Source: Trichaptum fuscoviolaceum (lineage: Eukaryota; Basidiomycota; Agaricomycetes; Hymenochaetales; Trichaptaceae). Taken from it: a stretch of 64,000 bases of DNA. Below, piece by piece: positions 1 through 64,000 of the stretch. The notes below the pieces were generated by a model. It saw only the letters and a program-made list of their open reading frames with translations, was not told the DNA's origin and made no database searches. Within the stretch, counting starts at the first letter, position 1, and the number at the start of each line of letters is the position of its first letter. The position numbers and the translations under genes were made by a program. Location: assembly GCA_910574455.1 (NCBI GenBank), contig CAJSYZ010000005.1, positions 1,798,001-1,862,000 on the forward strand. The letters run 5' to 3'.

Positions 1-137
1 AGAGCTTCCTTAAAGCCACCGAGGCCCTTGTGAAGGCAAGCAAATACAATTACGTCAATTGAACTATACTTACACTCCCATCGCTCCAGTTCCTCGAGGC
101 TCAGGAAGAAGAGGAAAGCGAGGAAGACGGGGAGTAA
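1..137 (+). CDS. 3' end of an unrecognised gene (partial)
   Basis: The first bases read in frame 3 as SFLKATEALVKASKYNY. A short candidate intron starting at the GT near 55 and ending at the AG near 90 would join this to FLEAQEEEESEEDGE and a TAA at 135-137. The acidic, glutamate-rich tail looks like a real protein end. The intron would be only about 36 nt, which is short even for this genome, so an alternative is that the gene ends at the TGA near 59-61. The 5' part lies outside the window. I do not recognise the family. Confidence 0.35.
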
Positions 138-484
138 ATGATCGATGTACTACTATATATGCATTTCCCGCGTTATCTCGAAGACTACGGACATCCTTAT
201 GCCCATCCGATGTTATCATCAGCTCTGTTTCTAAACCATACTTGTACAACCTGGGTTATAGATGAATCAGACAATCCAAGCAAAATCTGATATGATACAC
301 AAAGCAAGGCTAAACGTGATTGTTACAAAATATTATGCTAAGAATATTTCCTAATAAAATATCCTTCGTTCTTTCTTCGATCACCTTCTCTGCCCCTACC
401 CCTAACACAACCTGCTTTCCCGAACTAATTTTCACATTCACTGTGAAACTTTTCTTACACGCTAATTTTTGCCTTCCTATCGCC
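138..484. other. Short intergenic region between convergent gene ends
   Basis: No coding potential seen. It separates the end of the partial gene on the left from the stop codon of the zinc-cluster factor on the minus strand, so it should hold both 3' UTRs. It contains an AATAAA-like stretch near 354-359 (CCTAATAAAATA), a possible polyadenylation signal. Confidence 0.4.
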
Positions 485-3400
485 TCACCAGGCTTCTGGC
501 ATGGGCGCGAAGTCGCCCATCCAGCCGGTTGGTCCGGAGAGCTGGAGGAATATTCCATCGGAGCCGTTTATCGGTATCCCCAGATCGGTTAAGCTCTGCA
601 CAGAGGAAAAGTGGGCACGAATTTGCGGATTGCACAAAAACGTAAGGAAGGTGAGGAAAAAGCATTTAGGATTGTATTGTACTATTAGGAATAGCGAAGG
701 TAACTTACGCCCTCTTGCAGCCACGCTGGAATGGCAGAGGGACTGAATATGCCCCTTTCGCTTGGCCAAGCAAATCCGAGCTCCTCCATCGTCATTGGCG
801 CTGGTACAACGGTAGGGTCGACATAGGATGGTGGCACGAGCATATTTTCGGCCCCTGCTGGCAAGGGCATCGTCGGAGGCGGGGGCGGGGGCGCAAGACT
901 TAAGCCGACCTTCCGCCGAAGGTTGGCAAGCATAATTCGCAAAGTCAACGCGTACCTGGTAGGCAGAAGACACGATACAAACCGTCAGAGAAATGCGTCA
1001 GTAACAGCGAGAGACCGCGGATCAACCAGTCGTCCAGGAAAGGAACGGGGGCGAAAAGGTGTGTACTCACCGCTCTGCCGCGACATCTGATAGCAGCTGT
1101 GCGAGCTGTTCGACTTGCGCCGTGATAGCCGACAAATCAAGCTCCGAGGGGAAGAGATTCGCCATCTTGAGTAGGAATAAGCCTGAAAATGCGGCGGTGA
1201 CAAGGCAGTCATGTACGGCGTAGCGTAGTGCCGCACGATACGATGGTGAGCTGAGGAAGATAGACAAACAAGCCGATGCAGCGTCCTTTGCTTGGAAGGC
1301 AAGCTCACGCTGCTCAAAAGGCATCTTATCCCAAGATACGCCACGAAGCGCAACACATACAAGCCAGAGCTTCGCGTAGTGAAGATCGCCAGCAAGTATC
1401 TTCCGGAGAAGAGAATCATCCTCTAGCGATCGTGCTGCAGAAACAGATGCTGAGTATCTAGCATCGCCTGAGACATCGGTAGGAATACCATGCAGCTCAT
1501 CACAGTCCTGCCACCATTTATCAAGGGCAACATTTGCCCGCCGTATAAATGCCAGAGTATTGTGGTTCACCTGCCCGTTGAGTGGTGATAATGTTTCGTA
1601 TATTTGTGCTGATGAAATTCTCAGTCTAGGCTCCAATAACCAAAGAAAATGATGGATTTCTCACTCTTTTGAGCGATAAGCTCAATCAGAGAGATGAGCC
1701 GGACGTCCGTCGGCGAAGCCATTGGATGCGATAGCAGCAGTCTACAATGCCGGATAGAGCTTTCATCGCGCAGGACAATAGGTCGCCCAGTCCCCAAACT
1801 CATCCTAGAAAAACAATATCGTTAGATGCTGTCCCATAAAATAGGCGGGTTTCCCGATATGAAGCTCAAGGATACACGAACGTGCGAGGAGCACATTGGT
1901 CTGAATCTTATCGTATCCTTCGGAGCAACGGAGATGAATAGACGTCGACGCAACACTCACTGATGATCGAACCAATATAGACATAGCCAGATGCGCGCAG
2001 AGACGACTGTACCCGTCCATGAAGAAGATAATCAGTATTTGTCAAGCGGCGTTAAGTGTGGCAAGGATAGATGAACGAAGATGACGTCGTCGAGAATGGG
2101 GTAAGAATGTACCCACCAAGATCACGCTCTTCTTCGTCAGAGCGCCGCTTGACACCTCCGTCTGCCAGCTTCTCCAGCGCACGGTGCAAGCCAAGGTCAA
2201 GGGCCATGCGCATCGCGTGCCCAGATGGAAGCCATCCATTCGTACTCCAAGCTGCCAGCAGGAGCATCCCTGGAACAAATTCGAGCTCAGCATGCATAGA
2301 ATGGTTTCACGTCTCACAAACTTATCACGAGAACTGACCTTGCACGGCTTCCTTCCGCACAACCGGACCAAAAAGTGATGACCGTGCAATACCCTGAGCT
2401 TCCTCCAGGCACTTGTAGAATGTCGGGGAAAGTGCACCATTGCCAGAGCGGATTTTGCTCGCGATTGCGAGGATTGCGTCAAAAGTCCATGGTGTTCGTT
2501 CCTTGAGTCCTTCGTATGTATCATATGCTGGATCAAAGAGCGGGATGAAGAGATGGCAGCCCGAAAAGAAACTGGTAGCAGACAGTTAGAGTTTCGCGCC
2601 GGCAGTACGAATGTAAATGTTTACATATGATACAACTCCCTAGCCTCTTGATCAGAGACTAAGCCCTTTAAAAAAATAACAATTACTGATGTGTGAAACG
2701 TGAGTGAGAGTCTTCGAACCTTTTCTACGACATGGGGGAAAGCGTTCCTCGGAATTGGTTCCGCTTTCTTTCTCTTTTTTACCCTGTGTCACAACAAATA
2801 TTTCATCACTATTCCTGTTACGAAGGATCATGGGTCGTAACGAACCTCGGGTGCGATGTTGACGGGGCTGCTGCTGCCTCAGCCGCTGCATTGGCAAGGC
2901 CTTGAAGTGCCTCAATTGGCGCATTCATTGTGGAACGGGGTAAGGTGTCTTCCGATTCATCATCGGACGAAGGGGCGGTACTAGGTACAATGCCATACGT
3001 TGCGTATTTATGTGGCTATTTTACGGGTCAATAGGAGAAGACTAGTTTAGAACATGCGAAGTACAGCTCACCGGAGGGGCAAAGCCAGGAAGCGGCGGGA
3101 AGGACTTCCCTGAGCTCGACCGAGGAGAACCAGACGTCGGATTGAATATGTCAACGTTAGTGCGAGGCGGGCCGTTCGCAGATAGATAGACGCCCTGCAT
3201 GTCGCGGTTCTGCTGTGGAGGTGGCATATTCTGGTCGTACGGTGGAGAGGGGAACGAGCCGTTTCCCGGAGCGCTCTGACCGCCTTGAATGACATTCAGA
3301 ATCCGGTCAAGAGAGTTCTGCAAGCCTATCATTTGGCTTTGCATAACCTGTTTGCATGAGGGTAATCAAGATAAGATGGAGATGGAGACCATATCATCGG

Positions 3401-3928
3401 TAACAACACACCAAGTACTGGCCCTCGAGTCGGGACACACGTCTAATAGAGTGAGAAGGGTTGCGTTAATTACGATGATCTTCGCCATGTCAGAAAGCAA
3501 ATGACGCACTCGAGCGAGCCATTCAGCATCTGTTGACTGTTTTTCTTCTCCGGCTTTTCGAAGATACATGGTGTGCCCGCAAGAGTGCAGCGACGGCAGG
3601 GAGCCTGGAGAGAGGTAGGTGAGTCCGGGCCGGGCGGATTGGCGGACCTCAACCATGGCGGGATGGCGGGGCGGCACACGCGATATATATTGTCGACTGC
3701 ACTCACCTCGCCCTCACATCTGTTCTTGCCCTTTCGACACGCGGTGCAAGCACGCGCGCCGCGCTTTGGAATATGTCCTGGCGGCAGCTGGTGCTGTGCC
3801 TGAGCTGGACTTGTCGGGGAGTGGGCCATGTTGTTCCCCAGCGTGCCGTTCGTACTTCCAGACAGCGAGCGCGGTCGTTTCGCAGGGAGCTCAGAGGAGT
3901 TGGACAGTGACGACGGGGAAAGGGACAT
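485..3928 (-). CDS. Zn(2)Cys(6) fungal transcription factor, multi-exon
   Basis: Nuclear DNA-binding regulator of the Gal4 class. The N-terminus (from the ATG at 3928) carries the zinc cluster in two pieces, CTACRKGKNRCEGE and APCRRCTLAGTPC, separated by an intron; together they give the six cysteines that bind two zinc ions. A proline/serine-rich linker follows (3042-3344). The middle has the fungal-specific transcription factor domain: the exon near 2052-2297 reads LLAAWSTNGWLPSGHAMRMA then LDLGLHRALEKL, and the exon near 1067-1636 has ANVALDKWWQDCDEL. The C-terminus has a run of prolines near 860-900, a typical activation-region feature, and ends PMPEAW at a TGA (485-487). About nine exons are needed; boundaries are only partly worked out. 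The gene lies tail-to-tail with the gene at the left edge. Target genes cannot be told from sequence. Confidence 0.85.
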
Positions 3929-6900
3929 CGAGGGCGCCGCTGCCGGGGGAGGGGGTAAGCGGGGAGTCGAGCTTCTTCACCGAGCTCAGCGAAAGAATAT
4001 GCGGGGTCAATTTGCATCTATTTGTCCGCCTCAGCTGTGCTTACGCAATCAGCAGTGCAGAAAGAAGCAGAAGAGCCAGGCACCGGTCATTTGACTGCAA
4101 CTTGAACACACCCGCACTCGTCTCATCCTCAGCACTCCCTCCAACACATCCTCTTGTACCGATTTTCCTCCTGCTATTTCATCTCTAAAACATCGCATCT
4201 TTCTGGCTCAGATATTAGATTGCAATCCGGGTGCATAGGACATACACGACGGCATTTGCGACGAAAGGCCACCGCCGTTGAACCTTAAGGATCGTGTCTC
4301 TGGCTTCGATGAAGGTCGATAGCTTGTTCTTGCACATGCAAACCTAGCGGCACGCCAATTTGCAGTGGACACGCGCCTGGATATGACATACATATTGAAC
4401 TTCTTGTATTCAATGCCTCGGGTCTACCGGCTTCAACGGGCGCCCGAAAGATCTTCACATCTCCAGCGAATGTACGTCTGAGGAAACTCCGTTCATCGCA
4501 CCGCATATTCCGTCACTTGTATCCAAACCCAATCGACCCCGCACGTCCCTGTCTCGCCTGACTGTTGCAGTCGCATCCAATGGCCTTAAAATAGGTCTAT
4601 TCAAATGCAGCTCCCGCACAGATATCTGCAGCATGTTCTATCAAGAATATTGCCTCTTTTGGACTCACTTTCCGTAAAGTCTACTTACCGAACAAATATC
4701 AACGTTTCTCGACAACTCTTTGCAGGGCTTTGCTGGCGGGAGAAGCACTGGGAGCCCTATGTACTCAACCGAAGCATGGCCGAGTGGCTTTTGGAGGAAC
4801 TGCATATCTTGAAAATCTTCATCAAAAAAGTCCACTACCTACCTATTCACCGTTGCAACCTCTCGTGAACGGTCTCTCAATGCCCGTCATTTTTCTTTAT
4901 CTACGGCTAAGAGGGGGTGTTTTAACAGGCTTCCACGGTGCGGGGGTTGTCCGAAAATCTGCTCTGGTATTCGTTACGCCTACTACATGCCTTCTTCTGG
5001 AGTTGAATGAGGACTACGAGACAAATACCCGTTACGAAGAAAGCCAAACCTTTGCGGAGTAGCTAAGCGCTGATCATCAGTCATCATTCAGACTAACTTC
5101 TGTGTATTGTCATACCGTTTCGTCAACACGATTATGGCCACTCTATGATTTCCGTACCCACCCGAGCTTAACTTCACCATAGTGATATCTAGTCCTATAA
5201 AGTTGACACTCACCGGCGGCAAAATATTACAATAGACAGGGTCCGAGGTTACACCAGTCGTATCCGATGTATAAACATTATTCACACATCAGCGGTGGCG
5301 ACGCCCCTCAAAATTATGTACGTCCTCATACCTGCTTCGATGTATGTCCCTCTTATTGGTTTTTAATTAGCTAGGGATTACCTACGCTTGCAACGTTCCA
5401 CATATTCCAAAGGATTGCAAGCAAAGACTGTATGCTACGGAAGAGCTGACCATAACGCTTTTCTCACAATTCTCCTAAGCGCTCTTTCGCATGACTTTCA
5501 CTACTCGTGGGAGGGTGCATGGATAACTTATCTCATAAGATTGGAGCCATTCTCTTCACATCCGTCTCCGCTTTGCTCAGTTACTTTGTTGGGCTACGCG
5601 CCTTACACGAACCATGGTAAGTAAATTGATCAATGCGAGCCTCACCTCATATATATCTACATACAGCATCATACCCGCTCGTTTCGTAAACATTCCTGTT
5701 TCCTCCATGTACGTGAACGGAGAGCGATCGAACCCTACTTGGTTCATTCAGACTACTACCGGAAATGAACACGGGAGGAAAGAGACCCCAGCCCCTCCTA
5801 CCTCATACAATCTGGCCTTTGAGTTGCTATCTCAATCATCTTGACGAGCTCCAGCTCACCACACATCATGATCTGTTCTATCATCTCCCCCTTCTATTCT
5901 TGACCTTCTTTTTCCCTCCCCTTCTTTCATATCTTGTGTTTTCACGCTCGTTGGTCGTTTCCCGCACTCTCGGCACTCTACCTTAGCTTCTGACTCGCAA
6001 CTTTTAGTCGTCTCGGTTGCCGGCTGGATCTTTGGAATTACCTCGAGGGTCGACTCCTTCCATCTCCCCTTGAAACCGATCTTCCCCTCTCTGAAGGTTG
6101 TTCTTACATGCTGTCACCTGGAACTTGAATGCGGAACTCCCATGATCCAGTATACGTTTGCACCCATTCAACCCTATGATGTGTCTGCATCACGAAGTTC
6201 ATATAGACATCCTGAGATCCGACATCCTCCCGTTTTGGTGACAACCGATGCACTTTATTCCCAGTGACCTACAGCTCAGAGCATGAGAGCTTCCATTCGT
6301 CCCTGATGGAAAGCTGGGCGTCGCCGTTGGCCGCCGGTCGACAGCGTCCGAGGGTATAGGTACTTCAAGAATTATGGTTTCCTCCCGGCTAGGACAATGA
6401 GCGTCTGGTAAACTCCGTGCCACTGAGCTCTTGACTCACGTATACCTTCCCTTTTCAGCAACTGAATGAGTCGTGTACGCTGGCTGTAGATAGGAGAGAA
6501 AGTCTAAGGTTGGAATCTGGTACCTGCCAGTGGACGCTCACGGAGTCGTTTGGGCACATCCCGCATCAAACTCCATTGGGGCATGCGAGCATATATGTAA
6601 GTTCTATTATCTACTTCTCTCATACATCAGGGAGATAGTCGCGCAGTTTCGTTATCCCCCCTTCTCTCCCCCAGTTATCTGGTAGCTCTACGTCCATCCG
6701 TCCTTCTTGCCATCCTCGTATGTACTTCCATCTCCTCCCCTCATTGCTTAGGTCTTCGGCCATGGTAACGTTTTCTATTTCCCTATCTGCATTGTGACTG
6801 CCGCCTCCTCCACAGTCGCATACCTCTCATCTCTGCCGACTCCGATCTATGCGCAAGGTTAACGTCCTGCTCTACGACGCCAATCCTTTCCCCTTCGAAT

Positions 6901-7925
6901 TCGGGCCCTTTGCTCGTCGGATGCACTTTTAAAACCCACAATTGGACTTATCCCCGTAGGGATATCCAGTTTTCTATTTCTTGCTATCGCTGTAGCGTGG
7001 CTCCATTGCAGGCCCGGAGCCCCCTATAAACCGCGCCTGGTTGGTTCTCCGTTTTCTCCTCATCCCATTGCATTCGTGAGCCCAATATGTGGTTAGATTC
7101 TGACCTGACTTCTCACTGGCCCCTCAAGCGTAAAAAGTGCGACACCCCGCTTCGAATATCTAATGTTTCCCGACTTTTGCTGTCACTAATGTCGATCCTA
7201 GTCCCCGAGGGCATCGTTCCAAGTTATTTGGCTCACATATAACTCCAATGTTCCCGCCCTGTCATAGGTATCGATGCCCACCGGCGTCCGTTACTTCAAA
7301 ACATCCGTCCTTTCTTACGAGAAGCTACCCAACTTCGATCCGGAGGCTTTCGATCGAGGATTTACCATGAACCTTCCCCGGATCGGGTATCTCAGCGCGA
7401 TCGGGTGTTTTATCCAAACAAAGACACATCCCCATTGGTAACCATCATAACGCTGTTGCTATTTCCGATGACTTATGTAGCTGCGCTACTTTGCCGACTT
7501 TACTGTCCTGTTGCGGAGAGCCGAATGTATTGAGTTGTTCTGTTCAATGAATTAGCTATGACACTAAAATTTAACACCCAAATGAATAGTACGGACTTCC
7601 CAGCTTGAAAATCTCGCCTTCACACATTCTGAGAATTCTGTGGACCCGCTCATGTTGTGCCTGCCGGATTGTCAGAACTGCATACAAATGAACCTCCTAC
7701 AGCAATCTGTGTAGTTATGTATAGTACAGTAAATATATGCAGATCATTGCCAGTGGTCATGCCGCGGCGTGCGATAATGACATCATTTTTAGCTTCAAGT
7801 TTACGTTAAACGACTTGAAGGCGTTCGTGTCCGACATCACCACGGTCCACCAGCGCACTCGTCTCTTGCCCTCGTCCTTCTTGCACACTCCCTCTGCTAG
7901 TGGATATTTCTTGTATTTATACACC
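3929..7925. other. Gene-poor 4 kb region, C/T-rich in its second half
   Basis: No open frame here has convincing protein character. From about 5840 to 7000 the plus strand is rich in C and T with several GT..AG-like pairs (for example the stretch near 6597-6680). This could be a long spliced leader or a non-coding transcript, as often seen before regulatory genes in basidiomycetes. It must also hold the promoter of the zinc-cluster factor (just right of 3928) and of ohr (just left of 7926). Nothing else is supported. Confidence 0.3.
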
Positions 7926-8673
7926 ATGTTGTTCCGAGCTATTTCTCGCCAGCTTCCTCGAGCATCACAGACTTTATCGCAGCAGGTTGTAAACCGCATC
8001 CAAAGTCGTTCGATCATTTTGTTGACAGAGAAGAAGGTACTCAACGACCCACCCTGCCTTTGCGAAAATGTTACTGGATAAGCATCACGATAGCTAACGC
8101 GGTCCGTATGATTGCAGTACACCGCTCATGCGATCGCTGAGGGCGCTGGGCGCAACGGGGGCGTGAAATCCATCGGCGATGGAGAGGCAGCTCTAGAGCT
8201 GAAGCTTTCTACGCCGAAGACGCTCGGCGGAAGCGGCGATGGACAGAATCCGGAGCAGCTCTTTGCCATGGGATATGCATGTACGTGTACCAATTGTTGA
8301 CTATCAAGTATAGTCATATTTGCGTTGGCTCAACCTCGCTTTCATGTGATTCTTGTCGTACTCGCCTCCGATACAGCGTGCTTCCTCGGTGCGCTGCAGT
8401 TCGTCGCAGGGAAAGCCGGCAAGAAAGATGCGGTCGCAAATGCGAAGATCCACACGCATGTGTCTCTCGGTGTACCAGAGGGTTTCGAGGGTTTCGGAAT
8501 CGGTGTAGATATTAAGGTGGAAGGCGTCGAAGATGAGGCTCTCATCAAAGCCGCTCATGAAGTAGGTTGTCGCTACTTCAAACGAAATTTGACATACTAA
8601 CAGAGCAATTCAGTTCTGCCCATACAGCAGAGCTCTTACACAGGGAGTTCTTGTAAATGTATCGAAGGCTTGA
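7926..8673 (+). CDS. Organic hydroperoxide resistance protein (Ohr/OsmC family)
   Basis: Thiol peroxidase that reduces organic hydroperoxides. Four exons (7926-8036, 8118-8280, 8377-8561, 8614-8673) join in frame to a 172-residue protein. The first 30 or so residues ([20 protein letters not shown]...) are basic and lack acidic residues, so mitochondrial import is likely. The domain is full length: [33 protein letters not shown], then [12 protein letters not shown] and FCPYSRA. The two catalytic cysteines of the family are present: the one in GYASCF, split across an intron, and the one in CPYSRA. Bacterial Ohr enzymes are about 140 residues, so the extra length is the presequence. A neighbouring Ohr regulator of the bacterial OhrR type is not present, as expected for a eukaryote. 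Confidence 0.93.
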
Positions 8674-8814
8674 ATTTTTATCATCTATTGGACTTCATTA
8701 AATTACAGGGTCATGAATTATGAAAAAAAAATTATCAAACACAATGGTATTATACAACTCAGTCCCGAATTACCACAAAAAGTCCTATCCTCGCGCGCGT
8801 TATCTCGAGAATAC

Positions 8815-10742
8815 TCATAATGAGGCGCGCTGATAAGCAGGCTCAACACCGTCCGCCGACTCAAGGTAGTACATCAAGTCGCTTGTCAAGAATTCGCTCG
8901 GCCAGACCTTGCGCACTTGCTTCTTCAGGTATTCGCTCGTGATCTTGACCTGTTCCGCCGTCGATCCGGGCACGAGCTTCGTGATAGTGGGGGAGACCTC
9001 TGTAATGATAGAGTCAATGAGCTCAGGGGTGATGGGCTCTCCGGTGTCGAGACGAGAGTTGTAGTGTGCCCATTGCCAGAGCTGCACACGTGCGATTTCC
9101 GCGGTGGCAGCGTCCTCCATGAGGAAGTTGAGGGGAATGCAACCGTTTCCGCCGATCCATCCAGAGCAGTATGCGAGCGCAGCTGATACGTTGGACTTGA
9201 CACCCTCCTTCGTAATCGTACCCTTCACTTTTGCGTTCAGGAGATCAGCGGCGGCGACCTGGAATTCTTCGCGGCGAATGTGGTACTAATTCAAGAAAAA
9301 GTGTTAACACTAACGTGATATAAACATGGATCAAGTGCATACCTGATTGGGTCCTGGCATGTTCTCATTAAACACCTTCATCGCGATCTGGTTGATAAGC
9401 GGGTGCGCAATCCAGGTACCATCATGCCCGTAGGTGACTTCGCGAAGCTTGTCGGCCTTCACCTTGTTCATCGCAACTTCATTCGCCTTGTCATCACCCT
9501 TGATTGGGATTTGAGCCGACATGCCACCCATAGCGGCAACTTTCCGCCTTGAAAGAAGATGAATAATTAGCAAGACGTTGAAAAATTTCGCAAGCGAGAC
9601 TCACTTGTGGCACGTCTTGATGAGCAAACGCACATAGGCATCCATAAATCCAACCTCCATAGTCACATCCTTCCTGTCAGGTAGGACAGCACCTGGGTCT
9701 GCCCTTCTCTTCTTAATGAAGGAGAAAATGTAGTCCTGAGCAGAATGTCAGACTTCAGCTTCTTCCGTGTTTCAAGACATGTGTACTCACCCAGCGTCCA
9801 CAATTGAGACCGGACGAATGATTCCTGAGTTCGAACAAAATCTCCTCCATCTGGAAAGCAGCTGGGAGGGTCTCAATGAGGACAGTCGCACGGATGGTGT
9901 TGTGCGGAATGCCGATGTAGGACTGCGAGAAGAGGAAGACATCATTCCATAGGCGCGCTTCAAGGTAGTGCTCCATTTTTGGAAGATAGAAGTAGGGACC
10001 GGAACCCCGCGCAATCAGTTCCTTGGCATTGTGGTAGAAATAGAGTGCGAAATCAAAGAGTGAGGCAGATATAGGCTTGTTATCCACAGTCACGCGTGCT
10101 TCGTTCAGATGCCAGCCCCGTGGACTAGAAGAACACAATTAAGGATCATTCGTTCGCGGGAGCATCGAGGACTAAATAGTAACGTACCGTACAATCAGTA
10201 CCGCAGGCTTTTCCGATAGTGTATACTTCTTTCCGTTTGTCTCGAAGTCAATTTGCCTACGGATAGCATCGCGCAGATTAACTTGGCCATTGATGAGGTT
10301 TGCGAACGTAGGAGCACAGGAATCTACCGAAGATGAGGAGAGGGTGTGCGTCAGATATGGTTTCCCAAATAGGAAATAAGTAGCAGCTAAGCTTACCTTC
10401 GAAGTCGGCCATGAACGTCTTCGCGCCACTGTTGAGCGCGTTGATAACCATCTTCCTGTCTGGCGGTCCAGTGATCTCAACACGCCTATCCTCAAGGCCA
10501 GGACCCGGTGGCACGCAATGCCAGGACGGTTCAGCACGAATGTTGGCAGTCTCAGCGGGGAAGTCAAGAGGAATGCCGGAGTCGAGACGTTGTTGGGCTG
10601 TCTCGCGAGCGTTCAGTAGCTCCTGGCGGGTGGACTCAAATGTCCGGTGCAATGCTGCAAGAAACTGGAGCGCGCCGTCGGTCAAGATCTCGGAGACAGC
10701 CTTGCCCTGGCTCTTTGCACATATCTTCACTCCTGCCACCAT
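8815..10742 (-). CDS. Malate synthase (glyoxylate cycle)
   Basis: Condenses glyoxylate with acetyl-CoA to make malate, letting the fungus grow on C2 compounds and fatty acids. Six exons (10742-10397, 10323-10188, 10124-9791, 9735-9605, 9547-9343, 9285-8815) join in frame to 540 residues, the normal length of the malate synthase A type. The family signature [12 protein letters not shown] plus DYIF is seen, split by the third intron, and [15 protein letters not shown] precedes it. The C-terminus is YQRASL. This ASL end is a weak variant of the peroxisomal SKL-type signal, so peroxisomal import is possible but not certain. The tail lies next to the Ohr gene tail (convergent, about 140 bp apart). 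Confidence 0.96.
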
Positions 10743-11316
10743 CTTGTTGAGAGTTCTCTTCGGGATTGAGGAAAGTTTGAGAATATAGGTGAGGAGAAGG
10801 AAGTAAGAAGCAGAGGGTGATAGTGGGTTGAAATTGAACGTGCGTTGGGCTTTTAAAGGCTGGAGGAAGGTGCAGCGGCACCCCGTAGTATTCCGGGGTG
10901 GCGTGCAAGGCGCATCGTCACCGGAAACCGAAGTCAGTATTCACGTGTCACGTCGCGTCACAACTCTGTATCGTCATTATAGACGGAACTCAACGCCTCA
11001 GCGGGTCCCTCCTCCGCTCCGTCTCTAATAAAGTCAGCTATCTCACAGAACAGCCACCAGAGGATCTAAGGAATAAAGGAGTTCCTGGAGCCCCTTCTCC
11101 GTGTCCAACGACGCTGCTCTAGACGCACTTCATTATCCGGACAATTTACAAGCCATTTGTCTCTTCACATTCCGTGATGCCCCTTATGGTACAGCAGTTG
11201 GAAAAGCTCACCGGTTCTTCGCTGCCAGCCCCGACATGCCCCGTTTGCTCGTATTCAAGATTTAACACGTTTACAAGATCCGGTTAGAGTACGTAGAGAC
11301 ATTGCTATCGTACATT
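10743..11316. other. Intergenic: malate synthase promoter and GET1 3' UTR
   Basis: Both flanking genes are on the minus strand. The part next to 10743 should be the malate synthase leader; it is rich in short pyrimidine tracts on the minus strand. No further gene is supported here. Confidence 0.5.
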
Positions 11317-12156
11317 CTATTGAACCTTCGCCTTAGCGGGCTTGCCCTTCTCTTCCGAAACAGAGGAACCTACGAGACAAAAATCATGAGCAACCCTCTA
11401 GGCCTCGGCAAAATCTGAGATTGCAGTCGCATGACGTACTAGCTAAGTCCTTCACAACGCGCTCGCCAACCTTGATTACCCTCCGACACGCCATCTGCCA
11501 TGCCCCACAGCTTACCGAGCCTGGTCCAGACAACGAGTGAGTCAGCGGAAAATGTAGTGAGCCGCATCTGTCAACTCTACGTACCAGCGGGAGCGAAGGG
11601 GAACGACAAAAGCCATGTCGCGGGACCAAGCCATCCCGGCGGGAGGTAGAACACAGCAGACTTCCGATAGTACCATCCAAGCACGAACTGGACACCTGTT
11701 GTAATGATCCAAATGAAGGAATTGAACTGCACGGAAAACGAGGTTCGCGTCGAGCCGAGCTCGCCATCTGTTATGCAGCATACTACTTAGTACATGAGTT
11801 AGATACGCTGGGACAGTGCGTACTGAGCTTCTCCAACTCTGCGAGACCTTTATCGACCTTTCTCCTCAATTTTGCCCACTTGGCGAACTGGTCTTGTGAA
11901 CTTGTTTGTAAAAGCTCGGCTTTCGTTGCCAGAATATCTGACTTCAGACTACGCTGCTTTGAAACTTTTGAGGTGTGAAATATGCGCAAATAGAGTGAGT
12001 AGGCCTGGAAGAATGGGGAACGTACGCAGGTGTTAGCACCACACAGACATGGAAATTGATGCACAAACTCACAAGTTCGAGAATGACGGATTGCCCTATC
12101 CATTGAATGAGCTCTGTGACGAAGACGAGTATGAAAATCGACAATGCTAAAGACAT
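11317..12156 (-). CDS. GET1: GET1/WRB, receptor subunit for tail-anchored protein insertion
   Basis: ER membrane subunit that, with GET2, receives the GET3-tail-anchored protein complex. Five exons join in frame. The start [12 protein letters not shown] at 12156 begins the first membrane segment, ending [15 protein letters not shown]. The next exon gives [20 protein letters not shown] and the family's cytosolic coiled coil with [20 protein letters not shown]. The third part has two more membrane stretches ([18 protein letters not shown] and [17 protein letters not shown]), then [17 protein letters not shown]. The tail is [17 protein letters not shown], ending at TAG (11317-11319). Order of segments and length (about 215 residues) fit the WRB/GET1 (CHD5-like) family closely. 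No truncation seen. Confidence 0.92.
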
Positions 12157-12763
12157 GATGGGCAGCACAAAGCCGCTGCGCCCCAAAGTGCAAAGGCGAG
12201 GGAAAGGAAGACGTGTCAAGCACGAGGTAGTAGTAGTATTACCTAAAATGGAAGGTCATATACCGGATTAGGATGCTACTCAGGCTCGCAATCAGCCTGC
12301 TTCCCTCCATCCGAGTCATGCTCGAGACAGTTCGACTATTTTCTAGTGGCATTGTAGCTTTGCGTGTCATTACTCATCTTCCTGCGCGGCTCAAGACCAT
12401 CCTACAGTCCTCTACAAAAACACGTAAATTACATTTATTTCGAAGTCGTGCTGTTAAAATTACAATGAACAAAAAGGATGGCAAACAAATTCTACACTAG
12501 TGCGTACATAAAATCCATGACACAAATACAACAGTTTTCATAACTTATGGCAGCGATAATCTATGCGAATGAATAAATTTGCGTTATACTTCATCAATGA
12601 GTCGATACCTCCGCACGAAGCTAGGCTCTACGTGTAACCTATGGGCTTCCGCACGTTGACTTATGAATTCGGCTAGTTATACGGACGCCCGGCGGGGCTA
12701 GAGATAACAGGAACGAAGGTGAGCTGAGGCCGGAATTCGGGTGCCCGAACGGATCCTTCATGG
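12157..12763. other. Intergenic region between GET1 start and BTB gene end
   Basis: Contains the GET1 promoter (left side, minus strand) and the 3' end of the BTB gene. Short open frames here have no recognisable protein character. Confidence 0.4.
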
Positions 12764-13463
12764 TCAGATACCACACGATATGGTGCGGAAGTCCTGTGCG
12801 AAATACTCCAAATCTTCGAGAGGAATCTTCGAGAGAATCTCTCTAACACCCTGGATGCCGCTTGCTATATCCCATCCAACTTGCTCGATCTCGTAAGTCG
12901 TCAGATTCTCGCGCCGTTCTGCCAGACGCTTGAGAGCTGGATAATACCATGGCTTATAGTCGTATCTGAGAGAGAACTCTACTTTCGATGCATCATCCAG
13001 CATGCTGTCTAGCGCCTGAAAGGCGAGAGCCATGACTCGATTGAAGCACCACATGTGTGCAAGTCTGAGCACGGACTTCCATTCTTCAACACGGAGCCAG
13101 ATTGTGGCTTTATCTCTTACCGGAATGAGATAATATTTGGGTGAGCATAAGAAATAGAGAAACTATCCACGACGTTGGCTCACGGTGAAGTCAGAGCGTC
13201 TATAAAAGCGCAGAAGTCACAGACTGGAATCCCCCCGAGATATATAGGTTTCGTTAAACTTGTCCCCTCCTCTCCAACGGTCGGTAAAGAGAACATTTCT
13301 TGGAAAATCTCAGACTCTTCGAAAGGCCCCCGGTCCACCACGAACGGTACACCGTCGACCTTTCAATCTGGATCAGCGAGTTGAACTTTGTATAGTGAGC
13401 TTAGGCTTTACTTACCTCGAAGGCAATCTGTGTTCGGAACTTTTCTAATGCATCGCTTGCCAT
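12764..13463 (-). CDS. BTB/POZ-domain protein, agaricomycete type
   Basis: The minus strand reads MASDALEKFRTQIAFE, then after an intron VDGVPFVVDRGPFEESEIF and QEMFSLPTVGEEGTSLTKP, which is the BTB core as found in large agaricomycete families (lqVeG.pF.v.r...S..F..mF.lP...eG.s...Pi.L). After another intron comes EEWKSVLRLAHMWCF, ALAFQALDSML, YDYKPWYYPALKRLAERREN and LTTYEIEQVGWDIA, the helical part that follows the BTB fold in this family. Stop is TGA at 12764-12766. BTB domains mediate dimerisation, often as adaptors for ubiquitin ligases; a specific role cannot be given. Exact exon edges and the start (13463) are my best reading. Confidence 0.75.
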
Positions 13464-14033
13464 CTTTTGGCTCTAGGACCCCGCGCCCCGAGAGAACGTC
13501 AGTCAAAGGAAGCTAGCTCAGATTTATGGTTTGTGGGCGTGTACTGACCCCTGCAAGCTGGCCATGCTATAAGTAGGCCTTGGGCACGCTGCGAAGGCCA
13601 GGCCACAACTGCAGTCAGGCTTTCAAAAACCTGTGTCGCCGACTGATTAATCATCCGGAGTTCATGATGGGAATCACAACCCATCCGCACCTGTTCGATC
13701 TCGCAACAGCAAAGGATCAAGAGGTACCCGTGATTGACGCCTGAAGCTCCCTAACTGTGTGTCCTTCATTCCGGTCGGAGCCTGCTTGAAAAAGTGTTTG
13801 GCATGCGTGCATCAAAGGTTCGTCGTGTAAGCGAAGAACAGTGTTTGGCATGCAGGTTGTAATCTTGGATGGATAGAGTCATTCGACATCCTTGGACGTC
13901 AAACGAAAGTGATTATATGACTTTAGTGGTATTTCCCGACGTGAAGTTCGATATGGGAGAGTATCTTCGTTGAGTTTGGACAATCATTTGTCGGCTATGC
14001 CAGTGGCTGTCCTCGATGAGCCTCATTATGATT
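13464..14033. other. Intergenic region, no gene seen
   Basis: No supported gene. A 12 bp string GTGTTTGGCATG occurs twice about 45 bp apart (near 13795 and 13841). An open frame on the minus strand (13499-13720) has no recognisable family. Confidence 0.35.
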
Positions 14034-14734
14034 CATCACAGAATCCGGCTCAAAACTATATATGTATAATCACCTATTTTTATATACCTTGGTTACTTAA
14101 GCTCTACAATAGCAGATAATGTTCTGTTAGTCTATGTTAAATTCTTGTAGGCAGCCCGTGGGCCAATGGTAGTAGATTTACATATGACAAACTTATGATA
14201 AGTAGAACTGAGTTACACAATTAGACGGCAGGAATTTGGCAATATCTAATCTTTTTCACAGTGAATATGCAGTGATTCCGGAAACTCCACATTTAGTGAT
14301 AGAGCTTGCATTGATATTGTAATAATTTGATAGGAGCTTTAGCTATGTTATAAAACTGGTATAATACATTAGATGAGTATTGTAAAGATTCATAATGTCT
14401 ATGAACATTATAATGTTATGGTAATCAATGATAATGCCAACGGTGCCGTTGGCCGGAAAAAGGACTTGTGCAAAAAAAAGCAAACTACTTACATAATGAT
14501 TTCAATTTAGGAAACTGTCACTGCAGCGTTGACTTCATCACCTTTCTTCACCCCACTAGTCGTTCTCCCTCCTCTCACGTCTTCGCTACTTACCCTCTGT
14601 CCAAACTTGCGGACGGGTTTTCCATATTGTGAAGTGGTGAGCCTTTATGCATTTTTACCATGCTCGAAATACAGTGGCTTAATGCTACTATCTTAGCTGA
14701 CGACGATGTCGTCTTTGAAGATCCTCGACTTTGA

Positions 14735-16195
14735 GGTCTCCGACTAGATTTGCCCGCAGCACGCAAATTACTTGGTGCTGCAATGGGTATGTGTTCTAAG
14801 GAAAAGCTCTTCAAAGGCTATTCAACTTGGGCCTGACGTAACTACCATTGGTCTTGTTCTTTGCATTGTTAGCTGACTTTATCTCTGGTTCCGAACATGT
14901 ACGAAAAGTACATCGAATACGACCCAACAAACTCCTCAACCTGGATCCAATTCTCCCCGTTCAAGGCGGCGCGCGTGGACTATTCTCGAGCACGAGCTAT
15001 GTTCGAACTCGCCACACCTCAGTAGCCACTCTTGTACCCAGAGAACCTCTGGAAGGCGTACATTGACTTTGCGTTTGAGCAAGGCAAATGACATCATACG
15101 AGAGCTTGTATAGCCCGTCGCCTTCTGCAAGGCGATCGAGCAATACAAAATCACCAATGGCTCATCGTTCCTCCCATACTCGTCGTCCTTGTTCGGCGCC
15201 CCGTTGCAGCGCAATTCGACCTCACCTCACTCAAAGTCCTCGTCTCCGGCGCGGCGCCACTTGGTGCGCCCCTCGTGAAGGCGGTCATGGGCCCCTTGCG
15301 CTCTCAGGGCGATTCCGGGCTTGCTATCACGCAGGGCTATGGCTTGTCGGAGACATCGCCGACGTGTCATCTTGTGCCCACGGCAGATGCAGAGAAGAAG
15401 GTCGGGTTCATTGGTATCTCACTTCCCAAACCTGGAGGCAAGACCTATGGTCAGGAGGGTGAAGCAGGCGAACTATGGTTTAGAGGCCCGTCGGTCATGA
15501 AGAGTTACCTGGCACGGTGTTTTCGTCAACTTACACAAACAAAGGTATTCACCTGCTTTTGATAGAACAACCCCTCTGCAACGAAGAACTCGATCACGGA
15601 AGACAGGTGGTTTAAGACGGGTGATGTCGCTATCATCGACAGAGGCGGGAAGTGTATGGAGGGCAAAGTCGAGCGTGTTGTTGGCACGATCATCGGCAGC
15701 GAGAGTCTACAGGCGAGAGGTCTTGCTAAGGAACAGTGAGTGTACAACATCCTTTTTGCTTAGCGCTATTCTGACTATCCGTTTAATGCACCTACAGGGA
15801 AGCCGCTGAACTCAGTGAAGCCGAACGCCTTGAGCAGGGCGCGCTAGCACGTCGCGAGCACGCAGTGGCCTCGGAGCACAGCCAGACAACCTTCACTTAG
15901 GCGATCGCAACCCCGGGGCCGGTGCATCAAGCGCGAATGATATGGGCAATGGGGCGGGAATTGGCATAATGGGTGGGTTTTACAAATGGAACACCTACGG
16001 ATGTCTTGAAGGGGTTCAGGCAATGATGCCCATTGTCAGTTGCACGCGGATGACGTTTGCTGAAGCGGGCGACATGGTCGAAGAGTGTACATTCTACATG
16101 ATTGTTGACTGTCCCACTTGTGCTAACTTCCATCAGATTGGGACATGGTGTTCCACGACGATGACTGGCACCCTATTGTTCCTCCTCAACGACAC
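14735..16195 (+). pseudogene. Decayed copy of pre-mRNA splicing factor CLF1 (crooked-neck, HAT repeats)
   Basis: Broken pieces of the HAT-repeat splicing factor are readable in order on the plus strand: LDLPAARKLLGAAMG and MCSKEKLFKGY (about 14740-14825), MYEKYIEYDPTNSSTWIQF (from 14897), VDYSRARAMFELATPQ, then an in-frame TAG, PLLYPENLWKAYIDFAFEQG, another stop, and TRACIARRLLQ to about 15130. The C-terminal signature reappears near 16010-16170 as VQAMMPIVS and DWDMVFHDDD, which matches the CLF1 tail. In between sits an acyl-CoA ligase fragment. Stops and frame changes make it non-functional; a working CLF1 should be elsewhere in the genome. Confidence 0.75.
15128..15660 (+). pseudogene. Fragment of an AMP-binding acyl-CoA ligase (4-coumarate-CoA ligase-like)
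   Basis: Reads FCKAIEQYKIT, then a frame change, IVPPILVVLVRRPVAAQF, DLTSLKVLVSGAAPLGAP, LAITQGYGLSETSPTCHLVP, GEAGELWFRGPSVMKSYLA, a spacer that looks like an intron, and NNPSATKNSITEDRWFKTGD followed by VAIID. These are the central motifs of adenylate-forming enzymes (acyl/aryl-CoA synthetase type). The N-terminal third and the C-terminal catalytic lysine domain are missing, and the frame is broken around 15165-15180 where one extra A and a missing dinucleotide explain the shift. It sits inside the CLF1 pseudogene. Confidence 0.8.
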
Positions 16196-16902
16196 TCGAT
16201 GCCTTCGCAACCGGAGGCTAAGAACATGTCCGTCAACGTGGAGTCATACTCCTCTGCACTTCAAGTACTTGCGACAATTCTACGGCATAGCCAGAAGATG
16301 TCCGAAGCATCGTCGAGCTCTGCTGACGACGCGGACGCATCAATGAACTAAGCCAAAGAGTAGTCTCTCAAGTGAGCAAGCTTTCTTACTCGGATGTCCA
16401 TCTGGCCACGTAGTATACAGTTCAATATGTATTTAGCTTCGAGTGCTTTTAAAATGAGAATAAATCATAAACTTTCCAAGCCTTTTAAACTATTATTGTG
16501 TGCATGCAATACACCGTAATCTAAGAGAATGACTTAAGGTCCTTGTGGTAGATTATAATACATATAAAGCTTGTAATTACACACCATAAAAGCAAATATC
16601 AAAATCCTTCATAGTTCCGGAGGGAATGATAATGAGTCGTAAGGAAGAATAATACTGTAATGCTCCATAATGTCCGCAAACATTCATAATAAGTCGTGAG
16701 ACCACAATGCCATTTTAAATAAAGCTTAATTCACACGAAACTGTTGTGGCCAGTTAGACAATTATCACAAACCCGGTCGTCAACCGATAATTCACGGTAT
16801 GCTATATGCCTCATTTTCATTAATTATTTGAGATTTACATTAATTAGGCCACATGGTGGCCGAGAATAGCCTAGGGATAATATGTGGCCGGATTCTGTGA
16901 TG

Positions 16903-17365
16903 TTGTTCCGATAGATTTCGGCCAACTAAATTCTGCTACCCGGGTTCGCCTTCGATCCACTCGCACTCCTAGGACTGTGACCGCGGAGCATCTGTTGATT
17001 TTGGCCAGAATTCAGGTAAAAAACTCAAGCCACGAATGATAATGATACAACAATGATGGTGAGTACAAGCGCTCGATAGAACACAAACGAACAGAGTATC
17101 ACATAGTACCAATCAATAAACACAAGCTCTTCCTAGTTTCTTGGGTATCTTTGGCTCAAGTTGGGTATTGGTGTGGTGAACCATGGAGAAAAAAAACAGA
17201 AGTCGAACTGAAAAGTAGAATAAATCAGGTAAAAAAAAGGAAGAAAGGAAGAGAAGGGCTTGTACGATACAGAGTGCACCAATCAAAAATCAAAATGATT
17301 CCGGCGAATTATTGCCCTTCAGCATTGAAGTCAAGATGGCTATAAATATAAAACATCTTGTTTCC
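16903..17365. other. Intergenic region, no gene seen
   Basis: Moderately AT-rich, with A-rich tracts near 17190 and 17230. It should contain the 3' UTR of the minus-strand gene that ends at 17366. Nothing else is supported. Confidence 0.35.
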
Positions 17366-18331
17366 TCACTTCTGATCGGGCCACCAGGTAGCAGGGCCAC
17401 AATGCACATGCCATAAGCCTTCCTCGTCCTCCGAGCTGGTCAGACCCAAAAACGTGGTGTGCCCTCGAAGGCAATCGACGCGTCTCAGGCCACTCTGCGT
17501 TTCGCGTTCTGCTCTTTCTCTGACAGTACGATGAATAGGAGGGTTTTGCCGCAGATGCCTCTCACACCGAGCATAAAATGCTCTGGAGACAGCATCTTGT
17601 TCGCCAGGAATGGCACCGAAGCGAGCATATTCAGCTCCAGTCACCCGACGGTTTAAGTACTTGTACATCTCCTTGATGACCATCAATATAGTAATGTATT
17701 GTGGCGATTGCGGAGAGGTACCGGTCGGTGAAGTAGAAACACGGATCGTAAGTGGCTGCCATCCCGCGTGCCAGATACACTGTATGCGCATTTCTTGCGT
17801 CGGAGGATCGGTTGCTGCCGCCTCGAGAAGGGCATCCGGCACAGGAGTATCACCGGCGAGACGAACGGTGGACTCTGAGGGTTCTTCGCAAATATCCCAT
17901 ATTAAAGAAGGCGCTTCCGCACTGTGGTCAAGATAAAGATTGAGAGCGAGTTGCGCTCTCTGTGGCGAGAGGCGACTTAGCGATTGAGATGGAAGAAGAG
18001 AATGAATGTTATTAAAGGTAGAGTGAGACTGATGATAATGAGTCCCCGCGCCAAAAATCGGTGTCACTGGAGCTGGAGCTTCATGACTGGGAATGAACTG
18101 TGCGCTGGGAGCAGAGGCGGTGGCGCACGCCCCAGATGTGTCGCCACATTCCGTGAGGAGGTCTTGTTGCTGAAGCCCTCCAGAAGCGGATCGGGGAGTG
18201 GGAGGAGGGGGGGATTCAGTGAGTGAGTCGTCAGTGTTCGTTAACATGAAGGGTGGCGTCCATGGTGTCGGGGGCGGGACGAAGGCTGGGCCTTCTTCCT
18301 CATCAGCCCAGTGAACGCGTTTCGCAGGCAT
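17366..18331 (-). CDS. Proline-rich protein with DUF6699-like C-terminal domain
   Basis: Typical agaricomycete orphan family. The chosen start MPAKRVHWADEEEGPAF (18331) matches the usual basic then acidic opening of these proteins. A long low-complexity region follows (PPPTPWTPPF, ESPPPPTPRS). The C-terminal domain begins near IHSLLPSQSLSRLSPQR and includes LIWDICEEP, MRIQCIWHAGWQPLTIRV, ITILMVIKEMYKYLNRRV and EYARFGAIPGE, the order expected for the domain. The open frame continues upstream to 18481 with a hydrophobic stretch (TALFFLLTMLYFL), so a longer form is possible, but that part is more likely leader or intron. Function unknown. Confidence 0.75.
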   Translation of the reverse strand: MPAKRVHWADEEEGPAFVPPPTPWTPPFMLTNTDDSLTESPPPPTPRSASGGLQQQDLLTECGDTSGACATASAPSAQFIPSHEAPAPVTPIFGAGTHYHQSHSTFNNIHSLLPSQSLSRLSPQRAQLALNLYLDHSAEAPSLIWDICEEPSESTVRLAGDTPVPDALLEAAATDPPTQEMRIQCIWHAGWQPLTIRVSTSPTGTSPQSPQYITILMVIKEMYKYLNRRVTGAEYARFGAIPGEQDAVSRAFYARCERHLRQNPPIHRTVRERAERETQSGLRRVDCLRGHTTFLGLTSSEDEEGLWHVHCGPATWWPDQK

Positions 18332-19940
18332 ATTGCGCCTATACCATGGGAGTCGGACGAAAAGGAATGAGGTAGAGCCTGAGTGTTTTATGCATGAGCG
18401 AAGAAAATAAAGCATTGTTAAAAGGAAAAAGAGTGCTGTGGTGGCCTGGGAATGAACCACTTCTGCATGTGCTCCACTCACCTAAGGAATGCTTTGCTAG
18501 CAGAGAATTGCTAACAGGGAAGGACGACTAGCGAGCGGGTCCGGCGGGGAAAATGACTAGATCTTTACCCCCACAAGGAAAGACAAGACACAGGTCCGGA
18601 TTGAGTTCGAATCATCCCCAAGCGGAAGAAGCTCCGTTCTCTTGAGCGTCCCGCCCCGCAGTTTTCTTCGAGTGCACCAGCTTGCAAAGGGACCTGCCAG
18701 TGGTCGGCGTCTATCTCTTGATCGACAGTCGTCACCGGAGTAGATGTCAACGGTTACCGAAGCTCACTGAAGGAAGACATTAATCAACGTAAAACTTCTG
18801 TAGAGTGTCGGAACCCTCACCAACAGGTAATTATCCTGAAGCACCGTGCCAATGGAGCGATGTTCTAGATAGCCGAGAGAAGCAGACGGCGGCTGATTTC
18901 ACTGATACGCTGTATCTAGTCCTCACCTTAGGGACTTAGCATGGATCATCGCAGTACATTCTAGTTGAGCAGAACTCTGGTCTAGTGCAGTGAAGATATA
19001 AATATTGCATGGACAGAGGAACTCACCTCAGTACATGCCTAATAACGTCATGACAGCGGCTTCGGAGTGGATGATCTCGAGTGCCGGAGCAGACGACCCC
19101 GACTGTATCCATTCGGCAGTATGTATATCCAATTTCTAGACAAAAGCATAAGTCTTCTCTGATCCTATGCGACAGTGCTGTAGGGCTATGCTGCCAAGGT
19201 CAAATAAAAGCGCAGGAATGTTTTGAGTCCCTAACCGCTGTAGCTAAAGTTGATGATCACTACCAGCGATAGACAATCCAGTTCTATTGATCAGATCAAG
19301 GGCATCGCAACGAGTGAAGATTGCCCTATGAAGAAGACGGCGGGCTGCATCTCGTGAGTCTCCGATACAACTAGCGACCGACAGCTACAGCGATCTAGAG
19401 CACAAGTAGCGAAATTTAAGCAACAGCCTCGAAGTACGCGGTCATCCTAAGCCCTGAGATGCGGTGCCAACTCGAAAGGCGCGGGTATACCGAACATAGC
19501 CTTCGGATCGCAGTTGTACCCAAGTCCCTGACAGTTTCTGAGAGTGAAGCACTGCAGTTGCTGTAGGGCATCAAATGGCAGGACCGAAATGCTGGCAATA
19601 ACAGATACGGGCTGAACAAAACTGCCAAGGAAGACATTCCAGGATGAACGGGAGGTGTCCAAACGCAAGTAAACAGATTCCTTGAGATCGGTTCTTCCAA
19701 TAGGTTGGCTCGCTACAATCATGACAGAGCTTGAATCTGTTTTGTGTTAGGCGATCAGAGGTGGTATGCGTAGTCAAGAGAGAAATAAGGCCTTAATGCA
19801 TGTGTCATAGGTGGTGCGAGCAGTGCAGAGCGAAATACATGCATGTCATGCGATTAAAAAAACACAAAGAAACCCGTCGAACATCTCTCCCTCTCGTGCC
19901 GGTGTCATTCTCTGTGACGAGGAAATGGAGTATGGTTTGC
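18332..19940. other. 1.6 kb with no recognised gene
   Basis: A 91-codon open frame on the minus strand (19447-19722) contains CQGLGYNCDPKAMFGIPAPF and has somewhat protein-like composition, but I do not recognise it and found no supporting exon upstream. The right end holds the 3' UTR of eL39. No tRNA or repeat was recognised. Confidence 0.3.
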
Positions 19941-20290
19941 TTAGAGGTTGAGCTTCGTGCGCCTCCAGTGACGGCGCTTGGCGTTGTACTATTCACGAAT
20001 GCATGTCAATTGTAATCATAACGCTGCAGAACTTAAACTCCTGCGCACCTGGATTTTAGTATCGCTCTTTAGGCGGAACCATTGAGGGATGGGGCTGGAA
20101 AGACATGTCGTTCAGACAGTGTTGCTCGGAGACACAGACCGTTGATGTTGACTCACCGGTTCTGGCGCGCGGCCTTGGCGAGGATACGCTTTGTGCGGAA
20201 CGTCTTTTGGGAGGGCTGCAGAGTCAAGATAAAGACTGTCAGTATGTCATGTAGAATAGCAAAGGACAGCCGGCAGGCGCTACTCACCAT
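19941..20290 (-). CDS. RPL39: Ribosomal protein eL39 (60S subunit)
   Basis: Small basic protein of the large ribosomal subunit, located near the exit tunnel. Four exons (20290-20288, 20215-20157, 20094-20049, 19988-19941) join exactly to 51 codons plus stop: M, PSQKTFRTKRILAKAARQNR, PIPQWFRLKSDTKIQ, YNAKRRHWRRTKLNL. Length and sequence match eL39 along the whole protein. The first coding exon holds only the ATG; it is followed directly by GTGAGT, and the second exon starts with the proline codon. Introns are 72, 62 and 60 nt. Because each exon is tiny, automatic gene finders may miss this gene. It is divergent from FKBP2, with 273 bp between the start codons. Confidence 0.96.
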
Positions 20291-20563
20291 AGCGTACAGT
20301 GTCGACGACGTTGAAGGAGGAGGAAAAATAAGGTTTGTGTATGTGCCCACAGTATAGTTTTGAATAAGGTTCAGATGACAAATCTGCAATTCGTGGGAGT
20401 CTCGTTTGATTACACAGCTGGTCTTCTTTTGGCACTTTCAGGTTCGCGACATTCCTTGGATCGACACGTCGTGAATGGTTCATCTGCTGTCGCCTCTCTC
20501 TCTCACTCATCCCCTTTCCTTTACCTGCTGCTTGCACGTTAAAATCAAAGATCTCGCATAAAA
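20291..20563. promoter_or_regulatory. Shared divergent promoter of RPL39 and FKBP2
   Basis: The 273 bp between the two ATG codons must hold both promoters. The FKBP2 side has a C/T-rich tract (about 20490-20530) just before the leader, as is common at fungal transcription starts. No clear TATA box was seen on either side. Confidence 0.6.
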
Positions 20564-21233
20564 ATGAAGTGGTTCTCCTGGCTTTCATTCTTCCTCGTGC
20601 TTCCCGTGCTTTTTGTTGCTGCTGAAGTAGAGGAACTCCAAATCGAAACTGTGGAGAAGCCTAGCGACTGTCCCGAGGTCGCGCAAAGCGGTGACTTTAT
20701 TGACGTGCACTATGTGCGTATTTTTTGCTACTGTCCTGATCGACGTCTGTGCTGACACGCCTGTGTAGACTGGCTTCTTGTTGGACGGCAAGAAGTTCGA
20801 CTCAAGGTGAGAGTGCGAGACTACAAGCGCTTCAAATCGTGCTCGAGAGCTCACCATGTTGTCAATAAAGTCTCGACCGTAATGCACCGTTCTCTATAAA
20901 GCGTATGTCACCGTTCTCGTATACTGTCTGTGCCATTGTGCTGATTGGCATACAACAGTCGGCGCCGGTCAAGTCATCAAGGGCTGGGACGAGGGACTTC
21001 AAGGCATGTGTGTTGGAGAAAAGCGCAAGCTGACCATCCCACCGAACAAGGCGTACGGTACGTATCTATAGTTGTGAACATTTATGCGCAAGCGTGTCTG
21101 AATAATATATCACTTCTCTTTATGGAATGCAGGTAGCCGTGCCGTTGGTGGTGTTATTCCGGCCAACTCAGTCTTGGTTTTTGATGTTGAACTTCTGAGC
21201 CTGAAGAAGGGCGCTAAGAAGGATGAATTGTAA
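20564..21233 (+). CDS. FKBP-type peptidyl-prolyl isomerase, ER-luminal (FKBP2 type)
   Basis: Speeds proline isomerisation during folding in the ER. Five exons (20564-20713, 20769-20806, 20871-20902, 20959-21057, 21133-21233) join in frame to 139 residues. The start [20 protein letters not shown] is a signal peptide. The FKBP domain is complete: [79 protein letters not shown]. The drug-binding/catalytic aromatic and acidic residues (Y of VHYTG, D of KKFDSS, W of KGWD) are present. The protein ends KKDEL, a classic ER retrieval signal, which settles the location. Confidence 0.95.
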
Positions 21234-21497
21234 TTTTATGCTGCAGATGAAATTCACGTACTTTTGCAAAACACCGCGTTCAGCGAAGTTCAAGTAGCAC
21301 TTTGGGTCCAAAGACCCTCTGGCATGGCTGCTGTATCTAAACTATTCTGTAAATTCAGTTTGAAATGCTTGAAGTCCATTCGGACTAGCGTCATGGTATG
21401 CGGAGGTATATTTGGTGCCTAATTCCCACGAGCATCCCACGAGGGACATCCCGCCTCGTTAGACTTCAACTTTGCAGATTCTGTTATTCAATCCACC

Positions 21498-23045
21498 ATG
21501 GCTACCATTCACCCTAGTCGTCTTGGGCTAGTCCCACAAGGAAATACCTCTTCATACAACAGAAATGACAGAGAACGTGAAGAAAACAGTTACTCTCGTC
21601 GGAGGGATGACCGAGACAGAGACGAGGATAGATATCGAGGAAGAGAAAGGAATGGGAATAGGGATGAGAATGACCGGCAACGAAGAGACCGCTCACGATC
21701 CCAGAGCGCCACCAGAAACAGGGAACGGGATCGTCCATCCAACAGGAGACAAAGTCCAGACTATAGCGCGTACAGGAGAGAGGAGCCGCCTCATTTGAAC
21801 GGCAACGGAAATGGAGAGTCGGCAGCTCCCCCTTGGAAAGCACAAGAGAATATGTATCATTCGAGAGACGGAAGAAGGCGCGGTGGAGAGGTATACAATG
21901 CTGGAGGAGCAGATTTTATTGAAAGGTGTGCTACATCTTGAACGTATTTATTCTATATCGTTACTGATTTGGTTCAGTCGACGAATTGAGAGGGCAGAAA
22001 AGCAAATAACTATATGGCCTCCTTCGCCTAAGGAGCCTACTCGCGACCTGTAAGTATTCTGACATCTTCTGCATGGCTAAGAGTCTAATTCATATAACAC
22101 AGAGAGGATGGGCGTAGCTCGAAGCGTAAGAGCAAACGCAGACGTTCTCCTTCAGTGTCCTCTGATTCTGAGGATGACCGAGAAAGGCGACGACGAAAGG
22201 AAAAGAAGAGCAAGAAACACAAAGAAAAAGAAAAAGACCGTGATGGTCGAAAGAAGCACAGGCGCGAGAAGTCATACGATGACAGTGAAGATGATAGTGA
22301 CCATGACAGGAGGCGGCGGCGAAGAGAGAAATCCTATGACGAAAGCGAGGAAGACCGGGATCGCAGGCACCGCCGGAGAAGATCACACAGGAGCGGTGAT
22401 AGCCATGATGATGACGAACGGAGTCGTAGCCTCCGACGGACCAGAAGCCCGCATTCAAGTCGCGCACACTCGCCACCCCGCTCGCAGAACGGCGACGAGG
22501 ATGAGTGGGTGGAGAAGCAGACCGAGTCATTCGTGGCGAAAGCGGAACACACAGGAGCTACACCACAGCCTCCTCATCAACCGTCGCGGACCTCATCCGA
22601 CGCAGTGAAGGGCCGTCAACAAGATGATGACGATGACGGCGAGGAAGTAGGACCGCAGCCGCCAGAGAAAGAGAGTACCTCAAACAAGAAGGTCGACGAA
22701 CGCGCTTATGGTGGTGCTTTGCTTCGCGGCGAAGGCAGCGCTATGGCGGCCTTCTTGCAGGACGGCACACAGTCTCGAATTCCTCGACGTGGTGAAATTG
22801 GTCTGACATCGGATGAGATCGCGCAGTATGAGCAAGTGGGGTATGTCATGAGCGGCAGTCGGCACCGCCGGATGAATGCAGTGCGCATGCGGAAAGAAAA
22901 CCAAGTCATTAGTGCCGAGGAGAAGCGTGGTATTCTCAAGCTCCAGAAGGAGGAACGTGAGCGGCGTGAAGCTATCTTGCGCGAGGAGTTCAAAGAGCTT
23001 GTGGAGGATAAGTTGAAGGGCGCTGCTGGGCCCAGCAAAACATAA
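21498..23045 (+). CDS. NKAP-family nuclear protein (RS-rich, splicing linked)
   Basis: Three exons (21498-21925, 21978-22049, 22103-23045) give 480 residues. The N-terminal two thirds is rich in RD/RE/RS/SR dipeptides (for example RRDDRDRDEDRYRGRERNG), like SR-type splicing proteins. The C-terminus carries the conserved NKAP domain: RRGEIGLTSDEIAQYEQVGY, VMSGSRHRRMNAVRMRKENQ and SAEEKRGILKLQKEERERRE. NKAP proteins bind RNA and the spliceosome and act in transcription control in animals; a splicing role is the safest guess for a fungus. The start at 21498 lies in a good context (CCACCATGG). No odd features beyond the low-complexity region. Confidence 0.9.
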
Positions 23046-23831
23046 CTGTACTACATGTATTAAGACTTGGGACTTAGCCACAGGAGATACTATGTAACTT
23101 TACATAATCATACTACTATTTGTCATCTGCTGGGTAGTTGGAGCTCTGGATCCCCACTCAGGCTGGCACAGCAAAGCTCGTCTGTTGTCTTTGTTCGATG
23201 TACACTTTCGCCGTGTTTTCCAATGCATCCCTCTAGTCCGCAACATATTTCCCGTTCTCTAATGTCTGAAGCTGCTGGTGAGTGTGTCTTTCGTGTTTCA
23301 TATATTGCATGTCCTTTTTTGCGCGAGAAAATTGGCTGCCGTGACGAAAATTGGTTTCCCCGCACGGCTGCGCGGCACGACCGCCGGCTTCGTCTTGCAA
23401 CATTCGGGTCGTACACAACCAGCAACCCACGTCGTCCTTATCACTTTTCTCCCCCATCATCGCGCAACATATCCTCTGCTCGCTGTCTGCGTCGCCCTGC
23501 TCATCGCCGGCGCCATCGCAGAGATATCTGGCGACGACCACGGCTCCATTGCGAAGCATAGGTGTGCACTCCACTTCAAATCTATTGTGGTACGGCCGTC
23601 CACTGCCACAGCGCGTCTACTGCAGCGCCTTTGGTCGCGACGAGCAAGCCATTGTCCCACTTCGCTCTCTGTCCTCAAGGGAATATTTGTCGCCGCACAG
23701 GATGACGAGTGCGTGGACACGGGTGCTTGTGGTTGTGATTCATTCTTGTTGTCGTCCTATTTGGTTGTCTCTGTATCAAGAGGCGATCTCCGTTATTCCT
23801 TCACCTTGCCTACCTCCTTTGATTCGCTTTG
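23046..23831. other. Long leader region upstream of the HSP20 gene
   Basis: The plus strand is rich in C and T and several overlapping open frames have no conserved protein character. It probably contains the promoter and a long 5' UTR, perhaps with upstream ATGs, of the HSP20 gene, plus the 3' UTR of the NKAP gene. An upstream coding exon cannot be excluded. Confidence 0.35.
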
Positions 23832-25441
23832 ATGCCATATACTGACCTTGTTCCTTCCGTGCCTTCAGATCGCCCATCACATTCTGAGCAAGAGGCAGGC
23901 TCGCGGACGGGCCGTCCGTCTCATCCTCCTCGGCAGTCTAGTTATAGCAAGCGTCACGCCTCATTTGATACACCCCGCGAAGTACCTTTCTCCTCTCAAC
24001 CATCGTCGTTGCGTTTGCAACCATCCCTCAGTCCTTCGAATTCCCGACGCACTTCGTTTTCACGGAGTTCTTCTTGCTCAACAGTCACTCCCTTCTCAGG
24101 ACTGCAGTTGAGTCCAACGAACACGCAGGCCACCCTGCCCTTCGGATCCAACCCGTTGCAGCAGGATCATGGTAAACTAGCCGCAACATTAGGTCAGAAC
24201 AGTGCAGACGTAGGCGGGTTTCCTTCACCAACGAGTACGGCAGACGGCCCATTCCCTTCCACGGGCGGGATGACGTACAACCATAGCCCAGAAGCCAACG
24301 CTTCGTCAGGTGGTAGGAATACATCCGGTGCTGGGCCAAATTACTCTCAACAGAACTCGGGTGGTTGGGATACTGAACAACTTCGACCCCAGCTACTCTC
24401 GCTGTCGAGACGGAAGAGTCGGGATCTGGTCCCTCAGTCGGATAGGAATGAGGCAGCGAAGGCTCACAACTCACCCTACATGACTGATAACCGCGGGGCG
24501 GGTGAAGACCATAGCTTGAACGCATCTTCATCGAGTCTCCCATTGCCATCACAGACGCCGGTTACCCTTCTTTCCAGCCCAGCATCCTCTCATCAAGGAA
24601 CTCGTCTAGCGCGGGTCGTAGAGCAAGTGCAACTGGATTTCAGTGCCGCAGCAAATGGCTCCCGTTCGGGCTCAGACTCTGATTCGCCTTTCTCAAATCC
24701 ACCTGTTTCGCCTGATGAAATGGCAAATAGCAGACGATATTCTTCGCCGCGCCTAAACGACCCAGTGTCTCTGTTCGAATCCACGGACAAGAACAGTCGT
24801 AGCTACACACGACTATCAACGTCCACGACCGGATCTACGTCCACATCTGTCTCTACCTCCTCGCGAAGTAGCACCGCAAGTTCGTGTATATCACCACCAA
24901 CTCCCCCGCAAGTGCACACCCCTCCAGCCCAGTTTGATGGAGCTGGCTACTTCCAAAAAGAGGGGCCGTCAGACTCAAAGGAGGAGAATCGGAAAAGCGC
25001 CCCTTACGAGCCGTTCTTGAGTCATGCGCCCCCACCAGCGGATGCACATATTCATGTAGAGTCTACGGATCAAGAATATAGACTCATAGTGAAGTTACCG
25101 GGATATAAGAGGGATGCCATGTACGTGTTCCCCTCACTATTTCATGTGTTTGAAATTGATTTGTGTTCATTCCAGCATGCTCACAACACGTCGCCGTCGT
25201 GTTTTACATATTGCGGCTGACAAGTGGGAGGCAGGCGGAGGTACGAAGTCTGGACCTTGTGTTTTCTTGGGTGATTATTGACGTATAATTTGATTTAGGA
25301 CATTTTGAACGCCGTATATCTTTTGGATACGATGCGGATCTATCGCATGTTCGAGCTGAGTTCGACGGCGATCATCTCCGGGTTATCGTTCCCAGGAAAC
25401 ACTTTCCGGCCAGCTGGTTTGGATACTCAACATCCGATTGA
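23832..25441 (+). CDS. HSP20/alpha-crystallin-domain protein with long disordered N-terminus
   Basis: Three exons (23832-25120, 25176-25240, 25299-25441) join in frame to 498 residues. About the first 400 residues are Ser/Pro/Thr-rich and low in hydrophobics (for example RLSTSTTGSTSTSVSTSSRS). The last 95 residues form the alpha-crystallin fold: DAHIHVESTDQEYRLIVKLP, GYKRDAIMLTTRRRRVLHIA, ERRISFGYDADLSHVRAEF and DGDHLRVIVPRK, where the D.L.V.V.P.K ending is the family hallmark. Ordinary small heat-shock proteins are 150-220 residues, so this is a regulatory-looking variant known from basidiomycetes. The start is the first ATG of the open frame (MPYTDLVPSVPSDRP). Confidence 0.87.
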
Positions 25442-26386
25442 TGATTGATTTGTCTGCATGGATTCTCCAGATAAACCGTAATTATTGTCGACACTTACTT
25501 TGCATATTCCTCTTAATCGCCCCGTCGTTCATCTTCCTCGCATCTGGCTGCATTGGACTAAATGACGCAAAACCCACTTTACATCATCCAACATTTTAAC
25601 CCAATTCTCCCCTCTCAGAGATTGACTTCCGTAGTCTGTCCCTCACATCCGTAAACTCGCTCCTCGTCCACCCGGGAATCATCACGATTACGACTCAACA
25701 CTGTATTATCATCAGTTTATTTGACTCGCTCGCTCATCCTTGCATCGCTTATGCTTTTGCTGCCATCAAGTCCTTCGCTCCCTCGTCCCTTTCACTTACT
25801 TACTTACTATCCTCTTCCCCTATCTGTAGCGGACTTTCCTTCTTTCCTTTCTCTTTGCCCTGTCCTCTTTCCTCATTTATACTTCAAATGCAATTGTAAG
25901 TAGACAACTAATGATCTTAACTTCAAGTCCTCTCTTTCGTCTTTCTTATCAAAACATCCCTCCACATATGTGATGAATATACTGCCTGCATATAGTTACT
26001 ATTCATGTCGTTATTCGTTACTTTTCGTGGATCCCACTTAGTCGCTCTGCCTCCGGATTGCAGTTCCATTTATCGTCTCTGGCTGTGTAAGCTCCGTCCT
26101 GCATCTTGAATGACTGTTATATACCTACCTTTGTATCCTTGAATATAAATTATCCCGTCGCCTGGAAGAGTACTATGAATACAGTTGTGAGCGACAACTA
26201 AAAGCGTAACAGAAGCTATGCGCAGCATTTCACATTTCGGGAAATCAGATCCAGCGTTGTTAGCCATTGCAATTTGCCATTGCCTCTTCTTTACTTTTTA
26301 CCACCATCAACTCGCAACAATTGCACCTTGCAATATGAGTCTACTACACGTTCTGCGATTTCGGTAGCTTTACAGCTTCAACTTGA
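25442..26386. other. Intergenic, pyrimidine-rich stretch
   Basis: Between about 25600 and 25900 the plus strand is strongly rich in C and T (clusters such as CTTTCCTTCTTTCC). It likely contains the HSP20 3' UTR and the promoter of the AFG1-type gene. No gene supported. Confidence 0.4.
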
Positions 26387-28751
26387 ATGCGTGCTGCTGC
26401 TGCGAAGTGGGCGTGTTGCCTGCTTCGCCAATTCCCTTCCACACGCAGCACCTTGCCATCTCTGATACCTGCCTCAATATGCATGCACCAATATCCCTAC
26501 TCCACCAAATCTTCCGAGGAAAATGTACTCTCAACTCAACAACAAAATGAACAATCGAGATCACGACATCGGCTACCTCAGCAAACAGATCTCTTGGACA
26601 TTTACCGGGGTCTGGTCATTACCGGACGGATTCAATACGATGAAGACCAGATTCGCGTCATAATGGAGGTCCGTCCATACAGTCGTTCGTCGTTTGACTG
26701 ATTGTTAAGTAAAGTTTTGCAGCTCCGAAGACTCCAAAAGACATTTCAAGCCTACTCTCCACCTGCTTTTGCGTCACAGTACTATTTGTCTCAAGAAAAA
26801 GGACGACCTTCACGGGACACTTCAGAAAGTAAGAAAGAGAATAAACCTTGGTATAGCGCCTCATCCACGGAAGGAAGCGTCAAGAACATACATGCGATCA
26901 TGAAGACACGCAGTCTCTCCGAGGAATTGGCTATCCTACGTACCCCGAAGGTGCTTCAATCGTCCTATACAGTCCTTGAGAGATCCCAATCGATAGATCT
27001 TATTTCTGCAGGGTCTCTTGCTCATTGGGCCGCCTGGCTGCGGGAAGAGCTTCCTCATTGACCTATGGTTGTCAACTATACCTACACCCTACAAAGTCAG
27101 GAAACACTACAACGAGCTTGTGCTTGAGATCTATCGCGGTGTATGGGAAGAATCAAAGATACGAACTGCTCGTTTACATGCTTTTCCTATTGCAAGAGAT
27201 GAAGACAGTACGGAGATACCCTGGACAAGGTCTCTCCGAGATAGATGGCGGAATCTGCTCAAGTCTACCTCGTTCTCTTCTTCAGAGAGTCTTAAAGTTT
27301 CGAGGACATATTTTTCCCATCCAACCGATCCGCCAATCTCGTTCGTCATTGCTCACCGTCTCATTCTTCAGCACTGGCTCTTAGTATTCGATGAACTGCA
27401 GCTTCTTGATGTCTCCAGTGCCGGTCTCCTGTCTGACGTTCTCTCTTGGTTCTGGAGAATGGGGGGCGTCGTGATTGCGACATCGAACAAGGTGCCGGAC
27501 GATCTGTATAGGAACGGCGTGCAGAGGGAGCGGCTTGAGCCATTCGTAGAAGCGCTCAAAGCTCGGTGCCCGGTTCTCGTCATGCGTGGAGAGAAAGATT
27601 GGCGAAGAAAGAGGCAAGACGTCGATAAAGCTTCTACTTGGTTTACTTTCAGCCATGAAGATGAATTCGAGCAGGCTGTCGCGAAAGTGACTGTCGACAG
27701 AACCAGTATGCCATTCATTATTCATATGCCGACCTTGTGTTTCTATCCTGACTTCGACTTAGCATCTACCAAAAGCTTTAATGTCTTTGGTCGTCAACTC
27801 ATAGTGCCTTGGTCTTCTGGTGAGGCATGCAAATTTACATTTGCGCAACTTTGTGAAGAGGTCAGAATGCATATGAAGTCAGACAATGCATGGAGCTCAT
27901 AAGATTCGATTAGTCCCTCGGCCCTGCTGACTATTTGACAATTGCATCTAATTACAAGACTGTCATAATCACAGACATACCCGTTCTCTTGGTCTCAGCT
28001 AAGAACCAAAGCCGGCGCTTCATCTCACTCATCGATGCATTGTATGAGGCGAGATGTCGAGTAATTGCTCTAGCCGAGAGTGAGCCAGACGGTCTATTTT
28101 TCCCGGACGCGGTTCAGTTAGGCTCAGCGCAGGATGCCAACACCATGCACCAGGATCAATTCATGGCCGAGGCGATCTCGGAGGCACATGAAACCTTCAG
28201 ACCGAATGTTCTGTCGTACGAAAATGCACCAGAACTACCGGCTGCTTCACCTCTGTCCCTTGATTCGCTCTCAATCTTCTCTGGTAAGTATCCATTCATC
28301 CGGTGAGACTAATGATGTTTATATTGGCTTAGGCGAGGAAGAGCGGTTTGCATATCGACGAGCGCTTTCGCGCCTCATCGAAATGACAAGCATGGAATAC
28401 GCCGAGATAGAGAGATGGAACCCTCTCGCACCTAAGATACGAAAGTGGGAAAGCGATCTCCCAGTGACCAAATCTACTCCTACGTCCGTAGCGGGTCAGG
28501 CGAGGCAAAGGCAAGAAGGACTTCAGGAGGGCGATTTCGCAAGCGAGGCTGCCTTTGAGTCTGACGCACTCGCTCACAGAATTGCGAAGGCACGGCCCAG
28601 TGCCCCTCGCCTCAAAGAGGACCACATCTGGGGTGTGCGAGAGGATTGGGGACCTAAAGCCGGTACGTGGGGAAGGGGGGCGAAGGTACATCGGAATGAT
28701 AGGAGACCGGAGGGCGACGATCATGACGCAGATGCGGACGCTAAGAAGTGA
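26387..28751 (+). CDS. AFG1/LACE1-type mitochondrial AAA+ ATPase
   Basis: Mitochondrial inner-membrane ATPase involved in protein quality control. Five exons (26387-26668, 26723-26950, 27012-27860, 27914-28283, 28333-28751) join in frame to 715 residues. The start MRAAAAKWACCLLRQFPSTR is a basic mitochondrial presequence. Domain landmarks: DIYRGLVITGRIQYDEDQIR, then Walker A GLLLIGPPGCGKS (split by intron 2 just before it), Walker B LLVFDELQLLDVSSAGLLSD, sensor region GGVVIATSNKVPDDLYRNG, and the family tail FNVFGRQLIVPW, FISLIDALYE and IALAESEPDGLFF. It is longer than yeast AFG1 (about 510), mostly by linkers and an acidic tail (GDDHDADADAKK). The usual FDEF of the Walker B is FDEL here. A decayed copy lies at 54.7 kb. 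Confidence 0.92.
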
Positions 28752-29174
28752 ACTTAACTGACCTCAAACGTATACTATCATTATGCACCATTCGTCTTGT
28801 AGGTTACAGATAGCAGCGTAGCGTGCAGGTTGTAAGGTCGCGACTACTAAATATTTTATATCTATCAACTTGTCCAGTAAGTTACGAGTAATCAATATAT
28901 GAATAAGATTGAAAAGCTTTAGACTAAGAAGAGTGATGCGAATTCAATTCAAGGGTCTATGCTTAGAGTGCATAGAAGCTAGTTGTTGAGGTTCTTTAAG
29001 TTGGCGTTACTCTTTTCCTAACTTGTCCTCTCGTCTTCAAGTTGTCTCGTGGCTTCGTGCGCGGGCCAGTGGCAGTCTTCTTATACCACCAGCTGCTCTG
29101 TTTCCCACTCTTTCTTAATATCGGCTTGTCGACTTCACCACCGTTCTTTTACTGTTTAGCGTCGAATTTTGGAC
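28752..29174. other. Intergenic region between AFG1-type gene and TPR1
   Basis: Contains the AFG1 3' UTR and the TPR1 promoter. A C/T-rich stretch (29020-29160) precedes the TPR1 start. No other gene. Confidence 0.45.
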
Positions 29175-30236
29175 ATGCCACCAGCGCGCAACGCAGATTA
29201 TTACAGGACTCAAAATGCACGGGCACTTGCACACAAAACTGCATCCGACCGATTGGATAAGATGGGGGACCAAACATCAGCGCTCGCTGAGATTGAGAAA
29301 GCAGTCAAGATATTCAGAGAGACGTCTGCGGTAGAGCCCATGTCCATCAAAGGACTCGCGGTGACATTGAGGAATATGGCTCGTTTACTTCGTGCGGAAG
29401 GGAGAGGGAAAGAGGCGGTCGATGCGATACAGGAATCTGTGGATATATACAAAGTGGAGGCAGAGAAAGATCCAGAGAAGATCAACCCGCCCTACTCAAT
29501 CGCTCTGTGCGACTTGGCACTTCACGTTGCTGAAACATTCCCAGAGCAAAAGGAGCGCGCTCTCGCCGCTGGACAGGAAGCGGTGTCCGTTATCAGACAA
29601 ATGGCTGCAGCGGATCCGAAGGAGTACAATCAAGACCTTGCTCTGGCTCTGAACAACTTGGCTAATCGCTACAATGCGGTGGCGGACCATGAAAATGCAA
29701 TCACCAGTATCACTGAATCACTGGCGCTGTACGAAAAACTCGCAAGTGCCAATCCAGCTGAATTCAGGTTCAAGGTCGCAGATGGCTATTTCAATCTGTC
29801 TGCGCATCTTCACTGCGCAGGGAGGAACGAGGAATCCCTCACTGCGATCCAGAAGGCGACGGATATGCATCGAAGATTGGCTGCTGTGAATCCAGCCTTT
29901 AGGAAAGACCTCTCGCTGTCGTTGAACATGCTCTCTCGCAGCCTGGAGGAGGTGGGAAGGACGGCCGACTCGCGCACTGCGCTCAAGGAGGCACGGAAAA
30001 TCGACGAAGAGCTAGCTGCTGAGAACCCATTTATGTCTGATCCCAGGCATGGTGAGTCTTTGCGAGATATCGCACTTACACTCAACGGAGAAGGCACGGG
30101 GAACCAGAAGGAGGACGCGCTCCGTGCGATCAAGGAGATGGTGCAGTTATACACGCAACTGTTTAAACAGGACCCAGATACATTCCGGCCACACCTCGAT
30201 AGGTCACTCAAGGCTCTCAAACAAGTGATGCTCTAG
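29175..30236 (+). CDS. TPR-only protein, paralog 1
   Basis: A single-exon gene of 353 residues made entirely of tetratricopeptide-like helical pairs of about 42-48 residues. Repeats are easy to see: GDQTSALAEIEKAVKIFRE, GRGKEAVDAIQESVDIYKVE, DLALALNNLANRYNAV, HENAITSITESLALYEKLAS, RNEESLTAIQKATDMHRRLA, RTADSRTALKEARKIDEELA. This is the type of TPR array that forms the C-terminal sensor half of fungal NLR-like (NACHT-TPR) proteins, but no NTPase or effector domain is attached here. The start MPPARNADYYRTQNARAL is shared with paralog 3 (MLPEPNRHSDHYKSQI). It ends FRPHLDRSLKALKQVML. Likely a protein-binding scaffold; partner unknown. Confidence 0.85.
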   Translation: MPPARNADYYRTQNARALAHKTASDRLDKMGDQTSALAEIEKAVKIFRETSAVEPMSIKGLAVTLRNMARLLRAEGRGKEAVDAIQESVDIYKVEAEKDPEKINPPYSIALCDLALHVAETFPEQKERALAAGQEAVSVIRQMAAADPKEYNQDLALALNNLANRYNAVADHENAITSITESLALYEKLASANPAEFRFKVADGYFNLSAHLHCAGRNEESLTAIQKATDMHRRLAAVNPAFRKDLSLSLNMLSRSLEEVGRTADSRTALKEARKIDEELAAENPFMSDPRHGESLRDIALTLNGEGTGNQKEDALRAIKEMVQLYTQLFKQDPDTFRPHLDRSLKALKQVML

Positions 30237-30499
30237 ACATTTTGACGACTGTGTTTGGAGACGTCTCGGTATTGACTTCTAATTACACAACCTCTAAGTG
30301 GCTCTCACCCCGCCTTTCCAGCTGCTTCATGTATTTGTACTTTCATTTTCCCTTCACGCATGTATTTTGAGCTGCTATATTGACTGTACATATATTTTCT
30401 GGATGAGAAAAGTATATTTATGAAATGAATTCACATAGAGCTGCTATTCAGAAATCTCGTTCGCACGTTACTCCCGCGAGCGAACTGCAAGCCACTAAA

Positions 30500-32600
30500 C
30501 CGTCAAAGCTGGTCCCGACTGAATTCTATTGCAGACCAGAGGTCCAAGCGCAAATCCGTGCTCCACTTGCCAGCCGCCTCTATCGCAATCCTTAGTGCAT
30601 AAAAGGCGCTGCTCGACCGTTGTCTCTCCTCAGTAGCTACCACCACCATCTCTCCCTCGATTTCAAGGGGGCGTCCTCCATCCCAGGTAACGCCCACCCG
30701 CGACCTCGTCATCGAGCGGTGAGTTAGAGGTGGGACTCTCCTGCAGCAATGACGCGCGCACACTCGTGCCGCCGGCCCTCCACCCCAGAGCCTCGGGGCG
30801 GGGGGCTGCCACCGGGTGTGCTGAGACGCTGAGCTACAGCCCGAGTACCTGTCAGCTCGAACACAGCGGGTGGGATACACACGTCGGAGTCTCCAGTGCT
30901 CCCCCGGTTCAGCGTCGGACGGTAAGTGGGCACGGGTGGCTGAGAGGTACCGCTCGGTCTCTCGTTCCTGCTTGCTCTCCGGCGCAGACCCCGACGATCG
31001 TGGACCCGCTGTTCTGTTTGAGCTGACTAGGCTAGTCGACGGGGGAGCGGCTAGCCCTTTCTGTTTATACCAAGTTCTCCCGGCCTGAGCAGCTCCTGTG
31101 TTTGCGGTGTCTGGTGAGTGCCCTCAGTCGTCCCTGAGTAGTCTCCTCTGTCGTTGGTGAGTACCTTGCGATGACTCTCACATATTCGACCGTGCTGACT
31201 ATCGTCCTTAACTGCTTTAATGCCCACCAGCTGGATGGTCCTGAAAGGGTTTCTCATTCCGTGGAGTGAAGGTACGAGCTTTTTATCGTCACTCAGGTCG
31301 TTAAGATGCTGAGAAGGGTCTGCGTTCTATGTTTTGTGTATGGCGTCGAGGGCGAAGAAAGTAAGTCAATGTATACTTGGTTTGATGGACGTCGTGCTGA
31401 AATCCTTCCACATAGCCACTTTCCAGGCAAATTCCACTTGGTATTCAGGGAACAAAGGTGCGCGCTTTCCAACGTCACTCGGGTCGTCCAGAAGCTGAAG
31501 AGGACCTCGCTTTTTCTTTTTGTGTTTGTGTCGGAGGACGAACTGATTGGTACTGTACTGATCAGGATGGCTCCCGAAGGAAACAAAGGTGCGCGCTTTC
31601 CAACGTCACTCGGGTCGTCCAGAAACTGAAGAGGACCTCGCATTGTCTTTTTGTGTTTGTGACGGAGGTCAATCAGCAGGGAACTGCATCTTTAAGCTCT
31701 GCCAGACTGTTGTGAACATAAGTGAGTTCAAATTCTGCTCGCAACTCGTCTAGAGGCTGAGAATACGTACCGACTTTGCTTTTGCGGTGTTGTTCGGTCG
31801 GGTGGAATACGAGGAGCGCACTTTCCCTTCCTGTCCGTTGCTTCTTTCGGCGGAAGAGGACTTCGTTAGACAAAGGTTTATTACGACGTCCGACGCGAAT
31901 AGAAGAGGATGCTAGCTGCTGATGTTTTTGACGTAACTGGAGAGTTCCTATGAGGTGGCTCTTTGACATATAGTCGTTCGTGCACGGCTAAGTGATTCAG
32001 AGTGATATCGTTGAGCGTCGAGCTCGTCCTCTCGTACGGCCATTATGTTAGTATAGAAGAAAGCCCCATTTATATCATGGCTCCATGACGTGTCCGTGTA
32101 CCGTGTATGTCCCTTGTGTGTATACCACAGAAAGTACTATGATGATGGAATCGACTTGAATAATAGATAGTTAAGTGTTATCTTCGCCTATATACACATA
32201 GATAACATACGCACGAAAGAAAGTCCTCCTTAGACCCTTCTAAGACAAGATACTGAACCTCGTATTAGAGCACCGTATTCGAAGGCACAGAGAAAAAGCT
32301 CCAACCATCCGGAAGGTGTACCATCGGATGCATTTAGATTCCAGATGATAGTTATAGCTGAATGCTCCCTCTCCTCCCGTATCTTCATGTCTCCCGACCC
32401 TTTCCGCTTCTCCTCTGCATTTGAGACAAATAAGTGGACATTTCCGTCCATGACACACGAGCAAGAAGAGCGACTTCTATCATCGCTAATGTTGAAGAGG
32501 ATTGCGTACAGTCACCGAAAGCCAATCCACGCGGTAGTATCGACTGAGTCCAGGGACTCCAGACTTCTCTAAGATCTTTAACCCTCCTCACCCTCTTGAA
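30500..32600. repeat. Post-TPR repeat cassette, copy 1
   Basis: About 2 kb of mostly non-coding sequence that follows TPR1 and recurs after TPR2 (52.0-54.5 kb) and TPR3 (57.3-59.6 kb). Landmarks shared by the copies: a TATA-like CATAAAAGG (30598-30606), a C/T tract, a GC-rich block around ATGACGCGCGCACACTCG (from 30750), and a module starting GTGCGCGCTTTCCAACGTC that is present twice here (31458 and 31589). A possible short coding exon beginning at the ATG of the GC block is frameshifted in this copy relative to copies 2 and 3 (a T is missing in GTGCTGAGACG). It looks like a transcribed unit with intron-like GT..AG pieces, but I cannot assign a product. Confidence 0.55.
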
Positions 32601-33298
32601 AGGTAATATGAATTATGAAGAACGTCAAGAAAGATTTGGAGTCCGCAATAATAAAGAAAGACTGACCGGGCTCCTGAGCATTAAGTTGAATGGATATCTA
32701 TTCCTCCCTGACGACAACGGCTGATGATGACCAGGAGTACAGTGCGTTTTCATTACATTCCGACGCAGACATTCTGCTGGTGCCTTTTTTCGTCGGAATG
32801 AATGGATCCGAAACCACTCTCCAGAGTCCAATGTATTCGCCAAAGTCTTCACTGGACAACCTATGCTTCGCAAGCCAGCGCATTCGAGATAACACCCTTC
32901 CTTGAATATAGTACATATTTGCGCCGCCTGTTTTGCGATCGATGGTTCAGGAGGTCATGAGTGAGAGGATTCATGAATGTGAGGGGGAACAAGTCTAACG
33001 TTGGCTCTGGCTCTGGCAGTGACTGTAACTCACAAAGTTGAACTTGAATTTGAAATGTTATTGCTAGCTTTATTCCGTTCGTCCACTATCTCTGTTGTCT
33101 GCTGGTAAAAATCGCATGATAAGCCCGTCGCAACCTCTGCGTTTGTTATCCTTACTAGAACTTTCATGTTGAAGCGCACCAACTTGAACTCGAGTTCTTT
33201 TCGGCTGTCATCCTGACACTGGCACAGCGAACGACTCCGTGACTTCCTCTGGCTTTTGCTACTCTCTCGCCTCGACTTTCCTCCTCTCAATTCTCATC
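32601..33298. other. Intergenic region upstream of TPR2
   Basis: No recognisable gene. It should contain the TPR2 promoter; the stretch near 33000-33060 resembles the sequence upstream of TPR3 (near 55900). No AFG1 remnant was recognised here, unlike before TPR3. Confidence 0.35.
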
Positions 33299-34310
33299 AT
33301 GCTGCCGCCTCGTTCCTATAAAGCTCTCATAGACCGTGCAGCTCACTTCAATGATGTTTCCAACCAATTAATCGACTCCGGTGATCGACAGGGCGCTCTC
33401 GCTGCGATCAAGAAATCCTCAGATCTCTTCAGGGAAGCGGTTGCGTTGATACCAGACGTTGCCGAACGAGGTCTTGGTATGACTCTGAGTAAAATGGCTC
33501 GCTATCTGCGTGATGAAGGGAGGGCGAAAGAGGCTGTCGATGCAATGCAAGAAGTGGTGGACGTATACAGGATACAAGCTGAGAAAGAGCCCGAGGAACT
33601 CATCCCCGAGCTTGCAGATGCTCTGTGTAACTTGTCTAATCATATCTCTGGGGCATATCCAGGTCAGAAGGAGCGTTCCTTTGCAACTTGCCAGGAATCG
33701 GTCTCACTCTTTAGAGGACTGGTAGCGAAGGAGCCAAAGAAATACAACCAAGACCTTGCTCTGGTTCTGCAGAACTTCTCGGGCTGTTATCTTGTGAAAG
33801 GAGACGGGGAGAACGCGATAGCTGCAGCTACAGAATCCCTGGATATATACAAAGAGCTCGCCAAGACCAGTCCAACTGCTTTCAATCACAAGGTTGCGGA
33901 TGGCCTATTTAATCTGTCGACTTATTTAGCGTGGGTAGGAAGGAAGGAGGAAGGTTTGGCTGCGATAGAGGAAGCGACGGACATGCACGGAGCCATGGCT
34001 ATTGTGAACCCAGACATCTTCAACGAAGATCTTGCACTGTCGCTGCGCATGCTCTCCGCTCGTCTGTCAGATCTGGGAAGAACCGACGACGTGCTCGTTG
34101 CACAACAGGAACGGGTAGAGATCGAGCGAAAGCTGGCTTCTATAAACCCAACCAAGTTCGATTCAAAACTTGCGGAGGCTTTACAAGCTCTTGCCATCTC
34201 GCTCGGCAACAAAAGCGGAGGGGAGGAAGGCGCACGGATTGCGATCAATGAAGTAGTGGAGATCTATAAGCGGTTGCACAAGCAAGAGCCAGTGAAGCAG
34301 GCACCTCAGC
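33299..34310 (+). pseudogene. TPR-only protein, paralog 2, broken by a transposon (5' part)
   Basis: Same family as paralogs 1 and 3. Reads MLPPRSYKALIDRAAHFNDV, then TPR pairs such as GDRQGALAAIKKSSDLFREA, GRAKEAVDAMQEVVDVYRIQ, DLALVLQNFSGCYLVKGDGE, ENAIAAATESLDIYKELAKT and RKEEGLAAIEEATDMHGAMA. Near the end, at HKQEPVKQAPQL, the frame runs into the terminal inverted repeat of the 17.6 kb transposon and continues through it (ISCIVICHYSVSDSF...) to a TAA near 34430. The true last 25 or so residues are therefore lost. A piece of a TPR gene 3' end lies on the far side of the transposon (51921-52026). A truncated but stable product is possible because most repeats are intact. Confidence 0.85.
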
Positions 34311-34382
34311 TCATAAGTTGTATCGTAATCTGTCATTACAGTGTATCCGATTCATTTCCTTATTTGGACTTGTATCCGATTC
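34307..34382 (+). repeat. Left terminal inverted repeat of the KDZ element
   Basis: 76 bases identical, in inverse, to 51845-51920. Begins CAGCTCATAAGTTGTATCG and ends GTATCCGATTC. Contains two GTATCCGATTC motifs. Confidence 0.93.
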
Positions 34383-34432
34383 ACACATACGATGCATTTC
34401 CATATAAAGAGATTTATTATGTCAGGTTATGA

Positions 34433-34845
34433 CATAGTTTAGTATTTACAGAACGAATTGGATTGCGTTATACATCAGTAGTCGTGAGAATTATAAGACA
34501 AAAGAGACAGAGTCGTGTCGTAAGGTAGATCATAAAAGTAAAAGGTAAAAAGGATTACTATTAGCTTAAGTTAACAACAATGTCATTAGAGGCACGAACG
34601 TTATATGTCCAAATAGAGAGTTATTGCATGAAGATAACTATAAGTCGTACTTGATTCAGTAATAGTACAGTAAGATACAGACCAGGGACTCACGAAAATA
34701 TGAGACAGAGGACAGGCTCGACTTGCAGCGGGTATCTAACTTGTATCGGACACTTGTAAGGAAACAAGCATATGGACTTGGAAAAGAATAAGACTAGATA
34801 CTTACAAGTGATGTCGAAGCTCATCATTGACCATGAGATGAGTTC
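34433..34845. other. AT-rich subterminal spacer of the KDZ element
   Basis: No gene seen; AT-rich sequence between the left terminal repeat and the subterminal array. Confidence 0.4.
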
Positions 34846-35068
34846 GATACCAAGTGCATCGTATACCAAGTGAATCGGATACCAAGTGCATCGTATACCA
34901 AGTGAATCCAGGTGCATCGTATACCACGTGAATCGGATACCAGGTGCAACAGATACCAAGTGAATCGGATACCAGGTGCAACGGATACCAACGGAATCGT
35001 ATGCTAGATGCAACGGATACCAACGGAATCGTATGCTAGATGCATCGGATACCAGGTGCATCGGACAC
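34846..35068. repeat. Subterminal array of 16 bp repeats
   Basis: About 13-15 tandem variants of a 16 bp unit, of the type GATACCAAGTGCATCG / TATACCAAGTGAATCG, drifting to GATACCAACGGAATCG near the right end. The array stops exactly where the transposase coding region ends (stop codon 35069-35071). Repeats next to the termini are common binding sites for transposases. Confidence 0.8.
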
Positions 35069-38000
35069 TCAAGCCGCGGTAGATGTATCTGCAGCAGCTT
35101 GAGTGTTCGATGCAAGTATACGATACATATTCTGCAAAGAAGCGGATTAAATATTGAAGTTTAGACACGAAAAAAAAACTTACCTGCGGTTCTTTAACCT
35201 CTGGTGTCTCATTGGCGTTCCACGTCAGTCCAAGACCTTCATGGATGGCCCACGCATCATAGCATGCAATCCTGTACGAGATTTCCTTGCTGGCCGCAAA
35301 AGATGCTCTGCCGGGATTCCCGTCCAGGGCTGCCGTTTCTGACAACGAATTCCAAGCCCTGGCGAAGGCACAGAACCCTCGCACAAGTCTCTTAAGTTCC
35401 TCTTCCAACAGGTCAACCTCCTCTCTCCATCGATCGCGTGCAGCCCATTGTCGATACCATTGCACACGATCGTCTACAGGGGTTATTAGAAAGGCTTGTA
35501 ATCTATACGACTAATAAAACCTTCTCACCTTCTTTCTCCCATTGAAGAATCGAGGAATTCGAAGAAGTCCCCCCGCTTCCAGACACGGTCCAAATCCACC
35601 CAATTTCCTTCGCACAAAATTCTGCAGGCTCCAAATTATCTGGTCGGTACATATCTTCCTCGGTGAGTTGTCGAAACGTGTCAGCCGAAGACTGCAGACC
35701 CAGACATAGCAAGGCACTATAGACTGTGTCGTACTCGCTCTTCCAGAACAGCTTCATTTTCCGCGCCTCCGAGTAAGCCTTCCCAGTACGAGTCTTCGTA
35801 GATCGAATGCCACCATGCTTCTTCGCCTTATGGTTATGCTGCGCCATAAGCCTAAGGGCCGTGCGCAAGTTCCCTATGACATCGAAGGCCTCGCCCTGTC
35901 TGAGCTTCAGTTCTGTCGCGGCGTGATGTTCAAGCGCGTACTTGAGGCGGTCCTCTGTCTTGAAGTCCGAAGGCAGGCGTAATCGGATGTCTTCGACAGC
36001 ATCTGCTACTTCCTCTTCGTCGAGATAAGATTGAAGACCAGGACAGATATCATATAAGTGCGCTCGCCATTTCAAGATGTCGTGGCGTAATGAAGAGGCT
36101 GATACCGGAATGTCGTCAGACAAAAAGGTCACATTTCCTTTCATAATGCGTCTACGCAATCAAGATTGAGTATGAAGCACAAATGAGAATACAAGAAACT
36201 TACTGTCTTTGTTGTAGCTTTATGCCTGCCGCAATTATAAGTGGCATACGACTGGCCTCTTCATCAAAACCATCCGGACTTTGATCTACCAAAGAGATCG
36301 TCATTGCGTTTAACTGGTCTTCGAGAGAGAGGGCTTCATGTTTATTAGTTAATGGCCATATAATAGTCAGTAGTACGCGTACCTGCGTTCTGCGATTTGA
36401 AGGGGCTGTCTACTTCACCAGACGCAGTCCGATTCCATTCGGTACCCCGTTTCACCCATTCATCGACCACCTTATCCGTGTAACGAGTCCTAAGTGTTGC
36501 ATCCGTTGCATCGAACTTCAATCCAAGGTTTTCTGCTCGCTTTCGAGTGCGAGGGTACTTCTTCTCTACCATCATAGCTTTGTGTAGAACAGTTAGTAAA
36601 GTGTACTTGAAATAGTAACCGATAACATACCGTGTTGTAGAAGCTTCGTCTTATTCCAGTCATTAATGACATCGTCCAACGTGTCGCATCGATGCCCCGG
36701 ATTCATTTGCTTTGTGCTCCCCGCAACTTGATTGGCCTCCGCCCAAAATCTCTCCGCCTCTTCGCCATCCGTTCTTCCGACCCCGCGAGTGTAATATAAA
36801 CTGTGGCAATACTGGCACGTGTCGACATGGGTCTGTCCATGCATTTTGCCAATGACGTCCATCAAGGAAAGTAGAGGTCGCTCCGGGAATTGGATAGCCC
36901 ACCTCTGACGGAGATTCACGATGTACATGCACATAATGTCATATGCAAGACATCTTTCCTCAATGTCATCCGTATTTTGAAGAGCGCCGCATAAGCTATA
37001 GTCACCGCACACAAATCTTCGAAGCAATTAGTCTACAATGAACGTGACGGGTATTGGACCACTCACTTTTCCCCTCGAACGAGGTTCGTTGCGCTATCAG
37101 GACGCACGAGTCCGTGTCGACAAAATACCATCATGACCCCCGTCACTACCTGGCCCTTATATTTCAGAGAATTCCAATTCTCGATGGCAGCAAACTTTCG
37201 ACATTTCCCTTTCTGTGTACGAAAAGACATCAGTATATGTAGAGTTAGAATTAGTGGACGACGCACTTCAATTTTAATATTGTAATGCTTCTTCATATGT
37301 TCTTCCATGGGTTGACGCGCTCTAAAATACCCTCGACCGTTCCACAGTGAAGGGTCGTTCAAGTTGTTCTTTTTCTCCAAATTGATTAGCTTGAAGTTTC
37401 CGTCCATTGCGAGGAAAATTGTTCTCAGATGTCTGTCGCATAAGTTAGTACATAGTATATATCAGAATCTAATTACTTACTTTTGAGAATCCGGACCTCG
37501 CAGCCTCGCATAAAGGCGATCTGACACATTGGATATTGGCCATTTCGACGACTGCGCGTCAGCCATGTTCACGTTAGGCACTGGACATGCTAAACAAACG
37601 TCTGCGAACGATCCGCGGGGTCGGCAAGTCATCAGATCGTCCAGGCCCATAAACTGCCCGCTTTCCCTTTCCGCCGCCAGGAATCGCCATAGGCGCATAA
37701 GCCGAATGAAATGCTGCGAAAGGTGCTACATGCAGTGAAGTCAGAATCAACTTGCGCACAAATACAAATACAAATGAAATTCTCACCGAATACTTGATTC
37801 TCGTGTCCTCCGATGTCATGCGCAATACCGCCTTCATGAAGTCGTGAGCGGACTTGCGCGATGCGTTCGTATGGACATGAAAATCCTTCAAGCACCGGAA
37901 AGTGACCACGGTCTCGGGATTCACAGTCGTGTACGGGAACAACCGACCTCGGATGAGCTGCAGGACATGAGAGTTGACTCCCATATTGTCCGAGCATTCG

Positions 38001-38789
38001 CAAAACATGACCACAATTTCATGCACCCCATTCGTATCTATCGCAGTCAACTTCTTGCCCGCAGCATTGCCCGCAGCGACCGGACAAGGAAGACCGCCAT
38101 GCCCGAGGAAAATACGCTTCCCTATGGTACTCAGGTCCACCTTGCGGAAGCATTGACCTGTCCACACCTCGCCCCAGTGAAGCGGCTCATAAGGATGAGT
38201 CTCCAATAGGCAGGGCGCGCATACAGGCGGGTGCTGAGGACAGTCATGGCATCGGAATAGCCGACGCCCGCCTCTATTGCACGAACACGCGATACCAATG
38301 TCAGGAGGACGTTCATAATGCAGGATAGCATCTTGAATGTCCCGCTGCATGGCCAGAAACTGCAGCAGATGATATTGTGCTGTCTAAGAATTGTCAGTTT
38401 TGTAGATTGCAGTACGTTCGCAGAGTGGCTTACCTGGTCACGTCGCTCCTCCTCTGCCTCAGCAGTGTCCACATTGTCCAACTCCTCATCTTCCTCCTCC
38501 TCCTCTTCACTATCGAGTCGTTGTCTCTTGGCTGCATCGGTTTGTAAGAACTCGTGGGTCGTCGTCGTCGTCGTCGTGTCCGCGTTCGCGTCGATTACTG
38601 TGGATGTATTTTGTTGTCGCAGTAGAGTTGGGACGATATGTTGCTGTTGCGACACGAAAAATGGGCTGCCTGGAGTTTTGGCGTCCTGAAGGATTCGCAG
38701 ACGCGTTCTGGAAGGCCTGTCGTTGCTGCCGTTGCTCGCAGAGTCTCGAAACCGGTCTCTGAGGCTCGACCTCTTTTTTTTGTCGTCCA
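35069..38789 (-). CDS. KDZ transposase with CxC2-like cysteine cluster, intact
   Basis: DNA-cutting and strand-transfer enzyme of the transposon. Eleven exons join in frame by canonical introns with no stops, giving roughly 1,000 residues. Start MDDKKKRSSLRDRFRDSA (38789); an in-frame ATG at 38880 would add 30 residues. The N-terminus is disordered and acidic (RLDSEEEEEEDEELDN). Then the CxC2-type cluster: CSCNRGGRRLFRCHDCPQHP, PVCAPCLLETHPYEPLHW and FLGHGGLPCP. The catalytic domain shows FLAMDGNFKL (first Asp), VMMVFCRHGLVRP, CLAYDIMCMYIVNLRQRW (second Asp), GKMHGQTHVDTCQ and GVGRTDGEEAERFWAEANQV (third acidic residue), then NPGHRCDTLDDVINDWNKTK. The C-terminal helical region ends NMYRILASNTQAAADTSTAA. 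An intact reading frame implies a recently active element. Confidence 0.9.
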
Positions 38790-39546
38790 TCACTGTTTCC
38801 CAATACCAAACTGCTCTTCTTGTCGTCTCGGTCACTGAGATTTCCGACTCTTTTTCCTTTCGTTTCAGAACAAATTGCACAGAATACTCTACGAAATTTC
38901 AAGTCTGCCAAAGAACGGAACAAGTTTATTAGACTGGCAATTATTGTACATTAATTTCTATCTAATTCTAAGTCACTTCAAACCCAGACAAAAGGAACAA
39001 CGCCGTCAAGGCGATCAAGCCATAGGAGTCGGGGAGGGGAGGGGAGTCGTAGGGCTCGTAGAGGAACGAGAGCAAGAAGGAAATTCGGCCCTTTGGCTTC
39101 CGCCAGTCTTGAAGTGTTACTTTTTTGGGGGTATTTCGGGTAGGCTTTTTGGCGTCGAGGCTCGGTAACTCGGTAAGGACGTTGTGCTACCGATCTACCG
39201 AGGGCGTATTCCGCCCTCGACGCCAATAAGCCTACCCGAAATACCCCCAAAAAAGTAACACTTCAAGACCCTTTGCAGCGTATTGTGGGAAATTTTCTTT
39301 CTACCCGTCCCATTATCTTCCCTTTGCGTACGACGTCGTCTCGGTCGTCCCCACTTTCATTATTTAGATAGTACTCTGTCCCCACTTTCATTAATTAGAT
39401 AGCAAATTGATCTTGGACTTAATTGTAAATTATAACTAATTATTTGAAAGAAAAAAAAGCGAGTGACGTTCGCATTCTTTTAACGATTAAAAGTTATTAA
39501 AGTGAGACGAAATGAGAAGAGAGTAATGATGAAGAAGTAACTAATA
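38790..39546. promoter_or_regulatory. Divergent control region between the transposase and the Spt5-like gene
   Basis: The 757 bp between two divergent genes must hold both promoters. It contains the 164 bp palindrome (39106-39269) and, at 39346-39402, two tandem copies of CCCCACTTTCATTA.TTAGATAG. The right part is AT-rich. Confidence 0.55.
39106..39269. repeat. 164 bp near-perfect palindrome
   Basis: Two 55-base arms, 39106-39160 and 39215-39269, are inverse copies with a single mismatch (GCTTTTTGG against GCTTATTGG); arm ends read GTCTTGAAGTG and CACTTCAAGAC. The central 54 bases contain repeated CTCGGTA / TACCGAG strings. It may be a small inserted foldback element or a regulatory hairpin between divergent genes. 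Confidence 0.9.
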
Positions 39547-42320
39547 ATGGTCATGAAACAGATGAGGTCGCGCGATGTAAGGGACGCGGCTCGTGTCTTC
39601 ATTGACGACGCAGCCATCGAAGATGGGAGGGACGACGAGGAAGACGAAGAGGATGGTGAAGATGGTGAGTAAAGGCAACAGAAATGTTAGAACATACACT
39701 CATTGTATGCGCATAGATTTCCTAGTGGACGAGCCGGAGCAGCGTACCTCTGCCTCCTCTTTCGACATAGCGCAGTTCCTGCGCGACCAGGCCGCCGATC
39801 TGGAGCAGGACGAGGCTGCGGACGCTATCGCACGCCGTTTCCGGGAGCGGGCTCGAGGTGATTCCTTGGCGTCTGTCCAAGCGAACGAGAGGGCTGGACG
39901 CCAAGTGCCCGGTGTTCAGTCCGTCTCCTACGAATTTCTGGGCAATACGAGGGTCGTCGACGAGCGCATGAGGGAAGAATACGATGGGTTAAAGCCCATG
40001 TGGATATTACCGACCTTCGTAAGTGAGTCTACTTTATCGGAGTGAAATAAACTAATACATTGACAGTATCATCAAGAGAAGGCGTATGTAGAGAGGGTCA
40101 ACACCTGCCTTCCATCTGGCGCGCGTGCCTTCTCTATTCCCGGTCTGAGCGGACGCATATATGCGTACGCGCACATACACGCATCGACGTCGAGAAGGCA
40201 TGCGCTAGTGCTGGCATCGTAGGGATTATGACCGGCAAAATGAAGTTGGTACCGGAAGAAGATAGGCGAGCGGTCTGGGACCTAATGCGTCGTAGACAGG
40301 CCATTCCTGTCGTGGAGCGCGACTCCTTCGTGCGCATGCGATCAGGCCAGTATAAGGGTGACATCGCATACGTGCCCTTGGCTGCCAACTCTACACTCCC
40401 TCCGATGACACATGAGGATCTCCGCCCGTTGGCGGACCACGACATCGTGAAGGACGACTTACTCGTGTTGTGGCTGGTGCCTCGTCTGGACTTGGACTTC
40501 ACTACGAAGCCGAAGCCCTTGCTCTCCGATTACCAAGTTCGTGCAGCTAAGCGGCGGCGCATTGAAGGGAAAGGGAAGGCGGATGTAGTGAAACGGCCAG
40601 AGGCCACGCCATTCGACCCTAAAAACGTACAGGATTGTCTTCGCCGTCAGCAGTTAGTCGACGATCCGGAATACGCGCTGGTGGAGGAAAGCGAGGGGAA
40701 GTGGACGTTTTTGGGCAGAACGTTTGAACACGGGTTCGAGAGACTGCACGTATTCGGCATACATGCAGTGAAGCCTATTCTTCGACCTTCGCCGGAGGAG
40801 GTGGCTCCATATATCGGCGTCAGCCAAACCGCGATCCGTGTCACGAATGGCGCATATACTCGAGTAGGAGATCGTGTCCGTACCAAAAAAAATAGTACCG
40901 GCACAATCATATCGTCGTCTACGTCGACGTTCACCGTTCGGCTCGATTGGGATACCGATGGCAAGGCTCTTGAGGAGGTGGAGGCCGGTGACTTCGAACG
41001 GTTGTTCGAGATGGGTGAGTGGGTGACAATCAGGCTGGGTCCGGAGGCTGGGCGATCAGGGGCAGTTGGGGCTATCGACGGGCCGTATTGACGGTGGCTA
41101 ACCGTGATGTCAGGCAAATGGTACGTATTGTATATCCAATGCAATAGATTACAGTTCTAATATTCAATGTAGATCTATGACATCCATCACGGACTCGTCG
41201 AGAGATCGGCAGCACCCATTCAGTACCCGTCGAGTCGTCGACTCCGCACCGAGGCCGAGTTAACGGCAGAAAGTCGAAAGTACGCGCGCACGTGGGGACT
41301 GGCGGATGACGACGAATTGATGAGATCCTTCGTCGACAAAGACGTGTATGTTCTGGAGGGCTCGGGAAAGGGTCGCATTGGACGTGCGATTGGCGTTGGG
41401 TCGAAGTCGGCGACTGTGGTATTCGACGGGAGTCAGGTGAAGCATAAGGTGCAGTTAAGGGATGCCGTGAATCTGTGAGTTTCAATAGAGCGTCTCATAT
41501 ATGCGCTATGATTTGTGCTGACGACGTTTGTGTAGGGAGTCCATGCTGTACCTCGACGCCTCCGAGCCCAGTCCGGCCTGTCTGCAAGCGACTGAGGTTG
41601 CCAGTGTCTTCCTGGCGAATCGCGATACGGAGACGGAAGCACCGGTCACTTTGAAGGAGGCGTTTGAGAACGTTGTCGTCCCTGCACCACCTAGACAAGA
41701 AGTCCCAGGTGAGTTCCTGCTATGTAAGACGTACGAAATGAAGTACTAACAAAAGATTATTAGACCCAGATACGTCGGCGGTATGGCTTTGGGCGCACAC
41801 CTTGCTGCCCATTCTACGGCAATACAAGGTCTTTGCCACTGTCGTATCCCCCAAGAACGGTGCAGTTGCGGGTCAAGCATGTTGGACGCTTCCCGAGCTA
41901 GCGCCGCATATGAGGACAACCGCCGAAGGACCGGACCACGTCGCGTTTAGCGCGCCTATGAAGTTCAATTGCAAGAACGGCAGGAAGGATGCGGACTTCG
42001 ACGCCAGTCCGACTTCGATTGACGTCCATCGACCGGGCATCAAAAGCATGGCGTATGTAGTGCGTGGTGAGCACAGGAAGCAGCTAGTCAAGATCACGGA
42101 GATCGTCCGCAATAAGGGCGTCATCACTGGATTCAAGGCAAAGCGGGATCCTTTCGTAGGGAGAGCACCGACAATCTTCGTCAAGGTTAACGAAGTGACG
42201 AAGGTCGAGGAGGTACCCGAGGAGCAGCACGCGGAGAGATCTATCGCGAGACTCCCCGAGAACGAGCTCAACCCTGATCCCAAGCTCCTGAGGTTCATCG
42301 ACTATTACCCGAACTACTGA
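39547..42320 (+). CDS. Spt5-like NGN/KOW-domain protein carried by the transposon (two apparent frameshifts)
   Basis: Resembles the transcription elongation factor Spt5 family (NusG N-terminal-like domain followed by KOW motifs). First exon MVMKQMRSRDVRDAARVFID, acidic, splicing to DFLVDEPEQ. The NGN-like region contains MWILPTF, AFSIPGLSGRIYAYAH and IDVEKACASAGIVGIM. KOW-like segments: SFVRMRSGQYKGDIAYVPL, VGDRVRTKKNSTGTIISS, FEMGEWVTIRLGPEAGRSG and VDKDVYVLEGSGKGRIGRAI. The C-terminus ends PKLLRFIDYYPNY. Two one-base frame changes are needed: near 40165-40190 inside the NGN region, and at a GGG run near 41085 (AVLTVANRDVRQM follows in the shifted frame). They are either assembly errors in short repeats or early decay. 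Genome Spt5 would be longer and acidic with SPT4-binding NGN; this is a divergent paralog. Confidence 0.65.
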
Positions 42321-42734
42321 CTTCATGCCGGATTTCGATCGACGCAGCTCGACGTCCGTTCCTATTCGTTTTGGATGCACGTTTCGACACTTCAAACAAG
42401 GACGAGGACCTTGATCCACTCGAATTCCTCGGCGTCTGAAGCCGCACACGCGGTTCGGTCTATATGCGCCGCCGTAGTCACTCGTTTACCCGTGACGTCT
42501 CAGTCCCACCCTCGTTACACTTTGCCCTCTTCCTTCCTTCATTCCATTCATTTCTACTATTCGAACATTGTGGATCACATAGTATCTTGGACTTCATGCA
42601 TGTAAATTATTGTAATATTTAGTAGAATTTCTTGTATGTGTTGTAGATACGCTCAATGCACTCTTGTTATCTGGAATTTCATTTGTGACCTGAAGACATT
42701 GAACTCATCAACTTAATGACAGAGCGCCAACTCT
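42321..42734. other. Spacer within the KDZ element
   Basis: 3' UTR of the Spt5-like gene and AT-rich sequence up to the nested inverted repeat. No gene seen. Confidence 0.4.
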
Positions 42735-42959
42735 ACTTACAAATTAGCAAACACCCAAGCCCCTGAAATCAGATTTTTGCCAGTAATGCTGGAGGATTTA
42801 ATCACATAATGATTCAATCATCAATCAAATCTGATTTAATCCAAAAATGAATTATATGTATCATTAGTTTAACAAGCAGTTAGAGACTGTGAGTTAACTC
42901 ACAGCAGAGCCCGCTACCCGGGGATGGGTATAAAGTCTTACAGAAAGAAAAAGAAAAAG

Positions 42960-44035
42960 AACTTAATATTTTTGACATTCATACAGAACTATATTACTAT
43001 CACTACATGCTTCTCTGTGGGTGAAAGTGCATTCAAGTGCGTCATAACACTGTGCAAGTCTCGCGGAACGTCCAAAGGACATGCGCCTGACGACACGCGA
43101 TGAAAATGCAGGCTGTGATGCCTCTGTTGAGCTTCTTTCCCCCCAGCAGCGTCTCTTCATCCGGACGCTTTGACCATTCGTTTTTCCATGTCGCTGATAG
43201 TCAGTCACCGCGCTTCCGGCCTCCGTATGATTGTCGCCTATGCGCCGGATGTGCCGGGATGGGCGGACTTGCCTTGCAGCAGCCTTCATCGCTTCGATCT
43301 GAGCAAGTTCAAGAGCTACAGTTCGGTCGGGAACCATGGGCGAGTTGGGAAAGCGTGCATACGGGTTGCCGGCAGGGTTCATAATGGTTTTGTCGACACA
43401 CTGCATGCACGTCGATAGTCTAAAAGCAGAAGCAGTACAAAGCGTGAGCACTCAATAGCAAACAAGAGCTTCGCAATGCTTCCTTGACATGGAAGACGTA
43501 CCTATCAATACTCTTCTCGTGACTCAGTGAGTGCCTTTGAGAAAGTCCATGCTCGACTGCCGGTAGAGGGGTTTCTTGAGAACGTTGTTCATTGACTGGA
43601 GGACTCCATCGTTCTGCAGTTGGTCAGAGATGCGAAGGCGGTCGTCTTGACTGCGACTCCGTGCGAGATTGAGGAGCTTGGCGCGCGTCGAGCGAACGGA
43701 GTGTGGCCATTCAAGAGGGTCCTTTGCGTGCATGAAGCTGAGGAAGACCCTATTGTGCACATTTGGAGGGGGTATGGCCTCGTTGAAGGGGGAGAGGAGA
43801 AGGGAGGGTAGGGCGTCAGGTGTCTATCGTTTGATAGTAGCGTAAGCTCATCACGTCCAAGCCCAGAGCCTGCGTGACGGGACACGTCTCACAGGCAGAA
43901 AGACGAAGGCTCACCTTGTTCGACAATGCCAGCTGGTCTGACGTCCATTCCCATTCCATCTTGTCGTCCGCAGCGTCATAGTGAGAGCTGTTCGAGCTGT
44001 CCGTACTTTTACGCGGTGCATCCGAGTCAGGCTCA
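42960..44035 (-). pseudogene. Unrecognised gene fragment, minus strand, inside the nested element
   Basis: Several exon-like pieces with good coding character and plausible splice sites: EPDSDAPRKSTDSSNSSHYD then MEWEWTSDQLALSNK (near 44030-43915), TPDALPSLLLSPFNEAIPPP then NRVFLSFMHAKDPLEWPHSV and RSTRAKLLNLARSRSQDDRL (43825-43625), MNNVLKKPLYRQSSMDFLKG (to about 43524), and CMQCVDKTIMNPAGNPYARF then VALELAQIEAMKAAARQ (43410-43270). I do not recognise the family. The pieces may be exons of one captured host gene; the end is unclear, so I treat it as a fragment. Confidence 0.4.
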
Positions 44036-44269
44036 AAGAAAAAGGTTCATGCGAATGGTGGGGGAGAACGAGCGGCAGAGATGAAAGGGAGGGTATCTGT
44101 GGTCGACTCGGAAGTGGCACCGGCACGTGACCACAGTGCCACTGTCGTGGTCGCGCGGGCTACCGCGTCCAAGTCGCTCTCCCTTTCACTCTACGATTCG
44201 CGCCTGTCTGCTGCGCTTGTCTATAGAATGAAAAAACATCGACAACGAAGAATGGCAGTCTCTTTCTCC

Positions 44270-45024
44270 TTACCTTGCTCTTGTTGCCTCATTTCCGGAA
44301 CCTGCGACGTTCACCGCTGTCGACACGATTCACTGTATCGAGGGTGGTGAGGACAAGGACGTTGCTGAGGATGAAGAAGAGGGCGAGGACCTTTGCAACT
44401 GTACGTTCTCTCTTTAATATTGTACTATTATCCTTCTCAAGACCGCTACCCTTCGTTACAAGCGTGGCCGCCGCTCTGGTCTTTGCGATTAGAACGGTAC
44501 CGGCAAGTCCACCTTATGCGTGCGATTACCATCGACCGGCTTGAGTACCTCCCATCCTCCGTTGAAGCCCGTACGTTCTACGTCGATCACTTCAACATTG
44601 GCAGTGACGCCTGTACCTTGGTGGGCCAGTACATCCTTTCCGACAAGCGGCTCTCGCATCCATCGGTTTTAGCGATGAGACGCTATTGAAAGCCCTTCTG
44701 GTGTATGGAAGATGAAACTCGCGCTTGCACGCGCTATGCTCTTGATGCGTGCAATCCTCCTTCTCTATCAGCTTACTAACTTTGTGGATGACGTCAATGT
44801 TGCCAGGCTCGAGAACTACCTTACTAGCCTCAGACCTGCACCTCAATCATTGTCTCTCTTTATATTCAACACTAGCACTGCCGTTCTCCACCTCAACTGC
44901 TTCAAGCTCCTTTGGTACAAGGACATCCTTGTGGTGCTTGTCAACACTGTTCCTGAGGCCAAGTCCTTTTACACTCTTAATGTAGCTGAGGACTATAATT
45001 GCTTGATTTTGATAGACTTGTGAT
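44270..45024 (+). pseudogene. Decayed fragment of EF3-type ABC ATPase (elongation factor 3)
   Basis: Readable pieces in order: EDKDVAEDEEEGEDLCNCTF (with a stop soon after), LRYKRGRRSGLCD, a frame change, NGTGKSTL (Walker A), MRAITIDRLEYLPSSVEART then FYVDHFNIGSDACTLV, and MKLALARAMLLMRAILLLYQ, VDDVNVARLENYLTSL, FKLLWYKDILVVLVNTVPEA. They match the nucleotide-binding domains of fungal elongation factor 3. The Walker B position reads LLLYQLTNFVDD instead of the usual LLLDEPTNHLD, so the ATPase is dead even apart from the stops. A working EF3 gene must exist elsewhere in the genome. Confidence 0.8.
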
Positions 45025-45218
45025 ATTGTAGATTAATCATAACATATAATTCAGTCAACTGTATATTGATTTTATATCCCTACTTCATAACAATATACTA
45101 ATTTTAAGTATTGAATAAATCTGAATAGATCATTGATTAAATCATTTTATGATTAAATCACCCTGCATTACTGGCAAAAATCTGATTCCCAGGGCTTGGG
45201 TGCCTGAAATTAGTAAGT

Positions 45219-45513
45219 CAATCTACCTTTTGTGTGGATCGACTCAAAGACTGATGCATACCTTTCACAAACTAGGTGTATTCCGCCTGTTACATTTGCG
45301 GCAAAGTAAGAAATGCAAACTCTCTCAGTGATGTCCGAGTTGTTGTAAGACATAGGCAGATGCTCGTAAAGTGGATGGATTCATGTGTGAGTTCACGAGT
45401 CGACATAAGGTACAAGAAAGAGATGTATGAGAGTATATGCACTGGAAAGGAGAGTGATCTCGACTATGCGATCTTTTGCAATTCATATTGACGAACTATT
45501 CCATTCAGCAAAC
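45219..45513. other. Spacer between nested element and minisatellite
   Basis: No convincing gene; short open frames only. Confidence 0.35.
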
Positions 45514-45921
45514 CCTTCCTGCGGCTGAGGCCACCCGGATGCAGTCTAAGGACAGTGTCCATCCCCTTCCTGCGGCTGAGGCCACCCGGACGCAGTCTAA
45601 GGACAGTGTCCATCCCCTTCCTGCGGCTGAGGCCACCCGGACGCAGTCTAAGGACAGTGTCCATCCCCTTCCTGCGGCTGAGGCCACCCGGATGCAGTCT
45701 AAGGACAGTGTCCATCCCCTTCCTGCGGCTGAGGCCACCCGGACGCAGTCTAAGGACAGTGTCCATCCCCTTCCTGCGGCTGAGGCCACCCGGACGCAGT
45801 CTGAGGACAGCGTCCATCCCCTTCCTGCGGCTGAGGCCACCCGGACGCAGTCTGAGGACAGCGTCCATCCCCTTCCTGCGGCTGAGGCCACCCGGACGCA
45901 GTCTGAGGACACGTCTGATCC
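45514..45921 (+). repeat. Minisatellite, 8 units of 51 bp, open in several frames
   Basis: Eight head-to-tail units of 51 bp. Since 51 is a multiple of three and no unit contains a stop in these frames, at least two plus and two minus frames stay open through the array. The plus frame encodes a 17-residue unit LPAAEATRTQSKDSVHP with M/T, K/E variation. Variation is graded: units 1-5 have TCTAAGGACAGTG, units 6-8 have TCTGAGGACAGCG or similar. No protein family is recognised; coding is unproven. Confidence 0.9.
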
Positions 45922-46182
45922 CCTCCTTGACCCTCTGGTTTCGACTTTGCGTAACAGTGCAGTGTAATGCGGTGGAGGTCTGAACGCCGAGGCTGTTTAG
46001 GACAACGTAAGTTACGAAATTAGAGGCCGTTCAATACATTCACTGACATTTGAATAGGTGACTGTCTTGGTAAACAAGGGTCCACCATAAGCGAGATACG
46101 ACGCGGGACTCATAAATGTGTATAGGGCGCGACCTTTCTCCGTAAGCCTTTAGTCTCTACACTTCCTCACCTCACCATTAAC
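45922..46182. promoter_or_regulatory. Promoter region of small acidic protein A
   Basis: Contains a short leader ending CTCACCTCACCATTAAC just before the ATG at 46183. No gene seen. Confidence 0.4.
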
Positions 46183-46858
46183 ATGGAATCCATTACAGTA
46201 ACGCGCAGTGTCTTGCAAGTTATGCCTGCCATTCGGATCCTACCCGGCGCGAATGATTACATTGCATACGCGTGTTTCGACGCGCTCATGGACGAGATCA
46301 CGTTTTATCGATTTCGAAGGGCGTTCTACACGCAATCGGCCCATTGTCCGTGCAACGGACGCCATATCGTTATCATGTCGAGCGGAGAAGTCACTTTCCG
46401 TCAAATGGGATTACTTTACATGATAGTAAGTACATTATAGGAGTATATTGTATGCGACATTAACGCGTGATATACAGTGCATGGTCGACTCGCCATTGAC
46501 ATCAAACGAAACACTCTTTTCTCGCCAGCTTGCGCAGGTCAGACGCCAGCGTCTTGTGGCCGGTCTTGTTCGATTGTACCAATTGAACCCCACAGCGATA
46601 CCCGGGGAATTACCGAACGCAGAAATGTTAGGGCGTCTCAACCATTTGCTTGCGTCGTTGGGGGGTCCTCCTGAACCTCGACGGTACGCGCCCGAGTTGA
46701 TGCCGCCGAATCCCCCTAACATTCTTATGGCGGAGAATACCGGAAGGGTCGGAGCTGAGACAAGTGCTTACGACGGCGACGTGAGCGACAATGAAAGTTG
46801 GACCTCACTTGACTATAATGAAGCCGAATCAGAATTCGATGATGATATGGCGCAGTAG
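46183..46858 (+). CDS. KDZ-cargo acidic protein A (unrecognised family)
   Basis: Two exons (46183-46425, 46478-46858) join in frame to 207 residues. It is a paralog of the next gene. Shared pattern: MESITVTRSVLQVMPAIRIL; CPCNGRHIVIMSSGEVTF then RQMGLLYMI, the intron after that point, C and later PNAEMLGRLNHLLASL. The N-terminal half may form a small domain with a C.C..G.H motif (a possible metal site); the tail is acidic (DNESWTSLDYNEAESEFDDD). The intron sits at the same position as in its paralog, which supports both gene models. Function unknown; its place next to the transposase points to an element-borne accessory factor. Confidence 0.65.
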
Positions 46859-47159
46859 ATGTTCGTAGACTAGCTTACTATTTTTTCACTTCAATTCTAA
46901 TTGAATTTACTCGGATTTCTACTCTAGCTTGATACTTAATGTCCCGGGAAAATTTTCGCGATGGGTACGCTGCTACGGATCTCTACTCAAATATTTTCTG
47001 AAATTCCCAAAACAACTCTTTAGTCACCTAGCAAGTGCCCGACCCTGGACAAGGCAAATGAATAGAGGTAAGCCATAATACAAATGGCACGACAGATCGC
47101 TTTGCTCACCCTCCCCTCTATCCTTTCCTTTGCTGCCGTCTCGTCTGAATCTCTGGACT
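46859..47159. other. Spacer between paralogs A and B
   Basis: Holds the 3' UTR of A and the promoter of B. Nothing else seen. Confidence 0.4.
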
Positions 47160-48149
47160 ATGCGTGTGGGTGCTATACGACTTCAGCGCCGCGGGCTACA
47201 GCTTTTGCCTGAGGTGAGCTTCACGGGCGAAGGACGCAGTATAGAGATCGCAATGGCTGCATTCGACGCGGTCGAGCCCATACTTGACCTACTCCGTCGT
47301 TCGTTCGAACGTGAGGTCGCCGAATGTACTTGTGACAACGGTTCACACAGCCTCATTGTGTCAGTCGGCGCCATCCGCTTCGCCAACTTGGGTATCATAT
47401 ACTTTGTAGTAAGTTCTGATTGACTATGTGACGGAAGCGAAAGATCTGACTTCGTCGACGTATAGTGTGATTCCAAGCCTGCGACAGAGGCAAAACCCTT
47501 TCAATTCCAGCTTCTCCAACAAGAGCGTCGCGAACTTATTTCGAAGCTCGTATTGATTTACGCAGGCAATCCGAAACAGGTGGACGGGGAGGTGTCCAGC
47601 GCCGAAATGCTGCGAAGTCTCAATGACTTGATGGATTCGTTGCATAGCGCAGCGACGACATCACCACTGCCTTTCCCTCCTTGCCGCCAGCCTCCGACTT
47701 TGACCCCATTGTCTTCTCCGCCCCATTCTGATGATGAAGATAGCTCAGACGATGGCTTTGATGATGGTGTCTCCGATTTCATTGTCAGCGACGTCAGCAT
47801 CACGACAAGCGACGACGACTACTATCCAGCACTCGATGTGTACGAGTCAGGCAGCGAAAGTCTATCCACCAGCGATACAGACGACGATGGCGAGTCTGAT
47901 TCAGATATGGAGGGTGACTCGATGTCAGAGATCAACGAAGCGGCTATGTCAGCTGAAGAGATGGACAAGGTGGAGGGAGCTTTAGGGACGAAGAAGGCAG
48001 AGACATCATCCATTGCTGTCTCCGTTGACGATGGTACGAAGGTCGAGTCGGATGAGGACAGTATGATATCTTTGACGGACTCGGACGTCGAAGCTAATCC
48101 GTATGTCGGACTTGGTGATTGCGCTGAGCACCCAATAACCCTTGATTGA
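47160..48149 (+). CDS. KDZ-cargo acidic protein B, paralog of A
   Basis: Two exons (47160-47408, 47466-48149) give 310 residues. It aligns with protein A: MRVGAIRLQRRGLQLLPEVS, EVAECTCDNGSHSLIVSVGA then IRFANLGIIYFV, the intron, CDSKPATE, ELISKLVLIYAGNPKQVDGE and SSAEMLRSLNDLMDSL. The C-terminal half is highly acidic and serine-rich (DSDDEDSS-like runs such as SDDGFDDGVSDFIVSD), like chromatin or transcription acidic tails. The start at 47160 was chosen because it aligns with the start of A. I do not recognise the family. Confidence 0.68.
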
Positions 48150-48643
48150 CATTCATGTCATGCAATGCACTTCAGTTTCTCTCGATGAATTACACTCTTC
48201 CGTTACTGTACTTCCCTCGTGTAATACGCCGTCTTCGATCCTTTCCCAAAAATTTCTTCCACTTTTCTCGATTTTCGGCACCATTTCCTGTAATTAGTAA
48301 CTACCCTTAATGCAGTGTTGTCAACCCTTTCAATTAGTTGTGATGAATGATCGCCAAAGAGTAATTCGAAACTCGCAATAGAGTTAAAAAATCCGGGGCA
48401 AGAAGTCACCGGGATCTATCCAGTACCTTATTGAGTAAAGTCGTCTACGTCTGTCTCTTTGACCGCACACTAAAAATATTTATCCTGTCAGGTACACAAT
48501 GTACATGAATGTTTTCTGAAACCATTGGGTGAGTGAATTTGAATTTCGGGTACTTTTGTGACACTAATTCGCTCCGTAAAAAAGAATAAATGATTCTTTC
48601 TTCACTATCAAACAATGGGACCTAAGTCTTGCCACCTTGCCAC
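48150..48643. other. Spacer within the KDZ element
   Basis: No gene; AT-rich in parts. Includes the 3' UTR of B and the upstream region of the next gene. Confidence 0.4.
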
Positions 48644-51272
48644 ATGTCTTCGTCTATGTCAGACGAAGTAGAAGGCGAAAATGTAAGCTGTTCATGACAA
48701 TGGTCTAACATTGCGCAACTAACTCCAATTCTATTCTTTATGCTTCCGATGCAATGCTGTGTACGCCAAGTTAGTTCCTGAATGCTAAAGCAATCACATG
48801 CAAGCTAAATTAGTGGAAAAAAAGAGAATCCGATGAGCTAGGGAAGCTAGTCGAGAGACGACTGGCAGCGCTTACTGGAAGATTAGGTGACGAAGGCAAG
48901 GTGTCCGATGAGCTTGATACTATAGGGTAATTCATTCGTATTTTTCCCTCTCAACCACAATTTATCTAGAATATAGTGATAGCGCTTACTGGCATGTTGT
49001 GTGACGAAGGCGAGGGGTCCGATGAGCTTGAATCCTTGGCTAAGTCATTTGGTTTTTTTCTTCTTAACTACAATTCAATATTTGGGTAATTACAGATGAC
49101 TGGCGCGTCTGAAGCCATCGCGGGCGCGTATGCCTGTGTACGAGGTTCTACCGGGACTGGGGCGGATAGACGGAAGGTTGGGGGATTCGAGATATTTTAA
49201 AGTCGTAAGTAGAGCAGCCTGTCCTCCATCTCCGCCCCCCACCCCACCCCCTTTTTTGTTTCTTCTTGTCTTCGCGCGATTCACCTGTCTAACATGCTTT
49301 TGCGCGCTAGATCCCCTCTGCATGGCTCGCCGAAGGCGCGTCCGGCCCCTCTCCGACCTCTCCAGACTGGGCGCCCAGTGATGTGCTTTACTGGCCCGCA
49401 GGTTGATTTCCTGCAGTCGATGGTGCCTACGTTCCTAGCGCTCCCAACGCGCAGGAAAAATACCCTTCGCCGCACGTTCTTTGCCACGGCGCTGACCGAA
49501 TTTGTGATTCGATTTGCAGACGATTTGGGCCCATCGTACAACGTGAGCGAGCTGACGCAGGTGAGTTGTCTTTGTCAATTCATCTCCTTTAACTGACATG
49601 ACTTTTTTGCCAGCGTCTCAACCGCTACTTCTGGAACCAGGCAATGTCGGATGCGCGACGGAAGACGAAGCTTGCGCGCCGCGGCATATTCACGACATCG
49701 ACCGATTCCCTGGGCATCGATGTGAACAGCGCGGACGCAGCAGTCCTGGCCGAGCTATTCGGTAGAGCACCGAAAACCCACGAAGGCGACACCGTTCGCC
49801 GTTTTCTGTGTCGATTATCAAGACGAAATTGCCGAGGTACTCGCAGTCCGCATGGAGGACATCGGCGACCCCTCGAAGACTGCTAGCGAGCGCCAACGTA
49901 TTCGATCTGATATGTTTAATAGATTGTCCGACGAAAAGCGCAAGGAGTACGAAGTGGAGGCTGCAGCGATGAATGCTGAGAACAAGGCATTTTTCGACGA
50001 CCATGTTCCTGATCAAGTGATCTTCGAGTACGTACTCTCATATTCGTTGAGACTGTATGCTAACAATACTTAATAGAAACCAGACTCACCTGACGGATGT
50101 CTTGCAAAAGATTGCCGTCGCCTTGTTGGGCCGAGGTAGATCAAAAGTCGGTGAGGGGATGATTCACTTGCAATATGCACTGAAGGGCCCTACTGGACCT
50201 ATTGTCCACAGGTAAGCTGTCTGTTTCGTTGTCGCTTCAGCTACTGACACAAGCATATAGTTTGGCAGTCAGTACTGTTGAGGCCGAGTATACCACCTCA
50301 AGTGTATTCAAGCTGCACAATATAGGTGATACTTGGGCAAACTACGCAACTGCAAAACTATACCAAGGTTTGTAACATATTCATTTGTTCGCATCACCTC
50401 TAATATGTGTTAGTAGATGAGCTTGCAGCAGCAGTTGCAGTCCCTGTTGCCGACGCAGCTGCATCTGACGCAGTCCCTGTTGCCGACGCAGCCGCAGCCC
50501 CTGCATCTGACGCAGTCGCAGTCCCCGTCGCAGTCACAGCCCCTGCTTCCGACGCAGCTCCCGTTCCCATAGAACTCGACAAGGCACCTGTTCCCGCAAC
50601 CGAAGACCATGATGTCCGTGTGCTGTCTACGGGCGCAAGTGTGGCCCCGCCAGCCCTAAGTGTAGCCAACTATGCTGTCGTCGAGTCGCACACAAGCATT
50701 GGTGGGATTCAAGTCATCACGGGGGTTGCTTCTGCTTCTGCAATGGATGTGGATCACAATGTGGATCAGATGAACATTGATTCTTCGGGTTTCATTGAGG
50801 GTATGTTATTAATTACTCTATCTTGTATCACTTGCTTACATTCTCTTATACAGGCTCGACGACATCGCAAGCCACGCCTGGGCTTTCGTCTCGAGTGGCC
50901 ACACTTGACCTTGGCCCTCCCATGACTCAACCCGACTTTACATCGACAACGAACGACGTATCATCGAAGAAAAAGAGGTATGATTTAATTTATTGCATTC
51001 TATTTGAATTTAATACATTTAGTAATAGAGGCCGCCCTGCAAAGAATGCAGCTACGAAAGTCAAGCCGCCCGCGGCGACGAAGACGAAGACGAAGACCAA
51101 ACCGCCTGCAAAGTCCCTGAAAAAGACCGTGCCTAAACCGACACCGCCCGCTACTAGACGAAGCACGCGGGTTGTGACGGAATCAACTTGGCGTGAAGCC
51201 GCAAACAACATCGGTGAGTTTATTACGGGCAACTCTAATGTCATGCTAATATATGATTATTGCGTAGGCTAA
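48644..51272 (+). CDS. KDZ-cargo protein with AT-hook-like basic C-terminus (multi-exon, model uncertain)
   Basis: Plausible start MSSSMSDEVEGEN (48644). Recognisable exons: WKKRESDELGKLVERRLAAL, MPVYEVLPGLGRIDGRLGDS, FLQSMVPTFLALPTRRKNT with FFATALTEFVIRFADDLGPS, RLNRYFWNQAMSDARRK, FAVFCVDYQDEIAEVLAVRM with FNRLSDEKRKEYEVEAAAMN, LTDVLQKIAVALLGRGRSKV and VGEGMIHLQYALKGPTGPI. Then an Ala/Val/Pro-rich linker (VPVADAAASDAVPVADAAAA) and a basic tail with RGRPAKNAATKVK, an AT-hook-like core, and RRSTRVV before the end NNIG. Frame changes near 49400 and at an AAAA run near 49773 suggest indels or missed introns. Probably DNA- or chromatin-binding; family not recognised. Confidence 0.5.
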
Positions 51273-51844
51273 ACTGTCGTCGCAGTGCGTCGGCGCTTAA
51301 TCCCTGTGGCGGCGCTTATTGATCACATGTCTCCATTCATTTGTTGTCCCGCTCATTGTCTTTGTCTGTCTACCTCTAATCTACAGTTAATTCATTAATT
51401 TAATTTAAACATTGTGCATGATCTTCTGAGCTGAATTTTACTGAGTCTAAACATTATATGAGAGAGATTTCCAATAAAACATCAAATTTATTTGAGTGTG
51501 CATGCGTGCGGCGCATGCTTGCAACGGACGCGCAAATCGATTCAGTGCTGATGGCACGTGACTTTACTCTCCGTGTCGCGCGCAAAGTGCACGTGCTTAA
51601 TAGTATGTGTGAACAACGCATGTGTGCACGTTAAGGCAACACGTGATGATAGCGTGTGAGCTAAGCGCCATGCATAAGGACATGTCACACATTCTTAAAG
51701 GAGGTTGTAACGGATACAACTGCCATATAGGGAAACGAAATTATTCTCGCCACAACTGCCAAATACGGGAAGAATCGGATACAAGGAATTGGCTTCAAGT
51801 TCAAATATAGAAATGAATCGGATACAGGAAGAAACGGATGCACG
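51273..51844. other. Right subterminal region of the KDZ element
   Basis: No gene. From about 51710 it holds scattered CGGATAC motifs (for example CGGATACAAC, CGGATACAAG and CGGATACAGG), matching the motif in the terminal repeat and the array at the left end. Poor in coding signal. Confidence 0.5.
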
Positions 51845-51920
51845 GAATCGGATACAAGTCCAAATAAGGAAATGAATCGGATACACTGTAATGACAGATT
51901 ACGATACAACTTATGAGCTG
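51845..51920 (-). repeat. Right terminal inverted repeat of the KDZ element
   Basis: Perfect inverse of 34307-34382, ending CGATACAACTTATGAGCTG. Confidence 0.93.
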
Positions 51921-52026
51921 TGGAGATCGAGTGAAGTATCGACCACCACTTCAGGAGGCACTCAACATCCTGAAAGAGATGAGCCCTAACAAGTCGGAGG
52001 ACATCGCCATGGAAGATGCTTCGTAG
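51921..52026 (+). pseudogene. 3' remnant of a TPR paralog gene
   Basis: In frame, from the transposon edge: CGDRVKYRPPLQEALNILKE then MSPNKSEDIAMEDAS and TAG (52024-52026). RPPLQEALNILKEM lines up with RPHLDRSLKALKQVM at the end of TPR1 and TPR3. This is the missing end of a TPR gene, but it begins about eight codons before the point where TPR2 is cut, so it overlaps it (see findings). Confidence 0.75.
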
Positions 52027-52039
52027 ATGTTGAGAGTTT

Positions 52040-54580
52040 GTGATGGACCTTTATCGCAAAACCTTGTATTTGTACCCACCGCTCCGCACCTTGCATTTTG
52101 TGCCATATGTATTTTTGACGACAATGAACTCTGTAATAGTCAGCCACCCATGAATGTGAAATCAACCTTTATTACTGTAATAAAAATATTTTATCTCAAT
52201 TAACTCTACAAGAGACCTTCACCTCCGCACAGTCAGACGAATTGCAGTCGACAGAACTTCACAGAACCAAGAGCTGGCTGAGCATACTGTCGCAGACTGG
52301 AGGTCCAGGCGCAGGTACATGCTCCACTTGCCAGCCGCCTGCATTGCAATCCGCCTACAATGCAATCCTCAGTGCATAAAAGGCGCTGCTCAAGCGTTGT
52401 CTCTCCTTAGTAGCTACCACCACCATCTCTCCCTCGATTTCGAGGGGGCGTCCTCCATCCCAGGTAACGCCCACCCGCGACCTCGACATCGAGCGGTGAG
52501 TTGGAGGAGGCACGCTCCTGCAGCGATGACGCGCGCACACTCGTGCCGCCGGCCCTCCACCCCAGAGCCTCGGGGCGGGGGGCTGCCGACGGGTGTGCTT
52601 GAGACGCGGAGCTGCAGCCCAGGTACCTGTCAGCTCGAACTCAGTGGGTGGGATACACGCGTCGGAGTCCCCGGTGCTTCTCCCGGTCCAGCGTCGGAAG
52701 GTGAGTAGCGGCACGGGTGGCTGTGAGGTACCGCTCAGTCTTTCGTTCCTGCTTGCTCTCCGGCGCAGACTCCGACGATCGTGGACCCGCTGTTCTGTTT
52801 GAGCTGGCAAGGCTAGTCATCGGTGGAGCGGTTAGCCATGTGTGTTTATATCGAGCTTCGGCCTCTACCGGTCTGAGCAACGCCTGTGTTTGCGATGTCT
52901 GGTACCGTCTCTTCTGTCATTGGTGAGTACCTTATTTTGACTCTCGCATACTCTGCCTTGCTGACTATCGTCCTGATCCACTAGTACGTACCACTGTGTG
53001 CCTAGCTGTCTTGTGACATATGGCTTTCATTTCCGTAAGGTACGAGCTTTCTATCGTCACTCGGGATCGTATAGGTGCTGAGAAGGGTCTGCGTTCTATG
53101 TTTTGTGTTTGTCGTCGAGGGTAAAGAGTAAGTCCAAGTCTTAATTGATTTGATAGGCGATGTGCTGAAGCCCATCCAGGTATCCTCTTGGTATTCAGAC
53201 GTACAGGAGTTCAGCAGGGTGCAAAGGTGCGCGCTTTCCAACGTCACTCGGGTCGAAGAGGACCACGTCTTTTCTTTTTGTGTTTGTGTCGGAGGGCGAA
53301 TAGATTGGTACTGCACTATTCAATAAGGATACCGCAGGGATAAAAGGTGCGCGCTTTCCAACGTCACTCGGATCGTCCAGAAGCTGAAGAGGACCACACT
53401 TTGTCTTTTTGTGTTTGGACGAACATCGTACAACTGCACTTTTCTCCGCCAGGCAGATGTGATCAGAGGTGAGCACGCTTTATTTTGTTCGCAACTCGTA
53501 TAGAGGCTGAGATTGAGTACGGAATTTGCTTTTGCGTATGGTTCGGGGGGGGGGGGGGGGGGGGGGGGGGGGATATGTGGAACTCTCATTTACTTCCTCA
53601 CCGATGTTTCTCTAGTCTGAAGAGAACTTCGTCAGACAAGAGGTTGCTACGACGTCCGACGAGGCTAATATGGGGTGCCACTGACTGGTGCTCCTGAGGT
53701 AAGATCAAGCCTCGTACTGGATCTGCTAACCTTCATCAATTTAGTCTCTTATTAGTGAGCACAACTGACTGACCCAACTTGATATCGTCGAGCTCGCCAT
53801 GGGCAACTGTGTAATGAAAACTCACCCGCATTTAAATAGGGCTTCATGCTGCGCGTAGTCTGTCTGTTCTGTGGCCATGACACAGTATGAGCTATTATAA
53901 TATGAAGACCGAAAAGGGCAGACAATTGAGTATCGTCTTTAACCTCATAAAGAAGAGACGCACGATAGAAAGTCCTTGTTCGACCCTTTCACGTCAAAAT
54001 CCCAAATCTTGTAATGGTCGTTCCTCTTGAGTAAACATGCGAGTTTATAGGTATGAAGCTCTAGTCAACAGTGCCCTCGGATGCGTTCAGATTCCAAATG
54101 TTTCAGCTAGATCTTCGCGGCCAAATTTTCATCCCCTTGCATCTTCATTTCTTCTGTTCCCTATCCAACCTATCTCTGCGCGTATTGGGATAGTCACTTG
54201 GTCACTTTCCGTCCACGAGTAACAATCCCCGATCCGTGTAGTCCACAACACGGATACAGATTTTCATCTTTGTTGTCGTTGAAGGCGATTCTGAGCCCCT
54301 AATAAACAGTCACCGAGATAGCCAGCCTTCGCGTTGTTACGAAGAAGTAGACGTACGTTGACAGATATGAATACAGTAGAGTTGTGAAGAAGTGTAGGCC
54401 TGAAAAGCATTGCGAATCGAGCGCAACTCTCTAAAGTACAGACGGATACCATAGTTGGAATTCCAACCCGGTGTAGGAACAGATCCTGAAGGAGACAAAG
54501 CATTTCAGTAAGTTTGGCACCAGAAAGCTTCAGTATGGGATGTCTTCATCGTAGGTTGAAGACAAGAGATGGTACATACA
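52040..54580. repeat. Post-TPR repeat cassette, copy 2
   Basis: Second copy of the cassette seen after TPR1. TATA-like CATAAAAGG at 52375-52383; GC block with ATGACGCGCGCACACTCG near 52526; splice-like joint from the GT near 52700 to the AG near 52768; module GTGCGCGCTTTCCAACGTC at 53227 and 53347. In this copy the frame from the ATG (MTRAHSCRRPSTPEPRGGGL...) is open for about 60 codons. It ends with sequence (54510-54570) that also recurs after cassette 3. Confidence 0.55.
53545..53572 (+). repeat. 28-base run of G
   Basis: An uninterrupted run of G inside cassette copy 2; copies 1 and 3 have no such run at the matching place. Likely unstable or an assembly error. Confidence 0.95.
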
Positions 54581-54734
54581 AAGAACTGCGGCACATGCAA
54601 AGACGCGGCACGGCTCTTCCTTCACTTCCCTTTCTACCACTATCAGCACAGCAAATGCTCCTGTAGTTTTTCTCCCAACGCAATAAAACGAGAAACCTAA
54701 GGTCACTACACGTCTGTTTCGGCCGATAGATCGC

Positions 54735-55690
54735 TTAGACATTTATGGGACCGGACGGCTTGAATATGAAGTAGACCAGATCCTCATTGTGTCCGTCGTT
54801 CGCCGTTTGACTAGAATTTTCTCAGCGCAGGAAGCTCCAGAAGACACGTCAAGACCAAACACTCTCCTCTTTATCATGCATCACATTTACGGTCCTTGTC
54901 GCATGGAAAAGGGCAGCCATTCGCAAGGTGCTTCAGATTAATGTCATTAAGAAAGACAAGAAACCCACCTCATTCATAAGCGGGAAAGCATGAAGAAACT
55001 GCACGCAATCATAAAGATACACGGTAAATTCGAGGAATCAGTCGAGCTTTGTCCTCCGAAGGTGTGTCAATTGTTCTATGCAATTTTGTGAAGAGCTCAA
55101 TTAATTCTTCTCCTTGCGTGATCTGCAGGGCTACGGGAAGAGTTTCAACGATAATATGTGGCTGTCGACTATGCCTACACCCTACAAACACTACACCTGA
55201 CTCATAACTGGGATCTATCGCGGTGTATGGGAAGGATTAACCAAGCGGTCGGCACATCTACATGCTCCATCTAGGGCGAGCAGACTGTCGTGGCAGGCTC
55301 GGATGAAGGTACTTGCTCAACACTCTCTCACGTATTTCACCATGAAGTTCCACTGTTCCAAGGGCGCTTGCTTCTCACCCAGCTGAGCCGCCAGTCCTGT
55401 TGACATAGCTCTTCGGGCTCTTAGTATTGGACGACCTGCTACTTCTTGATGTCTTCAATGCCGGTCTACTGTCCGACGCTCTCTCTTAGTTCTGGATGAC
55501 GGGAGAAATTGTAATTGTATCATTGAGTAAGTTACTGGACAATCTGTGTAGGAATGGCATACAGCTCAGGAAACAACTGCAACCATTTCTGAAGGCTTGA
55601 GTTAGAAGGCGAACGGCGGTACTTACTACCTGGAGAGAAGTATTGGCGATGAAATTCCTTCTTCCACTTCGTTTACTTTTAGGCTTTGAG
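54735..55690 (+). pseudogene. Decayed second copy of the AFG1-type ATPase
   Basis: Sequence similar to the intact gene at 26.6-27.6 kb: the exon with ATTTATGGGACCGGACGGC, then pieces around GGCTACGGGAAGAGTTTC, TGGCTGTCGACTATGCCTAC, and LVLDDLLLLDVFNAGLLSDA followed by a stop (TAG) where the intact gene has SWFW. Walker A is not preserved and there are many frame changes. It sits immediately upstream of TPR3, as the intact AFG1 sits upstream of TPR1, showing that both were duplicated together. Confidence 0.8.
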
Positions 55691-56016
55691 TCATTCGATC
55701 AAACAAGCGGTTGAGTATGTATAGCATGTAACAAACATTTCAAAAGGGAAAAATCTAACATGTACTGTGCAACAATGTATAGTCTTGCTTGTACTACTTG
55801 ATTCGGTAGATGCAAATCGTATACTGGGTTTGCAACTTTGCAAGTTTCCACATTGTAACCGTTGCTTATGACTTGTTGCTCGATCTCGCCTTCAACTCAT
55901 TACTAGTCGGGCTCAGACTCTGACTTATTACAACTTGAACGCCTGTCAGCTGCTCTGTTCTGCATCTCACGACCTGCCAACACCACAGTTCGTTCGTTCC
56001 TCGTTAAACACTGATC
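55691..56016. promoter_or_regulatory. Upstream region of TPR3
   Basis: Contains the TPR3 promoter; a part near 55905-55945 resembles sequence before TPR2. No gene. Confidence 0.4.
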
Positions 56017-57090
56017 ATGCTACCAGAGCCAAATCGCCATTCAGACCATTACAAGTCTCAAATTGATGTCGCAAGGTATCTCCATGTCTTATCCGATCAA
56101 ATGGATGACAAGGGAGATCAAGCATCCGCGCTCACTGCGATCGAGAAAGTGGTCAAGATATACAGAGAATTGTCTATGGAGGACCCAGACGCCATCAATG
56201 GAACTCTTGGGATGGCTTTGAAGAAAAAGGCTCGTCTTCTTCGTGACGTGGGGAGAAGGGAAGAGGCGGTCGTTGTGGTGCAAGAATCCGTGGACGTGTA
56301 CAGGGTGGAGGCAGAGAAAGAACCCGGGACAATCAGCCCTGATCTTGCTTCAGCTCTGTGCGACTTGACTCTTCATCTCTTGGAAGCACGCCCAGGTCAG
56401 CAGGAGCGCGCTTTCGCCTCTGGTCAGGAAACGGTATCACTCTATAGGCAACTGACTGAGGTGGATCCAAAGATATACAAGAAAGAACTTGCTCTGACTC
56501 TGAACAACCTGGCTCTTGCCTTCTCCGCGATGGGAGACATTGGAAGTGCAATCGCCACCACCAAAGAATCTGTGGGCCTGTACAGAGAGCTCACAAAGGC
56601 CGACCCTCGTGCTTTCATTCACAAGATCGCAGATGGCCTTTTCTATCTATCTACGTTTCTTCAGGAAATGGGAAGGACGCAGGAATCGCTCGATGCGATC
56701 CAGGAAGCGACGACGATACATCGGGCATTGGCTAATGTTTATCCAGTTACCTTTACTGAAGACTTCGTATTATCGCTGACTATGCTCGCTAATCGCTTAC
56801 GGGAAGTAGGAAGGATGGCCGATTCGCTCATTGTAGCCCAGGAATCGTCGAAAATTTATCGAGAGCTAGCTGCTAAGATCTCAGACGGTCTTGAATTGGA
56901 TTTCGCGGAGTCTTTTCACGACATTGTACTTTCACTCAACGGAGAAGGTACAGGACCTCGCAGGGAGGATGTGGTTCGTGCGCTCAAGGACATGGTGCAG
57001 CTATATACGCGACTATTCAAACAGGACCCAGATAAAATCCGACCACACCTTGATAGTACACTCAAGCTTCTCAAACAAACGATGCTCTAG
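56017..57090 (+). CDS. TPR-only protein, paralog 3
   Basis: Intact single exon, 357 residues, start MLPEPNRHSDHYKSQIDVAR. TPR pairs: GDQASALTAIEKVVKIYREL, GRREEAVVVVQESVDVYRVE, ELALTLNNLALAFSAMGD, GSAIATTKESVGLYRELTKA, RTQESLDAIQEATTIHRALA and RMADSLIVAQESSKIYRELA. It ends IRPHLDSTLKLLKQTML, nearly the same as TPR1. TPR1 and TPR3 are closer to each other in the last repeat (LNGEGTG in both) than to TPR2 (ISLGNKSGGEE). As with TPR1 there is no attached enzymatic domain. Confidence 0.87.
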   Translation: MLPEPNRHSDHYKSQIDVARYLHVLSDQMDDKGDQASALTAIEKVVKIYRELSMEDPDAINGTLGMALKKKARLLRDVGRREEAVVVVQESVDVYRVEAEKEPGTISPDLASALCDLTLHLLEARPGQQERAFASGQETVSLYRQLTEVDPKIYKKELALTLNNLALAFSAMGDIGSAIATTKESVGLYRELTKADPRAFIHKIADGLFYLSTFLQEMGRTQESLDAIQEATTIHRALANVYPVTFTEDFVLSLTMLANRLREVGRMADSLIVAQESSKIYRELAAKISDGLELDFAESFHDIVLSLNGEGTGPRREDVVRALKDMVQLYTRLFKQDPDKIRPHLDSTLKLLKQTML

Positions 57091-57129
57091 ACCGCACCAC
57101 GTGTAACGAGTTCGGTGCTGAAGCTTTCT

Positions 57130-59630
57130 AATACAGATTATGAGTGACTTTTGCCCACCTTTCCAGCCCTTTCCTGTATTTGTACTTTCATTGCCGTTAT
57201 CCCTCCACGTGTGTATTCTGAGCTGCTGTATCAACTGTGTATTTTCTTGACGAAAAAAGTATAATGTCTTGAATTCACACCAAAATGCCATTCAGTAATC
57301 TCGTTGTCTTCTTATACAAAGCGAGCCTACTACAAACAACTCAGTCATCGAAGGCTAGTTAAGGCACTGACTGAATTCTGTAGCAGCCTGGGGGTCCCGG
57401 CGCGGGCCCATACTCCACTGCGTAAGTGAATTGTCAGCCGCCTGCATCGCAATCCTTAGCGCATAAAGGGCGCAGCTCAACCGTTGTCTCTCCTCAGTAG
57501 CTACCACCACCATCTCTCCCTCGATTTCAAGGGGGCGTCCTCCATCCCAGGTAACGCCCGCTCGCGACCTCGTCATCGAGCGGTGAGTTAGAGGTGGCAC
57601 TCTCCTGCAGCGATGACGCGCGCACACTCGGGCTACCAGTCCTCCACCCCAGAGCCTCGGGGCGGGGGGCTGCCGCCGGGTGTGCTTGAGACGCGGAGCT
57701 GCAGCCCAGGTACCTGTCAGCTCGAACACAGCGGGTGGGATACACACGTCGGAGTCTCCAGTGCTCCCCCGGTCCAGCGTCGGATGGTGAGTAGGCACGG
57801 GTGGCTGAGAGGTACCGCTCGGTCTCTCGTTCCTGCTTGCTCTCCGGCGCAGACTCCGACGACCGTAGACCCGCTGTTTTGTTTGAGCTGGCAAGGCTAG
57901 TCGACGGGGGAGCGGCTAGCCCTTTCTGTTTATACCAAGCTTGGGCACCGGTCTGAGCAGCTCCTGTGTTTGCGGTATCTCGAGAATGCTCTCAGTCGTC
58001 CCCGAGTACAGTCTCCTTTGGGTTTTGGCTTTGGTGAACACCTTCTTTCGACTCTCACAGTCCCTGCCTAGCTGACGAACATCCTGCCATAGTATGTATT
58101 AGCTGTGAGCTGGATGGTCCTGATAGGGTTTCCCATTCCGTGGGGTGAAGGTACGAGCTTTCTATCGTCACTATGCTGAGAAGGGTCTGCTTTCCATGTT
58201 TTATGTCTGACGTCGAGGGCGAAGAAAGTAAGTCTAAGCATTACTTGGTTTGATGGGCTTTGAGCTGAAACCCTTCCAGTTAGCCGCTTCCAGGAGAATC
58301 CACTTGGTACTCAGACGGGCGGGAGTTCAGGATGGCTCCCGCAGGGAACAAAGGTGCGCGCTTTCCAACGTCACTCGGGTCGTTCAGAGGCTGAAGAGGA
58401 CCACGCTTTGTCTTTTTGTGTTTGTATTTGTGAGCAATCGAACCGTAGGCGTATACCTTTGAAATCGCCTGGCCATTGTGAAGAAAGGTGGGTATTTTAT
58501 GCTGTCCACAACCCGTCCCGGGGCTGAGAAGAGATACGATTTTTTTTTGTGTTTGGACCGAGTGGCGGACGCGAACCCTACTTTTCCTTAGTTCCCAGCG
58601 GTCATGCTCGAGCCTTTCTATTCCTATGATCTTTTGTCTGCCAGGAATTGATTCAACGCCCGACGAGAATAATCGGGGACCATTCCTTTCTAGACAAGAA
58701 CGATTTCCAAACAGGATATACTGGATTATTTCTTTCATCGACGATTTCCCTTGCGAGTGGATGGCCAAGAGTTCTATTGTCGGACACGACTCTCCCATCG
58801 ATAAGGTCAGTAAATCTTTTAGTATAAACATAAGCTCACATCTACTTCGCATCTTTGGATGCCTCCTACGGCGGGCAGTGAATATGCCGCAGAAAGTACT
58901 GTGATGTGGTAAAAAGTAACAATATATATTGTCTCAGATCCTGTAAAAAAGACGTACCAGGATAAATTATAACAAAGTTTTCTCTTGAACAGATGTTCAT
59001 ATGCCTCTACAAGCGTCAGCGATCCGTTGTCTTTCACATATTTATTTGGCACAACCGCCCTCAAATGCATCCAGCTTATTGACTTCAGCATAAGTTTCTA
59101 AGGTTTGTTCTTCTGGTGTCCACTGGCGTGCATTTTCTGTGTCTTCTTGTTTAGCCCTCCCAACCCTTGTGCGTCCCTAATGTTCCCCGCGTATTCGGAG
59201 ACAGTCGACAGAGGGTATCTGCAAGTCAATCTTGTCCATTCGTCTGTGCCAATGTAGAAAGAAATATTGTTCATGCCATTGTAGAGAGTTACCGATTTGT
59301 TAGCCTGAAGCAAATGTCGCTTCGCGCGTTGAGAAGTGGTCGCACATTTGAATTTGTTCGAGCTCGGAATTATGTTATTTTTTCAATTTTTTTGCCGCCA
59401 ACTTGTCCCTCCTCGACAGGGAATGTCAGTGTGATGAAAAGCATACAGTAGATTTGAAAGGACTTGCTACCCGAACGCTCAAGCCCATGCCCACTGGCTG
59501 TTCAGTTCCGCAACTTCCGCTCAAGCTCCGCCTTCAAGAAGAGTTCTTGGAGACGCAAAACAAGGCGAATTGGTATGTTTCGCACCAAAAGGCTTCAGCA
59601 TGGGGCGTCATTAGGTATGAGGACAAGCAT
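57130..59630. repeat. Post-TPR repeat cassette, copy 3
   Basis: Third copy. The TATA-like motif is weaker (GCATAAAGGGC, 57461-57471). GC block with ATGACGCGCGCACACTCG near 57613; module GTGCGCGCTTTCCAACGTC once, at 58345. The right end (59540-59610) matches the end of cassette 2 (GCTTCAG.ATGGG context). The frame from the ATG is again open for about 60 codons (MTRAHSGYQSSTPEPRGGGL...). Confidence 0.55.
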
Positions 59631-59765
59631 AGCAGTATCAGTGTGTTCGTAGGTAAAGGTAAAAGGCAAGGTATAACACGTGCGTGCCAAACCTGCACTG
59701 ACAGTGTATGCGGCTTAAATATAGCGCAGCGCCAATACATTCATCTGAACCGAAGCTGGGCACAC

Positions 59766-61178
59766 ATGCCCGACTCTTGGTCCTGTACAAATACTACCCG
59801 TCGCTCAAATGTTTCCTCAGAGACTATCGCGCTCGACGACGACGAGCTCGTCAGCAGCAGTGTCCGGGTACGCGACGCCCATCGCACACTCGCAGGCGAA
59901 CGACATGGCGTCCGTGCCGTCTATGCAAGTCAAAAAGGTCACCTTGACCTCAAAGAAGAATTGGTGGCTAGGTGTGTGATGTGATCTGCATTTATCCGAC
60001 ACCTTTTTGCTCATGTAGAACACTAGTGGAACTGAATGAGGAGGAGGAGGAGAAGCCGAGCGCGACGGCGAACTCGTTCTCGTCGTCTGAGGAGACGGCT
60101 GTCGTGCACCATGAATCGCATGCTGTGATCTCGCAGCCCTACGCAGACATTGATCCTGGTAGTCGGTCGCCGTCGCCGTCACCGAACACGTCGCCACACA
60201 TATTTCAAGGTAGGTTGGCATTGCGCTCACTGCTATCTTCATATTGGCCTCACTTAGCTTTGCGCAGTGCCCGATCGACATCCATCTGCCATCTTCTCTT
60301 TCCCCACACCGACGACCTACGCCGCACCCCCAAACGCCACCGCACACCTCGCACCATTCGCAACCGGGTCGACGTCTGAACTCTTCAAGTGCATCGTCAA
60401 GAAGCCCGAGGTTGTTTCACTCGAGATCAACGGCGAGATGCAAACCAACGCGTCGGACGTGACGACGCAGTTCCTCGCCGAGCTGCGTGTATACACCACC
60501 GTCTCGCGGCATCGCAACATCGTCGGCTTCCTCGGTTGCCTCGAGGGAGTCGGCATGGTCCTCGAATTCGTCGACGGACACACCCTCCTCGACGTCGTCC
60601 GAACCCGCCCTCCCATAGACAACAAAAGAAAGATCGACATCCACAACCAACTTCTCGACGCGCTCGCGCACCTGCACAGCTTCGGGCTGAGCCACGGCGA
60701 CCTGAGCCTGCTGAACGTGTATGTCACCCGGAACGACACGGTGAAGCTGCTTGACTTCGGGCGGTCTGTCGCAGCGGACTCGAACATCCGCGCGCCGCAC
60801 GCAGAGCCCGAGGACCCCTTCGCCGCATTCGTGCGCTCGAAGAGCGGCGCATACATGCACGCTATGAAGAAGCGGCGTGTCGAGCAGATCCACGTCGGCA
60901 CGCGCCCGTTCACCGCACCAGAAATCCTGCGCGGGGAGTGCACAGACGCGCGTCTCGCGGATGCCTACAGCTTCGGCGTCATCCTCGCGTGCATCGACCA
61001 GGACGCGCTCGTCGACTGCGACCCGGAGATCCAACGGCGGGACATCATCCCGAAGCACTTTGTGGATGGAAGCTCGTTCTTTCGCGAACGCATCGGGTGG
61101 TATCTGCAAAGATGCGATAGACGACGGCGCATTGCTAGAGAGGATAGGATTGCAGTGAAGATGTGGTGGGACGACTAA
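59766..61178 (+). CDS. Protein kinase-like protein
   Basis: Three exons join in frame. The last, long exon (from about 60267) carries a protein kinase domain: FKCIVKKPEVVSLEI (lysine strand), FLAELRVYTTVSRHRNIVGF (C-helix glutamate), GMVLEFVDGHTLLDVV (hinge), LHSFGLSHGDLSLLNVYV (catalytic Asp and Asn in HGDLSLLN), VKLLDFGRSVA (DFG), TRPFTAPEILRGE (APE) and ADAYSFGVILACIDQDALVD. The catalytic loop HGDLS lacks the Arg of HRD, as in many fungal kinases of the FunK/RGC-like group. The glycine loop is not clear. Upstream exons give EELVARTLVELNEEEEEK. The first exon and start are uncertain (alternative ATG at 59487). End is TAA at 61176-61178. Confidence 0.75.
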
Positions 61179-62681
61179 CGCAAAAACGCCATTATAAGTG
61201 CTAATGATCGAGAGCACTCGCACCCGGGTCTGCGTCACCCGGCTCGGTCATATCGTGGGCTCGACGACGACGACAGTTGCTGATATCTGTCCCGGTTAGC
61301 CTCGGACCGCTGGCGGAGCGCCTCGCTGTCCCGCTATCGTTTCGAGGACATCTCTTATTTGGTATACCCATACCTACTCGCATGTTTTCTTTCACTCGCT
61401 CTTTTCTACTGCAAGTTTCATTTCTGTGCAAGAACCATCTCGTCCCATAGGACCATCCCTGTTCTCACTGCTTTGTATAACAAGACCTTGATTTCCCCAC
61501 CCAGCACTCGCCATTTCTCCAACTGTATTTAATCCTGCAATAGTTTCTAATCCATGTCGCAGTAGTAGTTCATGATGCATTGCATGAATATATTTTTAGT
61601 TGTCCAACATTCAACTCAAAGGCAACTTGAACTTCAAGCACTCTACCATTCGAGTTTCTAGACACTGGACTTCCACTGTCTTCCAGCAAGCTCAATGCCG
61701 AGTCGCCTGATCTCCTGGCCTAGAAGATGGACAAGGAACGAGGGACCAAACGAGAGCGCAACGATTGGCTCTCCACTGTCACGCCAAACTCTGATGAAGA
61801 GAATCGAAGATGTAATATTGAATGGCGTATACTTACTCCTGTCGATCCCCCTCACTTACAAAAATAACAATTGAGTCTATCGAGACACCATTTTACCGAG
61901 TGCTTCGAGATCGGCGCAATATTCTCACCACGTCTCCCAGGTTCACAGTACATACTGCGTGTACCGGCATAGCTCACGAAGGTCAACTTGGTAAAAGGCT
62001 CTGAAGCATATGATTACCGCGTCAAAGCGAAGCGGAGTCTTGTTGCAACATGGACATTAATCTAGCGGACTAGCAGGTAGAATATACATATCCATGAAGT
62101 GAGGCGAGGGTACGGGAGGGAAGGAGGGGAGAAAGTCCGAAGAAGGGTTCTCAATTTACTGCACGTAGCAATCAAATCATACGGTACCAAGAAGATATAT
62201 GCTCGGAGGATCGCGGTGCCTGCATAGGATGGGATTGTATCGGAAGCGGTGTGAGTTAGGATATGTAAAGTGTCTGGAAATGTTCAAGAAACTTGAGTCC
62301 GTGCAATGGGAGAGATGAATTAATATATGTGTCAAAGGGAGAAAAAGGGAGGAGTCGAAAAGAGAAACAATGTCTGTCCGGGAAAGCCCCAGAGATCACA
62401 TCAGACGCATGTCCTTTCGTATCGTTATAGACAGAACAGACAGGAGACTCCGGGCCAGTGTCAATAATTCCTCTGGGAAACAGTCCGCGGAACACATAAG
62501 ACGACGAGAAACAGAGAGAGAAACAACAACAGTTAGTGTGAAGATGGGTGGCAATAAAATATAGTGGGGAGGAGAAAAAAACGTTAGTTGAGTCCATGAG
62601 AGGGTTAGTCCCAAATTCATTAGAGCAAGAAAATCCGAGGGATCGGTGAGGAGATGGTTTTGTTCTTTGTCTAGTCATTGG
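61179..62681. other. 1.5 kb intergenic region
   Basis: Contains the kinase 3' UTR on the left and the glyoxal oxidase 3' UTR on the right. A minus-strand frame near 61658-61800 (WRDSGEPIVALSFGPSFLVH...) has some protein-like character after an intron-like GTAAGT...CAG, but no family is recognised and no start is supported. Polypurine tracts on the plus strand (62100-62360) are notable but unexplained. Confidence 0.35.
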
Positions 62682-64000
62682 TCACCGCACCAGCAAGAGG
62701 CCCGCAAGGAGCACAGGTGCGAATAGGGCGTAAATTCCGTGTAATCCGATGGAGGCAGGCAAGGCCCCAGAGCTCTTTGTGCTGCTGTTATCTTGTCCCG
62801 AGGTGGTGGTGCTATTCGACACGATCGTCGCCGCTGGAAGGTCTGCGACTGCGCTCATCGTCTGGGTTCCGATTTTGCCGGAGCCAACCATGACCATCAC
62901 ACCTACGGAGGGGACGCCGTTCACGACAACGAACAACACTTGAGAAAAGAAAGAAGGAAAGAAAAAATGTTAGAGGACAGACAGGAGAGGAAAGGGGGAA
63001 GAGAATGCTTACAAGCTGGCCCAGGAGCAAGGATGGCCGCGTTCGGGGGCAGCTGGCTGACATGCAACACCGCGCTGCCATCCGCGTTCCCGGTATACGT
63101 GCTGTTCAGCTGGACGAAGCGCTGGCCCATGCTGATCGCATGCGTTGAGAAGCCTGTGCGGATCAACACAACCGTCGCGCTCGCCGCATTCTGCACGTTC
63201 CCGAACAGGTCGTCGCTGCTCAGGCTCACATTGAAGTACGCGCCGCCGTAGCTCAGCTGGCTCGGGAGCCCCTGCGGCTCCGGGCGCCGCTCGTTGTAGT
63301 AGTCCGGGTAGAAGCGCTCGACGCGGTACTCCGTGGGGTAGGTCACGCCCGAGCCGACGGTGTAGTCCGCGTTCGGGTTCGAGCCCGAGACGATGACCGC
63401 GCCGTCGGCCAGGAGGATCGCAGACGAGTGGTACATGCGGGGGACGGTGCTCTTGCTGATGCCGTCGCGAGTCCAGCGCTTGCCCGCCGCGGCCGAGGGG
63501 TCGTAGATGGCGGGGGTCATGACGGGGTTGTCCGCATACGACTGCCCGATGGACCACGATGTGTTGCCGTAGCCAGATACACCCGTGTTTGCGCCATTGA
63601 GGCAGAGGACCTTGCCGTTTGGAAGCGCAACAAGCGAGGTCATCGAGCGGCCCTCGAACAATGGATCTTCCTGCTCGTACGACCCAGATTTGTCAGGGGT
63701 GATCTTGACGCAAGACGAAGACGCGGGATACGCGGCGACATTCCAATTCTCTACCCACCTAAGAGAGTAACACACGAAGGGTAAAGATCGCCGTCAGCAA
63801 AGCACATTCAGAAGAAATGGTTACGCCTCCCAAACATGACGGCGGCGCAACCGATTACTAAGAATATTGGAAGAGTTACTCACTGATCAGGCTGCAAGTT
63901 GGTGCCACCGCAGAACAGAACGGTCGCTGTCCAGTTGTTTGCCGGTGTGAGGGGAAGCATCAGGTTGCCCGCACTCGCAGGGTACGTGCGCACAGCATCC
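62682..64000 (-). CDS. Glyoxal oxidase / copper radical oxidase, GPI-anchored (3' part, runs off window)
   Basis: Secreted copper enzyme that oxidises small aldehydes and makes H2O2 for lignin-degrading peroxidases. Visible from the window edge: RTYPASAGNLMLPLTPANNW and TATVLFCGGTNLQPDQ, then WNVAAYPASSSCVKITPD, MTSLVALPNGKVLCLNGANT, VPRMYHSSAILLADGAVIVS (copper His region), RVERFYPDYYNERRPEPQG (axial Tyr), GFSTHAISMGQRFVQLNSTY (second copper His in STHAISMGQR), and LPPNAAILAPGPALLFVVV. The C-terminus is Ser/Thr-rich followed by a hydrophobic end (GIYALFAPVLLAGLLLVR), as for a GPI anchor. The N-terminus, with the radical Cys-Tyr pair's cysteine, lies outside the window. Two introns are seen (62940-63012 and about 63761-63894). 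Confidence 0.93.

Follow-up and report, generated by a model that had tools for sequence, protein, structure and literature searches.

A KDZ transposon of Trichaptum fuscoviolaceum with an Spt5-like gene and a putative anti-silencing module

We describe a complete KDZ transposon, present in multiple copies in the genome of the basidiomycete Trichaptum fuscoviolaceum (GenBank assembly GCA_910574455.1), that carries an Spt5-like gene and further accessory genes between its ends. The window, that is, the whole stretch of DNA analysed, comprises 64,000 nucleotides of contig CAJSYZ010000005.1 (positions 1,798,001 to 1,862,000); its features are listed in Table 1. That this is a KDZ transposon with an accessory module we regard as practically certain. 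Our best reading, with a probability of about 0.6, is that the module serves the element for anti-silencing and transcription, a function predicted from sequence.

Table 1. Features of the KDZ transposon and its surroundings (positions in the window)
Feature	Position	Strand	Remarks
Complete KDZ transposon	34298..51929	.	17,632 bp, of which 2,459 bp are a nested insert; ends identical and 7-bp duplications present in 15/15 copies
Left target-site duplication	34291..34297	+	AGTGAAG
Right target-site duplication	51930..51936	+	AGTGAAG
Left end	34298..34382	+	CAGGCACCT + 76-bp inverted repeat
Right end	51845..51929	-	76-bp inverted repeat + TGGAGATCG
Left subterminal repeats	34343..35068	.	core GTATCCGATTC / GAATCGGATAC; partly 16-bp tandem array (34846-35065)
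Right subterminal repeats	51763..51885	.	core GTATCCGATTC / GAATCGGATAC
KDZ transposase, 11 exons, 1065 aa	35069..38790	-	KDZ (PF18758) E 2e-51, profile positions 3-217 of 217; CxC2 (PF18803) E 2.7e-26; in frame, no stop
Transposase exons 1-6	38790-38434, 38383-37787, 37725-37481, 37432-37267, 37212-37067, 37016-36631	-	
Transposase exons 7-11	36577-36383, 36333-36204, 36151-35529, 35473-35184, 35131-35069	-	
Palindrome between divergent transposase and Spt5-like genes	39106..39269	.	55-nt arms 98% complementary; fold z -17
Spt5-like gene	39547..42320	+	acidic N-terminus, NGN and KOW; window copy frameshifted twice
Nested insert, 2,459 bp	42748..45206	.	own terminal inverted repeats (TIRs); 7-bp duplication AAATTAG
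51-bp minisatellite	45513..45911	+	unit number ranges from 2 to 11 in nine copies
Acidic Cys-motif protein 1, 207 aa	46183..46858	+	2 exons
Acidic Cys-motif protein 2, paralog, 310 aa	47160..48149	+	2 exons
AT-hook protein with helical, perhaps HMG-like stretch	49294..51272	+	window copy with one frameshift; another copy encodes 539 aa

The original prediction placed the element at 34307..51920, between perfect 76 bp ends. The 76-nt core is indeed identical at both ends, within a 79-nt inverted repeat (34304-34382 and 51845-51923) that is 99% complementary, but the limits had to be moved to those in Table 1 because the ends extend 9 bp further on both sides. These outer 9 bp (CAGGCACCT on the left, TGGAGATCG on the right) form a pair identical across all 15 copies, giving the element CA...CG termini. 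Each of the 15 paired copies in the genome is flanked by a perfect 7-bp target duplication, different at every site, which excludes a chance origin of the ends and is the mark of a sequence that moves as a unit. These ends do not occur on short non-autonomous elements alone, as their 15 pairs enclose elements of about 15–61 kb; an element with related ends (L051), some 2.2 kb long, is also present. When the flanks of the window copy are fused with a single AGTGAAG, a 399-codon open frame spans the site, placing this one insertion within a host open frame.

As predicted, the 11 transposase exons, whose splice sites were picked by script and by hand, join in frame, and their product contains both the KDZ domain and the associated CxC2 cysteine cluster. 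The four plus-strand genes of the original prediction are also present, with one protein expected to be Spt5-like, two to be acidic paralogs and one to resemble AT-hook proteins.

The Spt5-like gene of the window copy has two frameshifts relative to other copies, which the original prediction missed; in another copy it encodes 834 aa without a stop. Pfam matches of single proteins are weak (at best 1.2e-6 for KOW and 1.7e-6 for Spt5_N, each in three of four members, and 0.001 for NGN in two of four), and the member from the window's family, taken alone, falls below the cut-off (Spt5_N 0.003, KOW 0.012). A profile of four KDZ-linked Spt5-like proteins matches SPT5 in the PDB at E 3.8e-15, and a second transposon-linked set does so at E 2.5e-22, which bears out the NGN/KOW assignment. 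Judged by these profiles, the protein is a relative of SPT5, sharing with SPT5 and plant KTF1/RDM3 an acidic N-terminus, the NGN and the first KOW region, and differing from them in its length (about 834 aa) and in a half beyond the KOW matches for which the profile search found no match in the PDB. The C-terminal half may have a new function, because the PDB SPT5 matches of both sets stop by about position 490, whereas among the alignments listed between the two sets, one covers positions 15-805 of 834. A search of the genome for host SPT5 returned another locus of similar make-up only, and not the host gene.

The two acidic proteins proved to be 34% identical to each other, and the spliced AT-hook protein of another copy contains the core KKKRGRPAK; the window copy of its gene carries one frameshift relative to other copies, again missed originally. 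A GRF zinc finger motif in one of five acidic proteins (E 0.061) and an HMG box in one of four AT-hook proteins (E 0.19) are weak matches below threshold, and PDB profile searches with the acidic and AT-hook proteins gave chance-level matches only. Single-sequence structure models were poor (pLDDT 57 for an acidic protein and 68 for the AT-hook protein, the latter without a Foldseek match at E ≤ 0.001), and the helical stretch of the AT-hook protein is perhaps HMG-like. Searches for relatives in a database seemingly dominated by short single-exon proteins returned two, one and three proteins, three of these diverged (63-67%). The stated lack of a TET/JBP gene between the ends agrees with our Pfam searches of the element's proteins, which covered TET/JBP types other than the divergent PE type and gave no match; the three genome-wide matches all lie outside the element, none near the KDZ matches listed.

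The original prediction proposed looking for the cargo between the same ends in other copies. Eight other copies in this genome were read over their full length, and each has the same genes, arranged in the same order; protein searches found matches to these genes inside six further paired copies. In two diverged families (families 2 and 3, two loci each), gene order and strands are kept alongside diverged KDZ transposases, and the Spt5-like protein is 44-64% identical by exon at the four loci. Across the three families cargo matches have 32-64% protein identity with gene order kept, and long gene models were found at the two loci read; a more distant fourth-family locus has a similar, looser layout. 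On this comparative evidence, the accessory set (an Spt5-like gene, an AT-hook gene and one or two genes for acidic Cys-motif proteins) is old and co-inherited. A Plavaka-type transposon also carries an Spt5-like gene. That Spt5-like loci lie near Plavaka (834 candidates) was not taken as sufficient; the link was accepted once the transposase–Spt5 junction was found to recur at 11 loci. Of 37 further Spt5-like loci, 26 have no KDZ match within 20 kb among the matches listed and no Plavaka-type junction.

Non-coding features also distinguish the element. With at most one mismatch, the subterminal repeat core, which adjoins the TIRs, occurs at six sites on the left and four on the right, with none in the 16.4 kb between and none in the 46.4 kb of the window outside; at two mismatches the counts are 16, 6, 4 and 10, respectively. 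The palindrome occupies the corresponding position in families 2 and 3, and all 36 genome matches to its arm motif fall within 19 loci of the three families. The nested insert, overlooked originally and missing from the eight other copies read, is probably a non-autonomous KDZ-like element.

Among copies, 105 of 208 copy-specific substitutions are CpG transitions, a per-site rate about eight times that of C-to-T changes outside CpG. That half of these substitutions are of this kind suggests methylation of the copies at CpG; the transitions could come from general methylation of repeats. Amino-acid changes are depleted in the Spt5-like gene (15 amino-acid or stop changes to 27 silent ones, neutral ratio 1.94, p 5.8e-5); the acidic and AT-hook genes gave no significant result in the same test, and the transposase gave one only on shared changes. 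Scored for each copy relative to the column majority, 30 short indels fall in coding sequence, which leaves most copies with one or more broken genes. As the copies are near-identical, we infer recent activity of the transposon.

The closest described relatives are Kyakuja (KDZ) transposons, including TET-carrying ones (Kojima 2025, PMC12730594), whose TET/JBP cargo has been proposed as an escape of fungal DNA transposons from methylation. The window element shares with Kyakuja the KDZ group, 7-bp duplications, a 5'-CA start and an accessory gene presumed to act epigenetically, but it has 76-bp inverted repeats, which the two Kyakuja families described there lack, ends in CG rather than TG, and carries Spt5-like, acidic Cys-motif and AT-hook genes in place of any TET/JBP match (PMC12730594). 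We do not file it as Kyakuja, a lineage characterised by 5'-CA..TG-3' termini without TIRs. The words 'Spt5', 'KOW' and 'HMG' are absent from the main text of PMC12730594. KDZ1-3 of Cryptococcus are likewise mobile and have TIRs, but differ in size (about 9-11 kb), TIR length (139-241 bp), duplications (8 bp or 4-8 bp) and cysteine type (CxC1), and the portion of PMC12810828 used here mentions no accessory gene, in contrast to the cargo set of the window element. Our literature searches found no paper describing an Spt5-carrying KDZ element. In Iyer et al. 2014, KDZ elements are reported to encode further proteins, one of them a divergent HMG protein; extra chromatin-type genes would be shared with those elements, the HMG identity of our AT-hook protein being only putative. 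The prediction of a different payload stands as regards the Spt5-like set and the missing TET/JBP match, and needs qualifying in view of this reported HMG protein.

Anti-silencing has been shown for VANDAL/VANC of Arabidopsis (PMC10398659). Like that system, the window element has tandem repeats outside coding sequence and encodes its own protein(s), and in the model proposed here the two work alike. The transposases are unrelated, and on our side the likeness extends to subterminal repeats and CpG decay only. The VANDAL transposase is Mutator-type. In maize En/Spm, of another superfamily, the element protein TnpA reads subterminal repeats and activates the element; the likeness lies in this use of subterminal repeats, which we propose here as well.

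The element moves by means of its own KDZ/CxC2 transposase and leaves 7-bp target duplications. In the mechanism that we tentatively favour, at somewhat less than even odds, its putative DNA-binding proteins would recognise the subterminal ATCGGATAC repeats and the promoter palindrome, and the Spt5-like protein would sit on RNA polymerase II together with host Spt5 or in its stead. Genes of the element could then be transcribed even once host CpG methylation starts silencing copies. Since it carries an Spt5 relative, the element may bring its own machinery for readout in silenced DNA, with VANDAL/VANC (PMC10398659) and TET/JBP cargo (PMC12730594), as those sources present them, as precedents. 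Broken genes in most copies, the 26 of 37 Spt5-like loci without a KDZ or Plavaka link, the non-significant selection on the acidic and AT-hook genes, selection on the transposase seen for shared changes only, the below-threshold finger and HMG matches and the poor structure models count against this reading, as does the general methylation of repeats that could lie behind the CpG transitions.

Other explanations differ in how they account for the same genes. The Spt5-like protein could be a decoy that titrates Spt4, polymerase or small-RNA silencing factors, mimicking an SPT5L/KTF1-type silencing adaptor instead of promoting elongation. Its profile does match plant RDM3/KTF1 (E 7.5e-10), and a new role for the region past position 490 or so would fit; the KTF1 match, however, covers positions 155-239 only and is outscored by several SPT5 chains in the PDB, and we consider a decoy unlikely. 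Alternatively, the accessory genes might serve transposition rather than expression, through transpososome assembly or the choice of transcribed targets by way of Pol II. Repeats that adjoin the TIRs and a window copy within a host open frame are what this would lead one to expect, but a single insertion site is no sample and the 9-11 kb Cryptococcus elements are mobile with no accessory gene mentioned in that portion of PMC12810828, which leaves it an outside chance of much the same order.

That the cargo consists of passenger host genes, captured by chance and without function for the element, seems distinctly improbable. Frameshifts in many copies and the 26 unlinked Spt5-like loci speak for it; against it stand the gene order kept over three families at 32-64% cargo identity, with long gene models at two loci, the recurrence of the Spt5-like gene with a Plavaka-type transposase and the depletion of amino-acid changes in that gene. 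A host gene cluster duplicated in segments, with incidental inverted repeats, would explain the multi-gene content only; it was rejected on the target duplications at 15 sites, perfect and different at each, with the same ends, and on the open frame restored by fusing the flanks, and its probability is negligible.

Returning to the reading of an anti-silencing module, we put forward, as a possibility that falls short of even chances, that transposon-borne Spt5 is a distinct lineage through which DNA transposons of two or more unrelated superfamilies, KDZ and Plavaka among them, supply their own transcription-elongation machinery, combined in KDZ elements with DNA-binding proteins, subterminal repeats and a promoter palindrome into a module that would maintain expression of the element despite host methylation and counter silencing through polymerase elongation, not DNA demethylation. 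A KDZ family without a TET/JBP match, in which an Spt5-like set has been kept over long divergence, points to a second, transcription-based route, and the Spt5-like gene in a Plavaka-type element adds to that pointer. With a multi-copy, apparently recently active element whose ends, repeats and genes are mapped, the question becomes testable.

The window holds a mobile KDZ transposon that carries a conserved module of accessory genes together with subterminal repeats and a promoter palindrome, and whose copies decay at CpG sites. Its 76-bp end has at least 52 matches in the genome (59 Mb, 12 contigs)—a lower bound, as 40 of 76 candidates were scored—and 15 pairs of ends enclose elements that range from about 15 to 61 kb. 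A perfect 7-bp duplication flanks every one of the 15, its sequence differing each time. The original test was whether the same genes travel between the same ends elsewhere: eight of the fourteen other paired copies were read completely, and every one holds the element core in unchanged order, with pieces mostly 97–99% identical to the window element (lowest listed identity 94.6%, at the left end of one copy). Protein searches place matches to all five genes within the remaining six pairs. An additional copy of the family lies at 5.76–5.81 Mb on contig C7, with one end only among the matches listed.

The reported inverted ends are real, although comparison of copies moved the limits outwards by 9 bp at each side; these outer 9-bp sequences differ between the two ends (CAGGCACCT left, TGGAGATCG right) and are directly followed by the 7-bp target duplication. 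When the flanks were joined with one duplication, a 399-codon open frame spanned the insertion site; the window copy has thus probably inserted into a host gene, whose product we take to be TPR-like; two relatives of this frame occur inside the window. Differences in copy size are due to insertions. One such insert in the window copy has its own terminal inverted repeats (TIRs), 7-bp duplication and a terminus (CAGGCACC) resembling that of the enclosing element, and is probably a non-autonomous KDZ-like element nested within a KDZ element. Elsewhere, locus L051 has related ends about 2.2 kb apart, forming a short element that does not match the window element's interior.

Coordinates of features in the window (no contig prefix) and on genome contigs (C1–C11)
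Feature	Coordinates	Details
Window element, corrected limits	34298-51929	
Nested insert	42748-45206	2,459 bp
51-bp minisatellite	45513-45911	between Spt5-like and first acidic gene; 2 to 11 units among 9 copies
Interrupted host open frame, two relatives	29362-29969, 33101-34297, 56205-56787	66-68% DNA identity
Family 2 loci	C1:430016-441544; C1:49774-61300	Spt5-like identity 44-64% by exon
Family 3 loci	C1:731457-743742; C3:826465-838748	Spt5-like identity 44-52%
Family 4 locus	C11:3850500-3868499	
L051, short element	C9:3728453-3734452	
L035, Plavaka-type locus	C8:3174700-3184699	
L036 and second tandem locus	C7:5699000-5708999; C3:356468-361177	
L037, Spt5-like locus	C4:3368500-3378499	
TET/JBP matches	C3:5436268; C8:4246; C9:1760512	equal scores

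Reading of the genes largely bore out what had been proposed from sequence. The 11 transposase exons join in a reading frame of 1065 aa with KDZ and CxC2 domains, both far above cut-off; the AT-hook-like protein contains the motif KKKRGRPAK; and no TET/JBP match was found in the window element. Among the matches listed, none of the three TET/JBP matches in the genome lies near a KDZ match. The AT-hook protein also has a helical stretch, and an HMG identity is only suggested, as is a GRF finger for the acidic proteins, which share the pattern C-x-C...H...G...C.

Protein searches found the transposase, Spt5-like, acidic and AT-hook genes co-located at four diverged loci, order and relative strands unchanged. 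One locus was read from each of families 2 and 3: their TIRs measure 71 and 74 bp (identity 85–86%), their termini are CAGGCACCTCA and GTGGTGATCG (window family, GTGGAGATCG), their 7-bp duplications, identified by eye, are GCCCCTG and CTATGAG, and each has a single predicted acidic gene, against two in the window element. The fourth-family locus combines a KDZ transposase with an Spt5-like gene and a relative of the AT-hook protein (31% identity, E 1.5e-4), laid out as in the window element, and its middle gene bears a faint likeness to the acidic proteins (20%). The accessory set of the KDZ element is an old one.

At ≤1 mismatch, GTATCCGATTC occurs at 10 sites in the two subterminal stretches (0.9 and 0.28 kb) of the window element and at none in the 16.4 kb between them or the 46.4 kb of window outside the element; at 2 mismatches there are 16 sites in the left subterminal region, 6 in the right, 4 between and 10 outside. 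Families 2 and 3 have related arrays near their ends, with one weak site at the right end of family 3, and 6 and 1 further sites at 2 mismatches in their respective middles. A 164-nt palindrome (fold z −17) separates the divergent transposase and Spt5-like genes, and palindromes of 161 and 133 nt occupy the same position in families 2 and 3; family 4 has none. All 36 genome matches to the arm motif at ≤1 mismatch (reversed control, 0) fall in 19 loci, made up of the 15 paired copies plus two loci from family 2 and two from family 3; at two of the 19, one arm only is present. The arms are conserved, and differences between families fall on both sides with complementarity kept; gene conversion is another process by which the arms could stay alike, and this covariation alone is thus no proof of a functional hairpin.

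Across the five gene regions in up to nine copies, 105 of 208 copy-specific substitutions were C-to-T or G-to-A changes at CpG. Within window-family copies this amounts to 105 per 1,792 CpG bases (0.059), against 31 per 4,297 other C/G bases (0.007), an excess which suggests that copies become CpG-methylated after insertion. Under a CpG-aware neutral model, amino-acid changes in the Spt5-like gene fell below expectation (p 5.8e-5 copy-specific, 0.04 shared); for the transposase the depletion reached significance only among shared changes (p 0.03), and depletion in the acidic and AT-hook genes was not significant. Genes free of frameshift, stop or insert numbered 2/8 for the transposase, 1/8 for the Spt5-like gene, 7/9 and 5/7 for the first and second acidic genes and 4/8 for the AT-hook gene, after exclusion of copies with a large insertion (1, 1, 0, 2 and 1, respectively) and with two smaller insertions kept and scored as broken. 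In the window copy, the Spt5-like gene is frameshifted twice and the AT-hook gene once. Short indels, scored in each copy relative to the column majority, occur at similar rates in coding and non-coding sequence (0.42 vs 0.56 per kb) and are therefore neutral decay or assembly errors.

The predicted likeness to Spt5 was upheld by a profile of four Spt5-like proteins, which matches solved SPT5 (E 3.8e-15) and also plant KTF1/RDM3 (E 7.5e-10); Pfam matches of the individual proteins are weak. With the family 4 protein as query, 37 further Spt5-like loci were counted among the matches listed, leaving aside its own locus and three window-family loci. Eight fall within a Plavaka-type junction set, two lie about 4 kb and one 18 kb from a KDZ match, and 26 have neither a nearby listed KDZ match nor the junction. 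At L035, a Plavaka transposase (E 9.6e-28) shares its strand with an Spt5-like gene whose KOW domain is above cut-off (E 1.4e-5). Because Plavaka is abundant (834 candidates), we searched for the 3-kb transposase/Spt5-like junction rather than proximity; the query, which runs from the 3′ exons predicted for the transposase into the start of the Spt5-like gene and leaves out the Plavaka domain itself, was found at 11 loci (L035 plus 10; identity 89–100%), 10 of them over full length. A family of Plavaka-type transposons carries an Spt5-like gene.

Two other arrangements were seen. At L036 and a second locus on C3, an Spt5-like gene stands immediately upstream of, and in tandem with, a KDZ transposase of a different family (43% transposase identity); the Spt5-like label at L036 reflects a 26% match (E 1.8e-6), with no Pfam family matched at E 0.01. 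The Spt5-like gene at L037 is full-length, its Pfam matches are sub-threshold, and it is of a repeated type, several places scoring nearly equal. A profile of the L035–L037 proteins matches SPT5 at E 2.5e-22 and aligns almost end to end with the KDZ-family set.

A full-text search, with most subscription journals outside its scope, did not find Spt5 together with KDZ transposons, Plavaka, transposon-encoded or Basidiomycota transposable elements. Among the 10 titles listed of 397 papers matching more broadly, none suggests such a module, and KDZ appears alongside HMG and TET in one paper, on a brown alga. Iyer et al. in 2014 reportedly mention additional proteins in KDZ elements, and the accessory module may be partly described there already. 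TET/JBP genes are cargo of KDZ and other fungal transposons, according to PMC12730594, and element-encoded anti-silencing is established for VANDAL/VANC (PMC10398659). The window element differs in that it has no TET/JBP match and has a relative of an elongation factor instead. In the KDZ element, accessory DNA-binding proteins would mark the element's sequence, and the Spt5-like protein may assist the polymerase in transcribing it against silencing.
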